DNA of 64,000 bases from Candidatus Bathyarchaeia archaeon (lineage in GTDB: Archaea; Thermoproteota; Bathyarchaeia; Bathyarchaeales; Bathycorpusculaceae). Under the pieces are notes generated by a model, which did no database searches, had not been told where the DNA came from, and saw only the letters and a list, made by a program, of their open reading frames with translations. The position numbers were made by a program, and so were the translations under genes. Shown here piece after piece: positions 1 to 64,000 of this stretch (position 1 is its first letter; every line of letters begins with the position of its first letter). The stretch lies in contig CP166960.1 of NCBI GenBank assembly GCA_041447175.1, forward strand, positions 1,380,519-1,444,518. Reading direction: 5' to 3'.

Positions 1-2624
1 ATGCCTGGGGTGTAGAGTATGAATAGTTGTAGGGCGAAGGAGGAGAGTATTGCGTACCAGAGGTATTTGTTTTTGAATATGCCGACTTTGAAGACGGGGT
101 ATTTGTAGGAACGTGAGGAGAGTGCGATGGCGAGTTCGATTAGGATCATGGCGGTTAGGAGTTGGGTGCGGGCTTCTAGGAGGTTGTATTCGCTGACCCA
201 GGGTTGATGCATAAAGTACGCTAAGAGGAGTAGTGTTGAGGTGAGTGCTGGGGATGCGACTAGGAAGGTTTTGATGTCGCGTGTGAATATGCTTTCTTTG
301 GGTTTGCGGGGTTTGCGTTCCATGAGGTCGGGGTCGCCGGGGTCTACGCCTAATGCGATGGCGGGTAAGCCGTCGGTGACTAGGTTCATCCAAAGCAGCT
401 GCACTGCAGTTAACGCTATAGCGGCACTGCTGACTGTGGCAGGGTCAGAGCCTGGAGTAAACGTTGCGGCCAGGGTTGGAACCAGGACGACGGCGATGAA
501 CATGACTAGGATTTCCATGATGTTGCACTGCAGCAAGTAAGTGAGGTATTTTTTGATGTTATCATAAATTTCCCTACCCTCCTTGACTGCTTTGACGATG
601 CTAGCAAAATTATCATCCGCCAAAACCATAGAAGCAGCCTCCTTGCTAACTTCCGTACCAGTGATACCCATAGCAATGCCAATGTCTGCTTTCTTAAGCG
701 CCGGAGCATCATTAACGCCATCACCAGTCATAGCCACAACTTGGTCCCGTTGCTTCCATGCTTGGACGATGCGCATTTTATGTTCAGGCGCAACCCGAGC
801 ATAGATAACCACGTTTTCGACTACGTCGAAGAGTTGTTGGTCGCTCATTTTTTCAAGTTCGGTGCCGGTGAGGACTTTGCCTTCAGTGCTGCCTTCACCC
901 AGTAGGTTGAGTTCTTTGGCGACTGCTGTGGCGGTTAGTTTATGGTCGCCTGTTATCATGACTACTCGGATGCCTGCTTTTCTGCAGATGGCGATGGCGT
1001 CTTTGACTTCGTTGCGGGGCGGGTCAATCATACCCATAATCCCCACAAAGATGAAGCCTTGCTCGATGGATTCATCAAATTCAGCCGCGCCTTTTGGCAG
1101 CTCTTTGTAGGCAAAACCCAAGTTTCGCAATGCCTGAAGCGCCATAGCTTCAGTGACTTTTCGCAGGTCGGCACGTTGCTCTTCGGTTAGTTTGACGACT
1201 TTACCATCTAGCAGAATCTGGGTGCATTTATCCAGCACAATTTCAGGTGCGCCCTTCATGTAGGCGAATTTTTGGTTTCCTGCCGTGTGGATGGTGGTCA
1301 TGCGTTTGCGTTCGCTGCTGAAGGGAACTTCTGCGATGCGGGGTTCTTGCTGGTCAAGTTCCTGCTTAGATAAACCAGCTTTTGCAGCGGTAACGATGAG
1401 GGCACCTTCAGTGGGATCGCCTTTCACGGTCCATTTCGGGGTTTGCTCATCTTTTTCAAGGGCAGAGTCGTTGCAGAGGGTGGCGATTTTTAGGAGTTTT
1501 TTGAGTTGTACGTCGGGGGTTACTTGTTTGTTTTCGATTTCAAAAGTGCCTTCCGGTGCATACCCGATGCCAGTGACTTTGACGGCGGTGTTGTTAGTGT
1601 AAATGCGTTGGACGGTCATTTCGCCTTTAGTCATGGTACCAGTTTTGTCGCTGCAGATGACGCTGGTACAGCCTAAGGTTTCTACAGCGGGCAACCGCTT
1701 TACGACGGTGTTGACTTTCGCCATGCGGTACATGCCAATGGCTAAGGCTCCCGTCACGATGGCGGGCAGCGCTTCGGGCACTGCGGCTACGGCGAGGCTG
1801 ACCGCCCACAAAACCATGTCCAACACAGGGCGTTGCTCAACCACAATGCCAACTGTAGCAACACCTACACAGACGGTGATGGCAAGGATGCCGATCCATT
1901 TACCCACTGAAGCCAAGCGACGCTCCAGCGGTGTCTGCTCGGTTGTGGTTGTTTGAACCATCTGGGCGATTTTGCCAAATTCAGTATCCATGCCTGTCGA
2001 GGTGACGACGGCTTTGGCTCTGCCAAAAGCGACGATGGTTCCAGTGTAGACCATGTTGCGGCGGTCGTTGAGTTGTGCGTTTTCGGGAAGAGGCGCCACC
2101 GATTTATCGACTGCGGCAGATTCGCCGGTTAATGCTGCTTCTTCCACCTTGAGGTTATGTGCTTCGATTAATCGTGAATCCGCAGGGATTTTGTCTCCCG
2201 TATAGAGCAGCAAAATGTCGCCGGGGACAAGCTGGTTGGCGGGAATTTTGACTTCTTTGCCTCCTCTTATGACAAGAGCCGTTGGGGCAGTCATTTTCTT
2301 TAGGGCTTCCACGGCTTTTTCGCTGCGGTATTCTTGTGTGAAGCCCAGAGTTGCGCTGGCTATGACTATGATTAAGATGATGATTGCGTCGACGGTTTCG
2401 CCGATGACTATTGAGAGCCCGGTGGCGACAAGCAGAATTATCATCAGCACATCGGTGAATTGGCCTAAGAACAGTTTGATTGGGGATTTGCCTTTTGCTT
2501 TTTTTAACTCGTTAAGGCCGTATGTGGATAGGCGGGTTTGGGCTTCGGTTGAATCTAAACCGTTTTCGCCGGTTTTGAGTTCTTCCATCGCTTCTTCAGG
2601 CTTTAATGAGTGCCAAAGCTTCAC
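1..2624 (-). CDS. P-type cation (probable Ca2+) ATPase, C-terminus cut off by window edge
   Basis: Membrane ATPase that would move cations, most likely Ca2+, out of the cell at the cost of ATP. Reverse-strand translation gives a cation-ATPase N-terminal domain (WHSLKPEEAM), the actuator motif LTGESAAVDK, the M4 motif PEALPA, the phosphorylation motif DKTGTMT with Asp326 (codon 1647-1649), the hinge motif TGDGVNDAPALKKADIG, and the M6 motif NLVTDGLPAIALG, which is typical of type II Ca2+ pumps. The GTG at 2624 is chosen because the family's N-terminal WHSL segment lies upstream of the first ATG (2588) and an in-frame stop lies just before it. About 874 residues are visible; the last membrane helices run off position 1. 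Ion specificity (Ca2+ versus Na+ or Mn2+) is inferred from motifs only. Confidence 0.95.
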   Translation of the reverse strand, partial: MKLWHSLKPEEAMEELKTGENGLDSTEAQTRLSTYGLNELKKAKGKSPIKLFLGQFTDVLMIILLVATGLSIVIGETVDAIIILIIVIASATLGFTQEYRSEKAVEALKKMTAPTALVIRGGKEVKIPANQLVPGDILLLYTGDKIPADSRLIEAHNLKVEEAALTGESAAVDKSVAPLPENAQLNDRRNMVYTGTIVAFGRAKAVVTSTGMDTEFGKIAQMVQTTTTEQTPLERRLASVGKWIGILAITVCVGVATVGIVVEQRPVLDMVLWAVSLAVAAVPEALPAIVTGALAIGMYRMAKVNTVVKRLPAVETLGCTSVICSDKTGTMTKGEMTVQRIYTNNTAVKVTGIGYAPEGTFEIENKQVTPDVQLKKLLKIATLCNDSALEKDEQTPKWTVKGDPTEGALIVTAAKAGLSKQELDQQEPRIAEVPFSSERKRMTTIHTAGNQKFAYMKGAPEIVLDKCTQILLDGKVVKLTEEQRADLRKVTEAMALQALRNLGFAYKELPKGAAEFDESIEQGFIFVGIMGMIDPPRNEVKDAIAICRKAGIRVVMITGDHKLTATAVAKELNLLGEGSTEGKVLTGTELEKMSDQQLFDVVENVVIYARVAPEHKMRIVQAWKQRDQVVAMTGDGVNDAPALKKADIGIAMGITGTEVSKEAASMVLADDNFASIVKAVKEGREIYDNIKKYLTYLLQCNIMEILVMFIAVVLVPTLAATFTPGSDPATVSSAAIALTAVQLLWMNLVTDGLPAIALGVDPGDPDLMERKPRKPKESIFTRDIKTFLVASPALTSTLLLLAYFMHQPWVSEYNLLEARTQLLTAMILIELAIALSSRSYKYPVFKVGIFKNKYLWYAILSSFALQLFILYTPG

Positions 2625-2850
2625 TAGTTACAACCCCAGTTTCAGCTAAACGTTCACCTCAGCCCCTATAGCTTTTTCTGAAAAAACCGTCCTGATTTAA
2701 TTTTGAGTTTGCCGTTTGTGTTTAAAAAATCCCCTGAGGAGAAGTGTTTGGATGAAGGATAAGCTACTTTATTTCAGGGAGTGTAAGATTGCTGCTTAAG
2801 TCTTATATGTGAAAATGATAAAACTATCAGTACAATCAGAAGGCGAAAAC

Positions 2851-3581
2851 ATGACCAAAAACATACAAGCCTTAGCGCTTGTAGGAGTATGTGCCGTTTT
2901 GGTGATAGCCAACGTAGCAAGCATCGCATACTATAACCCACTGGTTGCAGACAAAGAGTCTCAAATTTCCTCCTTGAACATGCAAGCAATCTCGACACAG
3001 TCCCAGATTTCGGACCTTCAAAACCAAAAGGAAACCTTGCAAAACGAGGTCTCTGCACTAAACAGCGAAATCGTGCGTCTTAACGGAGTGATTGAAGATC
3101 TGAAAAACCAAGCAGCCCAAAGAGACTCAGAGATGGCAAACAAAGACAGATATATTGACGGCTTAAACAGTCAAATTCGAAGTTTGGCTGATGAAGTGAA
3201 CAACTTGAATAGCCAAGTTTCAAATCTGGGCGGTCAAATTACCCGGTTAAGGTCGGCAAATATAGTTACGGCTTTGGGGGCTAATGAGATTTTGAATTCA
3301 ACACCGCATCACCTCTACATATCTGGTTCGGTCATAAACACGGGTGGCGGAATGGCGTACGATGCAGGTTTGCAGTGGTTGCATATACCGTGGCGGGGGA
3401 GTTAGCGATTAACATGACCGTTCCGTTCTCGGGCACGTTTGGCAGTGGTCCAGGCGAGAGCAGCTCAGTGCAGCTTTCAATGGTGGGTACTGCAGAGGAA
3501 GTTAATGTGAGGGTCAACATATTCCACGAAGGCGTTTTGGGGTCTTGGGAAATCACGCCTGTTTGGAAAAACCCTCCATAA
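2851..3581 (+). pseudogene. membrane-anchored coiled-coil protein, frameshifted
   Basis: An N-terminal hydrophobic anchor (residues about 5-27) is followed by a long heptad-rich coiled coil (about 32-140, many SQIS/LNSQ repeats) and a small beta-rich domain (HLYISGSVINTGGGMAYDAG). The frame breaks at 3375: the first frame ends at 3405 after LQWLHIPWRGS, while the frame starting at 3375 continues sensibly (VVAYTVAGELAINMTV ... WEITPVWKNPP) to a stop at 3581. Adding one G at 3375/3376 restores a single protein of about 243 residues. Start ATG 2851 has AGAAGGCG upstream; an earlier in-frame GTG at 2809 lacks one. Either a real one-base deletion or a sequencing undercall. Cell-surface role inferred; no specific function recognised. 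Confidence 0.75.
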
Positions 3582-3768
3582 CCCACTTTTATTTGGAAAC
3601 CTTGCGCATTTTTTCAGTTGGGTCGAAAGGTTCTTAAGTGAATAGGTCTTTCTCCTAACGGCAACAGCATCCAATTCACAGTTAAGCATAAGACATGCCT
3701 TATTCTGGAAATAGGCGGTTTGTGCGAACTGAAAAGGTTAAAATACTCGAATAGAGAGGTGAAAAGAT

Positions 3769-4086
3769 ATGGAAAACATATACGCAGCAATGCTCCTTCA
3801 TAAGGCAGGTAAAGAAATAAACGAAGAAACCGTTACTGCAGTTCTAAACGCCGCAGGCGTCACCATTGACGCAGTCCAAGTTAAAGCCCTTGTTGCTTCA
3901 CTCTCTGAGGTTAACATTGACGAGGCAATCAAAGCAGCACCAACCATGATGGCCGCGGCTCCAGTTGCAGCAGCACCAGCAGCAGAATCAAAACCAGCCG
4001 CTCCAAAGGAAGAGAAGAAGAAAGCTGAAGACGAGAAAGCCAAAGAAGAAGCAGCACTTGAAGGATTAGGCGCTCTATTCGGTTAA
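3769..4086 (+). CDS. rpl12: 50S ribosomal protein P1/L12
   Basis: Archaeal stalk protein that forms dimers on L10 (P0) and recruits translation factors. The 105-residue protein has the helical N-terminal dimerisation domain ([20 protein letters not shown]), an Ala/Pro-rich hinge (about residues 61-85), a charged Lys/Glu segment and the conserved factor-binding tail ending GLGALFG. The SD sequence GAGGTGAAAAG lies directly before the ATG, and a TATA-like TTAAAATA is near 3738, so the leader is short. It is not next to L10, which lies 40 kb away as the last gene of its operon; archaea usually keep them adjacent. Confidence 0.97.
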
Positions 4087-4304
4087 ACGCCAACCTTTCC
4101 ATTTTTAAATTTCTTTTTCACACCCAAGAAAATTAGTTATTTTCGTTAATCAAAAAAGGTTCTTGAAGTGGTCAGCAGTAGGCTTAATTTTTCAGTAACA
4201 GCCACATTTTTCAATGTACACAGGTGAAAAGCAGACAAACAGCAAAACCTGAACTCAGTTACAAACTGGCAACTAAAAAGGGGAAGTGGCGTAAAAAAGG
4301 AAAT

Positions 4305-5405
4305 TTAGGCAGTTGGTGGGATAGAGGAGTTTTCTGGTTGTGCTGGTTGAGGCTCGGGCACAGGCGCAGCGGGTTCGATTTTTGGAGTTTTGCCTCGCTC
4401 AAGAGCCATCTTTACTAAAACTACGGGCAACCAGCCCAGCAGAATAGGCAACGTCGCGGGTAACGCGGGAACAGGAAGAGCAGCAGTTAACTCTGGATTG
4501 AGCAGTATAAGCTCAAACAAGCCAAAAGAAAACGCCATTAGTAACAGCGAAATGACTGCGGTTTTTCTGTTGTACTTCTTCATCGTCTGACTAGCCAGTA
4601 CCCCCGCGAAAAAGAAGTCGCCTAAACCTAACTGGGTAATTCGGATGCCTCCCTCTAAGAATACAAGGGGAATTGTGGGAAACGCCACCAAAACGGGGAG
4701 ACCAAGCCCTGAGATGTGCTGGGCTGCAACCACCATGGTTTGGGTGACCCAGACTAGAATGATATCCATGCCTGTGAGAAGACCTGCAAAAATGAAGGTG
4801 GTTTTCCAGTTGAACAGGCTGCTTAGGTAAATCACGATGAGTATAGCGAAGGTTATGCCGTAAACATCCAGCAAGTAAGGGAACCACAAACTAGTGGAGC
4901 TGAAGAAGGCAAAAAGCATCAGAAACAGCACCGGCGGCAGTGCAGCCAGATACCAACGTTGACCTTTACTGGGGGAAATTCGGGAGTATATTAAAGCAAA
5001 AAGTGCAGTTGCAGCCAAACAGGTGAACGCGAGGATGCCAAAGAATTTCAGGTCTGCAGGCATCACGCCCAGAAAAGCTGCGACGATTGCTAAAACGCTG
5101 GCGACGACAAAGCCTAAACAGTAAAGCGCCGTAAAATGCGGTCTTAAGTCGGAGAAGGCGTAGGTGACCATGAACAAGAGTGAACTGTAGCTGAACAGGA
5201 AAAGCGCTAAAATAGCCATGCTAGGTATAAACACCATGATAGAGACGGCAACACCAATCATTATGACAAGCAAAGCAGAGTCACTGTTTTTAAATTCGCG
5301 TTCTTCAACGGTGGCTTTCAGCTTCTTTTCTGCTTTGCTTCCAAGGGTCATGGCTACAAATGTTACTATGAACAGTATTGTGGGCATTAAGATATCAAAG
5401 TTCAT
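4305..5405 (-). CDS. presenilin/signal-peptide-peptidase-like intramembrane aspartyl protease (family A22)
   Basis: About nine transmembrane helices in 366 residues and a Pro-rich cytoplasmic tail. Three A22 signatures occur in the right order: the first catalytic Asp in GMDIILVWVTQTM (Asp214), the GxGD motif as LGLGD (Asp263), and the PAL motif as PALP (313-316). In known members the two aspartates cleave substrates inside the membrane and PAL shapes the active site. Archaeal homologues are annotated as presenilin-like A22 proteases; substrates are unknown. The start is uncertain: ATG 5405 is used, with TTG 5423 in frame upstream. It stands alone between L12 and a zinc-ribbon gene, so context gives no substrate. 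Confidence 0.85.
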   Translation of the reverse strand: MNFDILMPTILFIVTFVAMTLGSKAEKKLKATVEEREFKNSDSALLVIMIGVAVSIMVFIPSMAILALFLFSYSSLLFMVTYAFSDLRPHFTALYCLGFVVASVLAIVAAFLGVMPADLKFFGILAFTCLAATALFALIYSRISPSKGQRWYLAALPPVLFLMLFAFFSSTSLWFPYLLDVYGITFAILIVIYLSSLFNWKTTFIFAGLLTGMDIILVWVTQTMVVAAQHISGLGLPVLVAFPTIPLVFLEGGIRITQLGLGDFFFAGVLASQTMKKYNRKTAVISLLLMAFSFGLFELILLNPELTAALPVPALPATLPILLGWLPVVLVKMALERGKTPKIEPAAPVPEPQPAQPENSSIPPTA

Positions 5406-5538
5406 AGAAGTCAAACTCGCCAACAGACATTTAATCCTTACTCAAATCAAAAACACATTGACATGTCAACACGATGCAGAAATGTAAAAAATAAAGACGA
5501 AATAGAGGATTAACGAAGTAAGATGTTAGCTAATTAGC

Positions 5539-5679
5539 TTAATATCTCCGTGGTGGTCTTCGTTTAGCGTAGCACTCACGACAGTAAACTGGCCTACTAC
5601 CATCAGGCTTAAAAGGAACCTCACATTCCTTCCCACAGTCAGAACAAGTCGCCTTGTGCATCTCTCTTGGATATGACAT
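5539..5679 (-). CDS. small zinc-ribbon protein
   Basis: A 46-residue protein with two CxxC knuckles, CSDCGK and CREC, separated by CEVPFKPDGSRPVY. This spacing matches the short probable-zinc-ribbon family (CxxCG ... VPF.P...RPVYC..C) found in bacteria and archaea. It should bind one Zn2+; nucleic-acid or protein contact is possible but unproven. The ATG at 5679 is preceded by AGGAAGTG; a longer frame to 5727 has no better site. A TATA-like AAGTTTAAACC lies near 5750. A longer paralogue is encoded at 6002-6289 in the same orientation. Confidence 0.8.
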   Translation of the reverse strand: MSYPREMHKATCSDCGKECEVPFKPDGSRPVYCRECYAKRRPPRRY

Positions 5680-6001
5680 TACTTTTTCACTTCCTGTTAC
5701 GTTTGGTGCAAACTTATTTTTTTGCACAACCCAATACGTGCAAGCTCAGGTTTAAACTTATCCATACAGCTGAACAGATGTTCTATAGAATTTGAGCCGT
5801 TCCAAGCAAAGATAAAGCAAGAGTAAACCTAAAACCGCTTCAGAATTATTTTTGAGAAAATATCAGCCAAAAAACCTTCGCACATTCAGGCAATCAGCGA
5901 AAAAGGGAATTACCGCTGATGGCATCACAAACACAAAACCCCTCTCTGAGACCGATAGACCCCACCTGGGACATGATGCATCAGCGAAGAAACACCCTTT
6001 T
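5680..6001. other. intergenic region between the two zinc-ribbon genes
   Basis: No credible gene. It holds the promoter of the 5539-5679 gene on the minus strand and A-rich sequence. Short imperfect GATG/CATC inverted repeats occur around 5918-5978, but I could not fold them into a recognised RNA. Confidence 0.4.
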
Positions 6002-6289
6002 TTATGGTGCTGGAGTAAACTTGTGGAAAGCCCCAGCGGACTCAGCCTCTTTACGTGCAAACCCGGTATCCCGTCGCCTTGCCCAACCTTCTTTGCCGAT
6101 GACAATTGGAGTTGGAGCGGGAGCTGAATCGTTCTTGCGTGGCGGACGGTTCGTGTTTGCGGGTTTCTTGCTGTGCTTAGAGAAACATTCCTTACAGTAA
6201 ACAGGCTTGCCTTCAGTCGGCTTGAATGGAACCAACGCAATTTTTCCACAGTCAGTGCATTTTGCTTCAAACATTGTTTTCTGCGACAT
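6002..6289 (-). CDS. zinc-ribbon protein, paralogue of the 5539-5679 product
   Basis: A 95-residue protein whose first 40 residues are a zinc ribbon: CTDCGK, then VPFKPTEGKPVYCKEC. The remaining 55 residues are basic and Pro/Ala-rich and look disordered (NRPPRKNDSAPAPTP). The SD sequence GAGGTGAAAAG is immediately upstream of ATG 6289. Same family and orientation as the shorter neighbour, so probably a local duplication with a tail added to one copy. The basic tail fits nucleic-acid binding, which is inference. Confidence 0.8.
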   Translation of the reverse strand: MSQKTMFEAKCTDCGKIALVPFKPTEGKPVYCKECFSKHSKKPANTNRPPRKNDSAPAPTPIVIGKEGWARRRDTGFARKEAESAGAFHKFTPAP

Positions 6290-6452
6290 CTTTTCACCTC
6301 GATTAAATTGACAGGTAATTGAAAAGCAATTATTTCAATTATCATCCCAGCAGAGAAGACGCGGCAAACTTAAAGGTTATCATCCTGTTCAACAAAAAAC
6401 CTCATGCATTGAACAAAAGCACAATCAAACTAGCTCTCCAAAACAGCCAAAA

Positions 6453-7313
6453 TCATGCAGATTCTACAAACTGCACATTCAGCACAGCCAACGTCGCCAA
6501 AAATGCTTCTTCAGTCCGCACCGTTTCGGTTCCCTGCCCAGGCACCGTGTTTAAAACATAATTCACCAAGTCATTCAAGTTTACGCCTTCATCACGCGCA
6601 ATTTCATGCAGCCCCTTTGAGGGGGCTCCGAACAGAACAAGGATGCTTTGGGCTTTTTTCCAACTCACATGAAGCCGCGCGGCGGCGTCTTGAAGCCGAG
6701 TTGCAAACTTGGAGGTGCCCAGAGTTAGGTCGAATTTTCTTCGTTTAAGTAACTCAACAAGACCACCCTTCACCACTGAAACTGTGTAACCCCAGTAGTC
6801 AGGCGCTGCTTCACGGTCAGCAACTTGAACCTCCACGGGAGCAACCGTTTTGATGACCTGCACAGTTAAACGTTTGTCAAGGGCAGCCTGCACGTTTGGA
6901 AGCAAAACCAGTTTTTCCACGCCGATGTCCACCAAGGTGCCCGCTTTTGATTTGGAAACAGCCACGCCTTCACGAAACTCACCCATCCGCAAATCACGAA
7001 GCTTACTTTGTAGCGGATGATGCGGCGTACGTAAAGGCGGCAAAATCCCCGCGTACTGCAATTCAGGTTGCAACCCAAAAAGGCGCTTGCGCAGATACTG
7101 GGGCGTCTCCATGTAACGCAGCAAAAGCGCAATCAGGTCCAAGTCACGGCTCTGATTGGCTTTGAGGTCGTCAACGTAAACGATGATTTCGTCCACGCGG
7201 AATATCGCGGCGGCGCGTCCGATGAAGCCGATTTTGGAGGTTTTTTCGCGCAGGTGCGGTGTGTCGGCTATAAATGAGGCGGGAATTGCTACAGCCAACC
7301 GATGCTTTGCCAT
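6453..7313 (-). CDS. SPOUT-superfamily RNA methyltransferase (putative rRNA uridine-N3 methyltransferase family)
   Basis: 286 residues resembling the COG2106/Methyltrn_RNA_3 family (SPOUT1/C9orf114-like). Features: the N-terminal AVAIPASFIADTPHLREKT typical of the family, an inserted OB-like domain in the middle (about 110-190), and the trefoil-knot SAM-binding end with LVLFGAPSKGLHEI followed by NTVPGQGTETVRTEEA, the usual knot-loop signature. The start at ATG 7313 (MAKHRL) fits the family better than the upstream ATG at 7328. Transcribed divergently from the isomerase at 7407. The exact target base is not determined. Confidence 0.88.
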   Translation of the reverse strand: MAKHRLAVAIPASFIADTPHLREKTSKIGFIGRAAAIFRVDEIIVYVDDLKANQSRDLDLIALLLRYMETPQYLRKRLFGLQPELQYAGILPPLRTPHHPLQSKLRDLRMGEFREGVAVSKSKAGTLVDIGVEKLVLLPNVQAALDKRLTVQVIKTVAPVEVQVADREAAPDYWGYTVSVVKGGLVELLKRRKFDLTLGTSKFATRLQDAAARLHVSWKKAQSILVLFGAPSKGLHEIARDEGVNLNDLVNYVLNTVPGQGTETVRTEEAFLATLAVLNVQFVESA

Positions 7314-7406
7314 GTTTATCACGTACATCTGAGCGAAGCAGACGTCCAGATTATAGATTCAAAAACCAAATATAAATCTACAGAGATTGTGTTCGTGGAG
7401 ATACCG

Positions 7407-8513
7407 TTGACAAGTTCGATTCTTGACGATTTGGCAGGTATGCAGAAGATCGACAAACAAAACGCGGTCGACTTCTACGTTAAAGCCGCCAGCCACTACA
7501 GGGAATCAGCCGCGAACGCAGCAAAAATAAAACCGGATTATCCAACGCCTGAAAACGTGATTTTGGCGGGTATGGGCGGCTCCGCAATAGGCGGCGAACT
7601 GCTCAAAGATTACACGCGCGCCACCATCAAGGTGCCTATAGAAATCAGCCGTGAATATCACCTGCCCGCGTATGCAGACGAGAAAAGCCTCGTGGTTTTG
7701 GCGAGTTACTCGGGCGACACCGAGGAAACGCTCAGCAGCTTTGTGGATGCCCTCCGCCGGGGATGCATGGTTTTCTGTGTGAGTTCAGGCGGCAAACTCA
7801 TCAAATACGCCCAGAAACTTAACGTGCCCCATCTGCAGGTGCGTGCAGATATGCCGCCGCGTTCCGCTATGCCTCACATGTTCATGCCTCTGCTGTCATG
7901 CATGGAAAAGCTGGGTATGATACCCGATTTTTCTGCAGAGTTCACAGAGACCGTATCGCTTTTGGAAAAAATAAGTGCCGAGAATGAACCAAGCAAACCC
8001 GCCAGCAACAACTTTGCCAAGACATTGGCATTGAACCTGAATGGCGTCACCCCAGTGGTTTATGGGTTTGGCATCTATCGTGGCGCATCGTTACGCTACA
8101 AACAGCAAATTAACGAAAATGCTAAGATGCCCGCCAAATGTGAAAGCTTTAGCGAACTAAATCACAACGAGACTATGGGTTGGGAAGGCGCCAAAGAACT
8201 CGCCAAAAACTTTGGGGTGGTTTTTCTGCGTGACAAAGCCGAGCCAGTTGAGATTACTAGCCGCATCGAAACCACCAAAGCTTTGATGCAGCCTTCGATG
8301 CAGAAGATGTTTGAGGTTTGGGCGCAGGGAGAAAGCTGCCTTGCCAAGATGCTCAGCACCATTCTGGTGGGTGACTTCACCAGCATCTACCTTGCTATGC
8401 TTCGCAACGTGGATCCCACTCCAGTGGACACGGTTACGGTGATGAAGGAAAAAATCGAGCAAAACGGCGTAAAACAAAAAATCCTTCAGGAACTGGAAAA
8501 GTTCGCAAAATAG
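7407..8513 (+). CDS. bifunctional phosphoglucose/phosphomannose isomerase
   Basis: Interconverts glucose-6-P or mannose-6-P with fructose-6-P in the cytoplasm, feeding glycolysis/gluconeogenesis and sugar-nucleotide synthesis. The 368-residue protein carries two SIS folds: ILAGMGGSAIGGELL and VVLASYSGDTEETLSS in the first, and a second domain ending with ELNHNETMGWEG, a signature of the archaeal PGI/PMI family. A GGAG six bases before TTG 7407 decides the start; GTG 7389 and 7395 are less well placed. Separated from the SPOUT gene by a shared divergent promoter region. Confidence 0.92.
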   Translation: MTSSILDDLAGMQKIDKQNAVDFYVKAASHYRESAANAAKIKPDYPTPENVILAGMGGSAIGGELLKDYTRATIKVPIEISREYHLPAYADEKSLVVLASYSGDTEETLSSFVDALRRGCMVFCVSSGGKLIKYAQKLNVPHLQVRADMPPRSAMPHMFMPLLSCMEKLGMIPDFSAEFTETVSLLEKISAENEPSKPASNNFAKTLALNLNGVTPVVYGFGIYRGASLRYKQQINENAKMPAKCESFSELNHNETMGWEGAKELAKNFGVVFLRDKAEPVEITSRIETTKALMQPSMQKMFEVWAQGESCLAKMLSTILVGDFTSIYLAMLRNVDPTPVDTVTVMKEKIEQNGVKQKILQELEKFAK

Positions 8514-8561
8514 TCGCCGCAGCCGCAGGTTTAGGCTTTGGAAAAGCTTAACCGCTGAAGC

Positions 8562-9128
8562 GTGAATAGAAATGTGAGTTGGATGGAAACCATGCGTGGG
8601 AGTCACATTTCGAGTTCCCGCTTGTTTCTGTATTTAGGAATTGCACTTGTCGCAATAGCGGTTGTTTTGTTTCCAACGCGGATTCCCCTTCAGGCTCAAC
8701 CCAGAGATGTAGACTACTTCGGGGTGGGGTGGCTTTTTGCACCCATAGTCGGCGTCTGGGGATTAGCAAGCGTTGTTCTGGGGCTGGTGCAGTCTTCGGC
8801 GCCTAAAAGAAAAATCGAAAGTTACCTTTTGCCTCTTTTGGCATTTGTCAGCGTCAGCTTGGCATACGCCGCTTATTTGGCGGTGTTTTTTGGTTCAGGC
8901 ATAGGGTTAAGCGTTGGAAGAGGCGAACCGTTTTTCTGGCTATACTTCGGCTTGATTCTTGCCCCCAGCCTACTAATGTATGCTTCCGCGGGGAAGTATC
9001 TGCGGACAAAAACAGAAACAGGTGTTATTTTCGGAAACAAAAAATTGAGGACAGCCGCGTTTGTGTTGCTGGCTGCGGTGCCCTTGTCTTACACGGGCGG
9101 GTTCTTTCTTTTGATGCTGCTGCTTTAG
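8562..9128 (+). CDS. four-helix membrane protein of unknown function
   Basis: 188 residues with hydrophobic segments around 22-42, 55-78, 88-112, 120-140 and 160-186. I do not recognise the family. Several in-frame starts exist (GTG 8562, GTG 8574, ATG 8583, ATG 8592); the N-terminus is uncertain. Downstream of the isomerase with 48 bp between them and convergent with the inositol phosphate synthase gene, with only 3 bp separating the stops. Confidence 0.65.
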   Translation: MNRNVSWMETMRGSHISSSRLFLYLGIALVAIAVVLFPTRIPLQAQPRDVDYFGVGWLFAPIVGVWGLASVVLGLVQSSAPKRKIESYLLPLLAFVSVSLAYAAYLAVFFGSGIGLSVGRGEPFFWLYFGLILAPSLLMYASAGKYLRTKTETGVIFGNKKLRTAAFVLLAAVPLSYTGGFFLLMLLL

Positions 9129-9131
9129 CAG

Positions 9132-10181
9132 TTAAGCGTTTTGAGCGATGAATTGCTGGAAGACTTCTTCAGCAGCTTCCAACGCCAAAAGCTTGGGCGG
9201 ATGCTTAAACCCATAAGCGCAGACCGCTTCCACAGGGCCTTTCTGTTTCTTGTTCAACGCCAGCTTGACTGCTCGGACAACATCCAAGAGGACGCTGCCA
9301 GCGTTGGGGGCGTCAACGGTGCTGAATTTGAGGTCTATGCGCATGGGGGCACCGCAGAAGTATGACCCGCTTATCCAGAAGTAACTGTCCCGTTTGTTCT
9401 GCAAGAAATCCACGTAGTCCGTGCTGCCAGCCACAACCTCAGTCTTGTAGGGCAACGAAGAAGCAACGGCTTCAGTTTTGATGTTGCGTTTCACGTCGCG
9501 TGTGCGTTCCATGGTGTCAAGGGATTCGGTTCCGCCGCCCACATCTAACTGGTAGGTTTCGTCGATTTTTACGCCGTTTTTGCTCAGCAACTGCAGCAGG
9601 GTCTTGTGCAAGGCGGTGGAGCCCACTTGGTCCACAAGGTCGTCGCCCACAAGGGGCAAACCCGCCTCCTCAAACCGGTTAGCCCACGAGGAGTTGCTGG
9701 CGATGAAGTTGGGGGTGACGTTTATGAAGCCGCATCCTGCCGCGATAGCTTGCTCAGCGTAGAATTCGGAGGCTTTGGCTGCGCCGCTGGGCAGCAGGTT
9801 AACCGCGATTTCTGCGCCTGCTTGCTTCAAAACGGAGGCAACATCGCAGTCGGGGGCGCTGCTTAATTCGACGACTGTTTTGGCTGAGTCGCCCACGCCG
9901 TCCAACAGGGGACCTTTCTGCACGGTTACGCCCGTGGAGGGGACTTCGGCTGCTTTGGGGGTGTTGTTTGGTGGGGCAAACAGGGCTTGGGCGAGGTCTT
10001 TGCCGACTTTGCGTTCGTCTACGTCAAATGCCGCGACGACTTCTATGTCGGTTGGTGTTAAGCCGCCTAAGCTGGGGTTTCGCAGCCCATTCATGCCTGT
10101 TTTGCTGTAATATTGGAGTCCTTGGATTAAGGCTGAAGCGCAGTTTCCTACGCCGATTAATGCAACTTTAGTTTTGGGCAT
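9132..10181 (-). CDS. ino1: myo-inositol-1-phosphate synthase
   Basis: Converts glucose-6-P to inositol-1-P with NAD+, the first step toward inositol head groups of archaeal ether lipids and compatible solutes. The 349-residue protein starts with a Rossmann motif (ALIGVGNCASALIQG), has the mid-region VGDDLVDQVGSTALHKTLL, and DAPNAGSVLLDVVRAVKLAL near the C-terminus, all typical of the prokaryotic MIPS family. SD GAAGGTGG lies before ATG 10181. The ether-lipid enzyme DGGGP synthase is at 17.5 kb in the same window. Confidence 0.95.
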   Translation of the reverse strand: MPKTKVALIGVGNCASALIQGLQYYSKTGMNGLRNPSLGGLTPTDIEVVAAFDVDERKVGKDLAQALFAPPNNTPKAAEVPSTGVTVQKGPLLDGVGDSAKTVVELSSAPDCDVASVLKQAGAEIAVNLLPSGAAKASEFYAEQAIAAGCGFINVTPNFIASNSSWANRFEEAGLPLVGDDLVDQVGSTALHKTLLQLLSKNGVKIDETYQLDVGGGTESLDTMERTRDVKRNIKTEAVASSLPYKTEVVAGSTDYVDFLQNKRDSYFWISGSYFCGAPMRIDLKFSTVDAPNAGSVLLDVVRAVKLALNKKQKGPVEAVCAYGFKHPPKLLALEAAEEVFQQFIAQNA

Positions 10182-10369
10182 TCTTCGCCACCTTCGGGGT
10201 TTTCTTATTCACGTTTGCCTATAAAAGGCTACGCTGCAAAACTCCGAGCAAAAGAACGGGCAGACGCGCAGTTCACAGGGAAGGTTAGGGTTAAATCTGA
10301 ACAAGTTTGGTTGAAACTATTTATAACAGGCTAAAACCTTCTTAAGGAAAGACGTTAAGGCGAAAAAAG

Positions 10370-10630
10370 ATGAAGCAGAAAACCGCAATAATAGTCACAT
10401 GCCTGCTGTGCCTCTCAACGCTTTTTGTGGCTGCTTTAACGGTGAACGCAGCAATTCCCACAGAAGTAGATGGACAAATAACAGATTCAACCACGCCAAC
10501 CCCCACAGCTACACCCCAACCGTCAGAATCAGATGCCCCAGACCCAATCTACTACGTAATCGCCGCCATATTCACCGCCATCGTGCTGGCTGCAGTAATC
10601 TCAGCGTTGCGACGCAAAAACCAAAATTAA
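10370..10630 (+). CDS. small secreted or surface-anchored protein with Pro/Thr-rich linker
   Basis: 86 residues: signal peptide (about 1-25, ending VNAA), a Thr/Pro/Ser-rich stretch (about 38-54), one transmembrane helix (about 58-79) and a basic end RRKNQN. This is the same end architecture (PT linker, helix, basic stop-transfer) as the large propeller proteins in this window, but with no folded ectodomain. It could be a surface stub or the anchor of a lost ectodomain. No family recognised. Confidence 0.65.
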   Translation: MKQKTAIIVTCLLCLSTLFVAALTVNAAIPTEVDGQITDSTTPTPTATPQPSESDAPDPIYYVIAAIFTAIVLAAVISALRRKNQN

Positions 10631-10709
10631 TCAGGGTTCAAGAGTTTACTGCTAACAAAGTTTGTTATATACTTGCACACGCATACTTTCTCAAGGTGGG
10701 GAAACTGAA

Positions 10710-11390
10710 ATGAAGGTTTTCAAAAAACCTGGACCAGTCAACACCGATGCGGTTGCAGAAATCGCGGCAGCCGCTGCGGGGAGGGTTGACTGCATCGTGG
10801 TGGCGTCCATCACAGGAAGCAGCGTCCTAAAAGTTGCCCAGAAAATTAAGGGCAAAGAAGTAGTCTGCGTCACTTGCCCGCAAGGCATGTACTGGCAAGT
10901 CAAAGAAATGAGAGAGGATTTGTTTGCGGAAATTCCCGAGCTAAAAGACCAACGGGACGAATGGATAAGGAAAGGGTTGGAAAAGGTCCCCATGTACTTG
11001 ACGCCCGAGAACAAAATTAAACTGCAGCAACTTGGCGTGCAGATTGTCCAAGGAACCATCCCGCTTTTTGGCCCCAGCTTCTCCATGAGAATGCACCTGC
11101 AAAAGACAACGGCATTGGATGTGATGGCAAAGACGCTGGAGCTGATTTCCACGGGAACGCTTGTTTGTTTGGAAACGGTGCTGATGGCAACTGACGCAGG
11201 GATAATACCGGAGCAAAAGAGGGTTTTGGCGTGCGCAGGCACAGAAATAGGTTTGGACACCGCGTGGATAACAAGAAACTGCCCTTCAGCCCAACTCTTC
11301 CACCCCACCGAAGGCTTCCGATTTCTAGAATGCTTAGCTAAACCCGAGCTTGCACAAATTCCACGCATCAACACAAAATACCTAAGCTAA
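10710..11390 (+). CDS. pyruvate kinase C-terminal-domain-like protein
   Basis: 226 residues resembling the free-standing pyruvate-kinase alpha/beta (C-terminal) domain family: DCIVVASITGSSVLKVAQ, VVCVTCPQGMYW, and the later DAGIIPEQKRVLACAGTEIGL. In pyruvate kinase this domain carries the allosteric site, not the active site; no catalytic barrel is present here, so the role is unknown (possible nucleotide or phosphosugar binding). SD AAGGTGGGG precedes ATG 10710; the longer frame from 10662 is less likely. Confidence 0.75.
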   Translation: MKVFKKPGPVNTDAVAEIAAAAAGRVDCIVVASITGSSVLKVAQKIKGKEVVCVTCPQGMYWQVKEMREDLFAEIPELKDQRDEWIRKGLEKVPMYLTPENKIKLQQLGVQIVQGTIPLFGPSFSMRMHLQKTTALDVMAKTLELISTGTLVCLETVLMATDAGIIPEQKRVLACAGTEIGLDTAWITRNCPSAQLFHPTEGFRFLECLAKPELAQIPRINTKYLS

Positions 11391-11464
11391 AACGAACCAC
11401 CCAAAAAACACGTAGACAGGGGTTTGGGAGAAAGGTAGGCTACCCCCATGGTTAAGTCTTAAAA

Positions 11465-12166
11465 CTAGGTCTTTTCAGTTTTGATGCTGGAACCTCTGCT
11501 TTCTCGTGAAAGTATAGCGCCAAGCAAGATGGGTATGGCAAGGAATACTGCTGTGAGGGCCGTTTGAGGGAATTCTGGAATCGTAGGTGAAGAGTTAGGT
11601 TCTATTGCTGATTGTTGGGTTGGGGTGGTGGTTGATTCTTCAACTATGAAGGTGTAGGGAGATGTTGTTATGTTGAAGAACAGGTGGTCGGGAGGATACA
11701 CAGTTGAATGGTATAAGCTTGCGTTTATTGTGATTTCGTGATAACCCTTCTCCAAGTGGGAAATGTTCACTGAATATGAAAAGGATGGATTAATGGTAAA
11801 ATTGTTTTCGGGTCTTTGATAAAAGACGTCAGTAGCCGATTGATTGGGCGTAACTTCTACGAATGGTCCATCGTCTATGCTGTAAGCGTAGTATCCATTC
11901 AATGCTCGAGGGATATCGAAGAAGGGGAATCTTGGATACTCTGTCCAGGTTATGTTGAAGTTTAGAGGCAGTGTATCAATGTAACCTGTTTTGTCATTGG
12001 GACTGTTCATTGTTATGTAGAAGGAGCAGTAGTTCAGACTAGAATTCGTTCCATAGTATCCTCTTCCGTAGAAATGGGTTACTTGGGCATTAGCCACGGA
12101 TGAATAAAGTCCCATGACAAAGATTGTTACAAGCACTGATGCGATTATTCTTACCCAAGTGCTCAT
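11465..12166 (-). CDS. secreted surface protein with PEFP-type C-terminal anchor
   Basis: 233 residues: signal peptide (about 1-27, ending SVANA), a beta-rich ectodomain with many N-glycosylation sequons (for example NFT, NIS, NAS), then IPEFP, a hydrophobic helix (about 200-220) and a basic tail. The PEFP-helix-basic layout resembles archaeal C-terminal sorting signals processed by archaeosortases, or a plain membrane anchor. The ectodomain is not recognised. Confidence 0.7.
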   Translation of the reverse strand: MSTWVRIIASVLVTIFVMGLYSSVANAQVTHFYGRGYYGTNSSLNYCSFYITMNSPNDKTGYIDTLPLNFNITWTEYPRFPFFDIPRALNGYYAYSIDDGPFVEVTPNQSATDVFYQRPENNFTINPSFSYSVNISHLEKGYHEITINASLYHSTVYPPDHLFFNITTSPYTFIVEESTTTPTQQSAIEPNSSPTIPEFPQTALTAVFLAIPILLGAILSRESRGSSIKTEKT

Positions 12167-12491
12167 GCTTTCTATAAAGTTAGGATTAACCTAAAAGCCT
12201 GTTTGTAAAAGTTTCTTGTGTCAAAAACCTGCACACCCAAACGTTCTGTCTGCAACAAAAACATGAACCTATTTGCCGCCTATTAGCATCCAAATAACAA
12301 TTCATTGCAGAACCTATAGAGGGGTAGGTCGAGGCGGAGGCTTCGGCAGGAAAAACGGGAGGGGAAGGGGTCTACCAGAAACGTAGCTGACCTACCTCAA
12401 CAACCGACCAATCAGGACAAAATCAACGACAAAAGCACTAGTAAACTTTAATTTCCGACTCGCGGTTAAGCAATGAAAAGGTTGGCTGAAA
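12167..12491. other. intergenic region upstream of the GlyRS gene
   Basis: 325 bp without a protein gene. It holds a long inverted repeat (see 12319-12398) and, nearer the GlyRS start, a TATA-like CTTTAATTTCC around 12446. Confidence 0.5.
12319..12398. repeat. G-rich region closed by a 10-base imperfect inverted repeat (possible structured RNA)
   Basis: GGTAGGTC (12323-12330) pairs perfectly with GACCTACC (12389-12396), and flanking GA/TC bases extend the stem. The enclosed 58 bases are purine-rich with CTTCGG-type loop sequence near 12341. It is not a tRNA, since there is no T-loop. It lies before the likely GlyRS TATA box, so it is more likely a separate transcript or a protein-binding site than the GlyRS leader. 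Confidence 0.35.
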
Positions 12492-14267
12492 TTGAGCGAC
12501 AACGTCAAATGCGACAAAACAGTCTGTGACAAGTTCACAGCCATCAACGAGTTAGCCCGCAGACGCGGCTTTTACTGGAACAGTTACGAGATTTACGGCG
12601 GAGCAGGCGGATTCGTCACCTACGGCCCATTGGGCACCCGCCTTAAGCAAAACATCGAAAACAAACTCCGCGAACTCTTCGTCAAACAAACAGGCATCCT
12701 AGAAATGGAGTCCAGCGTAATCACCCCCGGCAAAGTGTTCGAAGCCTCAGGACACGTAGACCACTTCAAAGAACCCATGGTGGAATGCCTCAAATGCAAC
12801 AAACGCTTCCGCGCCGACCACCTACTAGAGGAAAACACCCAAATCACTTCGGTGCAAGCCGAAAAAATGACGCTGGACGAAGTGCAAGCGGCGCTGGAGC
12901 AAAACGGCATAACCTGCCCCGACTGCGGCGGAAGCTTTGGACCACCCAAACAGTTCCTCACAATGTTCGAAACCACCATCGGCCCCTACTCAGGCGCCAC
13001 CGGGTACGGCAGACCCGAAGCCGCACAAGGCATATTTGTAGAGTTTAACCGCCTCTACTCCGCGGCACGCGAAAAACTCCCCTTCGGCGTCATCCAAATC
13101 GGCCATGCACTACGCAACGAAATATCCCCAAGACAAGGCCTGCTTAGGCTGCGGGAATTCACCATCTGCGACTTGGAGTTCTTCTTTGACCCTGAAGAAC
13201 CCTGCTGCCGCCCGCTAAAGGATGTGGAAAAAGAGGTTTTGCCCATTCTGGTTTGTGATAAACGAGAAAAAAACTGCGAAGACGTAACCAACTTCACCGT
13301 CAGAGAAGCCCTTGACAAAGGCATCATCCGTAGCGAATGGCAAGCCTTCTTCATGGCGTTGGCAAAGCGTTTGCTTACGGAAATTGGGGTTCCCGCCGAG
13401 CGGCAAAGGTTCATTGAGAAACTGCCCTGGGAAAAAGCCCACTACAGCAGCCAAAGCTTTGACCAAGAAGTGCTTTTAGACCGCTACGGCTGGACAGAAG
13501 TTTCAGGGCACGCTTACCGCACGGACTTTGACTTAGGCTGCCACATGAAAGCCAGCGGCGTAGACCTGCAGGTCTTCAAAGAATATCCCACCCCCATGGA
13601 AACCGAAAAGTGCGTGGTTAAACCGGTAATGGCGAAGATGGGTCCTGCATTCAAGAAAGACGCCGCCAAAGTCTGCGAGCTCCTCTCCAAAGCCGACCCC
13701 GAAGCAGTTTCCGCGGCGCTGGAAAAAGACGGCTTCTTCATCACTGACGGCTTTAAGGTGCTTCCAGAACATGTGCAAATAGCCAAGCAGAAAGAGGTTG
13801 TGCGCGGCAAACGGTTCATTCCGCATGTGGTGGAACCGAGTTTCGGCTCCGACCGCCTCTTCTACGTTGCATTAGAATACGCCTATGGACTAAAAGAGGA
13901 CCGCGTAGTCATGGGTTTCCCCAAAAGCATAGCACCTTTGCAAATCGGAGTTTATCCTTTGATGAGCAAAGACGGCTTAGCGGAAAAAGCTCAAGAAATC
14001 CAAAAGCAACTGGTGCAAGCAGGTTTCATGGTGGAGTTTGACGAAGCAGGCTCCATCGGTCGACGTTACGCACGCGCCGACGAAGCTGGCATCCAGTTAG
14101 GCATAACCATAGACTACGAAACGCTCAGTGAAGGCACAGTGACGATACGTGACCGCGACTCGTGGCAACAAGTCCGCAGCGAAATCAAAAATTTACCCCA
14201 GCTACTTCAACACTATTTCCAGGGAAAAACAAAATTTGAAGAATTAGGCGTTTTACTGGAATGCTGA
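12492..14267 (+). CDS. glyS: glycyl-tRNA synthetase (archaeal/eukaryotic dimeric type)
   Basis: Charges tRNA-Gly. The 591-residue class II enzyme shows the N-terminal motif RRGFYWNSYEIYGGAGGF, a zinc-binding insertion with CLKCNKRF and CPDCGG, class II motif 2 around IGHALRNEISPRQGLLRLREF, motif 3 (EPSFGSDRLFY) and the anticodon-binding C-terminal domain. Start TTG 12492 follows AAGGTTGGC; no ATG fits upstream in frame. Confidence 0.96.
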   Translation: MSDNVKCDKTVCDKFTAINELARRRGFYWNSYEIYGGAGGFVTYGPLGTRLKQNIENKLRELFVKQTGILEMESSVITPGKVFEASGHVDHFKEPMVECLKCNKRFRADHLLEENTQITSVQAEKMTLDEVQAALEQNGITCPDCGGSFGPPKQFLTMFETTIGPYSGATGYGRPEAAQGIFVEFNRLYSAAREKLPFGVIQIGHALRNEISPRQGLLRLREFTICDLEFFFDPEEPCCRPLKDVEKEVLPILVCDKREKNCEDVTNFTVREALDKGIIRSEWQAFFMALAKRLLTEIGVPAERQRFIEKLPWEKAHYSSQSFDQEVLLDRYGWTEVSGHAYRTDFDLGCHMKASGVDLQVFKEYPTPMETEKCVVKPVMAKMGPAFKKDAAKVCELLSKADPEAVSAALEKDGFFITDGFKVLPEHVQIAKQKEVVRGKRFIPHVVEPSFGSDRLFYVALEYAYGLKEDRVVMGFPKSIAPLQIGVYPLMSKDGLAEKAQEIQKQLVQAGFMVEFDEAGSIGRRYARADEAGIQLGITIDYETLSEGTVTIRDRDSWQQVRSEIKNLPQLLQHYFQGKTKFEELGVLLEC

Positions 14268-14334
14268 GAGCTATCTTTTTTAATGTACCCACGCACTATG
14301 GTTTAGAAAAATCAGTGTTGAATATGGACGGGAA

Positions 14335-15000
14335 ATGAAAGTGGTACTTCCAGCTGAAACAGAAGAGCGTGTGAAACGTCGAGCCTTAACAGCCTGCCAA
14401 GACAACTTACGCAAGGTGCTGGAGGTAACTCGAAAAATCCCCCAAATGGCAGAACACTTCGCCAGCGGCGACAAAGCAAGCGCAAACCAGCTTTTTAGCC
14501 AAATCAAACAAGGCGAAGAAGAAGTCATCAAAGCCAGGCAACTGGTCAGCCAAGAACTTGCCGAAATAGGCGCCATCCTTTTAGCCAGAGAAGACTTCTT
14601 GCGGTTCACCAATTTAACCAGCGAAATCGCCGACTTCTCCGAAGGCATCGCCTTTTACCTTGTTCAACTCATGGAGCACAACTGGAATGTTCCCGCTGAC
14701 GTCCGCCAAGACCTGCAAAAGCTTTCTGACGCCGTTTTGGAAACGGTGCTTAAACTACGGGAAACCATGATGGTTCTCAGCTACGGCTCAACCAAAACGC
14801 TGGAGAAAGCCAAAGACGTGGAAATCGCAGAACGCATCGTAGATGAATACTACCGCACATTATCCATTAAAGTTTTAAGCAGCAACCTAGATTTGCCCGC
14901 GTTGTTCATACTGCGGGATGTCTTGCAGCTTTTGGAGAATTCAGCAGACAAAGCTGAGGATGCTGCGGACGCAGTCAGACTGTTATCCTTCATAATGTGA
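14335..15000 (+). CDS. PhoU-like DUF47-family protein
   Basis: 221 residues, all alpha-helical, resembling the DUF47/TIGR00153 family of PhoU-like regulators: the N-terminal ETEERVKRRALTACQDN, a central stretch ending DFLRFTNLTSEIADFSEGIAFYL, and the final ILRDVLQLLENSADKAEDAADAVRLL. These proteins usually sit beside a Pit phosphate transporter; none is present here. Followed 16 bp later by endA in the same direction, so probably co-transcribed. Confidence 0.85.
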   Translation: MKVVLPAETEERVKRRALTACQDNLRKVLEVTRKIPQMAEHFASGDKASANQLFSQIKQGEEEVIKARQLVSQELAEIGAILLAREDFLRFTNLTSEIADFSEGIAFYLVQLMEHNWNVPADVRQDLQKLSDAVLETVLKLRETMMVLSYGSTKTLEKAKDVEIAERIVDEYYRTLSIKVLSSNLDLPALFILRDVLQLLENSADKAEDAADAVRLLSFIM

Positions 15001-15016
15001 CCTGAAGGCGGTTAGC

Positions 15017-15589
15017 ATGCTAAAGAAGTCTGAGCCTGAGAAAATCAAAGTTGAATTGCTAGAAAACTTTTTGGTCGTTTGGAACCCCGAGGAAGGCTCA
15101 CAACTCTACAAAAACGGCTACTACGGCAAACCGTTAGGCATTGCAAAACCCAAAATCCCCGAATTCAACGTGCCCCTCATTTTGGATTTAATGGAAGGCA
15201 TGTACTTAGCCGACAAAGGCACAGTTACAATTTTTGAGGGACCCACCAAACGCAAGGTTGGGTTAACAAAGCTCAAGCAGAAGGCAAAGCAGCTTTACGA
15301 GGAATTTGACGAAAAATACACCGTTTACCGCAACCTCAGGGAAAGCGGGTTAATTGTCACGCCAGGCATAAAGTTCGGCTGCGACTTCGCCGTCTACAAG
15401 TACGGTCCAGGCGTTGAACACGCCCCGTACATGGTGTCAGTGAAAACGGCAAACGCAGACATATCCGCCACCGAAATCGTCAAAGCAGGACGCTTAGCGA
15501 CAACGGTACGCAAACGCTTCATCATCGCCGTCCCTGAAGCCGACACCAAAGAAGTAAAGTACCTGATTTTCAAGTGGTTCAAAGCATAA
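15017..15589 (+). CDS. endA: tRNA-splicing endonuclease
   Basis: Cuts bulge-helix-bulge sites to remove introns from archaeal tRNA precursors. The 190-residue length is that of the homotetrameric single-domain form. The catalytic triad is visible: Tyr in FAVYKYGPG (about 127), His135 in VEHAPY, and Lys166 in VRKRFII, with the His-Lys distance as in known enzymes. The C-terminus YLIFKWFKA is typical. Confidence 0.95.
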   Translation: MLKKSEPEKIKVELLENFLVVWNPEEGSQLYKNGYYGKPLGIAKPKIPEFNVPLILDLMEGMYLADKGTVTIFEGPTKRKVGLTKLKQKAKQLYEEFDEKYTVYRNLRESGLIVTPGIKFGCDFAVYKYGPGVEHAPYMVSVKTANADISATEIVKAGRLATTVRKRFIIAVPEADTKEVKYLIFKWFKA

Positions 15590-15604
15590 AATAAATACAG
15601 ACGG

Positions 15605-16900
15605 CTAATTTGCCGTCAAAGTTTGGTTATTGAAGTCGCCGCGGGCGTGTTGATGGGGGTAGATTTTTGACTTGGTCACACTGCTACCTTCCTCAATGAC
15701 AACATCGTCGGCAATTACGGCGATATCCGAAATCTTGGTCGGATGATGCGAACTTGAGGACACTGTGGTGTGTCTACCGATTATGCTGTCACGAATTTCC
15801 ACATGGTCACCAATTGTGGCGCGGTCCATTATTGCAGAATTCTCCACCACAACCCCTTTTCCAATGCGAGTAAAGTTGTCGATACAAGAGTTCACGATTC
15901 GCACGCCATCCTCAATCTGGCAGTGCCGACCGATAAGAACGGCGCCTTCGATTTCGATTTTTCCCTGCTTAATTTTACGCACAATTTCCTGTCTGCGTAT
16001 TGCGGCATCGTTGCTTTCGCCTTGTACCCAAATCTGTTTGTCGGGGCTTATCCTCCCGCCAAAGTCTGTAAGCATCTTAAAGCCGCCGTGCAACAGGTTT
16101 TTCATGGCGTCCAAATAGTTTTTTGGGGTACCCACGTCAAACCAGCTGCCTTTTAGCGTGTAGCCGTAAACGGGGCGTTCTGTCTGAGTGAGGTAAGGGA
16201 TGAAGTCGTAGCCAAAATCTAGGCGGTTTTTGGTGCGTGTTACATCTTTTAGGGCTTTTTCCTTGAAAACCTTCTTGATTTCAGGCGAAACCACATACAA
16301 ACCAGTGTTAGCAAGGTTGCTTGGGGCATCTTTGGGCAAGGGTTTCTCAACAAAACGGCGTATGCGGCTGTTCTTATCGATGTCTGCAATACCTAAACCT
16401 TCAACATTGTCAACTTCCCGAAGAACAATGGTCATGATGGCGCCTTTGTCACGGTGAAACTGCATGATGTCTTTGACGTTTATGTCAAATATGTTGTCGC
16501 CTTGCACGGCAAACACGGGGGTGTTAACGTCGTAGTAGTCCATGTTTATTCGGGCTGAGTCGGCGCTTCCGATGTCGTCAACGTTGGGTTGATATTTTAT
16601 GTGAATGCGGGGTTTGATGTTGTATCGGACCGAGAAACCATACCCTGACTCAAAGTAATCGTATAGGTCGCGGTAGTTAGTGTATCCTTTTACGCCGAAT
16701 ATGAAGTGTCGTATACCCTGATTAGCAAGGGACAGCAAAGAAAACTCTACCAGTGGTCTGTTCAATAGGCGTATGCAGGCTTTGCTGGTCTCTGACGTAA
16801 GAGGAAGCAAACGGGTAGCTTTTCCGCCCACTGGAATGATGACACGAACTCTTTCTGGGTCGTAGCTGTCTCCTAAGAGAGGGGCATAGTTATCCGACAA
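15605..16900 (-). CDS. sugar-1-phosphate nucleotidyltransferase with left-handed beta-helix
   Basis: 431 residues. The N-terminal nucleotidyltransferase domain (about 18-260) has PVGGKATRLLPLTSETSKA, the metal/substrate motif VFAVQGDNIFDI and FVEKPLPKD. The C-terminal half has hexapeptide repeats (for example VVVENSAIMDRATIGDHVEI) that form a left-handed beta-helix. It would activate glucose-1-P or mannose-1-P to a nucleotide sugar for surface glycans or glycosylation; sugar specificity is not clear. Start TTG 16900 is placed by AGGGTGA upstream. Confidence 0.87.
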   Translation of the reverse strand: MSDNYAPLLGDSYDPERVRVIIPVGGKATRLLPLTSETSKACIRLLNRPLVEFSLLSLANQGIRHFIFGVKGYTNYRDLYDYFESGYGFSVRYNIKPRIHIKYQPNVDDIGSADSARINMDYYDVNTPVFAVQGDNIFDINVKDIMQFHRDKGAIMTIVLREVDNVEGLGIADIDKNSRIRRFVEKPLPKDAPSNLANTGLYVVSPEIKKVFKEKALKDVTRTKNRLDFGYDFIPYLTQTERPVYGYTLKGSWFDVGTPKNYLDAMKNLLHGGFKMLTDFGGRISPDKQIWVQGESNDAAIRRQEIVRKIKQGKIEIEGAVLIGRHCQIEDGVRIVNSCIDNFTRIGKGVVVENSAIMDRATIGDHVEIRDSIIGRHTTVSSSSHHPTKISDIAVIADDVVIEEGSSVTKSKIYPHQHARGDFNNQTLTAN

Positions 16901-16991
16901 AATAGTTCACCCTATATATTGGTAGTAATCTGATTTTGAATGTAATAACCTTTTTGAACATCAAAACAACACAAAACTACATTCAAACATA

Positions 16992-17360
16992 CTACGCGAG
17001 CCTAAGTTTATCCAAAACCGCTTTCAGAACCACCGCGTTATTATGCTTAAGGTCTCGGGAGGAATAAACTAAGGTCACAATTCCTTTTTCCGCCTCAAGC
17101 TGCTTAATTTGGATAAGCAAAGCCCGTTTTGAAGCAAGCTCCTCTTGGTATTTCTTTTTAAATTCCGCCCACCGGTGGGGTTCCTGACTGAACCACCGCC
17201 GCAACTCTTCGCTGGGTGCAACCTCTTTCAGCCACAGGTCAAGTTTGGCTCGCTCTTTAGACATGCCGCGTGGCCACAAACGGTCAACAAGAAGACGAAA
17301 ACCGTCTTCACGGGTAGGCGGGTCATACACCCGCTTTAGCTTGAGCAAAAACAGCACCAT
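16992..17360 (-). CDS. DUF488 (YeaO-like) protein
   Basis: 122 residues with the family signature RVYDPPTREDGFRLLVDRLWPRG, the WFSQEPHRWAEFKKKY region and the C-terminal VTLVYSSRDLKHNNAVVLK. The function is unestablished. It stands alone, divergent from DGGGP synthase. Confidence 0.88.
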   Translation of the reverse strand: MVLFLLKLKRVYDPPTREDGFRLLVDRLWPRGMSKERAKLDLWLKEVAPSEELRRWFSQEPHRWAEFKKKYQEELASKRALLIQIKQLEAEKGIVTLVYSSRDLKHNNAVVLKAVLDKLRLA

Positions 17361-17488
17361 GCATAGTCTTTCTGTGAGTTCTTATAAGGTTTTGGTTGAC
17401 CCTTCAGAAGGGTTCTTATGGTGAATTTTATAACCATGCTGTTAAACCTTAAAGGGTACAGCAGAAGGTTAGAGAGGTTAGAGAGGAC

Positions 17489-18340
17489 ATGAACAAACTC
17501 AGTGGTTTTGTTCGGCTAATGCGGCCAGTCAACTGCTTAATGATGGGATTTGCCGTGCTGGTCGGCGCGGTTTTAGCTAACTCTAACTTTTCGACGTTGA
17601 ATTGGTTTCACGTCTTATTTGGCTTTTTGACGGGATTCACGTTTTGCGCTGCTGCAATGGTCATCAACGACTACTACGACCGCAAAATAGACGCCATCAA
17701 TGAACCCCAGCGACCCATCCCAAGCGGCTTGATCAAACCCAAAGAAGCATTAGCCTTCATGGCGATGCTGGTAGCGGTGGGTTTTGTTTTTGCGCTTTTA
17801 GTTAGCCCACTTTGTTTTCTGGTTGCAGCCGCCTCTTTAGCTTTAACGGCTACCTACCTTACTGTAGGCAAACGCAGCGGATTGCCCGGAAACTTTTTGG
17901 TTAGCGCCTGTGTTGCCATCCCCTTCATCTACGGCAGCATCACCGTAATCGGAACCATCAGCCTAAACGTGGTTCTGTTTGCGTCGATGGCATTTCTTTC
18001 CAACACAGGCAGGGAAATCACCAAAGGTATTGTGGACGTGAAGGGTGACAGTGCCGAAGGCGTGAAAACCTTGGCAGTGCGGTTTGGCGAGAAGAGCGCA
18101 GCCGTAACTGCCGTGCTGTTTTTCATCTCAGCAGTTGCGTTGACGCCAGTCACGTGGTTTCTGGGTTTGGTCGGCGTCTGGTTTATCCCCTTCGTTTTGG
18201 TGACGGACATTGGGCTGGGAGTCTGCTCAACGATTCTGCTTTTGGACCATTCACGGGAAAAAGCAAAAAAAATCAAAAACGTAGTTCTGCTGCTGTTCAT
18301 GTTTGGGCTGCTTGCGTACCTTTTTGGCGTTATAAAATAG
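17489..18340 (+). CDS. UbiA-family prenyltransferase, probable DGGGP synthase
   Basis: Adds the second geranylgeranyl chain to glycerol-1-phosphate in archaeal lipid synthesis. The 283-residue membrane protein has about nine helices and both Asp-rich UbiA motifs: NDYYDRKIDAINEPQRPIPS (about 61-80) and ITKGIVDVKGD (about 177-187). The phrase NEPQRPIPSG is characteristic of archaeal DGGGP synthases rather than quinone or haem enzymes. Start ATG follows AGAGAGGAC. Confidence 0.9.
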   Translation: MNKLSGFVRLMRPVNCLMMGFAVLVGAVLANSNFSTLNWFHVLFGFLTGFTFCAAAMVINDYYDRKIDAINEPQRPIPSGLIKPKEALAFMAMLVAVGFVFALLVSPLCFLVAAASLALTATYLTVGKRSGLPGNFLVSACVAIPFIYGSITVIGTISLNVVLFASMAFLSNTGREITKGIVDVKGDSAEGVKTLAVRFGEKSAAVTAVLFFISAVALTPVTWFLGLVGVWFIPFVLVTDIGLGVCSTILLLDHSREKAKKIKNVVLLLFMFGLLAYLFGVIK

Positions 18341-18415
18341 CCCCCGGTTTAGCTTCTCACCTTTCAGTTTGCCCTGTGGGCGAACTCTTAAAAGCCTCTT
18401 TCTGCATAGTCACAG

Positions 18416-19573
18416 ATGGACACCATGCGCAAACCGCTATTATGCCTCTTAATTATTTTCAGCCTCACGACAATATGCGTGACACTTGTTCAGCCAATCA
18501 AAGCTGCCTCTAAAACCATCACGGTGCCAGACGACTACGCCACAATTCGGACGGCAATAGGAAACGCCTCTGCGGGAGACACCATCTTTGTAAAAAAAGG
18601 CATTTACAACCAAACGGTAATCGTAGACAAACCGCTTTCGTTGATAGGCGAAGATAACCAGCAAACAGTTATAATTGGACCATACTTTGGAGGCACCAAC
18701 ACGCCACCTGCTGTTTCTGTACAGGCAAACAATGTAATCGTGTCAGGATTTAACATAACTCAAAGTTGGAACGGAATAACTATAGCCGAGAACTGCACAG
18801 GCTGCAAGATAACGGGCAATAACATCGAACATAACTTTGACAGCGGAATCTTAAGCCGCGGGCAAGCTGAAATAGTGGGCAACAACATAACCGAAAACCA
18901 AAACTGGGGAGTACAAGCGTGGTCAAACAACATCATAAAAGACAACAATATAACGGGCACTGGATACCCTACCTATTCCAGCTACTTCGGAGACGGCGTC
19001 TGGGTTCTCAAAGGAAACACAACTGTTCAAAACAACTTTATTTCAGACAACATAGCGGGGATAATTCTAGGCGATGGTGACTCATTTAACATCGTTGGCA
19101 ACAACATAACAGACAACCTGGAGTTCGGTATAAAATTCACGTATAGCACAAACAACGTAACAGTTCATCATAACAACATCGAACTCAACAAAGTCGGCGT
19201 TATCTTGGATTATTCATCCTACACAGAGACCGCCACTTTGGGGTCGGGTAACGTGGTTTACAACAACAACTTTTACAACTGGCAAAACGTTGTGGTTCAA
19301 CATGATTTTCCGGTTCATGTAGATTTTAGCGGTGTTGTGTGGGATAACGGTGAAGAAGGCAACCATTGGGCGACTTACTTTCCCAACTCCACGCAGCCAA
19401 ATACTCAGGCAATAACGGGACCGTACATAATTGACGAAGCAAATGTGGACAATCATCCGCTTCCAAACGCTGTGGTAGTCCCGGAGATGCCTATGTGGGC
19501 AATAGCGGGGGCAGCCGTCGGTGTAACCGTGTTAACGGTTTTTGTTGCTAAAAAGCAGCAACGGACGAGTTAA
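18416..19573 (+). CDS. secreted right-handed parallel beta-helix (NosD-like) protein
   Basis: 385 residues: signal peptide (about 1-31), then VPDDYATIRTAIGNASAGDTI, the usual opening of NosD/pectate-lyase-like repeats. Repeated I.GNNI.....G units run from about 90 to 300. The C-terminus is VPEMPMW followed by a helix and KKQQR, again a PEFP-type anchor. Many NxT/NxS sequons suggest glycosylation. Probably a surface carbohydrate-binding or carbohydrate-active protein; no catalytic residues are assigned. ATG 18425 is an alternative start. Confidence 0.82.
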   Translation: MDTMRKPLLCLLIIFSLTTICVTLVQPIKAASKTITVPDDYATIRTAIGNASAGDTIFVKKGIYNQTVIVDKPLSLIGEDNQQTVIIGPYFGGTNTPPAVSVQANNVIVSGFNITQSWNGITIAENCTGCKITGNNIEHNFDSGILSRGQAEIVGNNITENQNWGVQAWSNNIIKDNNITGTGYPTYSSYFGDGVWVLKGNTTVQNNFISDNIAGIILGDGDSFNIVGNNITDNLEFGIKFTYSTNNVTVHHNNIELNKVGVILDYSSYTETATLGSGNVVYNNNFYNWQNVVVQHDFPVHVDFSGVVWDNGEEGNHWATYFPNSTQPNTQAITGPYIIDEANVDNHPLPNAVVVPEMPMWAIAGAAVGVTVLTVFVAKKQQRTS

Positions 19574-19791
19574 TAAACTCGGATAGGAGAACGGCAGAAG
19601 AAACACGAAAAGTTGCACTGTAGATACAAACAGATTCGCGGCAAACCCAGAAGCATTTTTAAGCGAATTAAGTTAAAACGTGCACAATCATCCAACTCAA
19701 CACCCCGTACATATATACCTCCATGATTGATGGATGTTAACAATGCATAAGTACATGAAAGTGGTGAATCATTTAATTTGAGGAGATTAAC

Positions 19792-20436
19792 ATGTCTGAA
19801 CGATTTGCCAAAAAATGGGAAAACAAAAAAGATGAAGGAAGAACTTACGGTGATGCGCTGCGGGATGCACAGCCACTTAAGCCTCGTTTAGACGCCGCCG
19901 TAAAAAAACTGGACATGCAAATAAGCCGGTTAGATTTAGCCAACGATAAATTCAGCCAAAAAGACAAAGCTCTCTTTGCCAAGCTGGTTGATGCATACAC
20001 AAAACATGACCAAGCACGCGCCAACATATACGCCAACGAACTTGCAGAAGTCCGCAAAATGGCAAAACTAACCATGAATGCACGTTTAGCTTTAGACCAA
20101 GTTTCCCTCAGAATCAAGACAGTAAGAGAATTTGGAGACATAATAACCACCCTAGGCCCAGCCATCGGCGTTCTACGAAGCGTCAACGTCGGCATAGGCA
20201 GCGTACTACCCGAAGCAGAAAACGAGCTCGGCAACATAGGCGACATGCTCAGCGGCTTAATGGTGGAAGCAGGGTCAGGCTACGGAACAACCCTTAATTT
20301 CAACAGTGTCAACGATGACGCAGCCAAAATCCTCGCTGAAGCAGCCACCGTCGCAGAGCAGAGAGTCAACGCGAACTTCCCCGACTTGCCCGCAGGCATG
20401 CCAACTGGCTCTACAGAAGGAAAAACCAGAACCTAA
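19792..20436 (+). CDS. cdvB: ESCRT-III-like protein of the CdvB family
   Basis: Polymerises on membranes in the TACK-type cell division or vesicle machinery. The 214-residue protein is mainly charged amphipathic helices of the Snf7 core (about 20-165), including RLDAAVKKLDMQISRLDLANDKF and VREFGDIITTLGPAIGVLRSV. It ends in a short acidic/Gly-Pro tail without the winged-helix extension that binds CdvA, so it resembles the short CdvB paralogues. No CdvA or CdvC (Vps4) gene is in the window. SD GAGGAGA precedes the ATG and a TATA-like ACATATATACC is near 19708. Confidence 0.85.
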   Translation: MSERFAKKWENKKDEGRTYGDALRDAQPLKPRLDAAVKKLDMQISRLDLANDKFSQKDKALFAKLVDAYTKHDQARANIYANELAEVRKMAKLTMNARLALDQVSLRIKTVREFGDIITTLGPAIGVLRSVNVGIGSVLPEAENELGNIGDMLSGLMVEAGSGYGTTLNFNSVNDDAAKILAEAATVAEQRVNANFPDLPAGMPTGSTEGKTRT

Positions 20437-20492
20437 ACAGTTCTACCCTTTCTTTTTTGTCCTCCTACCTTCTTTTTGCCCCGTTTAATCAT

Positions 20493-21034
20493 TTAAGATA
20501 GGCTACATTTGGACGTAAGAGCTGATTTTCTTCTAAAAACCACTATGCACCCAACGGTTACGGTTGCTATTACTAAAACTGCAACTGCAAGATTTGTTTC
20601 TGGGAATGTTGGAGTAGGCGAAAGTTCAGGCGTCCCTGTGGGGTCTATTGGAGATGTGGGGGTTGGGGTTGATGACGAGGGATGTGGTGTTGTAGGGGAG
20701 TTTTCTGTGGACGCGCCATAGCTTATGGTGAAGGTTTGGGTATCACTCCAGGCACTTGTTTCGCCATAGAAATACATGGAGCCAAGAGGCCCTTGGGTAA
20801 GGTTCTTTGTAATCCCCCCGTTCATTGCTACCACTTGAAAATCAACTTGCCCTCCAAGAGGAGCCTCTATATGCGCATTAAAGATTCCGTAAAAATCATC
20901 GCCAGTGGTAGAAAAAAGTTTAGCACGGTGTATTCTGAATCTGAGGGGGTGGGATATCCATCTGAGGCACGATAATCGTTCGCCACTCTTCGGTGAAGTG
21001 ACCCTTTACGCGGATGTTATACACAAAGAAGGGG
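20493..21034 (-). pseudogene. surface protein with PT-rich linker and membrane anchor, frame broken twice
   Basis: The intact part is a 113-residue frame (20493-20834) with a beta-rich segment, a Pro/Thr/Ser linker, a helix (ETNLAVAVLVIATVTVGCIVV) and FRRK. Upstream, coding continues in other frames: VYNIRVKGHFTEEWRTIIVPQ in one, SEYTVLNFF in a second, then STTGDDFYGIFNAHIEAPL in the frame of the anchor. One extra C in the C5 run (about 20949-20953 on the plus strand, seen as G) and one extra T in the T6 run (plus-strand A run about 20913-20918) would join all three. No convincing start or signal peptide is seen; the N-terminus meets the 3' end of the flavoprotein gene at 21038. Either a decaying gene or homopolymer errors. 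Confidence 0.55.
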
Positions 21035-21037
21035 TTG

Positions 21038-21568
21038 TCAGAATTTGTGTTGCCACATCACTTTGCTGCGTTTACCATCAACGGTGCGTTCCCTGCGTCC
21101 AGTCAACTCCTCAACATACATGACGACACAGCAGCATTCGCGGAGGCGTTTGCGGTCCCAAAGTTTGCCGCCTTCCTCGACGGGTTTACGGTAAATCTCC
21201 TTGTACTTAGCGTGCAGGGCTTGGAAGAACTGCCAAATGGCGTCCTCGTCCTTTTCAACACGTGCCACTCCAGTGGCGATTACGCTGTCGTAGTCCAGGT
21301 GGCAAAGCGCATCGTAGTGGTAGCTGACTTCGCCCATGTGTTGGTCTACTTCAAAGCAGCATCGAGGATTCAAAGCAAGTAGGTCAAGTTTTTTGCCTTG
21401 CCATGCACAGTGGAACCCAATTTTTCCGTTGAGATAAGCAAAGTTGAGGGGGATAATGTAGGGGGTTTTGCCGTCGCTGAGTGCAAGTCTGCCGACTTCT
21501 GCACGGCTGAGAATCTGCTCCATCTCCGCTAAGCCCCCTTGCTCAAACTGGTTCTTCTTCACAACCAT
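21038..21568 (-). CDS. pyridoxamine 5'-phosphate oxidase-like flavoprotein
   Basis: 176 residues of the FMN-binding split-barrel type, close to the NimA-like group: EQILSRAEVGRLALSDGKTPYIIPLNFAYLNGKIGFH, then KLDLLALNPRCCFEVD and SVIATGVARV. It would bind FMN or F420 and reduce an unknown substrate. The C-terminal 20 residues (after VEELTG) look unlike the family and end at the broken gene above. ATG 21568. Confidence 0.85.
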   Translation of the reverse strand: MVVKKNQFEQGGLAEMEQILSRAEVGRLALSDGKTPYIIPLNFAYLNGKIGFHCAWQGKKLDLLALNPRCCFEVDQHMGEVSYHYDALCHLDYDSVIATGVARVEKDEDAIWQFFQALHAKYKEIYRKPVEEGGKLWDRKRLRECCCVVMYVEELTGRRERTVDGKRSKVMWQHKF

Positions 21569-21791
21569 ACGCTCCAGTTGATACTTAGCTTATTCAGGGG
21601 GTTGTATAAGTTTTGCCGAAAGCTGCATTCAACTCCCAGCAACTTGCCATATCGCATTAACAAAAAATTTAGAACACCCTTTTGAGCCAAAATGCAGTTT
21701 TCTGCAGCCAAGAGGCTTTGGGGGAACATGTTGTTCTAAGAATTGGGCTTATATGGTTGGGGCTCTAAATACGGTAGCGGAGTTGTAAAAG

Positions 21792-22238
21792 TTGAACTTG
21801 GAAAACGAGAACGAGTTGGAATATGCCTTACGCGGCAAAGCATGGAAAGTCTACTGGTACCTCCTCAAGAGCGGCACCCCCCAAAGCGTGCGCGAAGTGC
21901 AGCGGGCCCTTCACTTTAGCAGCCCCAGCGTTGCAAACCATCACCTTGAACAACTCCGCGAGCTAGGCCTAGTTGAGAAGCAGGAATTGGGCGGACACTA
22001 CTTCTTGGTTGGCGACGTAAAAATCGGCGTGTTACGGCATTACGTGAAGCTTGGTAAACTGCTGTTCCCACGGTACTTCTTTTACGCGGCGTTCTCCACG
22101 ACGTTTTATCTGGCTTACTTGTTGCTTTTTGTGCAAAGTTTCACTCAAGACACCCTTTTCGGAATAACGTTTGGTGCCGTGGTCTGCGTAATCTTCTGGT
22201 ATGAAGCCGTCAGAGTTTGGTCCATGCGCCCGTACTAA
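21792..22238 (+). CDS. membrane-tethered winged-helix DNA-binding protein
   Basis: 148 residues: an N-terminal winged helix-turn-helix (about 9-75, with SVREVQRALHFSSPSVANHHLEQLRELGLVEKQ) followed by two transmembrane helices (about 95-115 and 122-140). Start is TTG 21792. It lies directly upstream of and parallel to the secreted propeller gene at 22310, suggesting the membrane-bound regulator and surface protein work together, perhaps as sensor and output. That link is inference. Confidence 0.8.
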   Translation: MNLENENELEYALRGKAWKVYWYLLKSGTPQSVREVQRALHFSSPSVANHHLEQLRELGLVEKQELGGHYFLVGDVKIGVLRHYVKLGKLLFPRYFFYAAFSTTFYLAYLLLFVQSFTQDTLFGITFGAVVCVIFWYEAVRVWSMRPY

Positions 22239-22309
22239 CTGATGGAACAAACTGTACTCAGGCTTAGCATAAAATAAACTCACAATAATGGTATAAACAG
22301 GTGAAAAAG

Positions 22310-24379
22310 ATGGTTCAAAAACAAATCACAAGAAAAACGCCAATTTACGGCGTAGTCGGCATCCTCACAGCCATTATTCTAGTCGCCATGATTTACAGCT
22401 ACAGTGCGCCTGCCCTCACCCCAAGCCCTTCGCCGATGTTAAACACCACACCAAATCCCTCGCCTTCATCAACATCGTCCCCCAACCCAAGCGATTTAAC
22501 TGCTGCTTTGCCTACCCCTAACCAAAATGTGACGCCGATTCACAACTTTATGTCTTATACGGAACTCCAAACGTTTTTGGAAAACAACAGCAACACCAAC
22601 ACTTACTGGCTACGGGTAGCAGACCAAACACTTGGTGAAGGCGTCCCCATGCCAGCACCTGCCCCTACAAGCACACCCATAGCTACTTATGCTGCAAGTC
22701 AAGAGTCAGGAAAAGGACTCGATGGCAGTTACTCCCAAACTAACATACAAGTAGCAGGCGTTGACGAAGCAGACACCGTGAAAACCGACGGCAACTACAT
22801 CTACCTCATCGCCAACAACACCGTCTACATAATAAACGCTGCAGCCGTTGACCCAAGCCAAGCCACAGTTGCCGCCAAAATATTCGGTGACGACAAGAGC
22901 AGCAGTTACTTGTCTGGAATCTACCTAAGCGAAGACGGAAGTAAACTAGCAGTTTTGGGCAACAAGTACATGCCTTACCCTGAAGTCGACAATGAAGATA
23001 CCTTCATTGCAACTTCTTACTGGAGTGGCTCCACAACTTTTGCGTATGTCTACGACGTGTCTAAACCATCTAATCCCATTCTGACAAGAAACTTTACCAT
23101 GAGCGGCAACTACTTTAACTCCCGCATGATTGGCGACTACGTCTACGTGATAATCAACGAGAACGTTTACTTGGAAAAAGATGACACCTTTAATGTGCCT
23201 ATAGTTTTCAGAGGAACCCAAGCCTCCAATGTAGCAGCAACCAACATCCTCTACGTACCCTCCCCATACAACGTTAACACCTACACCACAGTGGTCGCCA
23301 TTAACATCATGGACGACGCCAAGGCACCCACAGAAACAACAGTGATTATGGATGGAAGCAGCCAAATGTATGTCTCAGCAGACAACATCTACATCACCAC
23401 ACCCAACTACAGCAGCTCAAGTGACACCACCAGCATCTACCGCATAAACATACAAGAAGACACGGTAACCGCACAGGCTCAAGGCGCCGTGTTTGGTTCA
23501 CCAATTAACCAGTACGCCATGGACGAATACAACGGGTACTTCCGCATCGCAACAACCACATGGATACAGGACAACGCAACCACAAGCGACGGCGTAGTCT
23601 TCAAAGTTAGCCGACAGGTAAACAGCATCTACGTGCTTGACATGGACATGCAGGTTGTTGGTAAACTGGAGCGATTCAAGATGGATGAAAACCTTTACTC
23701 AGTGCGGTTTGCAGGCGACAAATGCTACGTTGTAACCTTCAAACAGATTGACCCCTTCTTCATCATTGACATGAGCAACCCAGCGGCTCCCCGAGTTGCA
23801 GGAGAGCTTGAAATTCCAGGCTACTCCACGTTCCTGTACCCGATGGATGAAAACCACGTTATCGGCTTAGGCAAAGAAAACAGCACACTGAAACTTTCGC
23901 TCTTTGACGTTTCAAACGTTAACGCCCCAATCGAAGTCGCCAAATACATTGTTGACGCTAAGTACTCTGATTCGACGGCACTTTATGAGCCTCACGCGTT
24001 CCTGTATGACCCCCAGCGCCAGATGCTGGTTATCCCCGTGTCAGTGAACGATATGCCAATTATCATGCCGTTGCGTCCAACAGGCGATGAGGAAACTACA
24101 ACAGGCAAAATTGACTACTGGCAAGGCGCCTACATCTTCAGTGTTGACACCTCAAGCGGGTTCACACTACAAGGCGCAATCACTCAGATGGATGACTTAG
24201 GTGCATTAGCCGCTGACCCCACGTTGCCAATAAAAAGCGGCTACGCGTGGAGAGACTATAACCACATGATTAACCGCGCCCTCTACATAGATGACGTACT
24301 CTACACTTTCAGCCAAAGCCGAGTACAACTAAACAGCCTCAACGACTTCGCGTTGTTGGCAAAAATCGACCTTTGCTAA
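22310..24379 (+). CDS. secreted beta-propeller protein (Beta_propel/COG4880 family)
   Basis: 689 residues: N-terminal membrane anchor or signal (about 12-32), Pro/Ser/Thr linker, then a propeller beginning with the family signature QVAGVDEADTVKTDGNYIYLI and continuing with AKIFGDD, GYFRIATTTW, SVRFAGDKCYVVTFKQIDPFFIIDMS, and PMDENHVIGLG. The AGGTG sequence before ATG 22310 favours that start over GTG 22301. Function is not established; it is a different propeller family from the PQQ-like proteins elsewhere in the window. Confidence 0.87.
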   Translation: MVQKQITRKTPIYGVVGILTAIILVAMIYSYSAPALTPSPSPMLNTTPNPSPSSTSSPNPSDLTAALPTPNQNVTPIHNFMSYTELQTFLENNSNTNTYWLRVADQTLGEGVPMPAPAPTSTPIATYAASQESGKGLDGSYSQTNIQVAGVDEADTVKTDGNYIYLIANNTVYIINAAAVDPSQATVAAKIFGDDKSSSYLSGIYLSEDGSKLAVLGNKYMPYPEVDNEDTFIATSYWSGSTTFAYVYDVSKPSNPILTRNFTMSGNYFNSRMIGDYVYVIINENVYLEKDDTFNVPIVFRGTQASNVAATNILYVPSPYNVNTYTTVVAINIMDDAKAPTETTVIMDGSSQMYVSADNIYITTPNYSSSSDTTSIYRINIQEDTVTAQAQGAVFGSPINQYAMDEYNGYFRIATTTWIQDNATTSDGVVFKVSRQVNSIYVLDMDMQVVGKLERFKMDENLYSVRFAGDKCYVVTFKQIDPFFIIDMSNPAAPRVAGELEIPGYSTFLYPMDENHVIGLGKENSTLKLSLFDVSNVNAPIEVAKYIVDAKYSDSTALYEPHAFLYDPQRQMLVIPVSVNDMPIIMPLRPTGDEETTTGKIDYWQGAYIFSVDTSSGFTLQGAITQMDDLGALAADPTLPIKSGYAWRDYNHMINRALYIDDVLYTFSQSRVQLNSLNDFALLAKIDLC

Positions 24380-24506
24380 AAACAATTTCCCTTCTTTTCT
24401 TTTTTTGTGCAGAGTTTAAGTGAGTTTTGTTTTATTTTTTTGTTAGCTGGTTAATGTGTTTTTTCGGGATTTTGGAGGCTGTTGTTGGGCATTTGGAGTA
24501 AAAGTT

Positions 24507-24565
24507 AAATATTTCTTACGTAACATAATTCTAACGTTAGAAATATATGACAATAGGTGGAAATA
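24507..24565 (+). promoter_or_regulatory. promoter with palindromic operator-like sites before the DUF3796-XRE pair
   Basis: A TATA-like AAATATTT lies at 24507-24514. Just downstream are the palindrome TTACGTAA (24516-24523) and the perfect 14-bp palindrome TTCTAACGTTAGAA (24529-24542). The latter lies between TATA and the SD-bearing start, a good place for a repressor such as the XRE protein encoded in the same operon. Confidence 0.55.
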
Positions 24566-24901
24566 ATGAGAAAAAACAAACTTGGATACATAGGCATTTT
24601 GGGTCTAATTGGCTTACTCGGCATAACAGGCAACAATGGACTCTTTGGCTTTTTCGGGTTCTTCGGCTTTTTTGCCATGCTCAAAGGAAAAGGCAACGAC
24701 GAACGAATCAACAGAAACATTGACCACTCATGCAAAAACGCCTTTGCCTACGACACAATTATTGCATCAGCACTAATTGCGTATGTTGGGCTATCAAAAA
24801 CATTCGACCCCACACCCATAAGCCTGTTTATAGCCGCTTTAGCTCTAGGAACCGGCGTCTTTGGGCTCTCATACTATTACTATGATACAAAAGGGGAATA
24901 A
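24566..24901 (+). CDS. DUF3796-type membrane protein
   Basis: 111 residues with two pairs of hydrophobic segments and a very Gly/Phe-rich first part (LGIT...[14 protein letters not shown]), then charged [11 protein letters not shown] and two more helices. This matches the small DUF3796 membrane proteins that are usually encoded before an XRE regulator, as here (5 bp gap). ATG 24566 follows AGGTGG. Confidence 0.75.
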
Positions 24902-24906
24902 AACCA

Positions 24907-25122
24907 GTGAAAACAAGATTAAAAGAGTACAGAGAGAAATGTGGCATCACCCAAGAAGCCCTAGCCGAAAAAGTAGACGCCACCCGACAAACCATACTCT
25001 TCTTGGAAAAAGGCAAATACAACCCCTCCCTTCGGCTGGCATACAGGATTTCCCGCGTCCTCAAAACTCCCATTGAGGACATTTTTTCTTTTGACGACGA
25101 AAACTTTGAAGCAGACAAGTGA
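24907..25122 (+). CDS. XRE-family HTH regulator (YozG/PadR-like short type)
   Basis: 71 residues, almost entirely a helix-turn-helix: [56 protein letters not shown]. Start is GTG 24907. Its partner membrane protein is 5 bp upstream, and the palindromes at 24516-24542 are its most likely binding sites (autoregulation, inferred). Confidence 0.88.
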
Positions 25123-25128
25123 AGGGGA

Positions 25129-25485
25129 TTACAGTTTTCCGCGGGGTCCACTCCATTTTTCTGCCCTTTTCAAAAACTTGTCATAGCCGTTTTGTTTGAT
25201 GAATTCAAGCTGCCGCTTGTACTGCAAGTACTTTTGGCCATTCTTGCTCCAAAACTCCAGCAGAATCGGGCAGGGGTAAGTTGGGCAGTCGGCGCAGGTT
25301 TCAAGCTGTTTTTCTTTGAAGCAGCAGACTTTGATTTTGCATTTTGCTTTGCTTAAGTCTCGTTTACCTGAGTCGTAGCCTAACTTGCAGCCAGCGCATC
25401 CCCGCTCAGTGGGGTATTTCTGCCGCTGCTGCTCCATGCAGGTTTTGCAGTATGCGCCGCAGCAGCCAATCTCTCTTGTTGACAT
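25129..25485 (-). CDS. cysteine-rich DUF3795 protein
   Basis: 118 residues beginning STREIGCCGAYCKTC and carrying further Cys pairs GCAGCK, CKIKVCC and ETCADCPTYPCP, the DUF3795 pattern. It probably binds zinc or an Fe-S cluster; function unknown. ATG 25485 is chosen because the family starts just before REIGCCG. Divergent from the acetyltransferase, with 78 bp between them. Confidence 0.82.
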   Translation of the reverse strand: MSTREIGCCGAYCKTCMEQQRQKYPTERGCAGCKLGYDSGKRDLSKAKCKIKVCCFKEKQLETCADCPTYPCPILLEFWSKNGQKYLQYKRQLEFIKQNGYDKFLKRAEKWSGPRGKL

Positions 25486-25563
25486 AACAAGCATAGTGTT
25501 GTGGGCGAACAGTTTTAGCTTTTGGCAACCATAAAAATGAATTAAACCGGGGGATGAGCAGGA

Positions 25564-26070
25564 ATGCAAGGTAACACCCGAAAACAAGAATTCACCATCA
25601 GATTCGCCAAAGAAGAAGACAGCAACGCCATTTTTAGCATGGTCAAAGAGTTAGCGGAATACGAAAACCTGCTAGACAAGCTAAAAGCAAACGAACAACT
25701 CATACGGGAGGCGCTTTTTCACCAAAAATTCGCCCAAGCGGTAATTGCAGAAAAACAAGCCACCCCCGTAGGCTTTGCCCTATTCTTCTACAACTTCTCC
25801 AGCTTCGCAGGTCGCCCCGGCATCTACATCGAAGACCTCTACGTTAAACCCGAAATGCGCGGCAAAGGTTTAGGCAAGGCACTGTTTGCGTTTTTGGCAA
25901 AGCTTGCGTTGGAGCGCAACTGTGAGCGTTTGGAGTGGGCGGTTCTGAAATGGAATGCCCCGTCTATTGCATTTTACCAGCGACTTGGCGCGGTGGCGAT
26001 GGATGAGTGGACACGCTACAAGGTTGCAGACCAAGAACTGAAGGATTTGGCGGGTGACTCGGCGGTTTAG
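25564..26070 (+). CDS. GNAT-family N-acetyltransferase
   Basis: 168 residues similar to the diamine acetyltransferase branch: TIRFAKEEDSNAIFSMVKELAEYE at the start, GRPGIYIEDLYVKPEMRGKGLGKALF for acetyl-CoA binding (about 79-104), and WAVLKWNAPSIAFYQRLGA near the end. The substrate could be a polyamine or another amine; specificity not determined. Confidence 0.88.
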   Translation: MQGNTRKQEFTIRFAKEEDSNAIFSMVKELAEYENLLDKLKANEQLIREALFHQKFAQAVIAEKQATPVGFALFFYNFSSFAGRPGIYIEDLYVKPEMRGKGLGKALFAFLAKLALERNCERLEWAVLKWNAPSIAFYQRLGAVAMDEWTRYKVADQELKDLAGDSAV

Positions 26071-26134
26071 GAAGTTTAAAATAGATAGGCATTTACGTTT
26101 GAAAGCAGAAATTACCAAGGACAGTTGATGCTAA

Positions 26135-27421
26135 ATGGTTCTGGTGAAAATCCGCGAAATCTTAGACGGTAACTGCACCGACAAACCGGTGTCTGTGCGG
26201 GGCTGGGTTTACCGTAAACGCCAAGGAAAAGAACTCATATTCATAGTAATCCGAGACTCAACCGGAGTCATACAATGCACTGTGAAAAAAGTGAACGCCG
26301 CCGCATGGGCAGAAGCCGAAAAACTAACCATCGAATCCGCCCTCACACTGGACGGCACAGCAAAACCTGACTCCCGCGCACCTGGAGGCTATGAAATAGC
26401 CGCCGAAGCAGTCGCCATAATTGGGCTGGCGGAAGTTTTCCCCATAGCCAAAGACAAAAGCGAAGAATTCATCCGTGACATGAGGCACCTGTGGCTACGC
26501 AGCCGTAAAATGAGTTTGGTCATGAAAGTCCGCGCCAAAGTTTTGGAATACGCACGAGAATACTTCCAGAAAACGGATTTCACAGAGGTTTCTCCGCCCA
26601 TGTTCATTTCCGCCGCGGTGGAAGGCGGCTCCACCCTGTTCGGATTAAAATATTTTGACCAGAACCTGTATTTGACCCAGAGCAGCCAGCTGTATCTGGA
26701 AATTCTCATTTACAGTTTAGAGCAGGTTTACTGTATTGCACCTTCGTTCCGCGCTGAAAAAAGCCGCACCATACGGCACCTAACCGAGTACTGGCACATG
26801 GAAGCCGAATGGCCCTACGCAGACATGAACGACCTCATGAAATTCGAAGAAGACCTCATGGAACACATCTGCAAACGCGTCGCAGAGAACTGTCAAAAAG
26901 AATTCGCTGAACTGGGCGCCGACATCAACAAGCTTGCCCAAGTGAAAACGCCGTTCCCAAGGATAACCTACGCGGAAGCAATAGAGAGGCTGCAGGCGAA
27001 GAATTCGGCGTTGAAGTGGGGCGACGACTTGGGTTATGAAGATGAAAAGGTGCTTGCGGAGGAGTTTGGTAAGCCATTCTTTGTTTATGATTACCCCAAG
27101 GTGATTAAGGCATTTTACTGCAAGACTTACAGTGACCGCCCAGACGTTGCCCTGTCAGTAGACATGATGGTGCCGCGCATCGGCGAAATCAGCACAGGCG
27201 GACAACGCGAAGAACAAAAAGACGCCCTTATTGAACGCATGAAAGAGCAGGGGTTAAATCCTGAGGATTATGAGTGGTACCTTGACTTGCGCCGCTACGG
27301 CACGGTGCCGCACGCAGGTTTTGGTATGGGGGTGGAGCGCCTGCTGGTTTGGATGCTTGACCTTGACAACATAATTGATGCTATTCCCTTCCCTCGGACT
27401 ACACGCAGATTCTACCCATAA
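26135..27421 (+). CDS. asnS: asparaginyl-tRNA synthetase (archaeal AsnRS-type class II enzyme)
   Basis: 428 residues: N-terminal OB-fold anticodon domain (VSVRGWVYRKRQGKELIFIVIRD), class II motif 2 (FRAEKSRTIRHLTEYWHMEAEW) and motif 3 (GFGMGVERLLVWML). The SxxRTxRHL form of motif 2 and the length suit archaeal AsnRS; an AspRS-like enzyme is the alternative. The region just past its stop holds repeat element A. Confidence 0.9.
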   Translation: MVLVKIREILDGNCTDKPVSVRGWVYRKRQGKELIFIVIRDSTGVIQCTVKKVNAAAWAEAEKLTIESALTLDGTAKPDSRAPGGYEIAAEAVAIIGLAEVFPIAKDKSEEFIRDMRHLWLRSRKMSLVMKVRAKVLEYAREYFQKTDFTEVSPPMFISAAVEGGSTLFGLKYFDQNLYLTQSSQLYLEILIYSLEQVYCIAPSFRAEKSRTIRHLTEYWHMEAEWPYADMNDLMKFEEDLMEHICKRVAENCQKEFAELGADINKLAQVKTPFPRITYAEAIERLQAKNSALKWGDDLGYEDEKVLAEEFGKPFFVYDYPKVIKAFYCKTYSDRPDVALSVDMMVPRIGEISTGGQREEQKDALIERMKEQGLNPEDYEWYLDLRRYGTVPHAGFGMGVERLLVWMLDLDNIIDAIPFPRTTRRFYP

Positions 27422-27433
27422 AGAAGAGGACAA

Positions 27434-27548
27434 GTTGGGTTTGCTGAGGCTCATGTTACTAGAAAGGAGAATAGGAGAAAGAATAAAACGCAATGACCCT
27501 TAAGCCATCGTGGTCATTTCTTAATCCTCGAGCCCATTCAGCCCCAAC
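27434..27548. repeat. structured element, copy A
   Basis: Arms GTTGGG...CTGAGGCTC and GAGCCCATTCAGCCCCAAC pair. An AGGAGAATAGGAGAAAG purine tract follows the 5' arm. The inner hairpin AATGACC (27492-27498) pairs with GGTCATT (27512-27518) around a loop holding AAGCCATCG. Lies just after asnS. Confidence 0.65.
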
Positions 27549-27638
27549 TCACCATCTGCCTAATTTTAGGTAAAGCAGAAAATGCGAAATTGATATTTAA
27601 AATTTTAGCTACCATTTAAGACCAATCAGGAGTTAAAT

Positions 27639-27724
27639 AAAAACGGGCAGCCGTGAAGCTCCACTTAACGGGTTTAAACTAAGTCAAAAGAGAAAAAACC
27701 GACTGCCACCATGTCGCCGTTTTT
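27639..27724. repeat. long inverted repeat AAAAACGG ... CCGTTTTT
   Basis: An 8-bp perfect outer stem (27639-27646 with 27717-27724) plus an inner GCAG/CTGC match enclose about 70 bases. It has the same overall scale as the structured elements around it but a different sequence. Confidence 0.4.
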
Positions 27725-27752
27725 GAACTCTTCAAACCATCAGGATAGACAG

Positions 27753-27879
27753 GAGGGCTGAGTTTGCCGAGGCTCCGTGTAAACTGTAAAGGAGAAAAGA
27801 GGAAGAATTAGCGTAAAGACCTGAAGCCATCAAGTCTGCATTCTTCATCCTTAAAGCCCTTTCAGCCTCAACCCCCCTC
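27753..27879. repeat. structured element, copy B
   Basis: Arms GAGGG...TTTGCCGAGGCT and AAGCCCTTTCAGCCTCAACC..CCCTC. The inner hairpin is long: GAAGAAT pairs with ATTCTTC, and AGAC pairs with GTCT, around a loop with GAAGCCATCA. It differs in stem sequence from copy A while pairing is kept. Confidence 0.6.
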
Positions 27880-27900
27880 TGAAGCCATATTGCTTCAGAG
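27877..27900. terminator. perfect 9-bp hairpin, possible terminator or processing site
   Basis: CTCTGAAGC (27877-27885) and GCTTCAGAG (27892-27900) form a perfect stem with a 6-base loop. There is no T run beside it on either strand, so a terminator role is only a guess. It abuts copy B. Confidence 0.35.
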
Positions 27901-28117
27901 ATGTAAAACAGAATACATAAAATGCGTATTAACCGATTTAGCATAAACTCTTCAAGTTATCGCAAATTAAACGGGCAAATCATGACTGTTAAAAGAACCA
28001 ATAAAACACTAAATATTAAAAATACAAAAGGCTAAACGCAAAGGACAAAGGGAAAAGCACTATACAGTAATCCTCTCGAACACCAAACTCGCCAGAAATA
28101 AATAGAAATTAGAAAAA

Positions 28118-28207
28118 CGGGTCTGTTGGTCTCCGGACTGAAATTGATAGTGAAAAAAAGGAACCAACAATCAAGTTGTCAATAAATTTCAAAGCCCGCT
28201 CAGCCCG
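28118..28207. repeat. structured element, copy C
   Basis: The shortest and most divergent copy: CGGGTCTGTTGGTCTCCGG as left arm and AAAGCCCGCTCAGCCCG as right arm; the inner hairpin is CAAC (28165-28168) with GTTG (28175-28178). It ends about 50 bp past the stop of the propeller gene at 28259-30742. Confidence 0.55.
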
Positions 28208-28258
28208 AGCGTTCTTAGGGTTTTCCCATAAAAAAGGAAAGGGGAGGTATGTGTTAGG

Positions 28259-30742
28259 TTATTTGCGTCTTCGGAGTAATACAGCGGCTACAGCTACAAT
28301 TATGATGATAACCACGGAGGCTACCACCACATAGGTCGTTGTTGCATCTCCACCAACCGATGGCTGAACCGCCATGCTCGGCGAAGGAGAAGTTGCCTGC
28401 GATGTTGACGTTGTAGGTGTTCCAACAATTGGCGATGCTTCATCAGACACCACAAAGAATGTTCCTGCCTGGCTGCTGAAGTAGGATTTGGAGCCTTCGA
28501 ATGTTGCGATTACCGTGTAGAGTCCTGAAACTGGCGGAGTCCATTCTGTTGCGTAGTTACCCAATATGTCACTTGTTAAGGTTCCGATTTCGTGTGTATT
28601 GCAGTTGGAGTCAATAGCGACTAGATGGAGTTCTACGCCTCGTGCGTTTTCTGGTTTTTGATGCTGCATGTACAAGTACTCCATCCATTGGGTCATGTAT
28701 TCGTCGGAGATCGCTGGGGTGCCGCATGCACCTGGGGACTGGTCAAGTATTGTTCCCTGAATCAAAACGGGTGCTCCTCGTGGAACGGCAGTTGCGGGTG
28801 CTGTAATGGTGGTTTCCGTTTGGCCTCTTCCTATGCAGTATATTTTGCAGTCGTAGTTGTTGAAGGCGGTAAGGTAACCGTCGGCTATTGCGGGGGTTTG
28901 CCACCAGCCAGTAAGGTTCCAGATGCCGGTTCCGTGGTAGGCGTCAACACAGTAGATTCTCCCACCTCGCCACATGGGAGAGTTGGGACTGTGTTCGCCA
29001 GTGGCAGCGTAAACTTTTCCGTCAGCTATGGCGAAAGTTCCACTTCCCAAGGGGTATGTACCGTAGGGTGTTTCAAACCCGGCGCTTCCAGTGTCGAAGT
29101 CGAAGAGGTGGTCGCCAGTTATGGCACTGTAAGCATGGAGCTTTCCGTCGTAAGCAACAGAGTAGAGAGTATCATAGGCAATGAGTGGATTGGAGGCTCC
29201 AAGACCGACCGTGCTTGAAGTGTAAATGCCCCAAGCATTGTCATAGGGCAATGTTGGACCCCACACCAAATTGCCAGTTTCTATGCTGTAACCGTAGAAC
29301 TCCATGGTTTCTTGTCTGAAAAAGACAAAAACGCCGTTGCTGACAGGGACTATGAAGTAGGTTGGTCTAAAAGCAGCGTTGCTTGTGATGTCGGTTGTCC
29401 ATTTCTGGGCGCCAGTCGTAGCGTCGTATCCTATAGCTTTGATTGTTGTGTCATCAGCTTGAGAGGCGGCAATAATAACGCCTTCGCCTATACAGGCTAT
29501 GCTTTGGGTTCCAGGCACATCTGGGACGGTAACGTTCCACTGTACGCCTGCGAGCCAATCCTGCGTTGTGCCAATTGGCGGTCGCCATTGCCATGCGCTG
29601 GTTCCAACTGTTCCTGGATACATGTATGGTGCGTAGCTTGAATTCCACATGGCTATCCAATTGTTTTGTCCGTCGAGTACGTAGACCAGCAGGTCTCCAC
29701 TCGGCGACATTGTTACGCGACCTCTCGATGCATTAGCCAATGTCAAAAGCAACTCACCAGTATAGGGATCAAACATGTTGTATGATGCACTAGTTTGCCA
29801 CAGGTATGGAAGGGCGCCGTGTTGGTTGGGGGATTCGTAGTCGTAGATTTGGCCTACATCTATGGTTATGTTCTGCCACCAGAGTTGGCCCCCAGTTCGC
29901 AGGTCTAAGCAGATAGTTCCGCCCGCGTTTGCTCGGTTGGACAGGGGTAGAGTGCAGAAGAGTTTACCTTGCATGATTACGGGGGGTCCATATTTGCTTT
30001 CGTAGGATAAGCCTGTGTAGTATGAAACGTCACCATTACCTAGGTCGCCTCCGACGATACCGCCCCAAGCAAGCTCTTTGGTCCACACTACGTGTGCGGA
30101 TTCAGGAGCTGTTGTGTAGGGATTAAAAGCGCCTGAAGAAGTGCAGCCAGTTCCATACGTTAGTCGAACGCCAAACCAGTTTCCACCAATTGACGCCCAT
30201 TCTCTATTTTCTCCATATATTGGACGGTTCCAGTATTCTGTGTCTGCGGGTGACGGATTGGGTGTCCACCCTTCAATTGGTTCGGCTTGTACAACTAACG
30301 AGACTTCGGGGCTTGTAGTTGGGCGGTAGTAATTTCCATCCACTGTTTGTTGTCCGGGGAATATAAACTGGAAAACATACGTTCCAACCTCTGTAGGTGT
30401 GTAGTCAAAGTATGCTGATGCAACTGCGTCAGAATTAAAGGGTCCCTTAGTTTCTGTTTCGCCGCTGGGAGTATTGATGGTAACGGTTAGCTGTTCCCAT
30501 GCAGTCTGGGAGCCGTCAGGATTGAGCGGGGGCAACATGTCTAGCCACATGACAGCTATAGCAGGTTGACCAACGCCTATGGGGCTGGGGGCTACACTAA
30601 GAAAAGCATAGACGTCATGGTCCGTGGCATTTGCACTTGGTAGGGTAACCATCAAAGCGGAAATAATTAGTGTCAGAATCAGAGCCATCACAGACAGCTT
30701 TCTTTTTAGACTCCCAGTATGTTTAATAGATTTTTTAGACAT
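28259..30742 (-). CDS. secreted PQQ-like beta-propeller surface protein (propeller 1)
   Basis: 827 residues: signal peptide (about 1-39, ending ANA), an Ig-like domain (about 42-152) with the family phrase APSPIGVGQPAIAVMW, the bridging motif EYWNRPIYGENREW, a PQQ-like propeller (about 190-640) with tryptophan-docking repeats (YDATTGAQKW, YSAITGDHLFDF), a second Ig-like domain (to about 775) containing MTQWMEYLYMQ, a Ser/Pro linker, a membrane helix and RRRK. Placed outside the cell, anchored at its C-terminus. PQQ binding is not shown; family members mostly lack known enzyme activity. SD GGAGGGATG before ATG 30742. Confidence 0.9.
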   Translation of the reverse strand: MSKKSIKHTGSLKRKLSVMALILTLIISALMVTLPSANATDHDVYAFLSVAPSPIGVGQPAIAVMWLDMLPPLNPDGSQTAWEQLTVTINTPSGETETKGPFNSDAVASAYFDYTPTEVGTYVFQFIFPGQQTVDGNYYRPTTSPEVSLVVQAEPIEGWTPNPSPADTEYWNRPIYGENREWASIGGNWFGVRLTYGTGCTSSGAFNPYTTAPESAHVVWTKELAWGGIVGGDLGNGDVSYYTGLSYESKYGPPVIMQGKLFCTLPLSNRANAGGTICLDLRTGGQLWWQNITIDVGQIYDYESPNQHGALPYLWQTSASYNMFDPYTGELLLTLANASRGRVTMSPSGDLLVYVLDGQNNWIAMWNSSYAPYMYPGTVGTSAWQWRPPIGTTQDWLAGVQWNVTVPDVPGTQSIACIGEGVIIAASQADDTTIKAIGYDATTGAQKWTTDITSNAAFRPTYFIVPVSNGVFVFFRQETMEFYGYSIETGNLVWGPTLPYDNAWGIYTSSTVGLGASNPLIAYDTLYSVAYDGKLHAYSAITGDHLFDFDTGSAGFETPYGTYPLGSGTFAIADGKVYAATGEHSPNSPMWRGGRIYCVDAYHGTGIWNLTGWWQTPAIADGYLTAFNNYDCKIYCIGRGQTETTITAPATAVPRGAPVLIQGTILDQSPGACGTPAISDEYMTQWMEYLYMQHQKPENARGVELHLVAIDSNCNTHEIGTLTSDILGNYATEWTPPVSGLYTVIATFEGSKSYFSSQAGTFFVVSDEASPIVGTPTTSTSQATSPSPSMAVQPSVGGDATTTYVVVASVVIIIIVAVAAVLLRRRK

Positions 30743-30790
30743 TTTCTTTCATCCCTCCAAAATGCTTGAATAAAAGTTGTATCTTTAGAT

Positions 30791-30821
30791 ACTTAATACA
30801 TTGTTGGTTGTATCAAAACCC
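30791..30821 (-). promoter_or_regulatory. operator-like motif upstream of propeller 1 (degenerate copy)
   Basis: Read on the plus strand: ACTTAA (30791-30796), four bases, TTGTTGGT (to 30808), nine bases, ACCC (30818-30821). It matches the shared pattern TGTCGGT-N9-ACCG with two changes, and begins 48 bp before the start codon, as in the neighbouring copies. Confidence 0.5.
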
Positions 30822-30976
30822 ACAAAAAGGAAAACGGGTTTCCGATCATGAAAACACGAGACGGATAGAGACGTGTGGCTACAAAAGTTTCATATGGAAC
30901 TGCGATAAGGAGGCCAACTCAAACTATGCAAAGTCTTTGGGTCCAACCTAAAAAATGGTCGTCTTGAAGTGAAAAA

Positions 30977-31067
30977 GGTTTGCTGGGGCTCTGGGACGGG
31001 ATTCGCAGGAGAGAAAACGAAAACCAACGAGCAAGTTGGAATCAGCTTCCCTAAAGCCCACTCAGCC
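30977..31067. repeat. structured element, copy D
   Basis: Left arm GGTTTGCTGGGGCTCTGGG, purine tract AGGAGAGAAAACG, inner hairpin CCAAC (31024-31028) with GTTGG (31035-31039) around GAGCAA, right arm AAAGCCCACTCAGCC. Ends about 65 bp past the propeller 2 stop codon. Confidence 0.65.
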
Positions 31068-31132
31068 GCTCATTTGCTCTTCAATGTTTTTCTGTTCTAA
31101 TAAAAAAAGGAAATTGGGTGAATTCAGCCCCA

Positions 31133-33757
31133 TTATTTGCGTCTTCTTAGCACAGTTACTGCTGCAACGGCTATGACTACGATAACAGCAACGCTTATGA
31201 CCAGGTAAGTAGTTGTTGGCGTGGCGCTGGTAGATGGTTGGGGAACTTCACGTGGAGAAGGCAAAACAGGCTGCGATGGTACCGGTGTGGGTGTAAATGG
31301 TGTGACTGACTGAGTTGGTGGCGGGGTTGATGTTGCAACGGGTTTTGCGGCGGGTTCTTCTGAGACGGCTATTGCGGTTTCTGTCTGCGAAGGCCAATAG
31401 GAGTTTGAGCCTGCGAATGAAGCGGTAACGGTGTATTCTCCTGGAACTGGTGGAGTGAATGCCACTTTGAAGAATCCGCTCGCATCGCTTGTAGTTCTGC
31501 CAACTTCGTAGGAGTTGTTGTTGGGGTCAAGCACTGATATCACAACTTCAACGCCGGTTGCATTTGTTGGACGAGGGAATTGGTTATACACATACCGCAT
31601 CCATTCGCTCATGCTTGCGTCAGATACTGCAGGGACACCATCTGGAAAACGAGCGGTCAGTGCATATTCTTCTGTGCCAGGCGAAATATCGGTGACTCTA
31701 CCTTCCACCAGCACGCTATCGCCTTGTACAGAAGTTTTTGGTGACGCACTAACCACAGTGGCAGTTGGACCTTTGCCGATAGCGTATATGCGGTTGTCGT
31801 GGCTGTCCAAAGTTGCAATTATGCTGTCTCCGATGAGAGGCGTATATGAGTAGCTAGCGACGTTCATGTATTGAGACCAGATTTCCTTTCCAGTCTCTAG
31901 GTCAAGGCAGAAGAAGGTGGTGCCGCGGGGTTGCGGATTGTTGGGGGAGTGCTCGCCGTATCCACCGTAGAGTTTGCCGTCAACAACAAGTGCTGCGGGG
32001 GCACGTAAAGGAAAGTTTATACCAACGGGGTTTGTATGGAAGGGGTCAGTGGCGTTGTATGTCCATTGAAGTTCTCCTGTGGCAACGTCGTATGAGTAAA
32101 TTGTTCCGCTAGTGGTGCCGCATAAATATCTGCCGTCCGCGATAATTGCCATTGCCTCTTGGTAAACTTCAAGATAGTTTTGTGGTTCAGTTGGCCCCCA
32201 AATGTATTCGCCTGTTTCCGTGCTAAAGCCCCAATGTTGTCGGGTATCTACGTACACCACTGTGAAAACTTGGTCGTCTAAGCTCACTTCACTGAAACGC
32301 GCGGAATTGGTGCGGGCACCCTCAATCCACTCTGCTGGTGCAGCCCAAGTTTTTGTATACAGAAGCGTGCCTTCCTCTCCCGGCTTCAAGCTTAAAGCCC
32401 ACGAATAAACTCCCGTGCCGTTCACTAGTCCACCGAATACTTTGTCGCCAAGCGCAAATGCCTGAGCACTTCCTGGCAGGTTGTTGGGTATTGTTATGTT
32501 CCATTCGTAGCCGCCGTGCCGTGGTGCATCCCAAGAACAGTTAAAGATTTGTCCATGTGGTCGCCAGCTACCAGCATCACTCACAACTCTACTTGAATTC
32601 CAAAGCGTCATCCAGCCCTCTGCAGTGTTGACAGTGAATCGGTATATTTCGCCCATTGGACCGTAGATGTTTGTGCCCGAAGGAACGTTCGTCATCTCGT
32701 AGACCCACCTCCCAGTGGTAGGGTCGTAAGCGTCCCATGTAGAGCCTGTTGTTGACCATAAGTACCCAAAAACGCCTTGATAATTATACGAGTTCCAGTT
32801 GAATGCTTGACCAAACGCTAATCTACTGTTATTCCAGTTTTCAACCCATAGTTCTTCTCCAGTATGCAAATCAACAGCGACAACATCTTGCTCAATGTTA
32901 GTGCCACCTCGACTCTCAAATCTGTTGTAGTAAAGTACGCCTGCGATAATCAAAGAGTTTTTAAATTTGTCTTCGTATGCGCCTCCAGCCTCGTACTGAT
33001 ATGGTTCACTCATACCACCTGCAAGACCTCCGCCCACAAGTGTTTTTGTCCAAAGCAAATGAGCACTTTCGGGAGCATCTAAATTGTAGGGCGCATAAGT
33101 GCTAACGAAATAGGCTCTGGGCTCCAGCCAGTTACCTGCGATTGGATTCCATTCCCAAAGCTGGGAATTTATTGGTCTTGACCAGTACTCAGTTGGGGGC
33201 GATAAACCAGGCCAGTATGTAATTGGGTCGCTTTGGACTACAAGTGCCAGAATCTCACTGTCACTAGCTAACATTGTTGTACCTTCAGATGTGCCTGCTG
33301 AAGTTGAAGGCATAGTTTGCTCTGGAAAGTGCGTCTGCAAGTAGTAGATGCCAACCATTGTAGGAGTATAAACACTGGCTGATCCACCTGTGGAGTCAGT
33401 TTTGAATGGCCCCAGCGTTTCAACAGTGTTATCAGGTGCTGTAACTGTAACTGTTAGTCCTGCCCATCCAGATGTTGCAGTTCCTACTTCATGGGTTATA
33501 CCAAAATGAATCGCAACTTGGTTGTTGACGCTTACGGGGTTAGGATTAGCACCTATGAAAGCGTAGGTTTTTCTTGTCCCTGAAACTTGTGAAGACACAG
33601 TTGGCAAAGCAAACGAGGAAAGTAATAGCGTGCAAATCACAAGTATGGCAAGGGTAGCAGTTTTATTGGTTGATGCGTTGTTCCTTGGTCTCAGCATAGC
33701 ATACGTGCCCGCTTTTTTTCGCAGATTTACCAGTTTGTCGCAAAGTGTTCTAAACAT
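31133..33757 (-). CDS. secreted PQQ-like beta-propeller surface protein (propeller 2)
   Basis: 874 residues with the same plan as propeller 1: long-n-region signal peptide (about 1-56), Ig-like domain with GANPNPVSVNQVAIHF-type opening, motif TEYWSRPINSQLWEW, a PQQ-like propeller with repeats such as YDVATGELQWTY and LDLETGKEIWSQ, a second Ig-like domain (GEYTVTASFAGSNSYWPSQ), a long Pro/Thr linker, membrane helix and RRRK. Start ATG 33757 follows CGGAG; an inner ATG at 33697 would shorten the n-region. Sequence clearly diverged from propeller 1, so not a recent copy. Confidence 0.9.
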   Translation of the reverse strand: MFRTLCDKLVNLRKKAGTYAMLRPRNNASTNKTATLAILVICTLLLSSFALPTVSSQVSGTRKTYAFIGANPNPVSVNNQVAIHFGITHEVGTATSGWAGLTVTVTAPDNTVETLGPFKTDSTGGSASVYTPTMVGIYYLQTHFPEQTMPSTSAGTSEGTTMLASDSEILALVVQSDPITYWPGLSPPTEYWSRPINSQLWEWNPIAGNWLEPRAYFVSTYAPYNLDAPESAHLLWTKTLVGGGLAGGMSEPYQYEAGGAYEDKFKNSLIIAGVLYYNRFESRGGTNIEQDVVAVDLHTGEELWVENWNNSRLAFGQAFNWNSYNYQGVFGYLWSTTGSTWDAYDPTTGRWVYEMTNVPSGTNIYGPMGEIYRFTVNTAEGWMTLWNSSRVVSDAGSWRPHGQIFNCSWDAPRHGGYEWNITIPNNLPGSAQAFALGDKVFGGLVNGTGVYSWALSLKPGEEGTLLYTKTWAAPAEWIEGARTNSARFSEVSLDDQVFTVVYVDTRQHWGFSTETGEYIWGPTEPQNYLEVYQEAMAIIADGRYLCGTTSGTIYSYDVATGELQWTYNATDPFHTNPVGINFPLRAPAALVVDGKLYGGYGEHSPNNPQPRGTTFFCLDLETGKEIWSQYMNVASYSYTPLIGDSIIATLDSHDNRIYAIGKGPTATVVSASPKTSVQGDSVLVEGRVTDISPGTEEYALTARFPDGVPAVSDASMSEWMRYVYNQFPRPTNATGVEVVISVLDPNNNSYEVGRTTSDASGFFKVAFTPPVPGEYTVTASFAGSNSYWPSQTETAIAVSEEPAAKPVATSTPPPTQSVTPFTPTPVPSQPVLPSPREVPQPSTSATPTTTYLVISVAVIVVIAVAAVTVLRRRK

Positions 33758-33804
33758 TTCATTTTCTCCGATTAAATTGTGAAAGCTGAGTTGCAGTTGT
33801 TCGT

Positions 33805-33843
33805 ACTTAACATCTTGTCGGTCTCGCCAAAACCGCTAAAAAA
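33805..33843 (-). promoter_or_regulatory. promoter with operator-like inverted repeat upstream of propeller 2
   Basis: Plus-strand reading: ACTTAA at 33805, TGTCGGT (33816-33822), nine bases, ACCG (33832-33835), then the complement of a TTTTTTAGC TATA-like box (about 33835-33843). In the coding direction the order is T-rich TATA-like box, operator, TTAAGT, placing the site where a repressor could block initiation. Confidence 0.6.
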
Positions 33844-33920
33844 TGTAGCACAACATGGATACATTGCAAAATATGAATTACTATTTCAACTCAAAAATAC
33901 GGCATCTACACAGGTCAAAG

Positions 33921-34733
33921 TTAAACATAATGTTTCAACGAAAACCTCTCCGACTGCAGCCACTTATTTTTAAAATATTCACTGCTCAAAGTAACTAAGC
34001 TTTCACAGTTCGACCATAATTGAGAACCACGCGCGATATCAGACAGCACATCAACAGCTATACAGAGTCTAACATTGTCATAAATCACCACTGTAGTCTT
34101 AACATTGCCCGGCAGTGTCCGAAGTTCGAAACGCTCAGGTTTTTCCAACAATGCCTTAACTACCCATTTTGGAATTGAGCTGGGGTTTGGTCTTTCGGTT
34201 ACAACCTGAATACGCACATTATTCTCTAAAGCATGCTTTATCAAATCTTCTTGAATAGAAAAACTTTGGCAAAAACGTTTGAAAGTTACCAAGAGATTAA
34301 TAATCACACGAGAACCATCAAGTGCGTTCTGCATTTTCCTAAAACAATCAGTTCCAGAAACAACGGTGAAATAAGGTTTGTCTGCGGGTTTTAAAAGTTG
34401 CAGGTCAGTTTGATTAAATTTTTTGATTATACGTTTAGTGCGCAGTCGAACCTCGTCAAATTCTTTGTTCTTCTGGTTCACCATTACTTCGAGGGCGTTT
34501 TCAACAGGAACGGCGCTAAAGAGAGTAGGAGAAGTCAGAGTTGTTTCGACTAAACCCATTTCTTGTAGGCGCGCAGCTACGCGATAAACTTCCTGCCTGT
34601 GAACTGATGAAAATCTTGCAATTGCTTCTGCCCCCGACGAGCCTATTTGAAGAAGTGCAAGGTAAACCCTTGCTTGCCTTTCAGTGAGCCCCAACCAAGT
34701 TAAAGTTTCTATATCTTCATGTATAATTTCCAT
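33921..34733 (-). CDS. TrmB-family transcriptional regulator (TrmB 1)
   Basis: 270 residues: N-terminal winged helix (TLTWLGLTERQARVYLALLQIG ... SVHRQEVYRVAARLQEMGLVE, about 8-65), a helical linker and a C-terminal effector-binding domain with HLWSNC-like end sequence. TrmB proteins regulate sugar uptake and metabolism in other archaea. ATG 34733 follows GGGGAGAG; the longer frame to 34772 is unlikely. Its own upstream region carries the same inverted repeat found before the propeller genes, suggesting autoregulation and control of the locus. Confidence 0.88.
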   Translation of the reverse strand: MEIIHEDIETLTWLGLTERQARVYLALLQIGSSGAEAIARFSSVHRQEVYRVAARLQEMGLVETTLTSPTLFSAVPVENALEVMVNQKNKEFDEVRLRTKRIIKKFNQTDLQLLKPADKPYFTVVSGTDCFRKMQNALDGSRVIINLLVTFKRFCQSFSIQEDLIKHALENNVRIQVVTERPNPSSIPKWVVKALLEKPERFELRTLPGNVKTTVVIYDNVRLCIAVDVLSDIARGSQLWSNCESLVTLSSEYFKNKWLQSERFSLKHYV

Positions 34734-34793
34734 TACTTCTCTCCCCATTTGCTTGCCAGAGCGTAACTTCACCGACCAAAACTTATGAAACTT

Positions 34794-34815
34794 GGGCGGT
34801 CATGACAAGACCGAC
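34794..34815. promoter_or_regulatory. operator-like inverted repeat upstream of TrmB 1
   Basis: GGGCGGT (34794-34800), nine bases, ACCGAC (34810-34815); the core CGGTC-N7-GACCG is a perfect inverted repeat. Same half-sites and the same nine-base spacing as before the propeller genes. Confidence 0.6.
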
Positions 34816-34904
34816 ACGAACTTGAGAAGTTTAAGAAAAACCAAATCTATTTCTTTCCTATTCAGAAGGATTTTCAGAATAAGCTAAAAAAAGAAAATGA
34901 ATCA

Positions 34905-35021
34905 TTGGAAAAGGGTTTGCTGGGGCTTCGGAACGGAAAGGAGGAGAGGGGGAAAGAGTTCAACCCAATGACAATATAGTCATCGTGTTACAATTTCCAA
35001 AGCCCACACAGCCCCTTCCAA
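34905..35021. repeat. structured element, copy E
   Basis: The best outer stem of the family: TTGGAA (34905-34910) with TTCCAA (35016-35021), then GGG/CCC, CTG/CAG and GGGCTT/AAGCCC. The inner hairpin ATGAC (34969-34973) pairs with GTCAT (34979-34983). Ends 54 bp past the propeller 3 stop. Confidence 0.7.
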
Positions 35022-35075
35022 GCGGCTTCTTGTCCGTTGTCTTTAAAAAAGAAAAAGGGGTTGGTTTGTTTTTGG

Positions 35076-37772
35076 TTACTTACGTTTTGTCAACAGAATT
35101 GCTGCAGCTATAACGGCGACAATGACGACTACAGTGATGACGATGTATATTGTTGTTGTCGAGTCGGTGCTTTCTTGGGAAGTTGAGGGCACATCGGTGA
35201 CTGCAGGAGCAGCTGGCGTATTAGCCGCTGCTGGTGCTGTTGGAGCATTTGTAGGTACAGAAGACGTTGTGGGTATTGGCGAAGCTTCACTTATCACGGG
35301 GGTGGCTTCTGGAGTTGCAGAAGGCATGGGAGATGGCGATACCGGAGAGGCAGATGCAGCAGTGTTCATAGTTCGGGCCTCGCCAAAGCAACGTAGATTC
35401 CAATCGTTAGCGCCCACGTAGAGATTGCCAGTGTACAAAGAGGGTGCTGAACGCATCTGGCTTGAGCCAAAATCTGTATTTACTGAAATTTTGTCTCCGG
35501 TTAATGCATCAAGTACATACAGGGCGCCTAGCTCGTTTACAGTGTAAATTCTGCCGTATGAGTATGCCAAGCCTTGAGCCAAGTTTTCACGTGATAGCCA
35601 AGTTGTCCAGATAACACTGCCATTTTTAGCGTTAAGGCAGGTTATGCCATAGAAGTCGTTGAAGTACAGTTTTCCGTAGCTGTAAAGCATAGCGTTTATT
35701 TGGAGTACACCACCGAGTTGTGAGGGTGTGCCTGGGTTGTATTGTCCGTCATAAGTCCAGAGTATTTCACCGGTTGCTGCATCTATGCCGTAATTCAATC
35801 TGAATGCGTTTCGCAAGAACACCATACCATCTGCATAGGTTGGTGCTGTACAAAGCCAGTATCCTGCGCCTGCAGTTGCATTCAATACATACGGGATAGC
35901 TATCTTCCAGACGAGGTTGCCGTTGAGGTCAAGTTTATAGAGGGTACCATCAGGACGTTGAGTACACGAAGGAACAAAGACTGCATTGTCAGCTATGGTT
36001 GCCGCAGCAATTATAGGTCCACCTGTTTGGTATTTCCAAGATATTGCCCCTGTAGTCATATCCAAACAGTACAGGTTCCCATCAAGCGCACCTACATACA
36101 CTTTGTTGCCGTAAGCAATTGGTGAGGCTCGTACATCACTCGCTGAGCTAAGACCACGGGGGTCCGCGATTGGGTTGATTTTTACGCCACCTACATCTGC
36201 TTGCCACAGCTTGTTGCCTGTAGCGGCATCTAAACAGTATACGTTGCCATCATCAGAGCCTGTGAAGACTTTTCCGTTTGCTACCGCTACTGAAGACTTC
36301 ATTGGAGAACCAATTGGATATTGCCACTTTGCATTGCCTGTTTCAGAGTCCACTGCATATATGGTGCCAGCCATTGAGGCAAAGTACGCGGTGCCATCAA
36401 CTACAGCTGCCGAAGATTGAATTGAACTGTCAGCAGTGAATTTCCATTTGAGAGCTAAATCTGTTGGACCTGCACCTTCACCAGTGTGTGCAGTATCGCT
36501 GAGGAGCATGGACCAGTCCTTTGTTTCGCTGCTAATGCACCATACTTCGTCAAGGGTTGAGCTGCTGTACTCCCAAATACCTGGTTTCTGGGGCGACCCT
36601 GGTATTGGAATAATGTACAAGTTACCGTAAGCAATGCATTCATGAATGCTTGGTCCACCGCCTGTCTCGATTGGAGCTGACCATATGAGTTCTCCAGTGA
36701 GAGCATCATAGCAGTTATATTCGGAGTGGGCATATTCACCGGTTTCAAAGTCACGATATTGGTATTCACCCATCAGAGAATACACTTTACCTCCCCCGAC
36801 GGTAAGAAGACCTGAATATCCGACGCCGGGTCCTTTTGCTTTCCAGACTAATTCGCCAGTTGAAGCGTTTATGGCGTAAAGATACGTGTCCTGATTATGT
36901 TCAAATACTAGCCCATAAGCAGAAGCTGCTGCGGAAGCCCATTGACCATACCAAGTGCCAGGATTATAAGTCCATTCAAGATTTCCTGTGTTTGCATCCC
37001 AAGCGTACATGTTGTTGTCAAGGCCACCGAAAATTACTTTTCCGTCACAGTAGGTTCCTCGATACCAGAATTGAGATGTAGCTGGGGTAACCCAAAGAGT
37101 GGTACCAGTTTTTGCATCAATGCACTCCACAAAGTTATTCATTGTTCCAACGAAAAGTTTTCCGTCAGCATATGGAAGTCTTTCTCCTTCAATACCATAG
37201 TAAGCGTCATTTGTGCGGTTCCACGCTAACGTCGGCGGTTGCGAGGGGTCAGGAAGGCTCCAGCCAAATTTTGAGCAAATCAGCATTTTCAGGTCAGGCG
37301 CATAGTAATTCCAAGTTAAACCTGCGGGTCCTGTCCATACGGTTGAGCCGTCAGCTATTCTTATGCAATCGGATCCTTTCATCATGTAGGTGTTGTCGAT
37401 TTTTGCTAAGGAACCAGTTCCAGCAATGTCCCAGACAATATCTCCGTTGGCGCCATTGAGAGCGTACGTCCTCGAGGCGGATTGCACGAACACTAAACCG
37501 CCAAAAGCTATGGGGGCACCAGTAACGCCAGGTATCTTTGCCTTCCATGCAATGTTAAACGAGCTAGGTGCTGGTCCAGCACTTGAATATGAAAGAGAAT
37601 TATCAGAAGAAGCCATTGTCCATTCATATTGAAGCATGTCATTAGGAACGGCAGATGCGGTTTGGGCGGCTGCAGTTGGTGTAGAACTGGGGAAAACCAC
37701 GAAAACAGAGGAAAGCAGAAGCAACGCTAAGGCAAGCAGTCCAATTTTTTTTGTTATTGATTCTTTGTTCAT
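35076..37772 (-). CDS. secreted double PQQ-like beta-propeller surface protein (propeller 3)
   Basis: 898 residues: signal peptide (about 1-36), no N-terminal Ig-like domain, then two PQQ-like propeller blocks (about 60-440 and 465-800) joined by LLSDTAHTGEGAGPTDLALKW. Docking repeats are plain: YAVDSETGNAKWQY, YCLDAATGNKLWQA, YCLDMTTGAISWKY. The second Ig-like domain of propellers 1, 2, 4 and 5 is missing; a very long Pro/Ala/Thr linker leads to the anchor helix and TKRK. ATG 37772 is the likely start, since the frame upstream to 37910 lacks signal-peptide character. Closest in plan to propeller 6. Confidence 0.9.
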   Translation of the reverse strand: MNKESITKKIGLLALALLLLSSVFVVFPSSTPTAAAQTASAVPNDMLQYEWTMASSDNSLSYSSAGPAPSSFNIAWKAKIPGVTGAPIAFGGLVFVQSASRTYALNGANGDIVWDIAGTGSLAKIDNTYMMKGSDCIRIADGSTVWTGPAGLTWNYYAPDLKMLICSKFGWSLPDPSQPPTLAWNRTNDAYYGIEGERLPYADGKLFVGTMNNFVECIDAKTGTTLWVTPATSQFWYRGTYCDGKVIFGGLDNNMYAWDANTGNLEWTYNPGTWYGQWASAAASAYGLVFEHNQDTYLYAINASTGELVWKAKGPGVGYSGLLTVGGGKVYSLMGEYQYRDFETGEYAHSEYNCYDALTGELIWSAPIETGGGPSIHECIAYGNLYIIPIPGSPQKPGIWEYSSSTLDEVWCISSETKDWSMLLSDTAHTGEGAGPTDLALKWKFTADSSIQSSAAVVDGTAYFASMAGTIYAVDSETGNAKWQYPIGSPMKSSVAVANGKVFTGSDDGNVYCLDAATGNKLWQADVGGVKINPIADPRGLSSASDVRASPIAYGNKVYVGALDGNLYCLDMTTGAISWKYQTGGPIIAAATIADNAVFVPSCTQRPDGTLYKLDLNGNLVWKIAIPYVLNATAGAGYWLCTAPTYADGMVFLRNAFRLNYGIDAATGEILWTYDGQYNPGTPSQLGGVLQINAMLYSYGKLYFNDFYGITCLNAKNGSVIWTTWLSRENLAQGLAYSYGRIYTVNELGALYVLDALTGDKISVNTDFGSSQMRSAPSLYTGNLYVGANDWNLRCFGEARTMNTAASASPVSPSPMPSATPEATPVISEASPIPTTSSVPTNAPTAPAAANTPAAPAVTDVPSTSQESTDSTTTIYIVITVVVIVAVIAAAILLTKRK

Positions 37773-37835
37773 TTTTTCACCGTGTTTTTCTGTTTGTCTC
37801 CAATTTTTGTGAAAAACAACATACCTTGATATGCT

Positions 37836-37873
37836 ACTTAACGTCTTGTCGGTCTTGCAAAGACCTAAAAATG
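37836..37873 (-). promoter_or_regulatory. promoter with operator-like inverted repeat upstream of propeller 3
   Basis: Plus-strand reading: ACTTAA (37836-37841), TGTCGGT (37847-37853), nine bases, ACCT (37863-37866), overlapping the perfect inverted repeat GGTCTT-GCA-AAGACC (37851-37865). On the coding strand a TTTTTAGG box precedes it and TTAAGT follows, as for propeller 2. Confidence 0.65.
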
Positions 37874-38189
37874 GCAGAAAAAAGGAGCCCCCAACAAAAA
37901 GATTAAACAAACACCGATTACGCGGAAGAATTCGGCTAATTTACCCTTCTTCAGCAAAGTTTAGCTTGATACCGAGAAAAACTGTGGCGTCATGAATCGA
38001 ACAGCCGTTTTGAAAGCACCGATTTTTAGGCTCAGGCATAGGCTGCATAGGCGATAGGTGGATAGTTCTCGAAGACTTCAACACCTCATTGAGAAATACT
38101 TCAAACTCGAAATTATCATTTAACGCCGAAGGCAAATCTACAGTAATTGGGCTTTAAACCGTATGCACGCAAAAAATGCGAAGCGAAAA

Positions 38190-38294
38190 GAGGGTTTACT
38201 GGAGCTCTGGAACTGAACATAGGAGAGAAAGAATTCAACTCAATGACCAACATAGCCATCGCGTCACAATCCCCCAAAGCCCATACAGCCCCTC
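38190..38294. repeat. structured element, copy F
   Basis: GAGGG (38190-38194) pairs with the terminal CCCTC; left arm GGGTTTACTGGAGCTCTGG, purine tract AGGAGAGAAAG, inner TGAC/GTCA hairpin around a loop with ATAGCCATCG, right arm AAAGCCCATACAGCCCC. Ends 53 bp past the propeller 4 stop. Confidence 0.65.
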
Positions 38295-38347
38295 ATTTCA
38301 CTTTTTAGCGTTCTGCCTTTTGAAAAAAGGGAAAATGGTGTTTGTGG

Positions 38348-40966
38348 TCATCTTTTTTTACGCAGAAACAGTGCTGCTGCGGCTGCAACTATGATTACGA
38401 CTGCTGCACCGATGGCGAGGTAGGTCGTGGTTGGCATTGGGCTGGTAGGTTGGGGAGCTTCGCTGGGTGAAGGCGATACAGACTGCATGGGTGTAGGCGT
38501 TGGTGCTGTTGGAGTTGCGGTTTCGGTGGCGGTTGGTGTGGTGATGGGGGCGGGGGCGGCTGTTTCTGAAACTATGAATGCGGTTCCTGCTTTGCTGCTG
38601 TAGTATGAACTGGAGCCTTCAAAAGTAGCGGTTACTTTGTAGAGTCCTGGAACTGGCGGCGTCCATGAGGTTGCATAGTTTCCTAGTATGTCGCTGGTTA
38701 CGTTGCCTAAGTCCTGTGTGTTACCGTTGGAGTCGATAGCAGTCAGATGTACGGAAACACCGGTTGCGTCAGTTGGTTTTGGCTTCTGCATGTAAAGGTA
38801 CTCCATCCAAGCACTCATGCAATCGTCAGAAACTGCGGGTGTGCCAGCTGCAGGAACACCTATGCATGTTTTTCCGGGCGATTGGTCAGTGATTGTTCCT
38901 TGTATAAGGACTGGTTGACCAAAAGAGGCAGCTATAGTCGGTGCTGAAACTGTGGTGGCTGTTTGACCTTTGCCGTAGCAGTAGATTTGGCTGTCATAGT
39001 TGTTATATGCAACTACGTATCCGTCGGCTACTGCTGAAGCTGCATACCAACCTGATATGTTCCACAGCATTTTTCCTGTAAATGCGTCAAGTACATACAT
39101 TGCTCCGCCGCGCCACATTGGGGAATCAGGACTGTGGTCATTGGTGGTCGCAAATACCTTGTTGTCTGCGACTGTGACGCCTCCGTAGAAGGGATAGTTT
39201 CCGTATGGTGTTTCAAACCCTGAGGGCACCGAGAAAGCCCAGTCTAAGTTTCCTGTTTCTTGGTCATAGCAGTAAATGCCATCGTATCCGGTTGAATAGA
39301 TTTTGCCGTATGCAACAGTTGGGTTCGGTGGTCCTGCGCCGAGGTAGCTTTGGCTATAAACGCCCCATGCGTTTGATTTTGGCTGTGTTGTCCATAGAAG
39401 GTCTCCAGTTAAAGCGTTGAAGCCCATGGTCTCCATTGTTTCTTCTTCGAACCAAGTGAATACGCCGTCAATTATTGGTCCTACGTTAACGCCTGCATTG
39501 TAGGCGGTATAAGAGGTGATGTTTTTAGCCCAAATTTCTTGTCCGGTTGTATCGTCATAAGCAACAAACATGACAACAGGCGGGTTTATGTTAGCGATGA
39601 GTTCACATGCCAAGATTACACCAGAACCTACTCGCGAAATTGCAAGGTTACCTGAAGACCCCTTAGGTGTTGCAGCAATAGACACATTCCATTGAATACC
39701 ATTTCGCCAATCCAAGGTCTGCCCTAAGAAGCGGTCGGGGCGCCACTGCCATGCATTGGTTCCTTCTGTTCCAGGCGTGGGGATAGCTTTGCTTGAGTTC
39801 CACATTGCCAGCCAATTGTTCACAGGGTCAAGTATATAATCAAGTACATCGCCAACGTCGGATGTTACTATTTTTCCACCGCCAGAAACGTTATTGAAGC
39901 TTAGCATCAGTGTGCCTGAAGCTCCGTCAAACATTTGCCAAGTATTCATTGGACCAGCGGTATTCCAAAGGTAAAGCGGCATGACGCCGTGTTGGTTTGG
40001 CGATTCATAGTCATATATTTGACCAAAGGAAATGGTTATGTTGTTTGTCCACAATATTTCGCCAGTACGGAGGTCTTGGCAGACACATCCACCTGATTGT
40101 CTATTGTTGTTTAAAGGCAAATTGTAGTAAAGCTGTCCATCCGCAATTACAGGAGGCAAAAACCGTTCTTCGTAAGACAAACCGGTATAGTAAGACCGGT
40201 CACCGTATTGCCCGCCAACTAAGCCGCCAGAAGATAGTTGCGTTGTCCAAACTATATGTCCAGTGTCGGGGGCAGTAGTGAAGGGATTGAATGGCCCAGT
40301 GGCGTTGTATGCAAACCATGCGCTGTCGGGAGTTCCCAACCAATTCCCAGAAATCGTGTACCAGTTACGGTTTTCTCCGTTAATTGGTCTGCTCCAATAG
40401 TCGTCTGGTCCGGGAACGGGGACATCCGAAATACCGCCTATTTGTTGTTCTTGCACAGTTAGCGTTACTTCAGCGCTATCACTGGGTAGGTAGTGGCTGT
40501 CGATTAAGGTGTTTGTTGTTGTGTATCCCACAACATGTTGCCCAGGATAGTGGAACTGGAACGTGTACTTGCCAATTACTGTCGGCACATATTGCAGATA
40601 GTAGCTTGCTATTGGATCGGAAGAATAGGGTCCTAAAATTTCTTGGGAACCATCAGGTGCGGTAACAGTTACCGAGTAACCTTCGAACAGGATCACTTGC
40701 GAATTGCCTGTTACGCTTCCGGTCGATGCATTGTAGAACAACGGGATATTTGCTAGCCACATAACGACAGTAGCGGGTTGATTAACGCCTACTGGGTTAG
40801 GAGCGACATTCAGAAAAGCAAAGGTGGGAGTATCGGGTCCCTGCGCTGCGACAGTACCAGGAACACTTATTGCAAGCAACATACTAATAACGAAAATCAA
40901 AGCAAACGCAGATTTCACGTTGATAGCGTTCTGCCTCAAGTTTTTTCTTTCCAAGTTTGTTGACAT
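38348..40966 (-). CDS. secreted PQQ-like beta-propeller surface protein (propeller 4)
   Basis: 872 residues, closest to propeller 1: signal peptide (about 1-42, ending TVAAQ), Ig-like domain (FAFLNVAPNPVGVNQPATVV), motif DDYWSRPINGENRNW, propeller with YDDTTGQEIWAK and YDQETGNLDWAF repeats, second Ig-like domain (GLYKVTATFEGSSSYYSSK) with the insertion MSAWMEYLYMQKPKPTDATGV, Pro/Thr linker, anchor helix and RKKR. Many NxS/NxT sequons. Start ATG 40966. Confidence 0.9.
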   Translation of the reverse strand: MSTNLERKNLRQNAINVKSAFALIFVISMLLAISVPGTVAAQGPDTPTFAFLNVAPNPVGVNQPATVVMWLANIPLFYNASTGSVTGNSQVILFEGYSVTVTAPDGSQEILGPYSSDPIASYYLQYVPTVIGKYTFQFHYPGQHVVGYTTTNTLIDSHYLPSDSAEVTLTVQEQQIGGISDVPVPGPDDYWSRPINGENRNWYTISGNWLGTPDSAWFAYNATGPFNPFTTAPDTGHIVWTTQLSSGGLVGGQYGDRSYYTGLSYEERFLPPVIADGQLYYNLPLNNNRQSGGCVCQDLRTGEILWTNNITISFGQIYDYESPNQHGVMPLYLWNTAGPMNTWQMFDGASGTLMLSFNNVSGGGKIVTSDVGDVLDYILDPVNNWLAMWNSSKAIPTPGTEGTNAWQWRPDRFLGQTLDWRNGIQWNVSIAATPKGSSGNLAISRVGSGVILACELIANINPPVVMFVAYDDTTGQEIWAKNITSYTAYNAGVNVGPIIDGVFTWFEEETMETMGFNALTGDLLWTTQPKSNAWGVYSQSYLGAGPPNPTVAYGKIYSTGYDGIYCYDQETGNLDWAFSVPSGFETPYGNYPFYGGVTVADNKVFATTNDHSPDSPMWRGGAMYVLDAFTGKMLWNISGWYAASAVADGYVVAYNNYDSQIYCYGKGQTATTVSAPTIAASFGQPVLIQGTITDQSPGKTCIGVPAAGTPAVSDDCMSAWMEYLYMQKPKPTDATGVSVHLTAIDSNGNTQDLGNVTSDILGNYATSWTPPVPGLYKVTATFEGSSSYYSSKAGTAFIVSETAAPAPITTPTATETATPTAPTPTPMQSVSPSPSEAPQPTSPMPTTTYLAIGAAVVIIVAAAAALFLRKKR

Positions 40967-41014
40967 TTGTGTTCTCTCTCGTTTCTTATGGAAAAGACCA
41001 TACTTTCACGAAGG

Positions 41015-41047
41015 ACTTAACACTATGTCGGATTGATAATGACCGCC
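41015..41047 (-). promoter_or_regulatory. operator-like inverted repeat upstream of propeller 4
   Basis: Plus-strand reading: ACTTAA (41015-41020), TGTCGGA (41026-41032), nine bases, ACCGCC (41042-41047). Starts 48 bp before the start codon. One mismatch in the first half-site. Confidence 0.6.
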
Positions 41048-41137
41048 AAGAAAAGCCCGAAAAAAGAAAAACACCCAAAGCCTTGGGCTAAAACAGCATG
41101 CTTTCTTACCACAGTATCAGAGTTTTGATATCATGTG

Positions 41138-41935
41138 CTATCTGTGGAGGTCGAATTTTGACCACATGCAATTGAAATATGCTTGATTCACAGTGATCAT
41201 ACTGACACAATTTGACCACAAGTGAGCCCCGCGGAAATCGAAGGTCGGATTAATGCAAAGAGCAACTTCGGTGTCATCATAAATTGTCACCATGGTTGGG
41301 GCAGGGTCAGCCATGGTTCTAATTGTTAAACGTGAAGATTGCTTCTCTAAGGCGTCAAGCACCCATTTTGGGAAGGCGTCATTTTCTGGTTTCTCGGTTA
41401 ACACGTTGATGGCAACGCCCCGTTTTAACGCTGCTTTAATTGAACTCTCAAGAATGGAGAAGCCCAGACGGAATCGTTTCCAAGTAGTAACAAGGTTGAT
41501 ATGGGTATGAGCTGTTTCGGTTGCTCTTTTGAATTTGCCGTTGTGGTCTCCTCCGGAGATGATGCAGAAGTACTCATTGTCTCTGTGTATGTCAACCGGT
41601 AGGTCAGTACGATGGATTTCTTTGGCTAGTTTTCTTGCCCTTTCGCGAGTTAGGTTGAACTCCGTTAGTTTGCTGTTAAAGAGGAGTTTGATGGCTGTTT
41701 CTATTGGTACCGCACTGAACATAACGGGTGTGTTTATCTTTCGCTCCACTAAACCTATATCCTGAAGATTCAGGGCTACGCGGTAAATCTCTTGCCTATG
41801 AACCAATGTCGCTTTAGAAATTGCTTCAGCTTTAGAGGGACCTAACCGAAGAAGAGCAAGGTAAACCTTTGATTGCCTTTCAGTGAGACCTAACCGAGTT
41901 AAGGTTCCAACGTCTTCTTCCTTAATTGACAACAT
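41138..41935 (-). CDS. TrmB-family transcriptional regulator (TrmB 2)
   Basis: 265 residues, paralogue of TrmB 1: winged helix TLTRLGLTERQSKVYLALLRLG ... LVHRQEIYRVALNLQDIGLVE, linker, and effector domain ending GAHLWSNCVSMITVNQAYF. The recognition helix VHRQEVYRVA/VHRQEIYRVA is nearly identical to TrmB 1, so both may read the same operator. ATG 41935 follows GTGAG; a GTG at 41944 is in frame. Downstream of it lies propeller 4 in the same direction. Confidence 0.88.
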   Translation of the reverse strand: MLSIKEEDVGTLTRLGLTERQSKVYLALLRLGPSKAEAISKATLVHRQEIYRVALNLQDIGLVERKINTPVMFSAVPIETAIKLLFNSKLTEFNLTRERARKLAKEIHRTDLPVDIHRDNEYFCIISGGDHNGKFKRATETAHTHINLVTTWKRFRLGFSILESSIKAALKRGVAINVLTEKPENDAFPKWVLDALEKQSSRLTIRTMADPAPTMVTIYDDTEVALCINPTFDFRGAHLWSNCVSMITVNQAYFNCMWSKFDLHR

Positions 41936-41988
41936 ACTTCTCACGTTAGTTCAGCTTTTGACCAAGAGTTGAAATTTACCAAACGTTT

Positions 41989-42010
41989 AGTCGGTCTTAA
42001 CACAACCGAC
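41989..42010. promoter_or_regulatory. operator-like inverted repeat upstream of TrmB 2
   Basis: AGTCGGT (41989-41995), nine bases CTTAACACA, ACCGAC (42005-42010): a perfect 6-bp inverted repeat GTCGGT/ACCGAC, the strongest copy of the motif. Confidence 0.7.
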
Positions 42011-42106
42011 AATGGACAAAAGTACCATCCAAGTATCCTCTTTTCCACTTCATTTTTGCTCACTGATTTAATCACGTTTATAGTGAAAGAATGAATAAGA
42101 AATGTA

Positions 42107-42132
42107 GTGTAGGTAGGCAACCTACCTCGCAC
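42107..42132. promoter_or_regulatory. palindrome upstream of TrmB 3
   Basis: AGGTAGG (42111-42117), CAA, CCTACCT (42121-42127): a perfect 7-bp inverted repeat with GTG and CAC outside. It differs from the GTCGGT sites and lies about 55 bp before the TrmB 3 start, so it is probably the site of a different regulator, perhaps TrmB 3 itself. Confidence 0.55.
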
Positions 42133-42185
42133 TATTTACCATCCGAAGAAAATAAGTAGAGTAAGGTAGTATTGGAGAGAGAAAC

Positions 42186-43070
42186 GTGCTTACAAACGAG
42201 GAAATCCAGACATTAGTCTCAGCGGGACTTACGAGCCACCAAGCCAAAGTCTTACTCACAATCGTTCAAGCAGGAAAGGCAGACGCAAAGACTATTTCTA
42301 AAGCCACGGGGCTGGACAGGTCAAACGTGTACAAAACAATTCTTGAACTTCAAGAGGTAGGCATCATTGCCAAACTGGTACAAACCCCAAGCCAATACAC
42401 ATCAATTCCAATGGAGCAAATAATTTCAACAATACTTAAAGAAAAAAGAGTGGAATACCAGACGATTCAGAAGAAGGCACAGAAATTAATCCAACAACTT
42501 GCATACAAGGAAGAAGCTTTTTCCCCACAACAAGAAGAATACTTCATGATTATCCCGAGCAACTTACCGTTCTGCAATAAATGGGCAAACACAGTTAAAA
42601 ACATCCAGACAGGGATTGACGTTATTGCTTCCGAAAGAAGAGAGCCCAAAGACGTGCCGGTACTTGAATCATACGAACCCCTTCTAAAACGCGGCATCAA
42701 AGCAAGATGGCTTTTTGACAGGTCAGAAAAGAACAACAAGGAGTTTATGTTAAGGGTAAAACAGTTCCAATCGCTCTTCAAATACCCAAACTTCAAAGTA
42801 CGCTACAGCATTTCCTCACTGAGACCATTTGCTGCCGTAAAAGACAACAATCTAGCGGTAATCTGTTTAGACTCAACCAGCCTCTTTAAACATTCACGAA
42901 CGTTATGGACAAATAACCAGAGTATAGTTGCCGCGTTACAACAACGGTTCGACATGCTTTGGAACAGAGCAGAACAATACGAACAAAAGGGGTTACAGCC
43001 TAAACCCAACAACATTATTTTAAGCCGCGCCATCGGAACTATGAACAAAAAAGAGAAAAAGGCAAAATAG
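42186..43070 (+). CDS. TrmB-family transcriptional regulator (TrmB 3, divergent type)
   Basis: 294 residues: winged helix (LVSAGLTSHQAKVLLTIVQAGKADAKTISKATGLDRSNVYKTILELQEVGI, about 9-60), a Lys-rich helical linker and a C-terminal domain (about 115-260) resembling the TrmB effector/phospholipase-D-like fold, plus a basic tail. Its recognition helix LDRSNVYKTI differs from VHRQ of TrmB 1, 2 and 4, in line with a different operator. Start GTG 42186 after GGAGAGAGAAAC. Confidence 0.85.
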   Translation: MLTNEEIQTLVSAGLTSHQAKVLLTIVQAGKADAKTISKATGLDRSNVYKTILELQEVGIIAKLVQTPSQYTSIPMEQIISTILKEKRVEYQTIQKKAQKLIQQLAYKEEAFSPQQEEYFMIIPSNLPFCNKWANTVKNIQTGIDVIASERREPKDVPVLESYEPLLKRGIKARWLFDRSEKNNKEFMLRVKQFQSLFKYPNFKVRYSISSLRPFAAVKDNNLAVICLDSTSLFKHSRTLWTNNQSIVAALQQRFDMLWNRAEQYEQKGLQPKPNNIILSRAIGTMNKKEKKAK

Positions 43071-43072
43071 AC

Positions 43073-43771
43073 TCAGTACCCCGCAAATGATTCCAGTTTC
43101 AGTTGCGTCTCGGGCAGCCCCAACTCTTTGATGAGGTTTTGCATGGCGGTAACCATACCTGGAGGGCCACAAGCGTAGAAAACACGTTCCTTGTAGTCAG
43201 GAAGCTCCTTTTTGAGGAGGTCAAGAGTTATGTTGCCAACTGAACCTTTCCAGTCACCAGCGGTTTCGTTAACGGTGAAGACCAACTTGAGGTTCTTGTT
43301 TTGGGTCTCCATCGCTTGTAACTCATCTTTGAAGGCAATTTCGTTGGGGTTGCGGCAACCATAAAACAATACAATATTGGAGTGCAGCTGTTTTTTTGTG
43401 GCGTAGGTGATTATGCTTTTGAAGGGTGTGATGCCGATGCCGCCTGTGAGCAAGGCAATTTTTGGGTATTCCCCTTCAAAGGTGAATTGCCCGTGAGGAG
43501 CGTCGATACTTGCCCAGTCACCGACTTTGAGGGCTTGGAGAACAAGGGAATACTCGTGTTGGGTGAATTTTTTGGTGAATTCGATGTATCCTTCATCAGT
43601 GGGGCTGCTGGAAATGCTAAAAGCGTGCACCAACTCCTTTTCACCAGAACGGATAGTCACCAGCATGTATTGCCCAGCTTTGTATTCCAGTTCGGCGGGT
43701 CGATGAAAACGAAAACTTGACACGCCATCAATTCGGGGAATTATCTCTTTTACAGAGGTTTCAAACTTCAT
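43073..43771 (-). CDS. ferredoxin/flavodoxin-NADP reductase-like flavoprotein
   Basis: 232 residues: FAD domain (about 5-100) with HAFSISSSP where most family members have RxYS, and NAD(P)-binding domain with LLTGGIGITPFKSII, FYGCRNPNEIAF, YACGPPGMVTAMQ, and C-terminal LESFAGY. It would move electrons between NAD(P)H and an unknown carrier. The His in place of the FAD-phosphate-binding Arg is unusual. ATG 43771; TTG 43780 is in frame. Convergent with TrmB 3, 2 bp apart. Confidence 0.87.
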   Translation of the reverse strand: MKFETSVKEIIPRIDGVSSFRFHRPAELEYKAGQYMLVTIRSGEKELVHAFSISSSPTDEGYIEFTKKFTQHEYSLVLQALKVGDWASIDAPHGQFTFEGEYPKIALLTGGIGITPFKSIITYATKKQLHSNIVLFYGCRNPNEIAFKDELQAMETQNKNLKLVFTVNETAGDWKGSVGNITLDLLKKELPDYKERVFYACGPPGMVTAMQNLIKELGLPETQLKLESFAGY

Positions 43772-44030
43772 AAGCCGCAACTCAACAGAATGATACTAAA
43801 TAACTGCAAATTGACTCATAAAACCTTTCTGCAAAACCGGTCAAACCCAAACAAAACAGGTCAACACAAACCGTTTCCAGACAGCTATAGACGCAAGAAA
43901 AAGCCAAAAAACAACCCAAAACAAAAAAGCAACCCTAAACGGGCGCAGCAAAAAATGATGAGGCGGAACAAGAACAGGTACTCAGAACAAGAAACAAAAG
44001 AGAAGAGAGCAAAAAGCTCTTGTGAAGGTC

Positions 44031-44909
44031 TTATGCTTTGGGCGTTGCTTCTTCCACGGCGCTGTTTAGGCTGGTCATTTCAGCATTAGCTTTGCGTATC
44101 AAGTCGCCGATGGTGTCTTTTGTGATGATGCCAGCGCTTACTGAAAGCGCAGATGCTCTCTGGAAGGCTCTCTGCAACAGTGGCTGTATCGTCTCCGCGG
44201 TCGGGTAAGCAAGCTCCATGGCTAAGGCAAACGCGTCAGACTGGTTCTGCAAAAGAGTCTGCTTTGTTGCTTCAACGTCAATGCGCAGCTGGTCCTCCAA
44301 CACAATCAAGCCTCCGTCGTAGGCTGCACGCATGGAAAGCCCAGCTTCAACAGCTTTTATACCAAGCTTAGAAAGAACACCAGCAAGACGCTCGTTAATC
44401 TCTTCGCCTTTGCGAACAACAAGCGTATCTTTAGCAACCCAAACACTGCCAGACTCAATTCGGGTGGGCAAACCCACACCGTTAAGTTGGCTGATGATTG
44501 GGCCTGGAGGTTGACCAGTGCTGCCTTCAGGAACAACCACATCCATAGCGGCTATGTCGCCTGCTTTGGCGGTGGTTTTCACTTTGCCTTTTTCTAGCAG
44601 CAAAGCCAGTTTGAATGGGTTAATGTTGGTGAACAAGAGAATGTTGGAGCCTTCGAGGAGGGGCTCAATTTTTTTGATGTCCTCGTTGTCAAGTTTCTCG
44701 ATGGCACGTTTCATCAGCGTGTTTTTCATGACACGCATGTAAACTTGGCCCTGCAGGCTTTTCTTGAATTCCTGAAGCTGGGTTGCACGAACCTTGTTCA
44801 AGCTGGCTATGCCTATGGATTTGTAATCCACGAACCATTTCTTGATTTCTTCAACTTCGCCAGCTTTTTCTTGCATGATCAATTGAGACGGCACATTTTT
44901 CACTCTCAA
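44031..44909 (-). CDS. rpl10: 50S ribosomal protein L10 (P0)
   Basis: Stalk base protein that binds 23S rRNA and carries L12 dimers. 292 residues: rRNA-binding domain (EEIKKWFVDYKSIGIASLNKVRATQLQEFKKSL), the P0 insertion (about 115-190), and L12-binding helices (AMELAYPTAETIQPLLQRAFQRA). It stops at EEATPKA without the acidic GLGALFG-like tail usual in archaeal P0. The start is uncertain: TTG 44909 gives the longest form, GTG 44903 and ATG 44876 are alternatives. Last gene of secE-spt5-L11-L1-L10; L12 is elsewhere. Confidence 0.93.
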   Translation of the reverse strand: MRVKNVPSQLIMQEKAGEVEEIKKWFVDYKSIGIASLNKVRATQLQEFKKSLQGQVYMRVMKNTLMKRAIEKLDNEDIKKIEPLLEGSNILLFTNINPFKLALLLEKGKVKTTAKAGDIAAMDVVVPEGSTGQPPGPIISQLNGVGLPTRIESGSVWVAKDTLVVRKGEEINERLAGVLSKLGIKAVEAGLSMRAAYDGGLIVLEDQLRIDVEATKQTLLQNQSDAFALAMELAYPTAETIQPLLQRAFQRASALSVSAGIITKDTIGDLIRKANAEMTSLNSAVEEATPKA

Positions 44910-44910
44910 G

Positions 44911-45561
44911 TTAAGGTTTAATCTCTATGGGAGTTCCCATGGAAGTTTTCACGAAAGCAACGTCAACGTTTTTCAACCCACGCTTTAGCTTGCCTTCCAA
45001 AACACGAAGAACAGCCAAAATGTTATCCGCTAATTCTTCGTCGGATTGGTTTTGGGTTCCAACGCGTGTTTGGATAACGGGTTGATTACGCATACGCACC
45101 ACGATAGTTTTGCGATGCTTGGCAATCAAAGCTTCAACATCCGCGTTTGGCGGGACAGGAACAGGCATTTTTCCCCGTGGACCCAGAACAGGACCCAAAG
45201 TTCTGCCCACCATAGGCATCAAGGAGGCTTCAGAAATGAAAACATCATAAGTAGTGGCGATTTTGCGCAGTTCCTTCTTTTTACCCACCAACTCTTCAAG
45301 GTCAGCGCGTTCAATGACGCTGTCAGCGTTTGCGCGCCTTGCTTTGAGGGCTAATTCGCCCGTGGCAACAACAAAGACCTTGTTGGGTTTCGCGGTTGGG
45401 TTGGGAAGCTCAATAACTTCGGTGATTTTGCCTTCAGGAGCCTTCATGTCAATTTCTTTGATGTCGAGAATTAACTCTACAGTCTGGTTGAATTTCTTCT
45501 GCCCAGCTTTCTCTTTTGCCTCTTTCACAGCATTTAACAGGGTTTTCTTATCTAAGGGCAT
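44911..45561 (-). CDS. rpl1: 50S ribosomal protein L1
   Basis: 216 residues with the L1 signature MPMVGRTLGPVLGPRGKMPVP and the rRNA-binding N-terminus FNQTVELILDIKEIDMK. Besides its ribosomal role, archaeal L1 can repress its own operon by binding mRNA; I did not identify such a site here. ATG 45561 (MPLDKK). Stop one base before the longest L10 start. Confidence 0.96.
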   Translation of the reverse strand: MPLDKKTLLNAVKEAKEKAGQKKFNQTVELILDIKEIDMKAPEGKITEVIELPNPTAKPNKVFVVATGELALKARRANADSVIERADLEELVGKKKELRKIATTYDVFISEASLMPMVGRTLGPVLGPRGKMPVPVPPNADVEALIAKHRKTIVVRMRNQPVIQTRVGTQNQSDEELADNILAVLRVLEGKLKRGLKNVDVAFVKTSMGTPIEIKP

Positions 45562-45615
45562 TTTGAAGCCTCGTGACAAAGTGGATTAGTGTGGAATTAT
45601 AAATATATTCGCTTA

Positions 45616-46107
45616 TCATTCGTTGCTGCTGAATATATCATCGTACGTTCCTTGGTCAACTTCTTTCTGTGCTTCCCGGGGGTCTTTGCCTTCAACAGTA
45701 ACGCCTACGCTTACACAGGTACCCATGACTTCTTTGGCGGCGCCTTTAAGGGTTGATGCGAGCAGTTCAGGACGCTTGATTTTGGCTATGCGCACAATTT
45801 GCTCAACACTTATGTCGCCGACTTTGGCGGAATTGGGTGTACCAGAACCTTTTTCGATTTTCAACTCAGACACAAGCAACGCTGAGCTTGTGGGGACACC
45901 AACGGTAACATCGAAGGTTTTGTCTTCGGGGTTGACGGATATCTTGACGGGAACTTTCATACCAGCGTAATCTTTGGTCAATTCGTTAATTTTTGTGACA
46001 ACGGCCATGATGTTTAAGCCTAATGGACCTAGTGCAGGACCTAATGGTGGTCCAGCGGTTGCTTGTCCACCAGCGACAAGCAATTCAACAGTTTTATTTT
46101 CGACCAT
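45616..46107 (-). CDS. rpl11: 50S ribosomal protein L11
   Basis: 163 residues: N-terminal VELLVAGGQATAGPPLGPALGPLGLNI and C-terminal rRNA-binding domain with IVRIAKIKRPELLASTLKGAAKEVMGTC. The start ATG overlaps the stop of spt5 by one base, implying coupled translation. Confidence 0.97.
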   Translation of the reverse strand: MVENKTVELLVAGGQATAGPPLGPALGPLGLNIMAVVTKINELTKDYAGMKVPVKISVNPEDKTFDVTVGVPTSSALLVSELKIEKGSGTPNSAKVGDISVEQIVRIAKIKRPELLASTLKGAAKEVMGTCVSVGVTVEGKDPREAQKEVDQGTYDDIFSSNE

Positions 46108-46589
46108 TATTCTTCACTTCTCTTTCCTTTTTCAATCAACTTTACGTAATCTGAGTGAACTGTGATAGGCAAGGTGAATGTCGCTTCCAACAGTTCCAGA
46201 GTTACTTCACCTTTGGATTTGTCGATACGGGTGATTTTTGCACGCATACCCTTAAAGGGTCCACCAGTAATTTCGACCACGTCGTCTTCGCCAAGGTCTT
46301 CTATGACGGGTTTGCGGACGATGTAGCGTTCAATCTCGTTGAAGCTGACTAACCCGGGGATTCTGCTCCGCACGTGCCTCACACCTGCGATTGCTTCTTC
46401 TACAAGGTGTGGACCATCAGCTTCGATGAAAACGTAACCTTTCAATGTGTCAGGAACAAGGATGGATTTTATGGGAATTTTTTCCATTTCGATTTTGGCA
46501 GCCAAAAGCCGAGCTACATTTCGTTCTTGCCCTGTTGTTGTTTTAACAGCGAAAATTTTGGTTTGAAATTGTTCCTCTTTTTTTTCCAT
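46107..46589 (-). CDS. spt5: transcription elongation factor Spt5 (NusG homologue)
   Basis: 160 residues: NGN domain (IFAVKTTTGQERNVARLLAAK ... GYVFIEADG) and a KOW domain (DDVVEITGGPFKGMRAKITRIDKSKGEVTLEL). It binds RNA polymerase clamp and supports processivity. Starts 13 bp after the secE stop. Confidence 0.96.
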   Translation of the reverse strand: MEKKEEQFQTKIFAVKTTTGQERNVARLLAAKIEMEKIPIKSILVPDTLKGYVFIEADGPHLVEEAIAGVRHVRSRIPGLVSFNEIERYIVRKPVIEDLGEDDVVEITGGPFKGMRAKITRIDKSKGEVTLELLEATFTLPITVHSDYVKLIEKGKRSEE

Positions 46590-46602
46590 GAAGATTTTGC
46601 CT

Positions 46603-46776
46603 CTACGCTGCGCCAGGTATTGCCGTGGCGATGAGTTTTATGACGAAACCTATCAAGCCGACTGCACCCATGCCTAGGACCGTGATTTTTATGGATAGCC
46701 ACAGCTCGTCTCTGTCGGGTTTTTGAGACAGCTTTAAAGTCCTACCTGCTTGTTGTAGCCATGAACGGATTCCCAT
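46603..46776 (-). CDS. secE: protein translocase SecE/Sec61-gamma subunit
   Basis: 57 residues, too short for most gene callers. One amphipathic helix (TLKLSQKPDRDELWLSIKIT) and one membrane helix (about 29-52, VLGMGAVGLIGFVIKLI), the standard SecE plan. Lies directly before spt5, the conserved archaeal order. Forms the Sec channel that must export the propeller proteins. Confidence 0.93.
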   Translation of the reverse strand: MGIRSWLQQAGRTLKLSQKPDRDELWLSIKITVLGMGAVGLIGFVIKLIATAIPGAA

Positions 46777-46931
46777 ATTGACCGCACACTCAAGATTTCA
46801 CTTAGCCATAATAAACGTTACGCAAAAACTTTTCGGCATTTGCGAAACCTCTTAACATAGCAAAAGCAAAGGGTGAAGACAGCTCCGCGTAGTTGTTTGT
46901 ATGAAAACAAAAAAGAAGAGGGGTAGCTGGG

Positions 46932-49607
46932 CTACTTTCTTCGCTTAAGAACAACCGCTGCTGCAATGACAGCAATTGCGACAATGGCTGCAGCTACTGC
47001 GACGTAGGTCATTGTTGGTGTAGTGCTGGTGGGTTGTGGTGCTTCGCTTGGAGAGGTGGAAGGCATGGGCGGGGTGGTTGTTGGTGGTGCAGACGTAGGT
47101 GAGGTGGTTGGTTGGGTTGGGGGCGGTATGGAAGCAGAGGGGGCTTCAGTCACCAGCAAGTAGGTGGTTGCTTCGGAACCCCAGTATGATTCGGTGCCTT
47201 CAAAGGTGGCGGTGATTATGTACATTCCGGGCACTGGTGGGTCGTAGGGTATTCCGTACATGCCGTTTGCGTTGCTAATGGTTGTGCCGACTTCTTGGGT
47301 GTTACCGTTCGGGTCACAGGCGGTTAAGTGCACGGTTACTCCTGTTGCGTCGGTGGGTTTTGGTTTCTGCATGTAAATGTACTGCATCCATGAACTCATG
47401 TTTTCGTCAGAAACAGCAGGAACCATGTTGAACTCGCCGCTCTGCACCTTTTCTTGGGCTCCAGCGGACTTGTCTGTTACGGTTCCCTGGATTAGCACGG
47501 GTGTTCCCATAGGTACGGCTGTGTCTGGCGCTGAAACGGTCACTTCGCTTGGTCCCTTACCGACAACGTAAACTTGTCCGTCATAGGTGTTTAAGTAAGC
47601 TAGATAACCATCTGCAATTGCTCCAAGGCGGCTGTAGAAGCTTGTTGAGGCGGCAAATCCGGGCAGTGTCCAAAGTTCTTCACCAGTTGTGGCGTTGAGG
47701 CAGCGTATCGAAGCGCCCTTGTAGATGGGCATGTTGACTGAGTGCTCTTGGGTAAAAGTGTAGACTTTGCCGTCTGCAAAAGCACCAAGGAACGTTGGGT
47801 AGTATCCCCAGATGGTTTCGGTGCCGCTAAATGTGCTGTTGCCTTCGCCACCGTTACCGTACGTCCAGAGCAGGTTGCCGTTTGTGACATCGTAGCAGTA
47901 GACGAGCCCGTTAAAACCGCCAACGTAAAGTTTGCCTTGGTAAAGCGAGTGTGAGGAACCTGCAGCGCCGCCGCGGCTGTCATAATATGTGTAGTCGCGC
48001 AGGTTATCGCCGACTGGCCCCCAAAGTTTGTCTCCATTGTCTAAGCAGTAGCCTGACCACTGCATTGTTTCTTTGTCAAGGGTTGTGAAGACGCGGTTGA
48101 CCGGGTCAACTTGGGCGAGAAATCGGGTTATGTTGCCATCGGGTGCATCGTAATCTTTGCTCCACAGAACTTGGCCTCTTGTGAGGGGGTCAAGGCTTAT
48201 AGCAAACACGGTGTAGGGGATTGTGCCGAAAGCTGCGTTTCCTCCAAAAGCCTGCATCGGAGTGTTACAGAGCAACAAGTCGTCAGGTGAAACGTAGGTT
48301 ATGCTTGACCCTGAAGGTACAGAGGCGGGCAGGGTTACATTCCAAGAGTACGCTTGGCTTGCGTCAATGGTTTTTCCGACTGGTCGCCACTGGAAGTAGT
48401 TGGTGCTGGAGTAATCAGCGGAGTCTTGAGAGTTCGTCGAACCATGAGCGGCGGTGTTGTTCCATAAAGCCAGCCACTTGTTATTGCTGTCAAATATGTA
48501 TCTGGTTATTTCGCCTGTTGCGCCATAGATGTTGGTTCCTGAAGGCACGCCAGTTAGCGTGTAAATCCAGCTTCCAGTCAGAGAATCGTAAGCTTCCCAT
48601 GTGGTTCCGCTGGTTCGCCATAGAATACCCGTTGGTAGTACACCGTGCTGGTTAATTGACTCGTAATCGTAGATTTGACCAAAAGCAGGAAGGGAACTTG
48701 TCCAATTCTGCCACCAAAGCTCTTCACCAGTCAGCAAATCAACACAGACGTAGCCGCCGCCAGTTTTAGCGTTGCTCAAAGGAAGGTCATAGTAGAGTCT
48801 TCCGTTGATAATCATTGGATTGTTAAACCGCATCTCATACGAATCACCTTGATAGTATGCTTCGCCAGGATAGGTTCCTCCGACGATTCCGCCATCTTGC
48901 AGGGGCTTAGTCCACATTATGTGTGCACTGTTAGGGGCAATGCCGTCAGGTTGGATGTTGTAGGTTACGCTTGGTTCTCCGCCGAGCCAGTTTGAGGCTA
49001 TCTTTGCCCATTCAGTGTTTTGTCCTTCAATGGGTCGTGTCCAGTAGCCAGTGGGTAACGGGTAGTCAGGCAACTGTGTTATGGGGTCTTCTTGGACTGT
49101 GAGGGTGGTTGTTGCACTGCTGGGTAAAAAGTTGTCACCTATAAAGTCCCATAAAGCAGGGTTCACAGAGATTATTCCTGTAGGACCATACATTGAGGGC
49201 ACTTGACCGGGGAAGGTGAAAGTGAACGTGTAGAGGCCAACTTGGTCAGGGGTGTATGCGCTGTAACCGCCACCAATGGGGTCTGAGGTGAAGGGCCCAA
49301 GGATTTCTTTAGAGCCATCGGGTTTTGAAACTTCCACTTCCAAGTCGCGCCATCGGTCGCCTCCTGTTCCTCCTGAGCCTGGGGGTACCCAGTTGAGCCA
49401 GAAGATAACTGAGGCGGTTTGTCCGACACCAACGCGGTCGGGTGTGGTTACAATGTAAGCGTAGGTTGGAATGTCGATTGGCGGGGTGTGTGCAGTTGCG
49501 GTAGGCGTTATGGATGCAAGAGTAGAGAAGGCAAGCAGCAGTATCAGGGCGAGTGTAGTCAGAAGCGTTGTTAAGTTTTTCTTGCTTGTTTTGTTTATAA
49601 TATTCAC
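46932..49607 (-). CDS. secreted PQQ-like beta-propeller surface protein (propeller 5)
   Basis: 891 residues: signal peptide (about 1-38), Ig-like domain (YAYIVTTPDRVGVGQTASVIFW), motif TGYWTRPIEGQNTEW, propeller with LNATTGEELWTL and YDVTNGNLLWTY repeats, second Ig-like domain (GMYIITATFEGTESYWGSEATT) with the MSSWMQYIYMQKPKPTDATGV insertion, Pro/Thr linker, anchor helix, KRRK. Start GTG 49607 after TAGGAGAG. Unlike propellers 1-4 it has neither the GTCGGT operator upstream nor a structured element downstream. Confidence 0.9.
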   Translation of the reverse strand: MNIINKTSKKNLTTLLTTLALILLLAFSTLASITPTATAHTPPIDIPTYAYIVTTPDRVGVGQTASVIFWLNWVPPGSGGTGGDRWRDLEVEVSKPDGSKEILGPFTSDPIGGGYSAYTPDQVGLYTFTFTFPGQVPSMYGPTGIISVNPALWDFIGDNFLPSSATTTLTVQEDPITQLPDYPLPTGYWTRPIEGQNTEWAKIASNWLGGEPSVTYNIQPDGIAPNSAHIMWTKPLQDGGIVGGTYPGEAYYQGDSYEMRFNNPMIINGRLYYDLPLSNAKTGGGYVCVDLLTGEELWWQNWTSSLPAFGQIYDYESINQHGVLPTGILWRTSGTTWEAYDSLTGSWIYTLTGVPSGTNIYGATGEITRYIFDSNNKWLALWNNTAAHGSTNSQDSADYSSTNYFQWRPVGKTIDASQAYSWNVTLPASVPSGSSITYVSPDDLLLCNTPMQAFGGNAAFGTIPYTVFAISLDPLTRGQVLWSKDYDAPDGNITRFLAQVDPVNRVFTTLDKETMQWSGYCLDNGDKLWGPVGDNLRDYTYYDSRGGAAGSSHSLYQGKLYVGGFNGLVYCYDVTNGNLLWTYGNGGEGNSTFSGTETIWGYYPTFLGAFADGKVYTFTQEHSVNMPIYKGASIRCLNATTGEELWTLPGFAASTSFYSRLGAIADGYLAYLNTYDGQVYVVGKGPSEVTVSAPDTAVPMGTPVLIQGTVTDKSAGAQEKVQSGEFNMVPAVSDENMSSWMQYIYMQKPKPTDATGVTVHLTACDPNGNTQEVGTTISNANGMYGIPYDPPVPGMYIITATFEGTESYWGSEATTYLLVTEAPSASIPPPTQPTTSPTSAPPTTTPPMPSTSPSEAPQPTSTTPTMTYVAVAAAIVAIAVIAAAVVLKRRK

Positions 49608-49654
49608 TTTTTTTTCTCTCCTAATTGGGTACTCGCCACATACATGGGGTTTGG

Positions 49655-49687
49655 TTATAAGGTTTAGTAAGTGGTGTGCCTACCCAC
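49655..49687 (-). promoter_or_regulatory. promoter of propeller 5
   Basis: On the minus strand a TATA-like CTTATAACC (about 49654-49662) is preceded by GTGGGTAGGCACACCAC (49671-49687). The latter shares GGTAGGCA with the palindrome before TrmB 3, which may indicate a common regulator acting from upstream of TATA. Confidence 0.35.
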
Positions 49688-49725
49688 AGAATTAAACGCC
49701 ACCAAATAAGCCCCTTGAAAAGTTG

Positions 49726-50550
49726 TTAGACTTTGCTTATTGTGAGCCCTAATTCTGAGAGGTCGGCTAAAAGGTTTGGTTTATCTTCGCTTTTGATGCC
49801 TTTCCAATCCAGCACCACACCAGTAACCTGTCCAGAGGTTTTTGTTACGCATTCCTGGAGCATCTGCAAATCCACTTCAGGAACAGCATATTTGGGAATC
49901 ATGTGCCCAAAAACAGCTTCTCCGCATAAAGCCATCTGGGTAAATTTTCGGTTGTAGTGAGTTCCGCCGACGCCTAAAACTGCCGTTTGCCCCGAATTTC
50001 CATAGTTAGCGATGACTTCCCATGCGGCTTGCGCAACTGCTTGAGCCGCGTTTTGGTCTTGCCACTGTTTCTCGCAACTGCCAAGTTCAACAAACATCGT
50101 AGGAACATCCAGCGAGGGACCATGATGGGTGGCTTCATAGGAAACTTGATAATCAAGACTGCGCTCAACTTTTAGGCGATTTAGGGCTTTAAGAGCATCA
50201 GCCATGGCGTTAGCAGGACAAACCGAGACGCAGCGGGGCAATCCACCAAATTCTGCGTTTCCAAAGTTTCCCGGAGTGTGAACGGTTAAGGTGGGGGTTT
50301 CGCTTTTGCTGCTGTGCCGCGAGACAAAAACCATCAGTTCAGCATCGGGGAAGTCTTGGGGAAGGTTTTGGGCATCAATTGATTCTTGTTCGAGGGTAAT
50401 GTAGGTTACTTGTTTTCCGTTAATTTCTGCCGTATAAACTGGGTTTTGTTGGTAAGTTTGGCTGGTTTGATGAAAGGGGTGCTGCTGGAGGAGGTGGGTG
50501 GCTATGTTTTTGCCTGCGAGGTCTTGGTTGGAGTGGACGAGCAGAATCAT
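49726..50550 (-). CDS. dtdA: D-aminoacyl-tRNA deacylase (archaeal type)
   Basis: Removes D-amino acids wrongly attached to tRNA. 274 residues with the family signature VSRHSSKSETPTLTVHTPGNFG, the block YEATHHGPSLDVPTMFVELGS, and GVGGTHYNRKFT. Divergent from the transcarbamylase gene, about 100 bp apart. Confidence 0.94.
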   Translation of the reverse strand: MILLVHSNQDLAGKNIATHLLQQHPFHQTSQTYQQNPVYTAEINGKQVTYITLEQESIDAQNLPQDFPDAELMVFVSRHSSKSETPTLTVHTPGNFGNAEFGGLPRCVSVCPANAMADALKALNRLKVERSLDYQVSYEATHHGPSLDVPTMFVELGSCEKQWQDQNAAQAVAQAAWEVIANYGNSGQTAVLGVGGTHYNRKFTQMALCGEAVFGHMIPKYAVPEVDLQMLQECVTKTSGQVTGVVLDWKGIKSEDKPNLLADLSELGLTISKV

Positions 50551-50651
50551 GAGTGTACACTTTGAGTATTGAGTGGTGTGTTTGGAGAAAAATGTTTCCC
50601 GTAAAGCTTAATTGGCAAGCTTCTTTCCCCTTTCTCTAAGAGGCGCTAAAC

Positions 50652-51560
50652 GTGCATTTGATGAACTTCAAAGAACTCTCCAGCCAAGAACTCAACAGAT
50701 TAGTTGACCAAGCCATCGAAATCAAACACAACCCCCAAAAATTCGAGCAAGTCCTACAGCACAAGTCGTTGGCTTTGATTTTTCAGAAAACCAGCACCAG
50801 AACCCGAGTTTCCTTTGAAGTTGCCATGACCCAGCTGGGCGGCCACGCGTTGTTCATTGACTGGCGAACCACCAACTTCGCGTTGGCAGACCTTGGCGAC
50901 GAAGTGCAGTACCTTTCACGTAATGTTGATGGCATCATGGCACGTTTGCTCTATAACGCGGATTTGCAGAAGATGATGCATGCATCTCAGGTTCCAGTGG
51001 TCAACGGTTGCGACGAGATGTATCATCCGAGCCAGTGTCTTGCGGATTTAATCACAATTAAAGAAAACCACGGCTCTCTGGAGGGGGCAAAGCTGGTGTA
51101 TGTTGGCGTCCACAATAACGTCTGTAACTCTCTGATTGAGGGTTGCACAAAGACAGGTGTGCAGTTGACGACGGTTACACCGATTTTTAATGAGGCATCA
51201 CGGGATCAAGCCTTGCTGGATGAAGCAGAGAAAACTGGGCTGTGGAGGTGCAGTTTGGATTTGAGGGAGGCGGTTGCGGATGCAGATTTTGTTTACACGG
51301 ACACTTGGGTGGACATGGAGTTCTTCACGGACCCTAAATTTGATGCGGAAAAAGAGAATCGGCTCAAACAGATGATGCCCTATCAAATCAACGCAGAATT
51401 ACTCAAAGAGAGCAAGGTCCATGTGATGCATGACATGCCCATTCACAGAGGATACGAAATCACTGCGGAAGCTATCGAAAATCCCAACGCGGTGATTTAT
51501 GAGCAGGCTGAGAACAGGCTTTACTCAGCCAAAGCCATTCTGCTCAAACTGCTAAAATAG
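50652..51560 (+). CDS. ornithine-carbamoyltransferase-like transcarbamylase with altered substrate motif
   Basis: 302 residues. The carbamoyl-phosphate site is normal: FQKTSTRTRVSFE (STRTR 48-52) and YHPSQCLADL (125-128). The amino-acid side is not: the ornithine motif DxxxSMG reads TDTWVDMEFF (217-225), and HCLP reads HDMP (260-263). A typical ArgF would keep the Ser-Met-Gly and the Cys. It may use another amine acceptor or an acetylated/succinylated ornithine; the name argF is therefore withheld. No other arginine genes are nearby. Start GTG 50652 after AGAGG; ATG 50661 possible. Confidence 0.85.
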   Translation: MHLMNFKELSSQELNRLVDQAIEIKHNPQKFEQVLQHKSLALIFQKTSTRTRVSFEVAMTQLGGHALFIDWRTTNFALADLGDEVQYLSRNVDGIMARLLYNADLQKMMHASQVPVVNGCDEMYHPSQCLADLITIKENHGSLEGAKLVYVGVHNNVCNSLIEGCTKTGVQLTTVTPIFNEASRDQALLDEAEKTGLWRCSLDLREAVADADFVYTDTWVDMEFFTDPKFDAEKENRLKQMMPYQINAELLKESKVHVMHDMPIHRGYEITAEAIENPNAVIYEQAENRLYSAKAILLKLLK

Positions 51561-51695
51561 CAACGTTCCCTTAATCTAAAGTTTTTTCTACTTCACAATA
51601 ATTTCTGTGCAGGTGTTCTATGTTTTTTTAGGTTTGAGCGGGGGTGGCAAACTTTAAAGGGGCTCAAGGGGAGTGATTCCTTGAGGTAAAGCCTC

Positions 51696-52262
51696 ATGAA
51701 GGCAGTTATTTTAAATGGCGCAAGAGAAGGCGACGCCAAAGTGAACCTGACCGCTGAGGTAGCCGCTTTCGTGCTAAGCAGCCACGACGTTGAAGTTTTC
51801 AATCTCAGCCAAATCCCCATTGCTCACTGTCTGGGCTGTTTTGGCTGCTGGATCAGAACCCCCGACCAATGCGTCATCAACGACGCCGCCCGGAACATAG
51901 CCAAGAAACTCGAGTTGACCGACCTCAAAGTATTTGTCACCCCCATAGTTTTCGGAGGCTACTCCTACCAACTCAAAAAAATGTTGGACCGCCAGATATG
52001 CGGGATTTTACCGTTCTTCACCAAAATCAACGGGGAAATTCACCACGGAGCACGCTACGAACACAACGCCAACGTTGTCGGTTTGGGGGTTTTGCCTAAA
52101 CCCGATGAGGAAAGCGAGAAGATTTTCCAAACGCTGCTTAACCGAAACGCCATTAACATGCATGCCCCAGCCCACAGCGCCAAAATTGTATACAACACTG
52201 ACGATGCCTCTGCCATTGAGCAGAAAACCAGAGAAACCTTCGCCGAGGTGGGAGCCAAATGA
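51696..52262 (+). CDS. flavodoxin-fold NAD(P)H-dependent oxidoreductase with Cys cluster
   Basis: 188 residues: KAVILNGAREGDAKVN at the FMN phosphate site, then HCLGCFGCWIRTPDQCVIND, a Cys motif typical of iron-sulphur or thiol-active flavoproteins (C...C..C.......C), and VFVTPIVFGGYSYQLKKMLDR. Its stop overlaps the start of the next gene by 4 bp (ATGA), so translation is coupled. Likely a redox protein; electron partner unknown. Confidence 0.83.
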   Translation: MKAVILNGAREGDAKVNLTAEVAAFVLSSHDVEVFNLSQIPIAHCLGCFGCWIRTPDQCVINDAARNIAKKLELTDLKVFVTPIVFGGYSYQLKKMLDRQICGILPFFTKINGEIHHGARYEHNANVVGLGVLPKPDEESEKIFQTLLNRNAINMHAPAHSAKIVYNTDDASAIEQKTRETFAEVGAK

Positions 52263-52936
52263 GCCAGTTGAAGCAGCGGGCACTTTTACTTGTGGGTAGC
52301 CCACGCGGCTTCAAGAGCACCTCAGCATCGATAGGCACATACCTTATGGATAAGCTTAGCGCAGGGTTCGAAGTTGAGAGAATTCACATCCAAGCGGCGA
52401 TACGTTCACAAGCTTCCCAAGGGGATATGCTTCAAAAAGCCACCGGCAGCAACTTGCTGATTTTGGCTTTTCCATTGTATGTTGACTGTCTCCCTGCGCC
52501 CGTCATTGCCGAGTTAGAACTCTTGGCAGACCAACGAAAAAACGCAGAAACGCCGAAAAATCAACGACTCGTAGCCATAGTTAACTGCGGGTTTCCTGAA
52601 GCCAGCCAAAACAACACCGCTTTAGCCATCTGCCGACGTTTCGCTTCTGAAACAGGAATCGAATGGGCAGGTGGGTTGAGTCTGGGCGGAGGCGGAGCAA
52701 TTTCTGGAACCAAGCTGGAAGATGCAGGGTTTGTGGCACAAAACGCACGGAAAGCGGTAGGTTTGGCGGCAGAAGACCTGCTTGAGGGCAGGGCAATTTC
52801 GTCTGAGGCAGTTGATTTGATGGCAAAGATGCAAATTCCGAAATGGCTGTATCTCTTTCTGGGAAACCGAGGCTGGAAAAAGATGGCAAAGAAATACGGT
52901 TGTCAAGATAAACTCTACAACCGACAGCAACAATAG
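52259..52936 (+). CDS. flavodoxin-fold NAD(P)H oxidoreductase, second of a coupled pair
   Basis: 225 residues: LLLVGSPRGFKSTSASIGTYL for FMN binding, LLILAFPLYVDCLPAPVIAELELL, and VNCGFPEASQNNTALAIC. A basic C-terminal part (about 185-225) resembles the extension of related NAD(P)H dehydrogenases in archaea. The 4-bp overlap with the upstream flavoprotein suggests the two form one unit. Confidence 0.83.
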   Translation: MSQLKQRALLLVGSPRGFKSTSASIGTYLMDKLSAGFEVERIHIQAAIRSQASQGDMLQKATGSNLLILAFPLYVDCLPAPVIAELELLADQRKNAETPKNQRLVAIVNCGFPEASQNNTALAICRRFASETGIEWAGGLSLGGGGAISGTKLEDAGFVAQNARKAVGLAAEDLLEGRAISSEAVDLMAKMQIPKWLYLFLGNRGWKKMAKKYGCQDKLYNRQQQ

Positions 52937-52939
52937 CAG

Positions 52940-53437
52940 TTAAGTGTAAGCTTCCGGTTGGGGCAGTAAATTGTCCTGCAAAGCTTTCTGGAGGCGAGTC
53001 AGCTTTTCTTGGGAAAACGCGCCGTTTGTCTGCCAAAGAATCGAGCCGTCACGGTTCACCAAAAACAAGTAAATCGTCGCCTCAGTTGTTATGCCCAGTT
53101 GCTTCTTGAATTTGCCCTTGTCAAGGTACAGAGTTACTGTCCGTTGGCGGGCAGCTTCGTCCACTATACCTGCGCGCATTCCGCCATTTATCCACCACCT
53201 GAAGGGACCATAACTGGCGCTTAAAACGGGGAACTCGAAAAACTTCACTTCAGGTTCCTCTTGCTCCAGCCTACTTAAGGCTGGGACCCATGACTCGAGT
53301 AAGCTAACTTGGTTTCGCTTAAAAGCAACCACCACGACGCTTAGTTTCGCCTTAAAGTCACGGGGGAAATCTTTTTGGTCTCCGTTGAGGTTTGACCCTG
53401 AAACATCAGGAAAAACAACCCGATTAAAGGTGCCCAT
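52940..53437 (-). CDS. thioredoxin-like-fold protein (ATP10-like)
   Basis: 165 residues with a thioredoxin-fold pattern: FPDVSGSNLNGDQKDFPRDFKAKLSVVVVAF, then EVKFFEFPVLSASYGPFRWWINGGMRAGI, and ATIYLFLVNRDGSILWQTNG. There is no CxxC, so it is not a thiol oxidoreductase. It resembles the ATP10-like branch. ATG 53437 has the SD AGGTGA; the longer frame to 53497 is less likely. Confidence 0.6.
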   Translation of the reverse strand: MGTFNRVVFPDVSGSNLNGDQKDFPRDFKAKLSVVVVAFKRNQVSLLESWVPALSRLEQEEPEVKFFEFPVLSASYGPFRWWINGGMRAGIVDEAARQRTVTLYLDKGKFKKQLGITTEATIYLFLVNRDGSILWQTNGAFSQEKLTRLQKALQDNLLPQPEAYT

Positions 53438-53618
53438 AAACTTCACCTGACAAGCTATAAGCGGCATTTTGTGCATGTCGTTGGTTACAGAATACAAGAC
53501 AATACTCTTTTAAGAAACTTGCCAAAACTAGTATACAAGGCAATTTCTCGGCAAGCTTCTTTTCAACTAAACATTGCCTAGAGAAATTTGCTTAAAATGG
53601 TTGTGAGGTGAAAAGTAT

Positions 53619-54059
53619 ATGGCCGATATTGTTGACACGGCAATTGCAGCGGGCTCATTCAAAACCCTTGTAGCCGCCGTGCAAGCCGCAGGACTAGTAG
53701 ACACATTAAAGGGTCCAGGACCCTTCACGGTTTTTGCACCCAACGATGAAGCCTTTGCGAAACTGCCCAAAGGCACCGTTGAAGAATTGCTAAAAGACGT
53801 CCCCAAATTGAAAGCCATTTTGACTTACCATGTTGTTCCAGGAAAAGTCATGTCAGCGGATGTAGTGAAGCTGAAATCAGCCAAAACAGTTCAGGGACAA
53901 GACATCAAAATTGACGCCTCAAGATGGCATCTGCATGACACCGTTAAAGTGAACGACGCCAACATAATCAAAGCGGACATCGTGACGGACAACGGCGTTA
54001 TCCACGTAATCGACAAGGTAATAATGCCAAAAATTGAAAAAGCAGCATCCCCCATGTAA
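53619..54059 (+). CDS. single-domain fasciclin (FAS1) protein
   Basis: 146 residues, one FAS1 domain: [48 protein letters not shown], and [13 protein letters not shown]. No signal peptide, so it would stay in the cytoplasm or leave by another route. SD GAGGTGAAAAG. Followed by the DUF523-DUF1722 gene in the same direction. Confidence 0.92.
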
Positions 54060-54150
54060 CAGAGCCAAAGAAACGCAGAAAAAAGCAACACTTTGGCAGG
54101 GCACTCTCTTCTTTTTCTACCACCAAAAAAGGCAAACAGAAGGTGAAAAA

Positions 54151-55134
54151 GTGAGAAATTTCAACAAACCACGCATAGTCATAAGCAAATGCATCACCTT
54201 TGAGCCTGTCCGATGGGACGGACAAATAATCGCCAGCAGATTCGTAGAGGATCTAAAACCACATGTGGAATTCATCCCTGTTTGCCCCGAGGTTGCAATT
54301 GGGCTGGGTGTGCCCCGAGAAACCCTGCGAATAGTCAAATCGGGCGACGATTTGAGGTTGATTCAGTCGGCAACAGGGTTGGATTTCACCGACAAAATGA
54401 GGCAGTTCACCCAAGATTTTTTGGGCGTGTTACCAGAAGTTGACGGGTTCATACTAAAAAGTGGTTCCCCCACCAGCGCCCTTAAGGATTCGCGGATTTA
54501 CCCCAGCACGGGAAAGGTGGCTCCGCTGGGAAGAGGCGCAGGCTTTTTTGGAGGCGCAGTGGGTGCGCGTTTTTCGTATCTGGCCCTTGAAGATGAACGT
54601 CGCCTTTTGAATTCTCGGATAAGAGAGCATTTTTTAACCAAACTTTATACTCTGGCGGACTTTAGGGCAGTCAGAAACGCGGCTTCGCTAAACGGGCTGA
54701 TTGAGTTTCAGGCACGCAACAAGCTCCTGTTGACCGCCTACAGCCAAACCGAACTGCACGACTTAGGCAGAATCGTGGCACAGCAAAAAGGCAGACCCAT
54801 AAAAGAAACACTGGCTGAGTACCAGAGCCACCTGTGGAGCGCCCTTAAACGTCCACCACGCAAAGGCGCCAACGAAAACGTACTCACCAAAGCCGCAGGC
54901 TACTTCACCAGCAGGCTTTCCAAAGACGAAAAAGCCGTCTTCCTAAACGCGGTAGCCCAGTACAGGGCAGGCAAGGTCCCGCTGAGCACACCCCTTTCAG
55001 TGCTGAAGGCGTGGATAATCAGGTTCAACGAAGAGTACCTGCAGCAGCAAACCTTCTTTGAACCCTACCCTCAAGACCTGATGGAAAAAACATACGCTGA
55101 CCAGCCGGGAAAGGAAAAAGACTACTGGAAATAG
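54151..55134 (+). CDS. DUF523-DUF1722 fusion protein (YbgA-like C-terminal domain)
   Basis: 327 residues: N-terminal DUF523 (about 8-145, SKCITFEPVRWDGQ ... VCPEVAIGLGVPRE, GFILKSGSPTSA) and C-terminal DUF1722 (about 160-310, FLTKLYTLADFRAVRNA ... LTAYSQTELHDLGRIVA). GTG 54151 follows AAGGTGAAAAA. In enteric bacteria the DUF1722 gene ybgA sits next to the photolyase gene; here the photolyase is the convergent neighbour, 8 bp away. A link to DNA photodamage is inferred from this. Confidence 0.88.
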   Translation: MRNFNKPRIVISKCITFEPVRWDGQIIASRFVEDLKPHVEFIPVCPEVAIGLGVPRETLRIVKSGDDLRLIQSATGLDFTDKMRQFTQDFLGVLPEVDGFILKSGSPTSALKDSRIYPSTGKVAPLGRGAGFFGGAVGARFSYLALEDERRLLNSRIREHFLTKLYTLADFRAVRNAASLNGLIEFQARNKLLLTAYSQTELHDLGRIVAQQKGRPIKETLAEYQSHLWSALKRPPRKGANENVLTKAAGYFTSRLSKDEKAVFLNAVAQYRAGKVPLSTPLSVLKAWIIRFNEEYLQQQTFFEPYPQDLMEKTYADQPGKEKDYWK

Positions 55135-55142
55135 TTAGTAGG

Positions 55143-56504
55143 TTAGAGCTGTTTGATTTGCTGGACGTATTTGTCGGCGTCAAATTTGCGTTTGAGCCCG
55201 TTGGCGTTCATGTACCGTGCGGTACCGTAGATGGGGCGTTCGCGCCAAGGGCGGTCGTGTTTGCCCAAGCACCATGCCACGCCTGTGTAGCCGTTGGGGT
55301 CTCTGCCGTCCAACTCGTACTTGTTGTTTAGGTAAATCGCCGCTTTGAAGGCTTCACGGGGAGTTTTGGTCCACTCAAGGATTTTTTTGCCCCAGTACAT
55401 GCGCATGTACCCATGCATCTTGCCAGTTACCCGCATCTGGGTCTGCGCCGCGTTCCAGTATGGGTCGTGGGTCTGTGCGTTTTCCAGCTCCGCCACATCG
55501 TAGAGGTACTCCCGCTTGTCGGCTTCGTGCTTGTGAAGGGTTTGTTTTGCCCAGTTTGACAGCCCATCAAACCCGTCGTAGTCTGGGTTGAACCATGCGT
55601 AGTTTATGGCGAGCTCTCGCCTGACCACCAACTCCTCAATGTACGCCTGCTTGGCTTCTGCGGGGGCGTCGGCAGCCAAAACCTGCGCCGCAACGTCGAC
55701 GGGCGAGATTTGCCCAAAATGCAGGTAGGGACTCAAATTCGACGCGAAGTCAACTGTCGGGTCATTTCGCTGCTGGGGGTAATCAGGCAGCTTGTGCTCC
55801 AAAAACTCGGCAATGCAGCTTTGGGCTTGCTGGGTTCCGCCCCGAAAACCCACAGCCTTGTCAACTGAGGTATCGACACCTAAATCTGAAATAATCGTGT
55901 CTATACGCCTCAAGTCTAAGGTATCGAACGGTAGGTCAAGCGAACCATGCTTGGGCTGACGCGTCGTGGGAACGCTCAGGAAGCGGCTACGGTTCTTCTG
56001 GATTTTTGGTCGGAGCGTCGCCGCAGAATACTCCTCCTTGCTTGAAGCGGCTTCAACAGGCACCACAACGTTATCTTCCACTTGAACCAACGGGCAACTC
56101 AAACGGTCAGCCGCGTAACGGTACCACTGCCGCAAAGGTTTTAGGTAACCCTTGTCCACCACGACTATGCATGCATTTTTGGCGATGGAGACCACACCTC
56201 GCTCAGGAGAACCCCTTTGGACGACCAGTTGCACGCCGAACTCCGCTAAGGCTGCTTTCACCTCATGCAGACCTTCAAGCAAAAACGTGTAATGCCGCAG
56301 GTTTGCCTCAGGAAAATCAGGGGTCAACCCAAAGAACGCCACCAATGGCTTATCCAGCTGGTTTGCCCACCAAACCGCATGGTCAAAGGCCATGTTGCAT
56401 TGGGTCCGCACTGATGTCTGCATCCAGTAGAGAACAAACCCACGACCTTTCTTCATGTCTACAGTGTTGAGTCGATTTAAGCGTTCATCTGGCAAATCAC
56501 TCAA
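55143..56504 (-). CDS. phr: class II CPD photolyase
   Basis: Repairs UV-induced cyclobutane pyrimidine dimers using FADH- and blue light. 453 residues: antenna-side Rossmann domain beginning RGFVLYWMQTSVRTQ, PEANLRHYTFLLEGL, and the class II catalytic region VDFASNLSPYLHFGQISP, ELVVRRELAINYAWF, KMHGYMRMYWGKKILEWT, LDGRDPNGYTGVAWCLGKHDRPW. Start TTG 56504 follows GGAGG by 8 bases. Unusual for an organism usually seen in dark sediments or guts. Confidence 0.95.
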   Translation of the reverse strand: MSDLPDERLNRLNTVDMKKGRGFVLYWMQTSVRTQCNMAFDHAVWWANQLDKPLVAFFGLTPDFPEANLRHYTFLLEGLHEVKAALAEFGVQLVVQRGSPERGVVSIAKNACIVVVDKGYLKPLRQWYRYAADRLSCPLVQVEDNVVVPVEAASSKEEYSAATLRPKIQKNRSRFLSVPTTRQPKHGSLDLPFDTLDLRRIDTIISDLGVDTSVDKAVGFRGGTQQAQSCIAEFLEHKLPDYPQQRNDPTVDFASNLSPYLHFGQISPVDVAAQVLAADAPAEAKQAYIEELVVRRELAINYAWFNPDYDGFDGLSNWAKQTLHKHEADKREYLYDVAELENAQTHDPYWNAAQTQMRVTGKMHGYMRMYWGKKILEWTKTPREAFKAAIYLNNKYELDGRDPNGYTGVAWCLGKHDRPWRERPIYGTARYMNANGLKRKFDADKYVQQIKQL

Positions 56505-56519
56505 CCGCGGCGCCTCCCA

Positions 56520-56972
56520 TTAAGGTGACTTCAACCCCGTAACTTCGGAAACATCCACGAGCTTCACCACAACCAACGCTGGGTCTGTGGTTAGGGAAGA
56601 CCAGTCAGCGTTTTTGGGAAAACCATGTGCAGCTAAAAAACTGGTCGACAAACCCTTCGCCTTGGCAGCTTCAACCATCTTTGAAAGGACCAGGGTTTTC
56701 TCGCTTGAATCGACGACGACATGCAGCCTGCCCGCCAGCAAGACAAAACCATACGAAGCAAGGTCTGAAGTGTACTGTTCAATTTCAACACACACAGAAC
56801 GACCTTCTTGAAGTAGGCCAATTTTTTTGCCATAACCTGTAAAATGAAAATACAGGGTGCCGTTGAGGTAAACGTATTGGAAGGGAGCGATGTAGGGTCC
56901 AGACGGGTCTTGAAAGGCGATTCGGCAGAGGAACTGTGTGGTCAGCAGTTGGTTGATTTCGGGCTGGGTCAT
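56520..56972 (-). CDS. PNPOx-like FMN-binding split-barrel protein
   Basis: 150 residues: TQPEINQLLTTQFLCRIAFQD, PYIAPFQYVYLNGTLYFHFTGYGKKIGLLQ, and VCVEIEQ with a valine-rich end. Same broad family as the 21038-21568 protein. Probably binds FMN or F420. Directly upstream of, and in the same direction as, the photolyase (15 bp), so possibly co-transcribed. Confidence 0.83.
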   Translation of the reverse strand: MTQPEINQLLTTQFLCRIAFQDPSGPYIAPFQYVYLNGTLYFHFTGYGKKIGLLQEGRSVCVEIEQYTSDLASYGFVLLAGRLHVVVDSSEKTLVLSKMVEAAKAKGLSTSFLAAHGFPKNADWSSLTTDPALVVVKLVDVSEVTGLKSP

Positions 56973-57054
56973 TTTTGGCAGTTTTATTAGAACCAAGCAG
57001 CCACCCTGAAGGATTTATGCTGCAAGAAGTATAAGAAAGTAACCGCCTAAGGTA

Positions 57055-57960
57055 TTACCTAAGGATCATGTTGACGAATTTGTCGGGGTTAAACAGTTCT
57101 AGGTCCTTGTATTCCTGCCCTACCCCGATGAACAAAATCGGCTTCTGCGTCACATACGTCACACTCAACGCCGCGCCACCCTTCACGTCCGCATCCACCT
57201 TAGTCAAAATCGTCGCGTCAATACCCACACATTTATTGAATTCTTCTGCCTGCTGCACCGCATCGTTCCCCGCCAGCGAATCCACCGTCAAAATGGTGAA
57301 GTCAGGCTGCACCACACGCTTCACCTTAGACAACTCACTCATCAAGTTCTGGTTAGTCTGCATCCTGCCCGCCGTATCAATCAAGACAACGCTTGTGCCA
57401 TGAGCTTTGGCGTGGCTAACCGTGTCAAATGCCACCGCCGCGGGGTCAGCTCCGTACTGGTGCTTAATCACCTTCAAGTTCAACCGTCGCGCATGCTCCT
57501 CTAACTGCTCGATGCTGCCTGCACGATAAGTGTCGCTGCCCGCCAAAACGAGACTGTACTTTTTATTTTTAAAATACTGCGCAACTTTGGCGATGCTGGT
57601 GGTTTTGCCTGTGCCGTTTATGCCCACAAACATCAACACCAAAGGGTCTTTTTCGTTACGCTTCTCTTCAGCTTTGGCGAGAAGGTCAATTTTTTCTTTG
57701 GGTAACATGACTTCCAGCAGGACTTGCCGCAGGTTTTCTTCGACAAAATTTTTGCGGTCCTCAAGCCTTTTCACCTGCACGCCCGTCAGGCGCTTCTCCA
57801 ACTCGTCACACACTTTGTCTGCAACTTCAAAAGCAACATCGTTTTCTGCCAGCGTCATTTTGAAGTCGTCAAGAAGGGGACGCAGGTTTTGGGGTTTAAG
57901 CTCAGCGGTGGTTACTTTGGTTACTAAGCCTTTGAAACCCGACTTGAGCTTATCAAACAT
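57055..57960 (-). CDS. ftsY: signal recognition particle receptor FtsY
   Basis: 301 residues: N-domain helices (to about 95), then the GTPase G-domain with P-loop VGINGTGKTTSIAKVA, AGSDTYRAGSIEQLEEHA, VVLIDTAGRMQTN, ILTKVDADVKGGAAL and FIGVGQEYKDLELF. Short N-terminal A-domain as in archaea. Delivers SRP-bound ribosomes to the Sec channel. Last gene of the aIF6-LX-prefoldin-FtsY operon. Confidence 0.97.
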   Translation of the reverse strand: MFDKLKSGFKGLVTKVTTAELKPQNLRPLLDDFKMTLAENDVAFEVADKVCDELEKRLTGVQVKRLEDRKNFVEENLRQVLLEVMLPKEKIDLLAKAEEKRNEKDPLVLMFVGINGTGKTTSIAKVAQYFKNKKYSLVLAGSDTYRAGSIEQLEEHARRLNLKVIKHQYGADPAAVAFDTVSHAKAHGTSVVLIDTAGRMQTNQNLMSELSKVKRVVQPDFTILTVDSLAGNDAVQQAEEFNKCVGIDATILTKVDADVKGGAALSVTYVTQKPILFIGVGQEYKDLELFNPDKFVNMILR

Positions 57961-57963
57961 AGA

Positions 57964-58404
57964 CTACTGCGGTCCTGCACGTATCCCTGCAAGTAGACTT
58001 TCCATGCGGTTGCGGTCTTGGTTGATGCGTTCGACAACTTGGGTTAGCTGCTGCTGCGCTTGCACGCGGGTTTTCTCTAAATCGTCAAGGCGTTGCTTAA
58101 CGATGGTTTTGGCTTCGGGCAAAGTTTTCTCCACACTCACACCTGACCCTAAACCAACCACAACCTTGTTGGGGTCAGCAAGTTTAACGTTGATGTAGCT
58201 ACTACCGCCAATGGGAACCAGCATCTCAGCGTTCTCTTGCTCTTTCTCGAGGCTTTCCAGCGTCATGTTAGCGTAGGTCAAGTCGGTTAAAGCTGCAGTT
58301 AACATGCTAAGGCGTTGCTGCAGGGTATCTGCTGTCTGCTCAAAATAGCGTAACTGCATGCTGAGCTTGCGGACTTCCTCTTCCTCGTTGCCCACCATAC
58401 CCAA
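57964..58404 (-). CDS. pfdA: prefoldin alpha subunit
   Basis: 146 residues: two long coiled-coil helices (about 8-60 and 100-142) flanking beta strands with MLVPIGGSSYINVKLADPNKVVVGLGSGVSVEKTL, the alpha-prefoldin signature. Holds unfolded proteins for the thermosome. TTG 58404 follows GGTGA; ATG 58398 is in frame. Overlaps neither neighbour but leaves only 2-3 bp gaps. Confidence 0.95.
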   Translation of the reverse strand: MGMVGNEEEEVRKLSMQLRYFEQTADTLQQRLSMLTAALTDLTYANMTLESLEKEQENAEMLVPIGGSSYINVKLADPNKVVVGLGSGVSVEKTLPEAKTIVKQRLDDLEKTRVQAQQQLTQVVERINQDRNRMESLLAGIRAGPQ

Positions 58405-58406
58405 GC

Positions 58407-58634
58407 TTATTCACCAAGAACCATTTTCTTTAGAGTAGGGTTTGTGATTTCGTCTGCGGGAACTTCTTCAACTTTGGTGACTTTCATGTGGCAACGTTTC
58501 ACGCGGTGGCGGCTGCCGATTTCGGCGTAGACGCGTTCTTCAGCGTGCTCGGGCTTGTCGGCTACCATTTCCCTGACGAAGTCCGTTTTTAGGTTCGGCT
58601 TGTAAATCTTGCCGGTTACTTTGAAAACCTTCAT
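58407..58634 (-). CDS. rplX: 50S ribosomal protein LX (L18a family)
   Basis: 75 residues, the archaeal LX form: MKVFKVTGKIYKP...FVREMVADKPEHAEERVYAEIGSRHRVKRCHMKV. Lies immediately after aIF6 with no gap, the standard archaeal order. Confidence 0.95.
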   Translation of the reverse strand: MKVFKVTGKIYKPNLKTDFVREMVADKPEHAEERVYAEIGSRHRVKRCHMKVTKVEEVPADEITNPTLKKMVLGE

Positions 58635-59315
58635 TTATTCTACTTCCTGCACAACATCCAATGCATTCCCAATTATAAACATCTCGGGTCCAGTTGTCAA
58701 AGAACCAGCAACTGCAACATGCGAATTAGCAATTAAGCCCGTGCCAACGTAGGGTATGCCACAGTTCACGGTGCCCACATCCACTGGAACCTTCAACACA
58801 GACTCCAAAACCTGCTTCTCATCCTCCTTAAGCATAGGATGCGCCAAGACCCCTTTGTTGGTGGCAACCGCCAAGGCGCCCACGTAGGTTAAGTCGGCGA
58901 TTCTGCCCGGAACAACTTCAACCCCCAAAGCGTCGGAAACCTGTTTCATGACAAAGTCCTTCATGCGGGGGTCAACCACAGCGCCTTTATCGTTAGCTAA
59001 AACCAAGTTGCCAAAGGCGGTTTTACGGCTCTCCATAACAACCACGTTGCCGTCAAACCCTGCTTTAATTGCGTCGATTTCTTCTTGGCGGGCAAAAGAG
59101 GAAAGGATTATGCCGTTGCTGTTTGCGCAGGCTAAGGTTCCTGCGAGCAGGCTGGCGCCGATGCTGGTGTGGATAAGTGGGACGTTTAGCCATTCAGCGG
59201 TTTTTTGGGCTTTATCGGTTGGAACCATTTTTGGGATTAAAACGAATTTGTCAGTAGCAAGAGAGTATACGCCTATGCTTGCGCTGCTGACTAGACTGGT
59301 TAGATACACGGTCAA
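58635..59315 (-). CDS. eif6: translation initiation factor aIF6
   Basis: Binds the 50S subunit and blocks early joining with 30S. 226 residues of repeated alpha-beta units: IGVYSLATDKFVLIPKMV, GTLACANSNGIILSS, GALAVATNKGVLAHPML, GTGLIANSHVAVAGSLTTGPEM. TTG 59315 is chosen for family length and GAGGAG nine bases upstream; the frame stays open to ATG 59465, adding 50 residues unlike aIF6. The usual upstream L31e/L39e genes are not seen. Confidence 0.94.
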   Translation of the reverse strand: MTVYLTSLVSSASIGVYSLATDKFVLIPKMVPTDKAQKTAEWLNVPLIHTSIGASLLAGTLACANSNGIILSSFARQEEIDAIKAGFDGNVVVMESRKTAFGNLVLANDKGAVVDPRMKDFVMKQVSDALGVEVVPGRIADLTYVGALAVATNKGVLAHPMLKEDEKQVLESVLKVPVDVGTVNCGIPYVGTGLIANSHVAVAGSLTTGPEMFIIGNALDVVQEVE

Positions 59316-59554
59316 TTGGTTATTCTCCTCAGCTAAACGGGTTTTTAACAGCGGAATTTTTAGCAGCCCACTTTTTTGTTTGTAAACATTGTAGACAATG
59401 GATTCTGCAAGTGAAATTCTGCCTCTAACATTTATGCTGCAAGAACCAATTTGCAGAGAGCACATTTAAAGCTCTCGGAAAAAGCCACCCCTTTTACGCA
59501 CCCAAACACACAAACCAGTTATCTTTAGAAAAGCTGAATCGCCCTACGAAATAC

Positions 59555-60004
59555 TCAGTCCGCGTTAGATGATAGTTTTTTAGACAACAATGTCTGAACC
59601 AAACTCAGCAGGACCACTGTAGATAAAGATACAAAAAAGGAAATAAAAGGAACTCGACTAATAGCAAAATAAGGTTTACTGTTCAACAAAACAGGCGCAC
59701 ATTCAAAAACTAAAAATTCAAAAAGATAAGCAAAGGTAAACAACACTGAAGCAAAAAGTACACCAAAAAGAAAAAAACGAACCTTCTCAAAAGGTGAAAA
59801 CTCTTTTAAGCCCCAAACCGCCCCAAACACACAAACAGCCACCACAAAAAAACCAGTCAAACCCGCAACAACAAAAAAATCAGAAGCTTCCATGAAAACA
59901 ACCGAAGGCAAAACATTAAAAAAAACACCCAAGAGACCTCCACTTAAAACAAATTTCCATCTGTTACCTTGTAACATAACTTTAATTTTTGAACCAACAC
60001 TCAT
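59555..60004 (-). CDS. four-helix membrane protein of unknown function
   Basis: 149 residues, four hydrophobic helices (about 16-38, 43-66, 72-100, 116-140). No family recognised. ATG 60004 follows AGGAG by nine bases. Its leader directly adjoins element copy G, so the element could act in the 5' untranslated region of this gene as well as 3' of propeller 6. Confidence 0.65.
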   Translation of the reverse strand: MSVGSKIKVMLQGNRWKFVLSGGLLGVFFNVLPSVVFMEASDFFVVAGLTGFFVVAVCVFGAVWGLKEFSPFEKVRFFLFGVLFASVLFTFAYLFEFLVFECAPVLLNSKPYFAISRVPFISFFVSLSTVVLLSLVQTLLSKKLSSNAD

Positions 60005-60022
60005 GTATTTCAACTCCTAAGG

Positions 60023-60120
60023 GAGGGTTTACTGGGGCTCTGAACGGGATTTAGGAGAGAAAGAAAATGAAAACCAACGAGCAAAGTTGGAAATCATCTC
60101 CAGAGCCCACTCAGCCCCTC
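60023..60120. repeat. structured element, copy G
   Basis: GAGGG (60023-60027) with CCCTC (60116-60120), CTG/CAG and GGGCTCTG/CAGAGCCC give a strong outer stem. Purine tract TTAGGAGAGAAAG; inner hairpin CCAAC (60074-60078) with GTTGG (60086-60090), nearly identical to copy D although 29 kb away. Ends 62 bp past the propeller 6 stop. Confidence 0.7.
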
Positions 60121-60182
60121 TTTTTTGCCAATGCTTCTCCTAACAAAAAAAGGAAAAAGGAAAGTTGTTGTTTTGCGGCTGT

Positions 60183-63100
60183 CTATTTCCGTTTCCTTAG
60201 CACTAGCACCGCTGCGGCGGCGACCACGATTATAACTGCTGCACCAATAGCGATGTAAGTCAAGGTTGGCGTGGCTGCTGTAGTAGCTGGCTGCGGAGCC
60301 GCACTAGGCGAAGGCGAAACAGACGGTACAGGAGTTGACACTGGCGGAGGAGTTCCCGCAGATGCCGGAGTTGGGGAGACAACGGCGCTAGCTGCAGATG
60401 CTTCTGTTACGACAAAAGCTGACTTTGCAGTAGACGACAAGAAGTACTGATCGCCCTCAAATCGCGCTGTAACAACATACGAACCAGGAACAGGCGGAGT
60501 CCAAGTAGTGCAGAAGAAGCCAGAGTCATCACTAGTAACAATGCCAACATCTTGATAGTTGCCATTAGGATCAAAAGCTAACAAATGCACATCAACAGGA
60601 ATACCAGTTTGCGCACCAGTAGACTGCACTGCAACAGTGCCTTCAAACAATACAGCTGAACCCAGCGTCTGGAATTTCGGTGCAGCATCCACTGTCACCA
60701 AAGTAGGCAAAGCTGGACCGGAAGTTTGCACTGCTGGGGCTTCTTCGAAGCAGTAAAGAGCCCAGTCCATACTCGTCAAATACAGCGAACCGTTATAGGG
60801 CGTCGGAATCGAGTGCAATTCGTCGCCTCCAAGTTGGTACCACGAGTATTTTGCTCCAGTTGAGGCATCCAGTACATACAGGGTTCCCACTTCGTTTATG
60901 GCGTAGACCACCCCGTAAGAGTAGGATAAACCTGGAGCTATGCCCTCGCGAGACGTGTATGTGCTCCATGTTTTGTTTCCAGTAGTAGCATTGACGCAGC
61001 TCACAGAGTAGAAGTCACTAAGATAGACTGAGCCGCTGTGGTATAACAAGCCAGCCTGACCGGTTCCTTGATTCTGCTCAGGAGTGCCCGGATTATTTCC
61101 AGTTTGGTACAGCCAAATCATTGCGCCTGTGGTGGCGTTCAGAGCGTAGTTATTTCTGTAGGTTCCTTGAGCAAAAACCATGCCATCACCAAGCGTTACA
61201 GAACCCAGAATCCACCAGGGGGCTGAAGCGCCACCTAAATAGCCAGGGCATACAACGTTGAAAATGACCGCACCTGTTTCTGCGTCGAGCTTTGTTACGT
61301 TAAAACCTGCGCTTCCTGCTACACCGTTAACTCCAATATAGACTGCACCATCAGCCACTGCAGGAGTTCCATCCACGTATCCGCGTGTAGCAGCCGCTGA
61401 TGAGCCCCCTATTCTTGCGCCCGCATTATATTTCCAAACTTCAGATCCACTATTCGCATCGAAACAGTAAAGCGTGTTACCTCCAGCAACGTATACCTTG
61501 TCGTCTGTAACTATTGGAGAGCCAGACCCTACGCTAGCACTTGATTGCCACACCTTAGTTCCAGTTGTTGCATCCAAACAGTAGACGTTACCATCGTCTG
61601 GACCTGTGTACAGCTTGCCATTGCCTACCGCTACTGTGCTACTGAAGCCTATTTTGCCTGTCGAATAGTTCCATATCGATGCACCGGTGTCAGCATTTAA
61701 CGCGTAGATATTACCATCCCATGAGCTTACATACGCCACACCATTAACAAGCGTTGGCGAGGACACTAAAGCACCGCCTGTCTGAGCACTCCACTTAAGG
61801 GCCAAGTTTGTTGGGCCGTAACCCACGCCAGAGTGCGCTGGATCGTTCATGAACATTGACCAATCACGGGGTGTGTTGCCTATGCACCACACCTGATTGC
61901 TGCCGCCACCATAACCTGTTTCCCCTGTATATACAAATGTGCCATTCGCCCATGTTGAAGTACAAGGAATTATGTACAGATTTCCGTAGGCAACACACTG
62001 AAGATTGCGTGGTGCACCGTTTTCTATAGGTAGACGCCAAATTAGCTCACCAGTGTAAGCGTCGAAGCAGTCAAACTCAGAGTGGCTGGGCATACCTGTA
62101 TCTGGATCTGCATATTGGTTTTCACCCATTTGAACGTAGATTTTACCATCTGCAATCGAAAGTTGGTTGGTGAAACCGACACCGGGTCCGTTCTTTTTCC
62201 ATACGAGTTGACCAGTGGTTGCATTTACAGCGTAGATATAGCCATCCTGGTTCTTTGAGTATATCATACCGTATGCTGCACCTTGGTATCCAAAGAACTC
62301 ATTAAAGAAGCTGTTTGGGTTGTAAGACCAAAGGTGTTCGCCGGTGGTGGCGTTCCAACCTTCCATTACGCCGTTGATGCCAGCAGCAGAGAATACACCG
62401 TCGACATAAGTCATCCCGCTGAATGCACCACGCTTCGTATTAACTGTCCACATTGTCGCTCCAGTTGAAGCGTTAACGCCTGTTAGGTAATTTAGGCTGG
62501 TTGACATAACCACTACTCCGCCACCGTATGCCGCGGGTGACTCCGAGCCATATTTACCGTAATCTGCGCTAGTTGTTCTGTTCCACGCTACGGTTGGGGG
62601 TTGTGATGGGTCGTTGAGTTTCCACCCTATAGTATTAATGACGAACATTTTCTGTTCAGGAATGTACCCCACTGTAGGCGTATAGCCCCCAGCACTAAAC
62701 CCTGTCGGACCTGTCCACACTTTTGTACCATCGGCAATTCTAACACAGTCGGAGCCGTAGATCATGTAAGTATTGTCTACGCCGAAAATACTGTTGATGC
62801 TAAGTGTACCAAGGGTCGGTCTTGACCAGACGATTTTTCCTGTTGTATGGTCAAGAGCGTATAATGTACCAGCTTGGCTGGGATAACCTTGTGGAACATC
62901 ACTTACAAGAATCAAGCCCCCTAAGGCTACTATTTGACTGTGCAGGACAGTTGGCAAAGTAGTTGTCCACTGCAAGTTCGGAGAATTAGGAGCTGGACCA
63001 GCAGTGAAATACGTGTTACTGGCATCCCCGCCTATTTTGGGATAACCATATTGCAGCAGGTCATTCGCGGTTTGTGCTTCAGCCGTAGGCATTGTAAAAT

Positions 63101-63188
63101 CTGAGATTGCAAAGAGAACTGAAGAAAGCATAAGAAAAGCCAAAAAAAGGGCAGTTATAACTCTTCTATCTTTGTTTTTTTCTTTCAT
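60183..63188 (-). CDS. secreted double PQQ-like beta-propeller surface protein (propeller 6)
   Basis: 1001 residues, plan of propeller 3 plus a C-terminal Ig-like domain: signal peptide (about 1-38), two propeller blocks (about 60-440 and 460-820) joined by MNDPAHSGVGYGPTNLALKW, repeats YALNADTGASIWNY, YCLDATTGTKVWQS, YCFDANSGSEVWKY, then Ig-like domain (GSYVVTARFEGDQYFLSS), Pro/Ser linker, anchor helix, RKRK. SD AGGAG before ATG 63188. Divergent from TrmB 4. Confidence 0.9.
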   Translation of the reverse strand: MKEKNKDRRVITALFLAFLMLSSVLFAISDFTMPTAEAQTANDLLQYGYPKIGGDASNTYFTAGPAPNSPNLQWTTTLPTVLHSQIVALGGLILVSDVPQGYPSQAGTLYALDHTTGKIVWSRPTLGTLSINSIFGVDNTYMIYGSDCVRIADGTKVWTGPTGFSAGGYTPTVGYIPEQKMFVINTIGWKLNDPSQPPTVAWNRTTSADYGKYGSESPAAYGGGVVVMSTSLNYLTGVNASTGATMWTVNTKRGAFSGMTYVDGVFSAAGINGVMEGWNATTGEHLWSYNPNSFFNEFFGYQGAAYGMIYSKNQDGYIYAVNATTGQLVWKKNGPGVGFTNQLSIADGKIYVQMGENQYADPDTGMPSHSEFDCFDAYTGELIWRLPIENGAPRNLQCVAYGNLYIIPCTSTWANGTFVYTGETGYGGGSNQVWCIGNTPRDWSMFMNDPAHSGVGYGPTNLALKWSAQTGGALVSSPTLVNGVAYVSSWDGNIYALNADTGASIWNYSTGKIGFSSTVAVGNGKLYTGPDDGNVYCLDATTGTKVWQSSASVGSGSPIVTDDKVYVAGGNTLYCFDANSGSEVWKYNAGARIGGSSAAATRGYVDGTPAVADGAVYIGVNGVAGSAGFNVTKLDAETGAVIFNVVCPGYLGGASAPWWILGSVTLGDGMVFAQGTYRNNYALNATTGAMIWLYQTGNNPGTPEQNQGTGQAGLLYHSGSVYLSDFYSVSCVNATTGNKTWSTYTSREGIAPGLSYSYGVVYAINEVGTLYVLDASTGAKYSWYQLGGDELHSIPTPYNGSLYLTSMDWALYCFEEAPAVQTSGPALPTLVTVDAAPKFQTLGSAVLFEGTVAVQSTGAQTGIPVDVHLLAFDPNGNYQDVGIVTSDDSGFFCTTWTPPVPGSYVVTARFEGDQYFLSSTAKSAFVVTEASAASAVVSPTPASAGTPPPVSTPVPSVSPSPSAAPQPATTAATPTLTYIAIGAAVIIVVAAAAVLVLRKRK

Positions 63189-63317
63189 TTTTTTTACTCC
63201 TATACCGTGAAAAGGCTTAAAAGATTTTTAAAAACTTGTAAGAAACTAAAGTTTAGACAACTTTTGTTGAAAATCCAAAAAAGCTAAACGTTACTGTACT
63301 CAACATTATCGCTAATA
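63189..63317. promoter_or_regulatory. divergent promoter region of propeller 6 and TrmB 4
   Basis: 129 bp shared by both genes. Contains short inverted repeats CTAAA-G-TTTAG (near 63247) and CAAC-TTTT-GTTG (near 63258), but not the GTCGGT-N9-ACCG motif. These are candidate sites for TrmB 4. Confidence 0.4.
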
Positions 63318-64000
63318 ATGGAGAGACTAAAAGGAATGGAAGATACTGTAAAAGCCTTCAGTGAGTTGGGCTTGACAGAACTGGAAGCAAGAATTCTAGT
63401 CGCTCTGCAAAAGCATAATCGCACGACCGCTAAAGACATCTCAGTAACACTAGATGTTCATAGACAACAAATTTACAACGCTTTGACTGACCTGCAGAAA
63501 AAAGGGTTAGTAACGGAACAGCTTGGCAGACCAAGCCAGTTCAAAACAGCGCCATTAAACCAGTTATTTGGCATACTACTTGAGAGGAAATCGAATTGGC
63601 TTTCCAACATGGAAAAGAAAACAGCCGAAATATCGAAAACTTTCAAGGAAAGCCTACCAGAATATAACGTAAAAGCTGAATATACATTCGATTTAATAAC
63701 CGGAACGGAAAGAGTAAAGAGCGCCCTTCATAAGTGGGGAAAACCTTCAAGGACAATAGATACTACGGTAAAATTCGACCCCCTTATGCTGCGGATCGCA
63801 GAAGCACTTGACACGCGCAGAATTGAATATAGAAAAGATTTAGAACTACGAATAGTGACAGATAATACTAAATATTATTCTACTTTTCGGCAAAATTTCC
63901 CAAAACGAGAGGTCAGGGTCTTAAAGTATCCTGTTCCGCTTGAACTGGTTATATACGACAGAAAAAGGGCGCATTTGGCTGTTTATCCAAATAGATGCGT
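63318..64000 (+). CDS. TrmB-family transcriptional regulator (TrmB 4), cut off by window end
   Basis: 227 residues visible: winged helix (AFSELGLTELEARILVALQKHNRTTAKDISVTLDVHRQQIYNALTDLQKKGLV), linker, and effector domain beginning LITGTERVKSAL. The VHRQ recognition helix is shared with TrmB 1 and 2. ATG 63318. It pairs divergently with propeller 6, repeating the regulator-plus-propeller association of the 28-42 kb locus. Confidence 0.87.
   Translation, partial: MERLKGMEDTVKAFSELGLTELEARILVALQKHNRTTAKDISVTLDVHRQQIYNALTDLQKKGLVTEQLGRPSQFKTAPLNQLFGILLERKSNWLSNMEKKTAEISKTFKESLPEYNVKAEYTFDLITGTERVKSALHKWGKPSRTIDTTVKFDPLMLRIAEALDTRRIEYRKDLELRIVTDNTKYYSTFRQNFPKREVRVLKYPVPLELVIYDRKRAHLAVYPNRC

Follow-up and report, generated by a model that had tools for sequence, protein, structure and literature searches.

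The stretch of DNA that was analysed (the window) comprises 64,000 nucleotides of the genome of a Candidatus Bathyarchaeia archaeon (GenBank assembly GCA_041447175.1, contig CP166960.1, positions 1,380,519 to 1,444,518 of the forward strand). Within it, a spacer at positions 27422-28258 is bounded by two genes: (i) an asnS-like gene encoding a class II tRNA synthetase of the D/K/N type (26135-27421, + strand; Pfam PF00152), for which orthologues were found and which served as a syntenic anchor, and (ii) a gene encoding a PQQ-propeller surface protein (28259-30742, - strand; Pfam PF13360) with a C-terminal transmembrane anchor and an RRRK tail. A first-pass annotation had described this spacer as gene-free, with three copies of one element (A, B and C) in a row and no propeller genes between them, and these statements were borne out. 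No ORF of at least 100 aa is present in 27422-28258, and those of at least 40 aa are all short, one of them (27732-27944) overlapping copy B. In tblastn searches with proteins of the window and of relatives, no propeller debris was detected between A and B or between B and C; the best match (E 0.028) overlaps C.

Copy A (27434-27549; drawn on the + strand, although the RNA could come from the - strand) begins 12 nt after the asnS stop codon, copy B occupies positions 27757-27873 (+) and copy C positions 28116-28210 (+), 48 nt from the stop codon of the adjacent propeller gene. All were recovered by covariance models built without them or, in one case, without B. Model R1, composed of nine copies with A, B and C all excluded, gave genome-wide scores of 43.0 bits (E 8e-9) for A, 33.3 bits (E 6e-6) for C and a weak 22.8 bits (E 0.008) for B, while B reached 37.6 bits (E 4e-8 when the window was searched) with the broader model R2, whose training set included A and C and left out B. 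According to these matches three copies are present, of which B and C have diverged. The stem of A is paired throughout and is extended by GUUGGG/CCCAAC. The best match of B is A (74% identity), and the best matches of A are a copy of genome G019 and B. Both carry a GGAGA motif (27474-27478 in A and 27791-27795 in B, + strand), which in A reads as Shine-Dalgarno-like on the + strand and as anti-Shine-Dalgarno on the - strand; in C this motif is lost. The T-tract usual between gene and element is absent from the sequence at both A and B. Copy C is an ordinary copy, the usual 3' element of gene 28259-30742, while A and B have no such gene and are orphans of one subtype.

Two further features had been reported in this spacer. 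The perfect 9-bp hairpin (CTCTGAAGC-CATATT-GCTTCAGAG; 27877-27900), located directly after B, is real and unusual: the 64-kb window contains three hairpins of this kind, and 0.03 would be expected in a shuffled spacer. The second long inverted repeat (27639-27724) fared less well; its 8-nt outer ends (AAAAACGG/CCGTTTTT) do match, but the segment folds no better than shuffled sequences (z 0.05 and -0.66), which leaves its structure unsupported.

The element belongs to a family whose members are about 100 nt long. With the broader model (E below 1e-5), 38 copies were counted in this genome (2.73 Mb, one contig), and a relative in the same genus has 49. Four more copies of the window, all drawn on the + strand, lie behind other propeller genes: 30973-31073 (gene 31133-33757), 34910-35019 (gene 35076-37910), 38189-38296 (gene 38348-40966) and 60022-60122 (gene 60183-63188). 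The last of these is 8 nt away from the start of the opposite-strand gene 59555-60013, so that it may overlap the leader or promoter of that gene. A blind scan of 84,980 species, one genome per species, with a pattern made of the two ends of the element returned 111 stretches; the 80 matches listed all come from genomes named Bathyarchaeota, MCG-1 or Bathyarchaeum, apart from one MAG named Crenarchaeota, and about one chance match is expected from base counts. The same pattern found no match in viral contigs. At curated Rfam thresholds the window gave no match, and a comparison of four copies gave no credible weak match either; no tRNA was detected in the window, and a tRNA-like reading of the element was rejected. 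No description of the element was found in the open literature. Judged from these comparisons, the element probably represents a previously unlisted, Bathyarchaeia-specific family of structured non-coding sequences.

Alignment of the intergenic repeats of the window revealed a common layout, composed of GGGTTTGCTGGGGCT, a purine-rich stretch with GGAGAGA, a hairpin and AGCCCACTCAGCCCC. The ends form a closing stem, in which GGG-UUU-GCUGGGGCU pairs with AGCCC-NNN-CAGCCCC. In 90 copies from multiple genera this stem pairs in 91.8% of cells, and 66 cells are changed on both sides, compared with 28 in shuffles (0 of 500 as high); the underlying alignment had been made with a model that contains the stem and therefore favours it, although slid controls were clearly lower. 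The stem varies in its outer and its inner part and is nearly invariant in the middle. The middle hairpin can be read in most of the copies inspected and is too variable to be aligned. The covariation supports the view that the element is a structured RNA.

The element is tied to one gene family. It lies 24-88 nt behind the stop codon of a propeller gene and, as drawn, on the opposite strand. At 77 of the 95 model hits an opposite-strand gene ends at a distance of 24-77 nt, and its product has a C-terminal segment that is hydrophobic and is followed by a basic tail; the 18 exceptions comprise 14 orphans or contig edges and four weak hits regarded as false. Pattern hits, collected regardless of their neighbours, gave a similar picture, about 60 of 76 being located behind such a gene (62 were counted, two of them doubtful). 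The products are secreted PQQ-propeller proteins anchored in the membrane at the C-terminus: PF13360 was matched by each of the 54 full-length products scanned, and these have a common N-terminal and C-terminal layout. The proteins can be aligned over their full length, with about 25% identity between genera, which means that the element has persisted while the proteins diverged greatly. Genomes rich in full-length family members are also rich in elements (G000, G001, G003, G005, G006, G007, G019 and G036), and most genomes without full-length members have no elements. In the genome analysed, 29 of 44 family genes have an element and 15 have none (one of the latter, at locus L220, has a borderline match at the expected position), while genome G017 contains family genes and no elements; the tie is thus strong from element to gene and looser from gene to element. 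Within the propeller cluster of the window, the member at 46932-49607 has no element behind it and a leader with GGAGAGA, and it is accompanied by 14 more such genes genome-wide. At one locus of G006 (L101, 14932-15034) the element seemingly lies at the 5' and not the 3' end of a propeller gene.

Copies that travel with their genes, and the many genes lacking an element, would also be expected if an old 3' flank, functionless now, had simply been copied by gene duplication. We consider such passive hitch-hiking highly improbable, as the stem covaries and the loop is conserved across genera whose propeller proteins are only about 25% identical, and the orphans A and B retain their stems.

The element has a conserved loop, GGAGAGA...AUGA, which resembles the sequences around the translation starts of the propeller genes and of neighbouring TrmB genes. 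The motif GGAGA was counted in 111 of the 135 non-redundant copies, compared with 13.7 expected, at a near-fixed place and often followed by ATGA; the copies are related, and such counts are therefore not independent. Within this genome, element loops matched the leaders of 43 family genes with a mean local score of 8.9, compared with 6.6 for the leaders of 41 other genes in the window (p 6e-10), and GGAGA is present in 30 of the 43 family leaders and in six of the 41 others. The two best of these 41 precede genes of TrmB-type regulators within the propeller cluster (33921-34772, -, and 42186-43070, +), whose start regions are like the element loop. Complementarity to family start regions thus exceeded that to other genes, with the caveats that start codons were chosen by a score favouring Shine-Dalgarno sequences and that the controls were few and came from one window; the loop match may reflect just a common strong Shine-Dalgarno sequence. 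Raw duplex energies are driven by base composition and were left out of account.

Narrower versions of this relationship were rejected. Elements showed no preference for the leader of their own gene (7.9 versus 8.4, p 0.96), which argues against pairing in cis and against co-variation in cis. Lineage-level co-evolution of loop and leader was likewise unsupported (overall p 0.41), only B. tardum standing out (14.6 within the lineage versus 8-10). A small protein encoded on the drawn strand was also discarded: GGAGA...ATG is start-like, but the frames that follow run for 1-79 codons at random and are shifted by indels.

Another motif of the cluster, GACCGACAAGATGTTAAGTA (about 20 bp), was found at 30790-30820, 33804-33834, 37835-37865 and 41977-42007 and, inverted, at 34798-34829, with 0-6 mismatches. 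It is located upstream of the propeller and TrmB genes of the cluster and is not clearly present upstream of the 38 other family genes. TrmB/Lrp-like regulators are encoded at three places in the window (33921-34772, 41138-41944 and 42186-43070), and on this arrangement the motif may be an operator for the TrmB regulators of the cluster.

As to which strand is transcribed, the RNAalifold consensus has an energy of -8.5 kcal/mol when the gene strand is folded, compared with -1.95 for the opposite strand (shuffles 0), A-C cells, which become G-U on the gene strand, are more numerous than G-U cells (43 versus 29), and B folds with a z of -4.17 on the gene strand and -0.81 on the other; the per-copy z (-2.48 versus -2.21, p 0.05) hardly separates the two. 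Taken together, the sequence comparisons lean to the gene strand without settling the matter. On that strand a U-rich tract lies between the stop codon and the element, with at least six T in 75% of copies. The drawn strand has its own T-rich stretch after the stem (T about 0.5 at +3 to +10), and there, in every lineage, the loop has the form of a well-formed start region. Both observations would suit a small RNA convergent to the gene, with its SD-AUG-like loop acting as a decoy that titrates a factor or 30S subunits. We regard this reading as unlikely. Besides the folding and G-U evidence, T-runs follow the stem only slightly more often than they occur at its other side, TATA-like sequences are not enriched upstream on the drawn strand (7% versus 4%), so that an own promoter at a fixed distance was rejected, and at A, 12 nt behind asnS, such a promoter would fall in the asnS coding region. 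The hairpin with T-rich tracts adjoining it on both strands, together with its constant distance behind the stop codon, could instead belong to a terminator or insulator that stops or processes convergent transcripts and protects mRNA ends, the loop being only a protein-binding site. That possibility, which we hold to be unlikely, would leave unexplained the restriction to one gene family, the likeness to start regions and the orphan copies.

The reading that we favour, though tentatively and with rather less than even confidence, is that of a putative 3'-end RNA tied to the propeller family, whose loop is antisense to the ribosome-binding regions of the family. The element would be transcribed on the gene strand, either as a read-through 3' UTR or as an RNA released from the 3' UTR. 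Its single-stranded loop UCUCUCCUAA, held open between two helices, would be antisense to the common ribosome-binding region and could dampen the translation of many family members in trans, which may keep the family balanced or allow few members to be made at once. Copy C would serve gene 28259, and A and B, whose stems still pair, may have kept an activity in trans. Masking of a ribosome-binding site by an archaeal sRNA has a precedent in sRNA162 of Methanosarcina mazei (PMC3510493). Among the observations that speak against the proposal, the T-tract before the element is a main weakness, as it may end the mRNA ahead of it, and the 15 of 44 family genes here, like those of G017, have no detectable element even though their leaders carry the same motif. 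In an extended form, each 3' element would be antisense to the starts of the family, so that any member expressed represses the others, with the orphans as free-standing regulators; we consider such a family-wide network distinctly unlikely.

The surroundings of asnS differ among the relatives. In G005, asnS is followed by an element and one propeller gene, and in G006 the order is asnS-element-propeller-element-propeller-TrmB. In G003, only 22 bp separate asnS from the orthologue of the gene at 43073, and in G002 and G004 asnS is followed by other genes without an element. None of these relatives keeps an empty spacer with unrelated sequence in place of the elements. This synteny indicates that the asnS site is a place at which element-propeller units came or went within one genus. 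The region from asnS to the flavin-reductase-like gene at 43073 (27422-43072) forms a hot spot, with one or more propeller units in G005, in G006 and in the genome analysed.

The first-pass annotation had considered two cases: if the elements mark the ends of propeller cassettes, the spacer might be the scar of lost cassettes, and if they are RNA genes, it might be an sRNA cluster. For the second case, structure and covariation support an RNA, and the elements may be RNA genes. The 3' ends of propeller genes are indeed marked (77 of 95 model hits), but cassettes of the integron type are excluded: the core boxes of an attC site (RYYYAAC...GTTRRRY) were found at the ends of 0 of 135 copies on either strand, and a search for the integron integrase (TIGR02249) returned only sub-threshold matches to tyrosine recombinases, which were obtained in all 14 control genomes too. 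A scar in the recombination sense does not fit either, since excision between repeats takes one element with each gene and would leave a single copy, not three in a row. As for lost genes, two of the three copies are geneless, whether their genes were lost or never existed; no propeller debris was found at A, B or the other orphan copies tested. The element and propeller gene directly after asnS in G005 and G006 make gene loss beside A or B plausible, while the 74% identity of A and B makes local duplication of the element as good an account; the flanks that follow the two copies are not significantly homologous by themselves (29 versus 25.5 +/- 3.8). Overall, the earlier interpretation is partly supported.

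A broader DNA-level explanation would treat the element as a mobile or recombination repeat that spreads with or shuffles propeller genes, with A-B-C as its product. It can draw on the multi-copy, palindromic nature of the element, on a unit content of the asnS site that differs in every relative and on near-identical copies within G006, yet we judge it very unlikely: beyond the missing attC boxes, integrase above the cut-off and viral hits, the copies are seldom found away from the propeller family, and a covarying stem with a start-region loop suits an RNA better. As regards filled and empty sites at the element ends, the spacer of the relatives looks too divergent to offer empty sites at base resolution.

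Seven orphan elements, A and B counted, were identified in this genome. Several orphans, in this and in other genomes, are followed at 159-491 nt by a divergent gene for a TrmB-, Lrp- or ArsR-like regulator. Such regulators are also common next to propeller genes: a TrmB/Lrp-like regulator is the 5' neighbour in 32 of 67 cases, 24 of which are divergent, compared with 65 of 399 for the other ORFs in the loci of these propeller genes. The orphans beside regulators look like units minus the propeller gene only. A second neighbouring pair with no propeller gene between its copies, resembling A-B-C, occurs at L017 (936-1040 and 1501-1608; G000, 335691-336363).

Several known systems share features with the element. 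Like sRNA162 (PMC3510493), which has targets in cis and in trans, it would present a single-stranded stretch antisense to a ribosome-binding site; sRNA162 is one gene, whereas the element has dozens of copies, each behind a member of one paralogous family. With bacterial 3'-UTR-derived sRNAs it would have in common an RNA at the mRNA 3' end able to act on other mRNAs; it differs from them in being archaeal, multi-copy and preceded by a T-tract, and its targets would be its own gene family. Integron attC sites, including those of archaeal integrons (PMC9668308), are likewise imperfect palindromes of about 100 bp at gene 3' ends, with conserved ends and a variable middle, but none of the 135 copies has the R-box pair, no integron integrase reached the cut-off, and the units occur genome-wide. 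The expansion of PQQ-protein genes described in Bathy-6 genomes, with 46 genes in a closed genome and products thought to be extracellular (PMC11697101), apparently concerns the same gene family in related genomes; the words intergenic, repeat and non-coding gave no match in the text of that article, and the 3' element seems not to be described there. REP- and MITE-type palindromes are also multi-copy, palindromic and intergenic, and in contrast to them the element has a fixed distance and orientation to one family, covariation and a start-region-like loop.

Bathyarchaeia form an abundant and almost uncultured group, in which the PQQ-propeller family counts among the largest; an extracellular action on lignin has been proposed for it (PMC11697101). 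The spacer between asnS and the propeller gene 28259-30742 is composed of two orphans beside one normal copy of a new 3' element, whose function as an RNA is putative, and it offers a place in this genome to study the element apart from its gene. A 3' element that is absent from Rfam and copies the start signal of the family is a testable lead on the control of dozens of surface genes.
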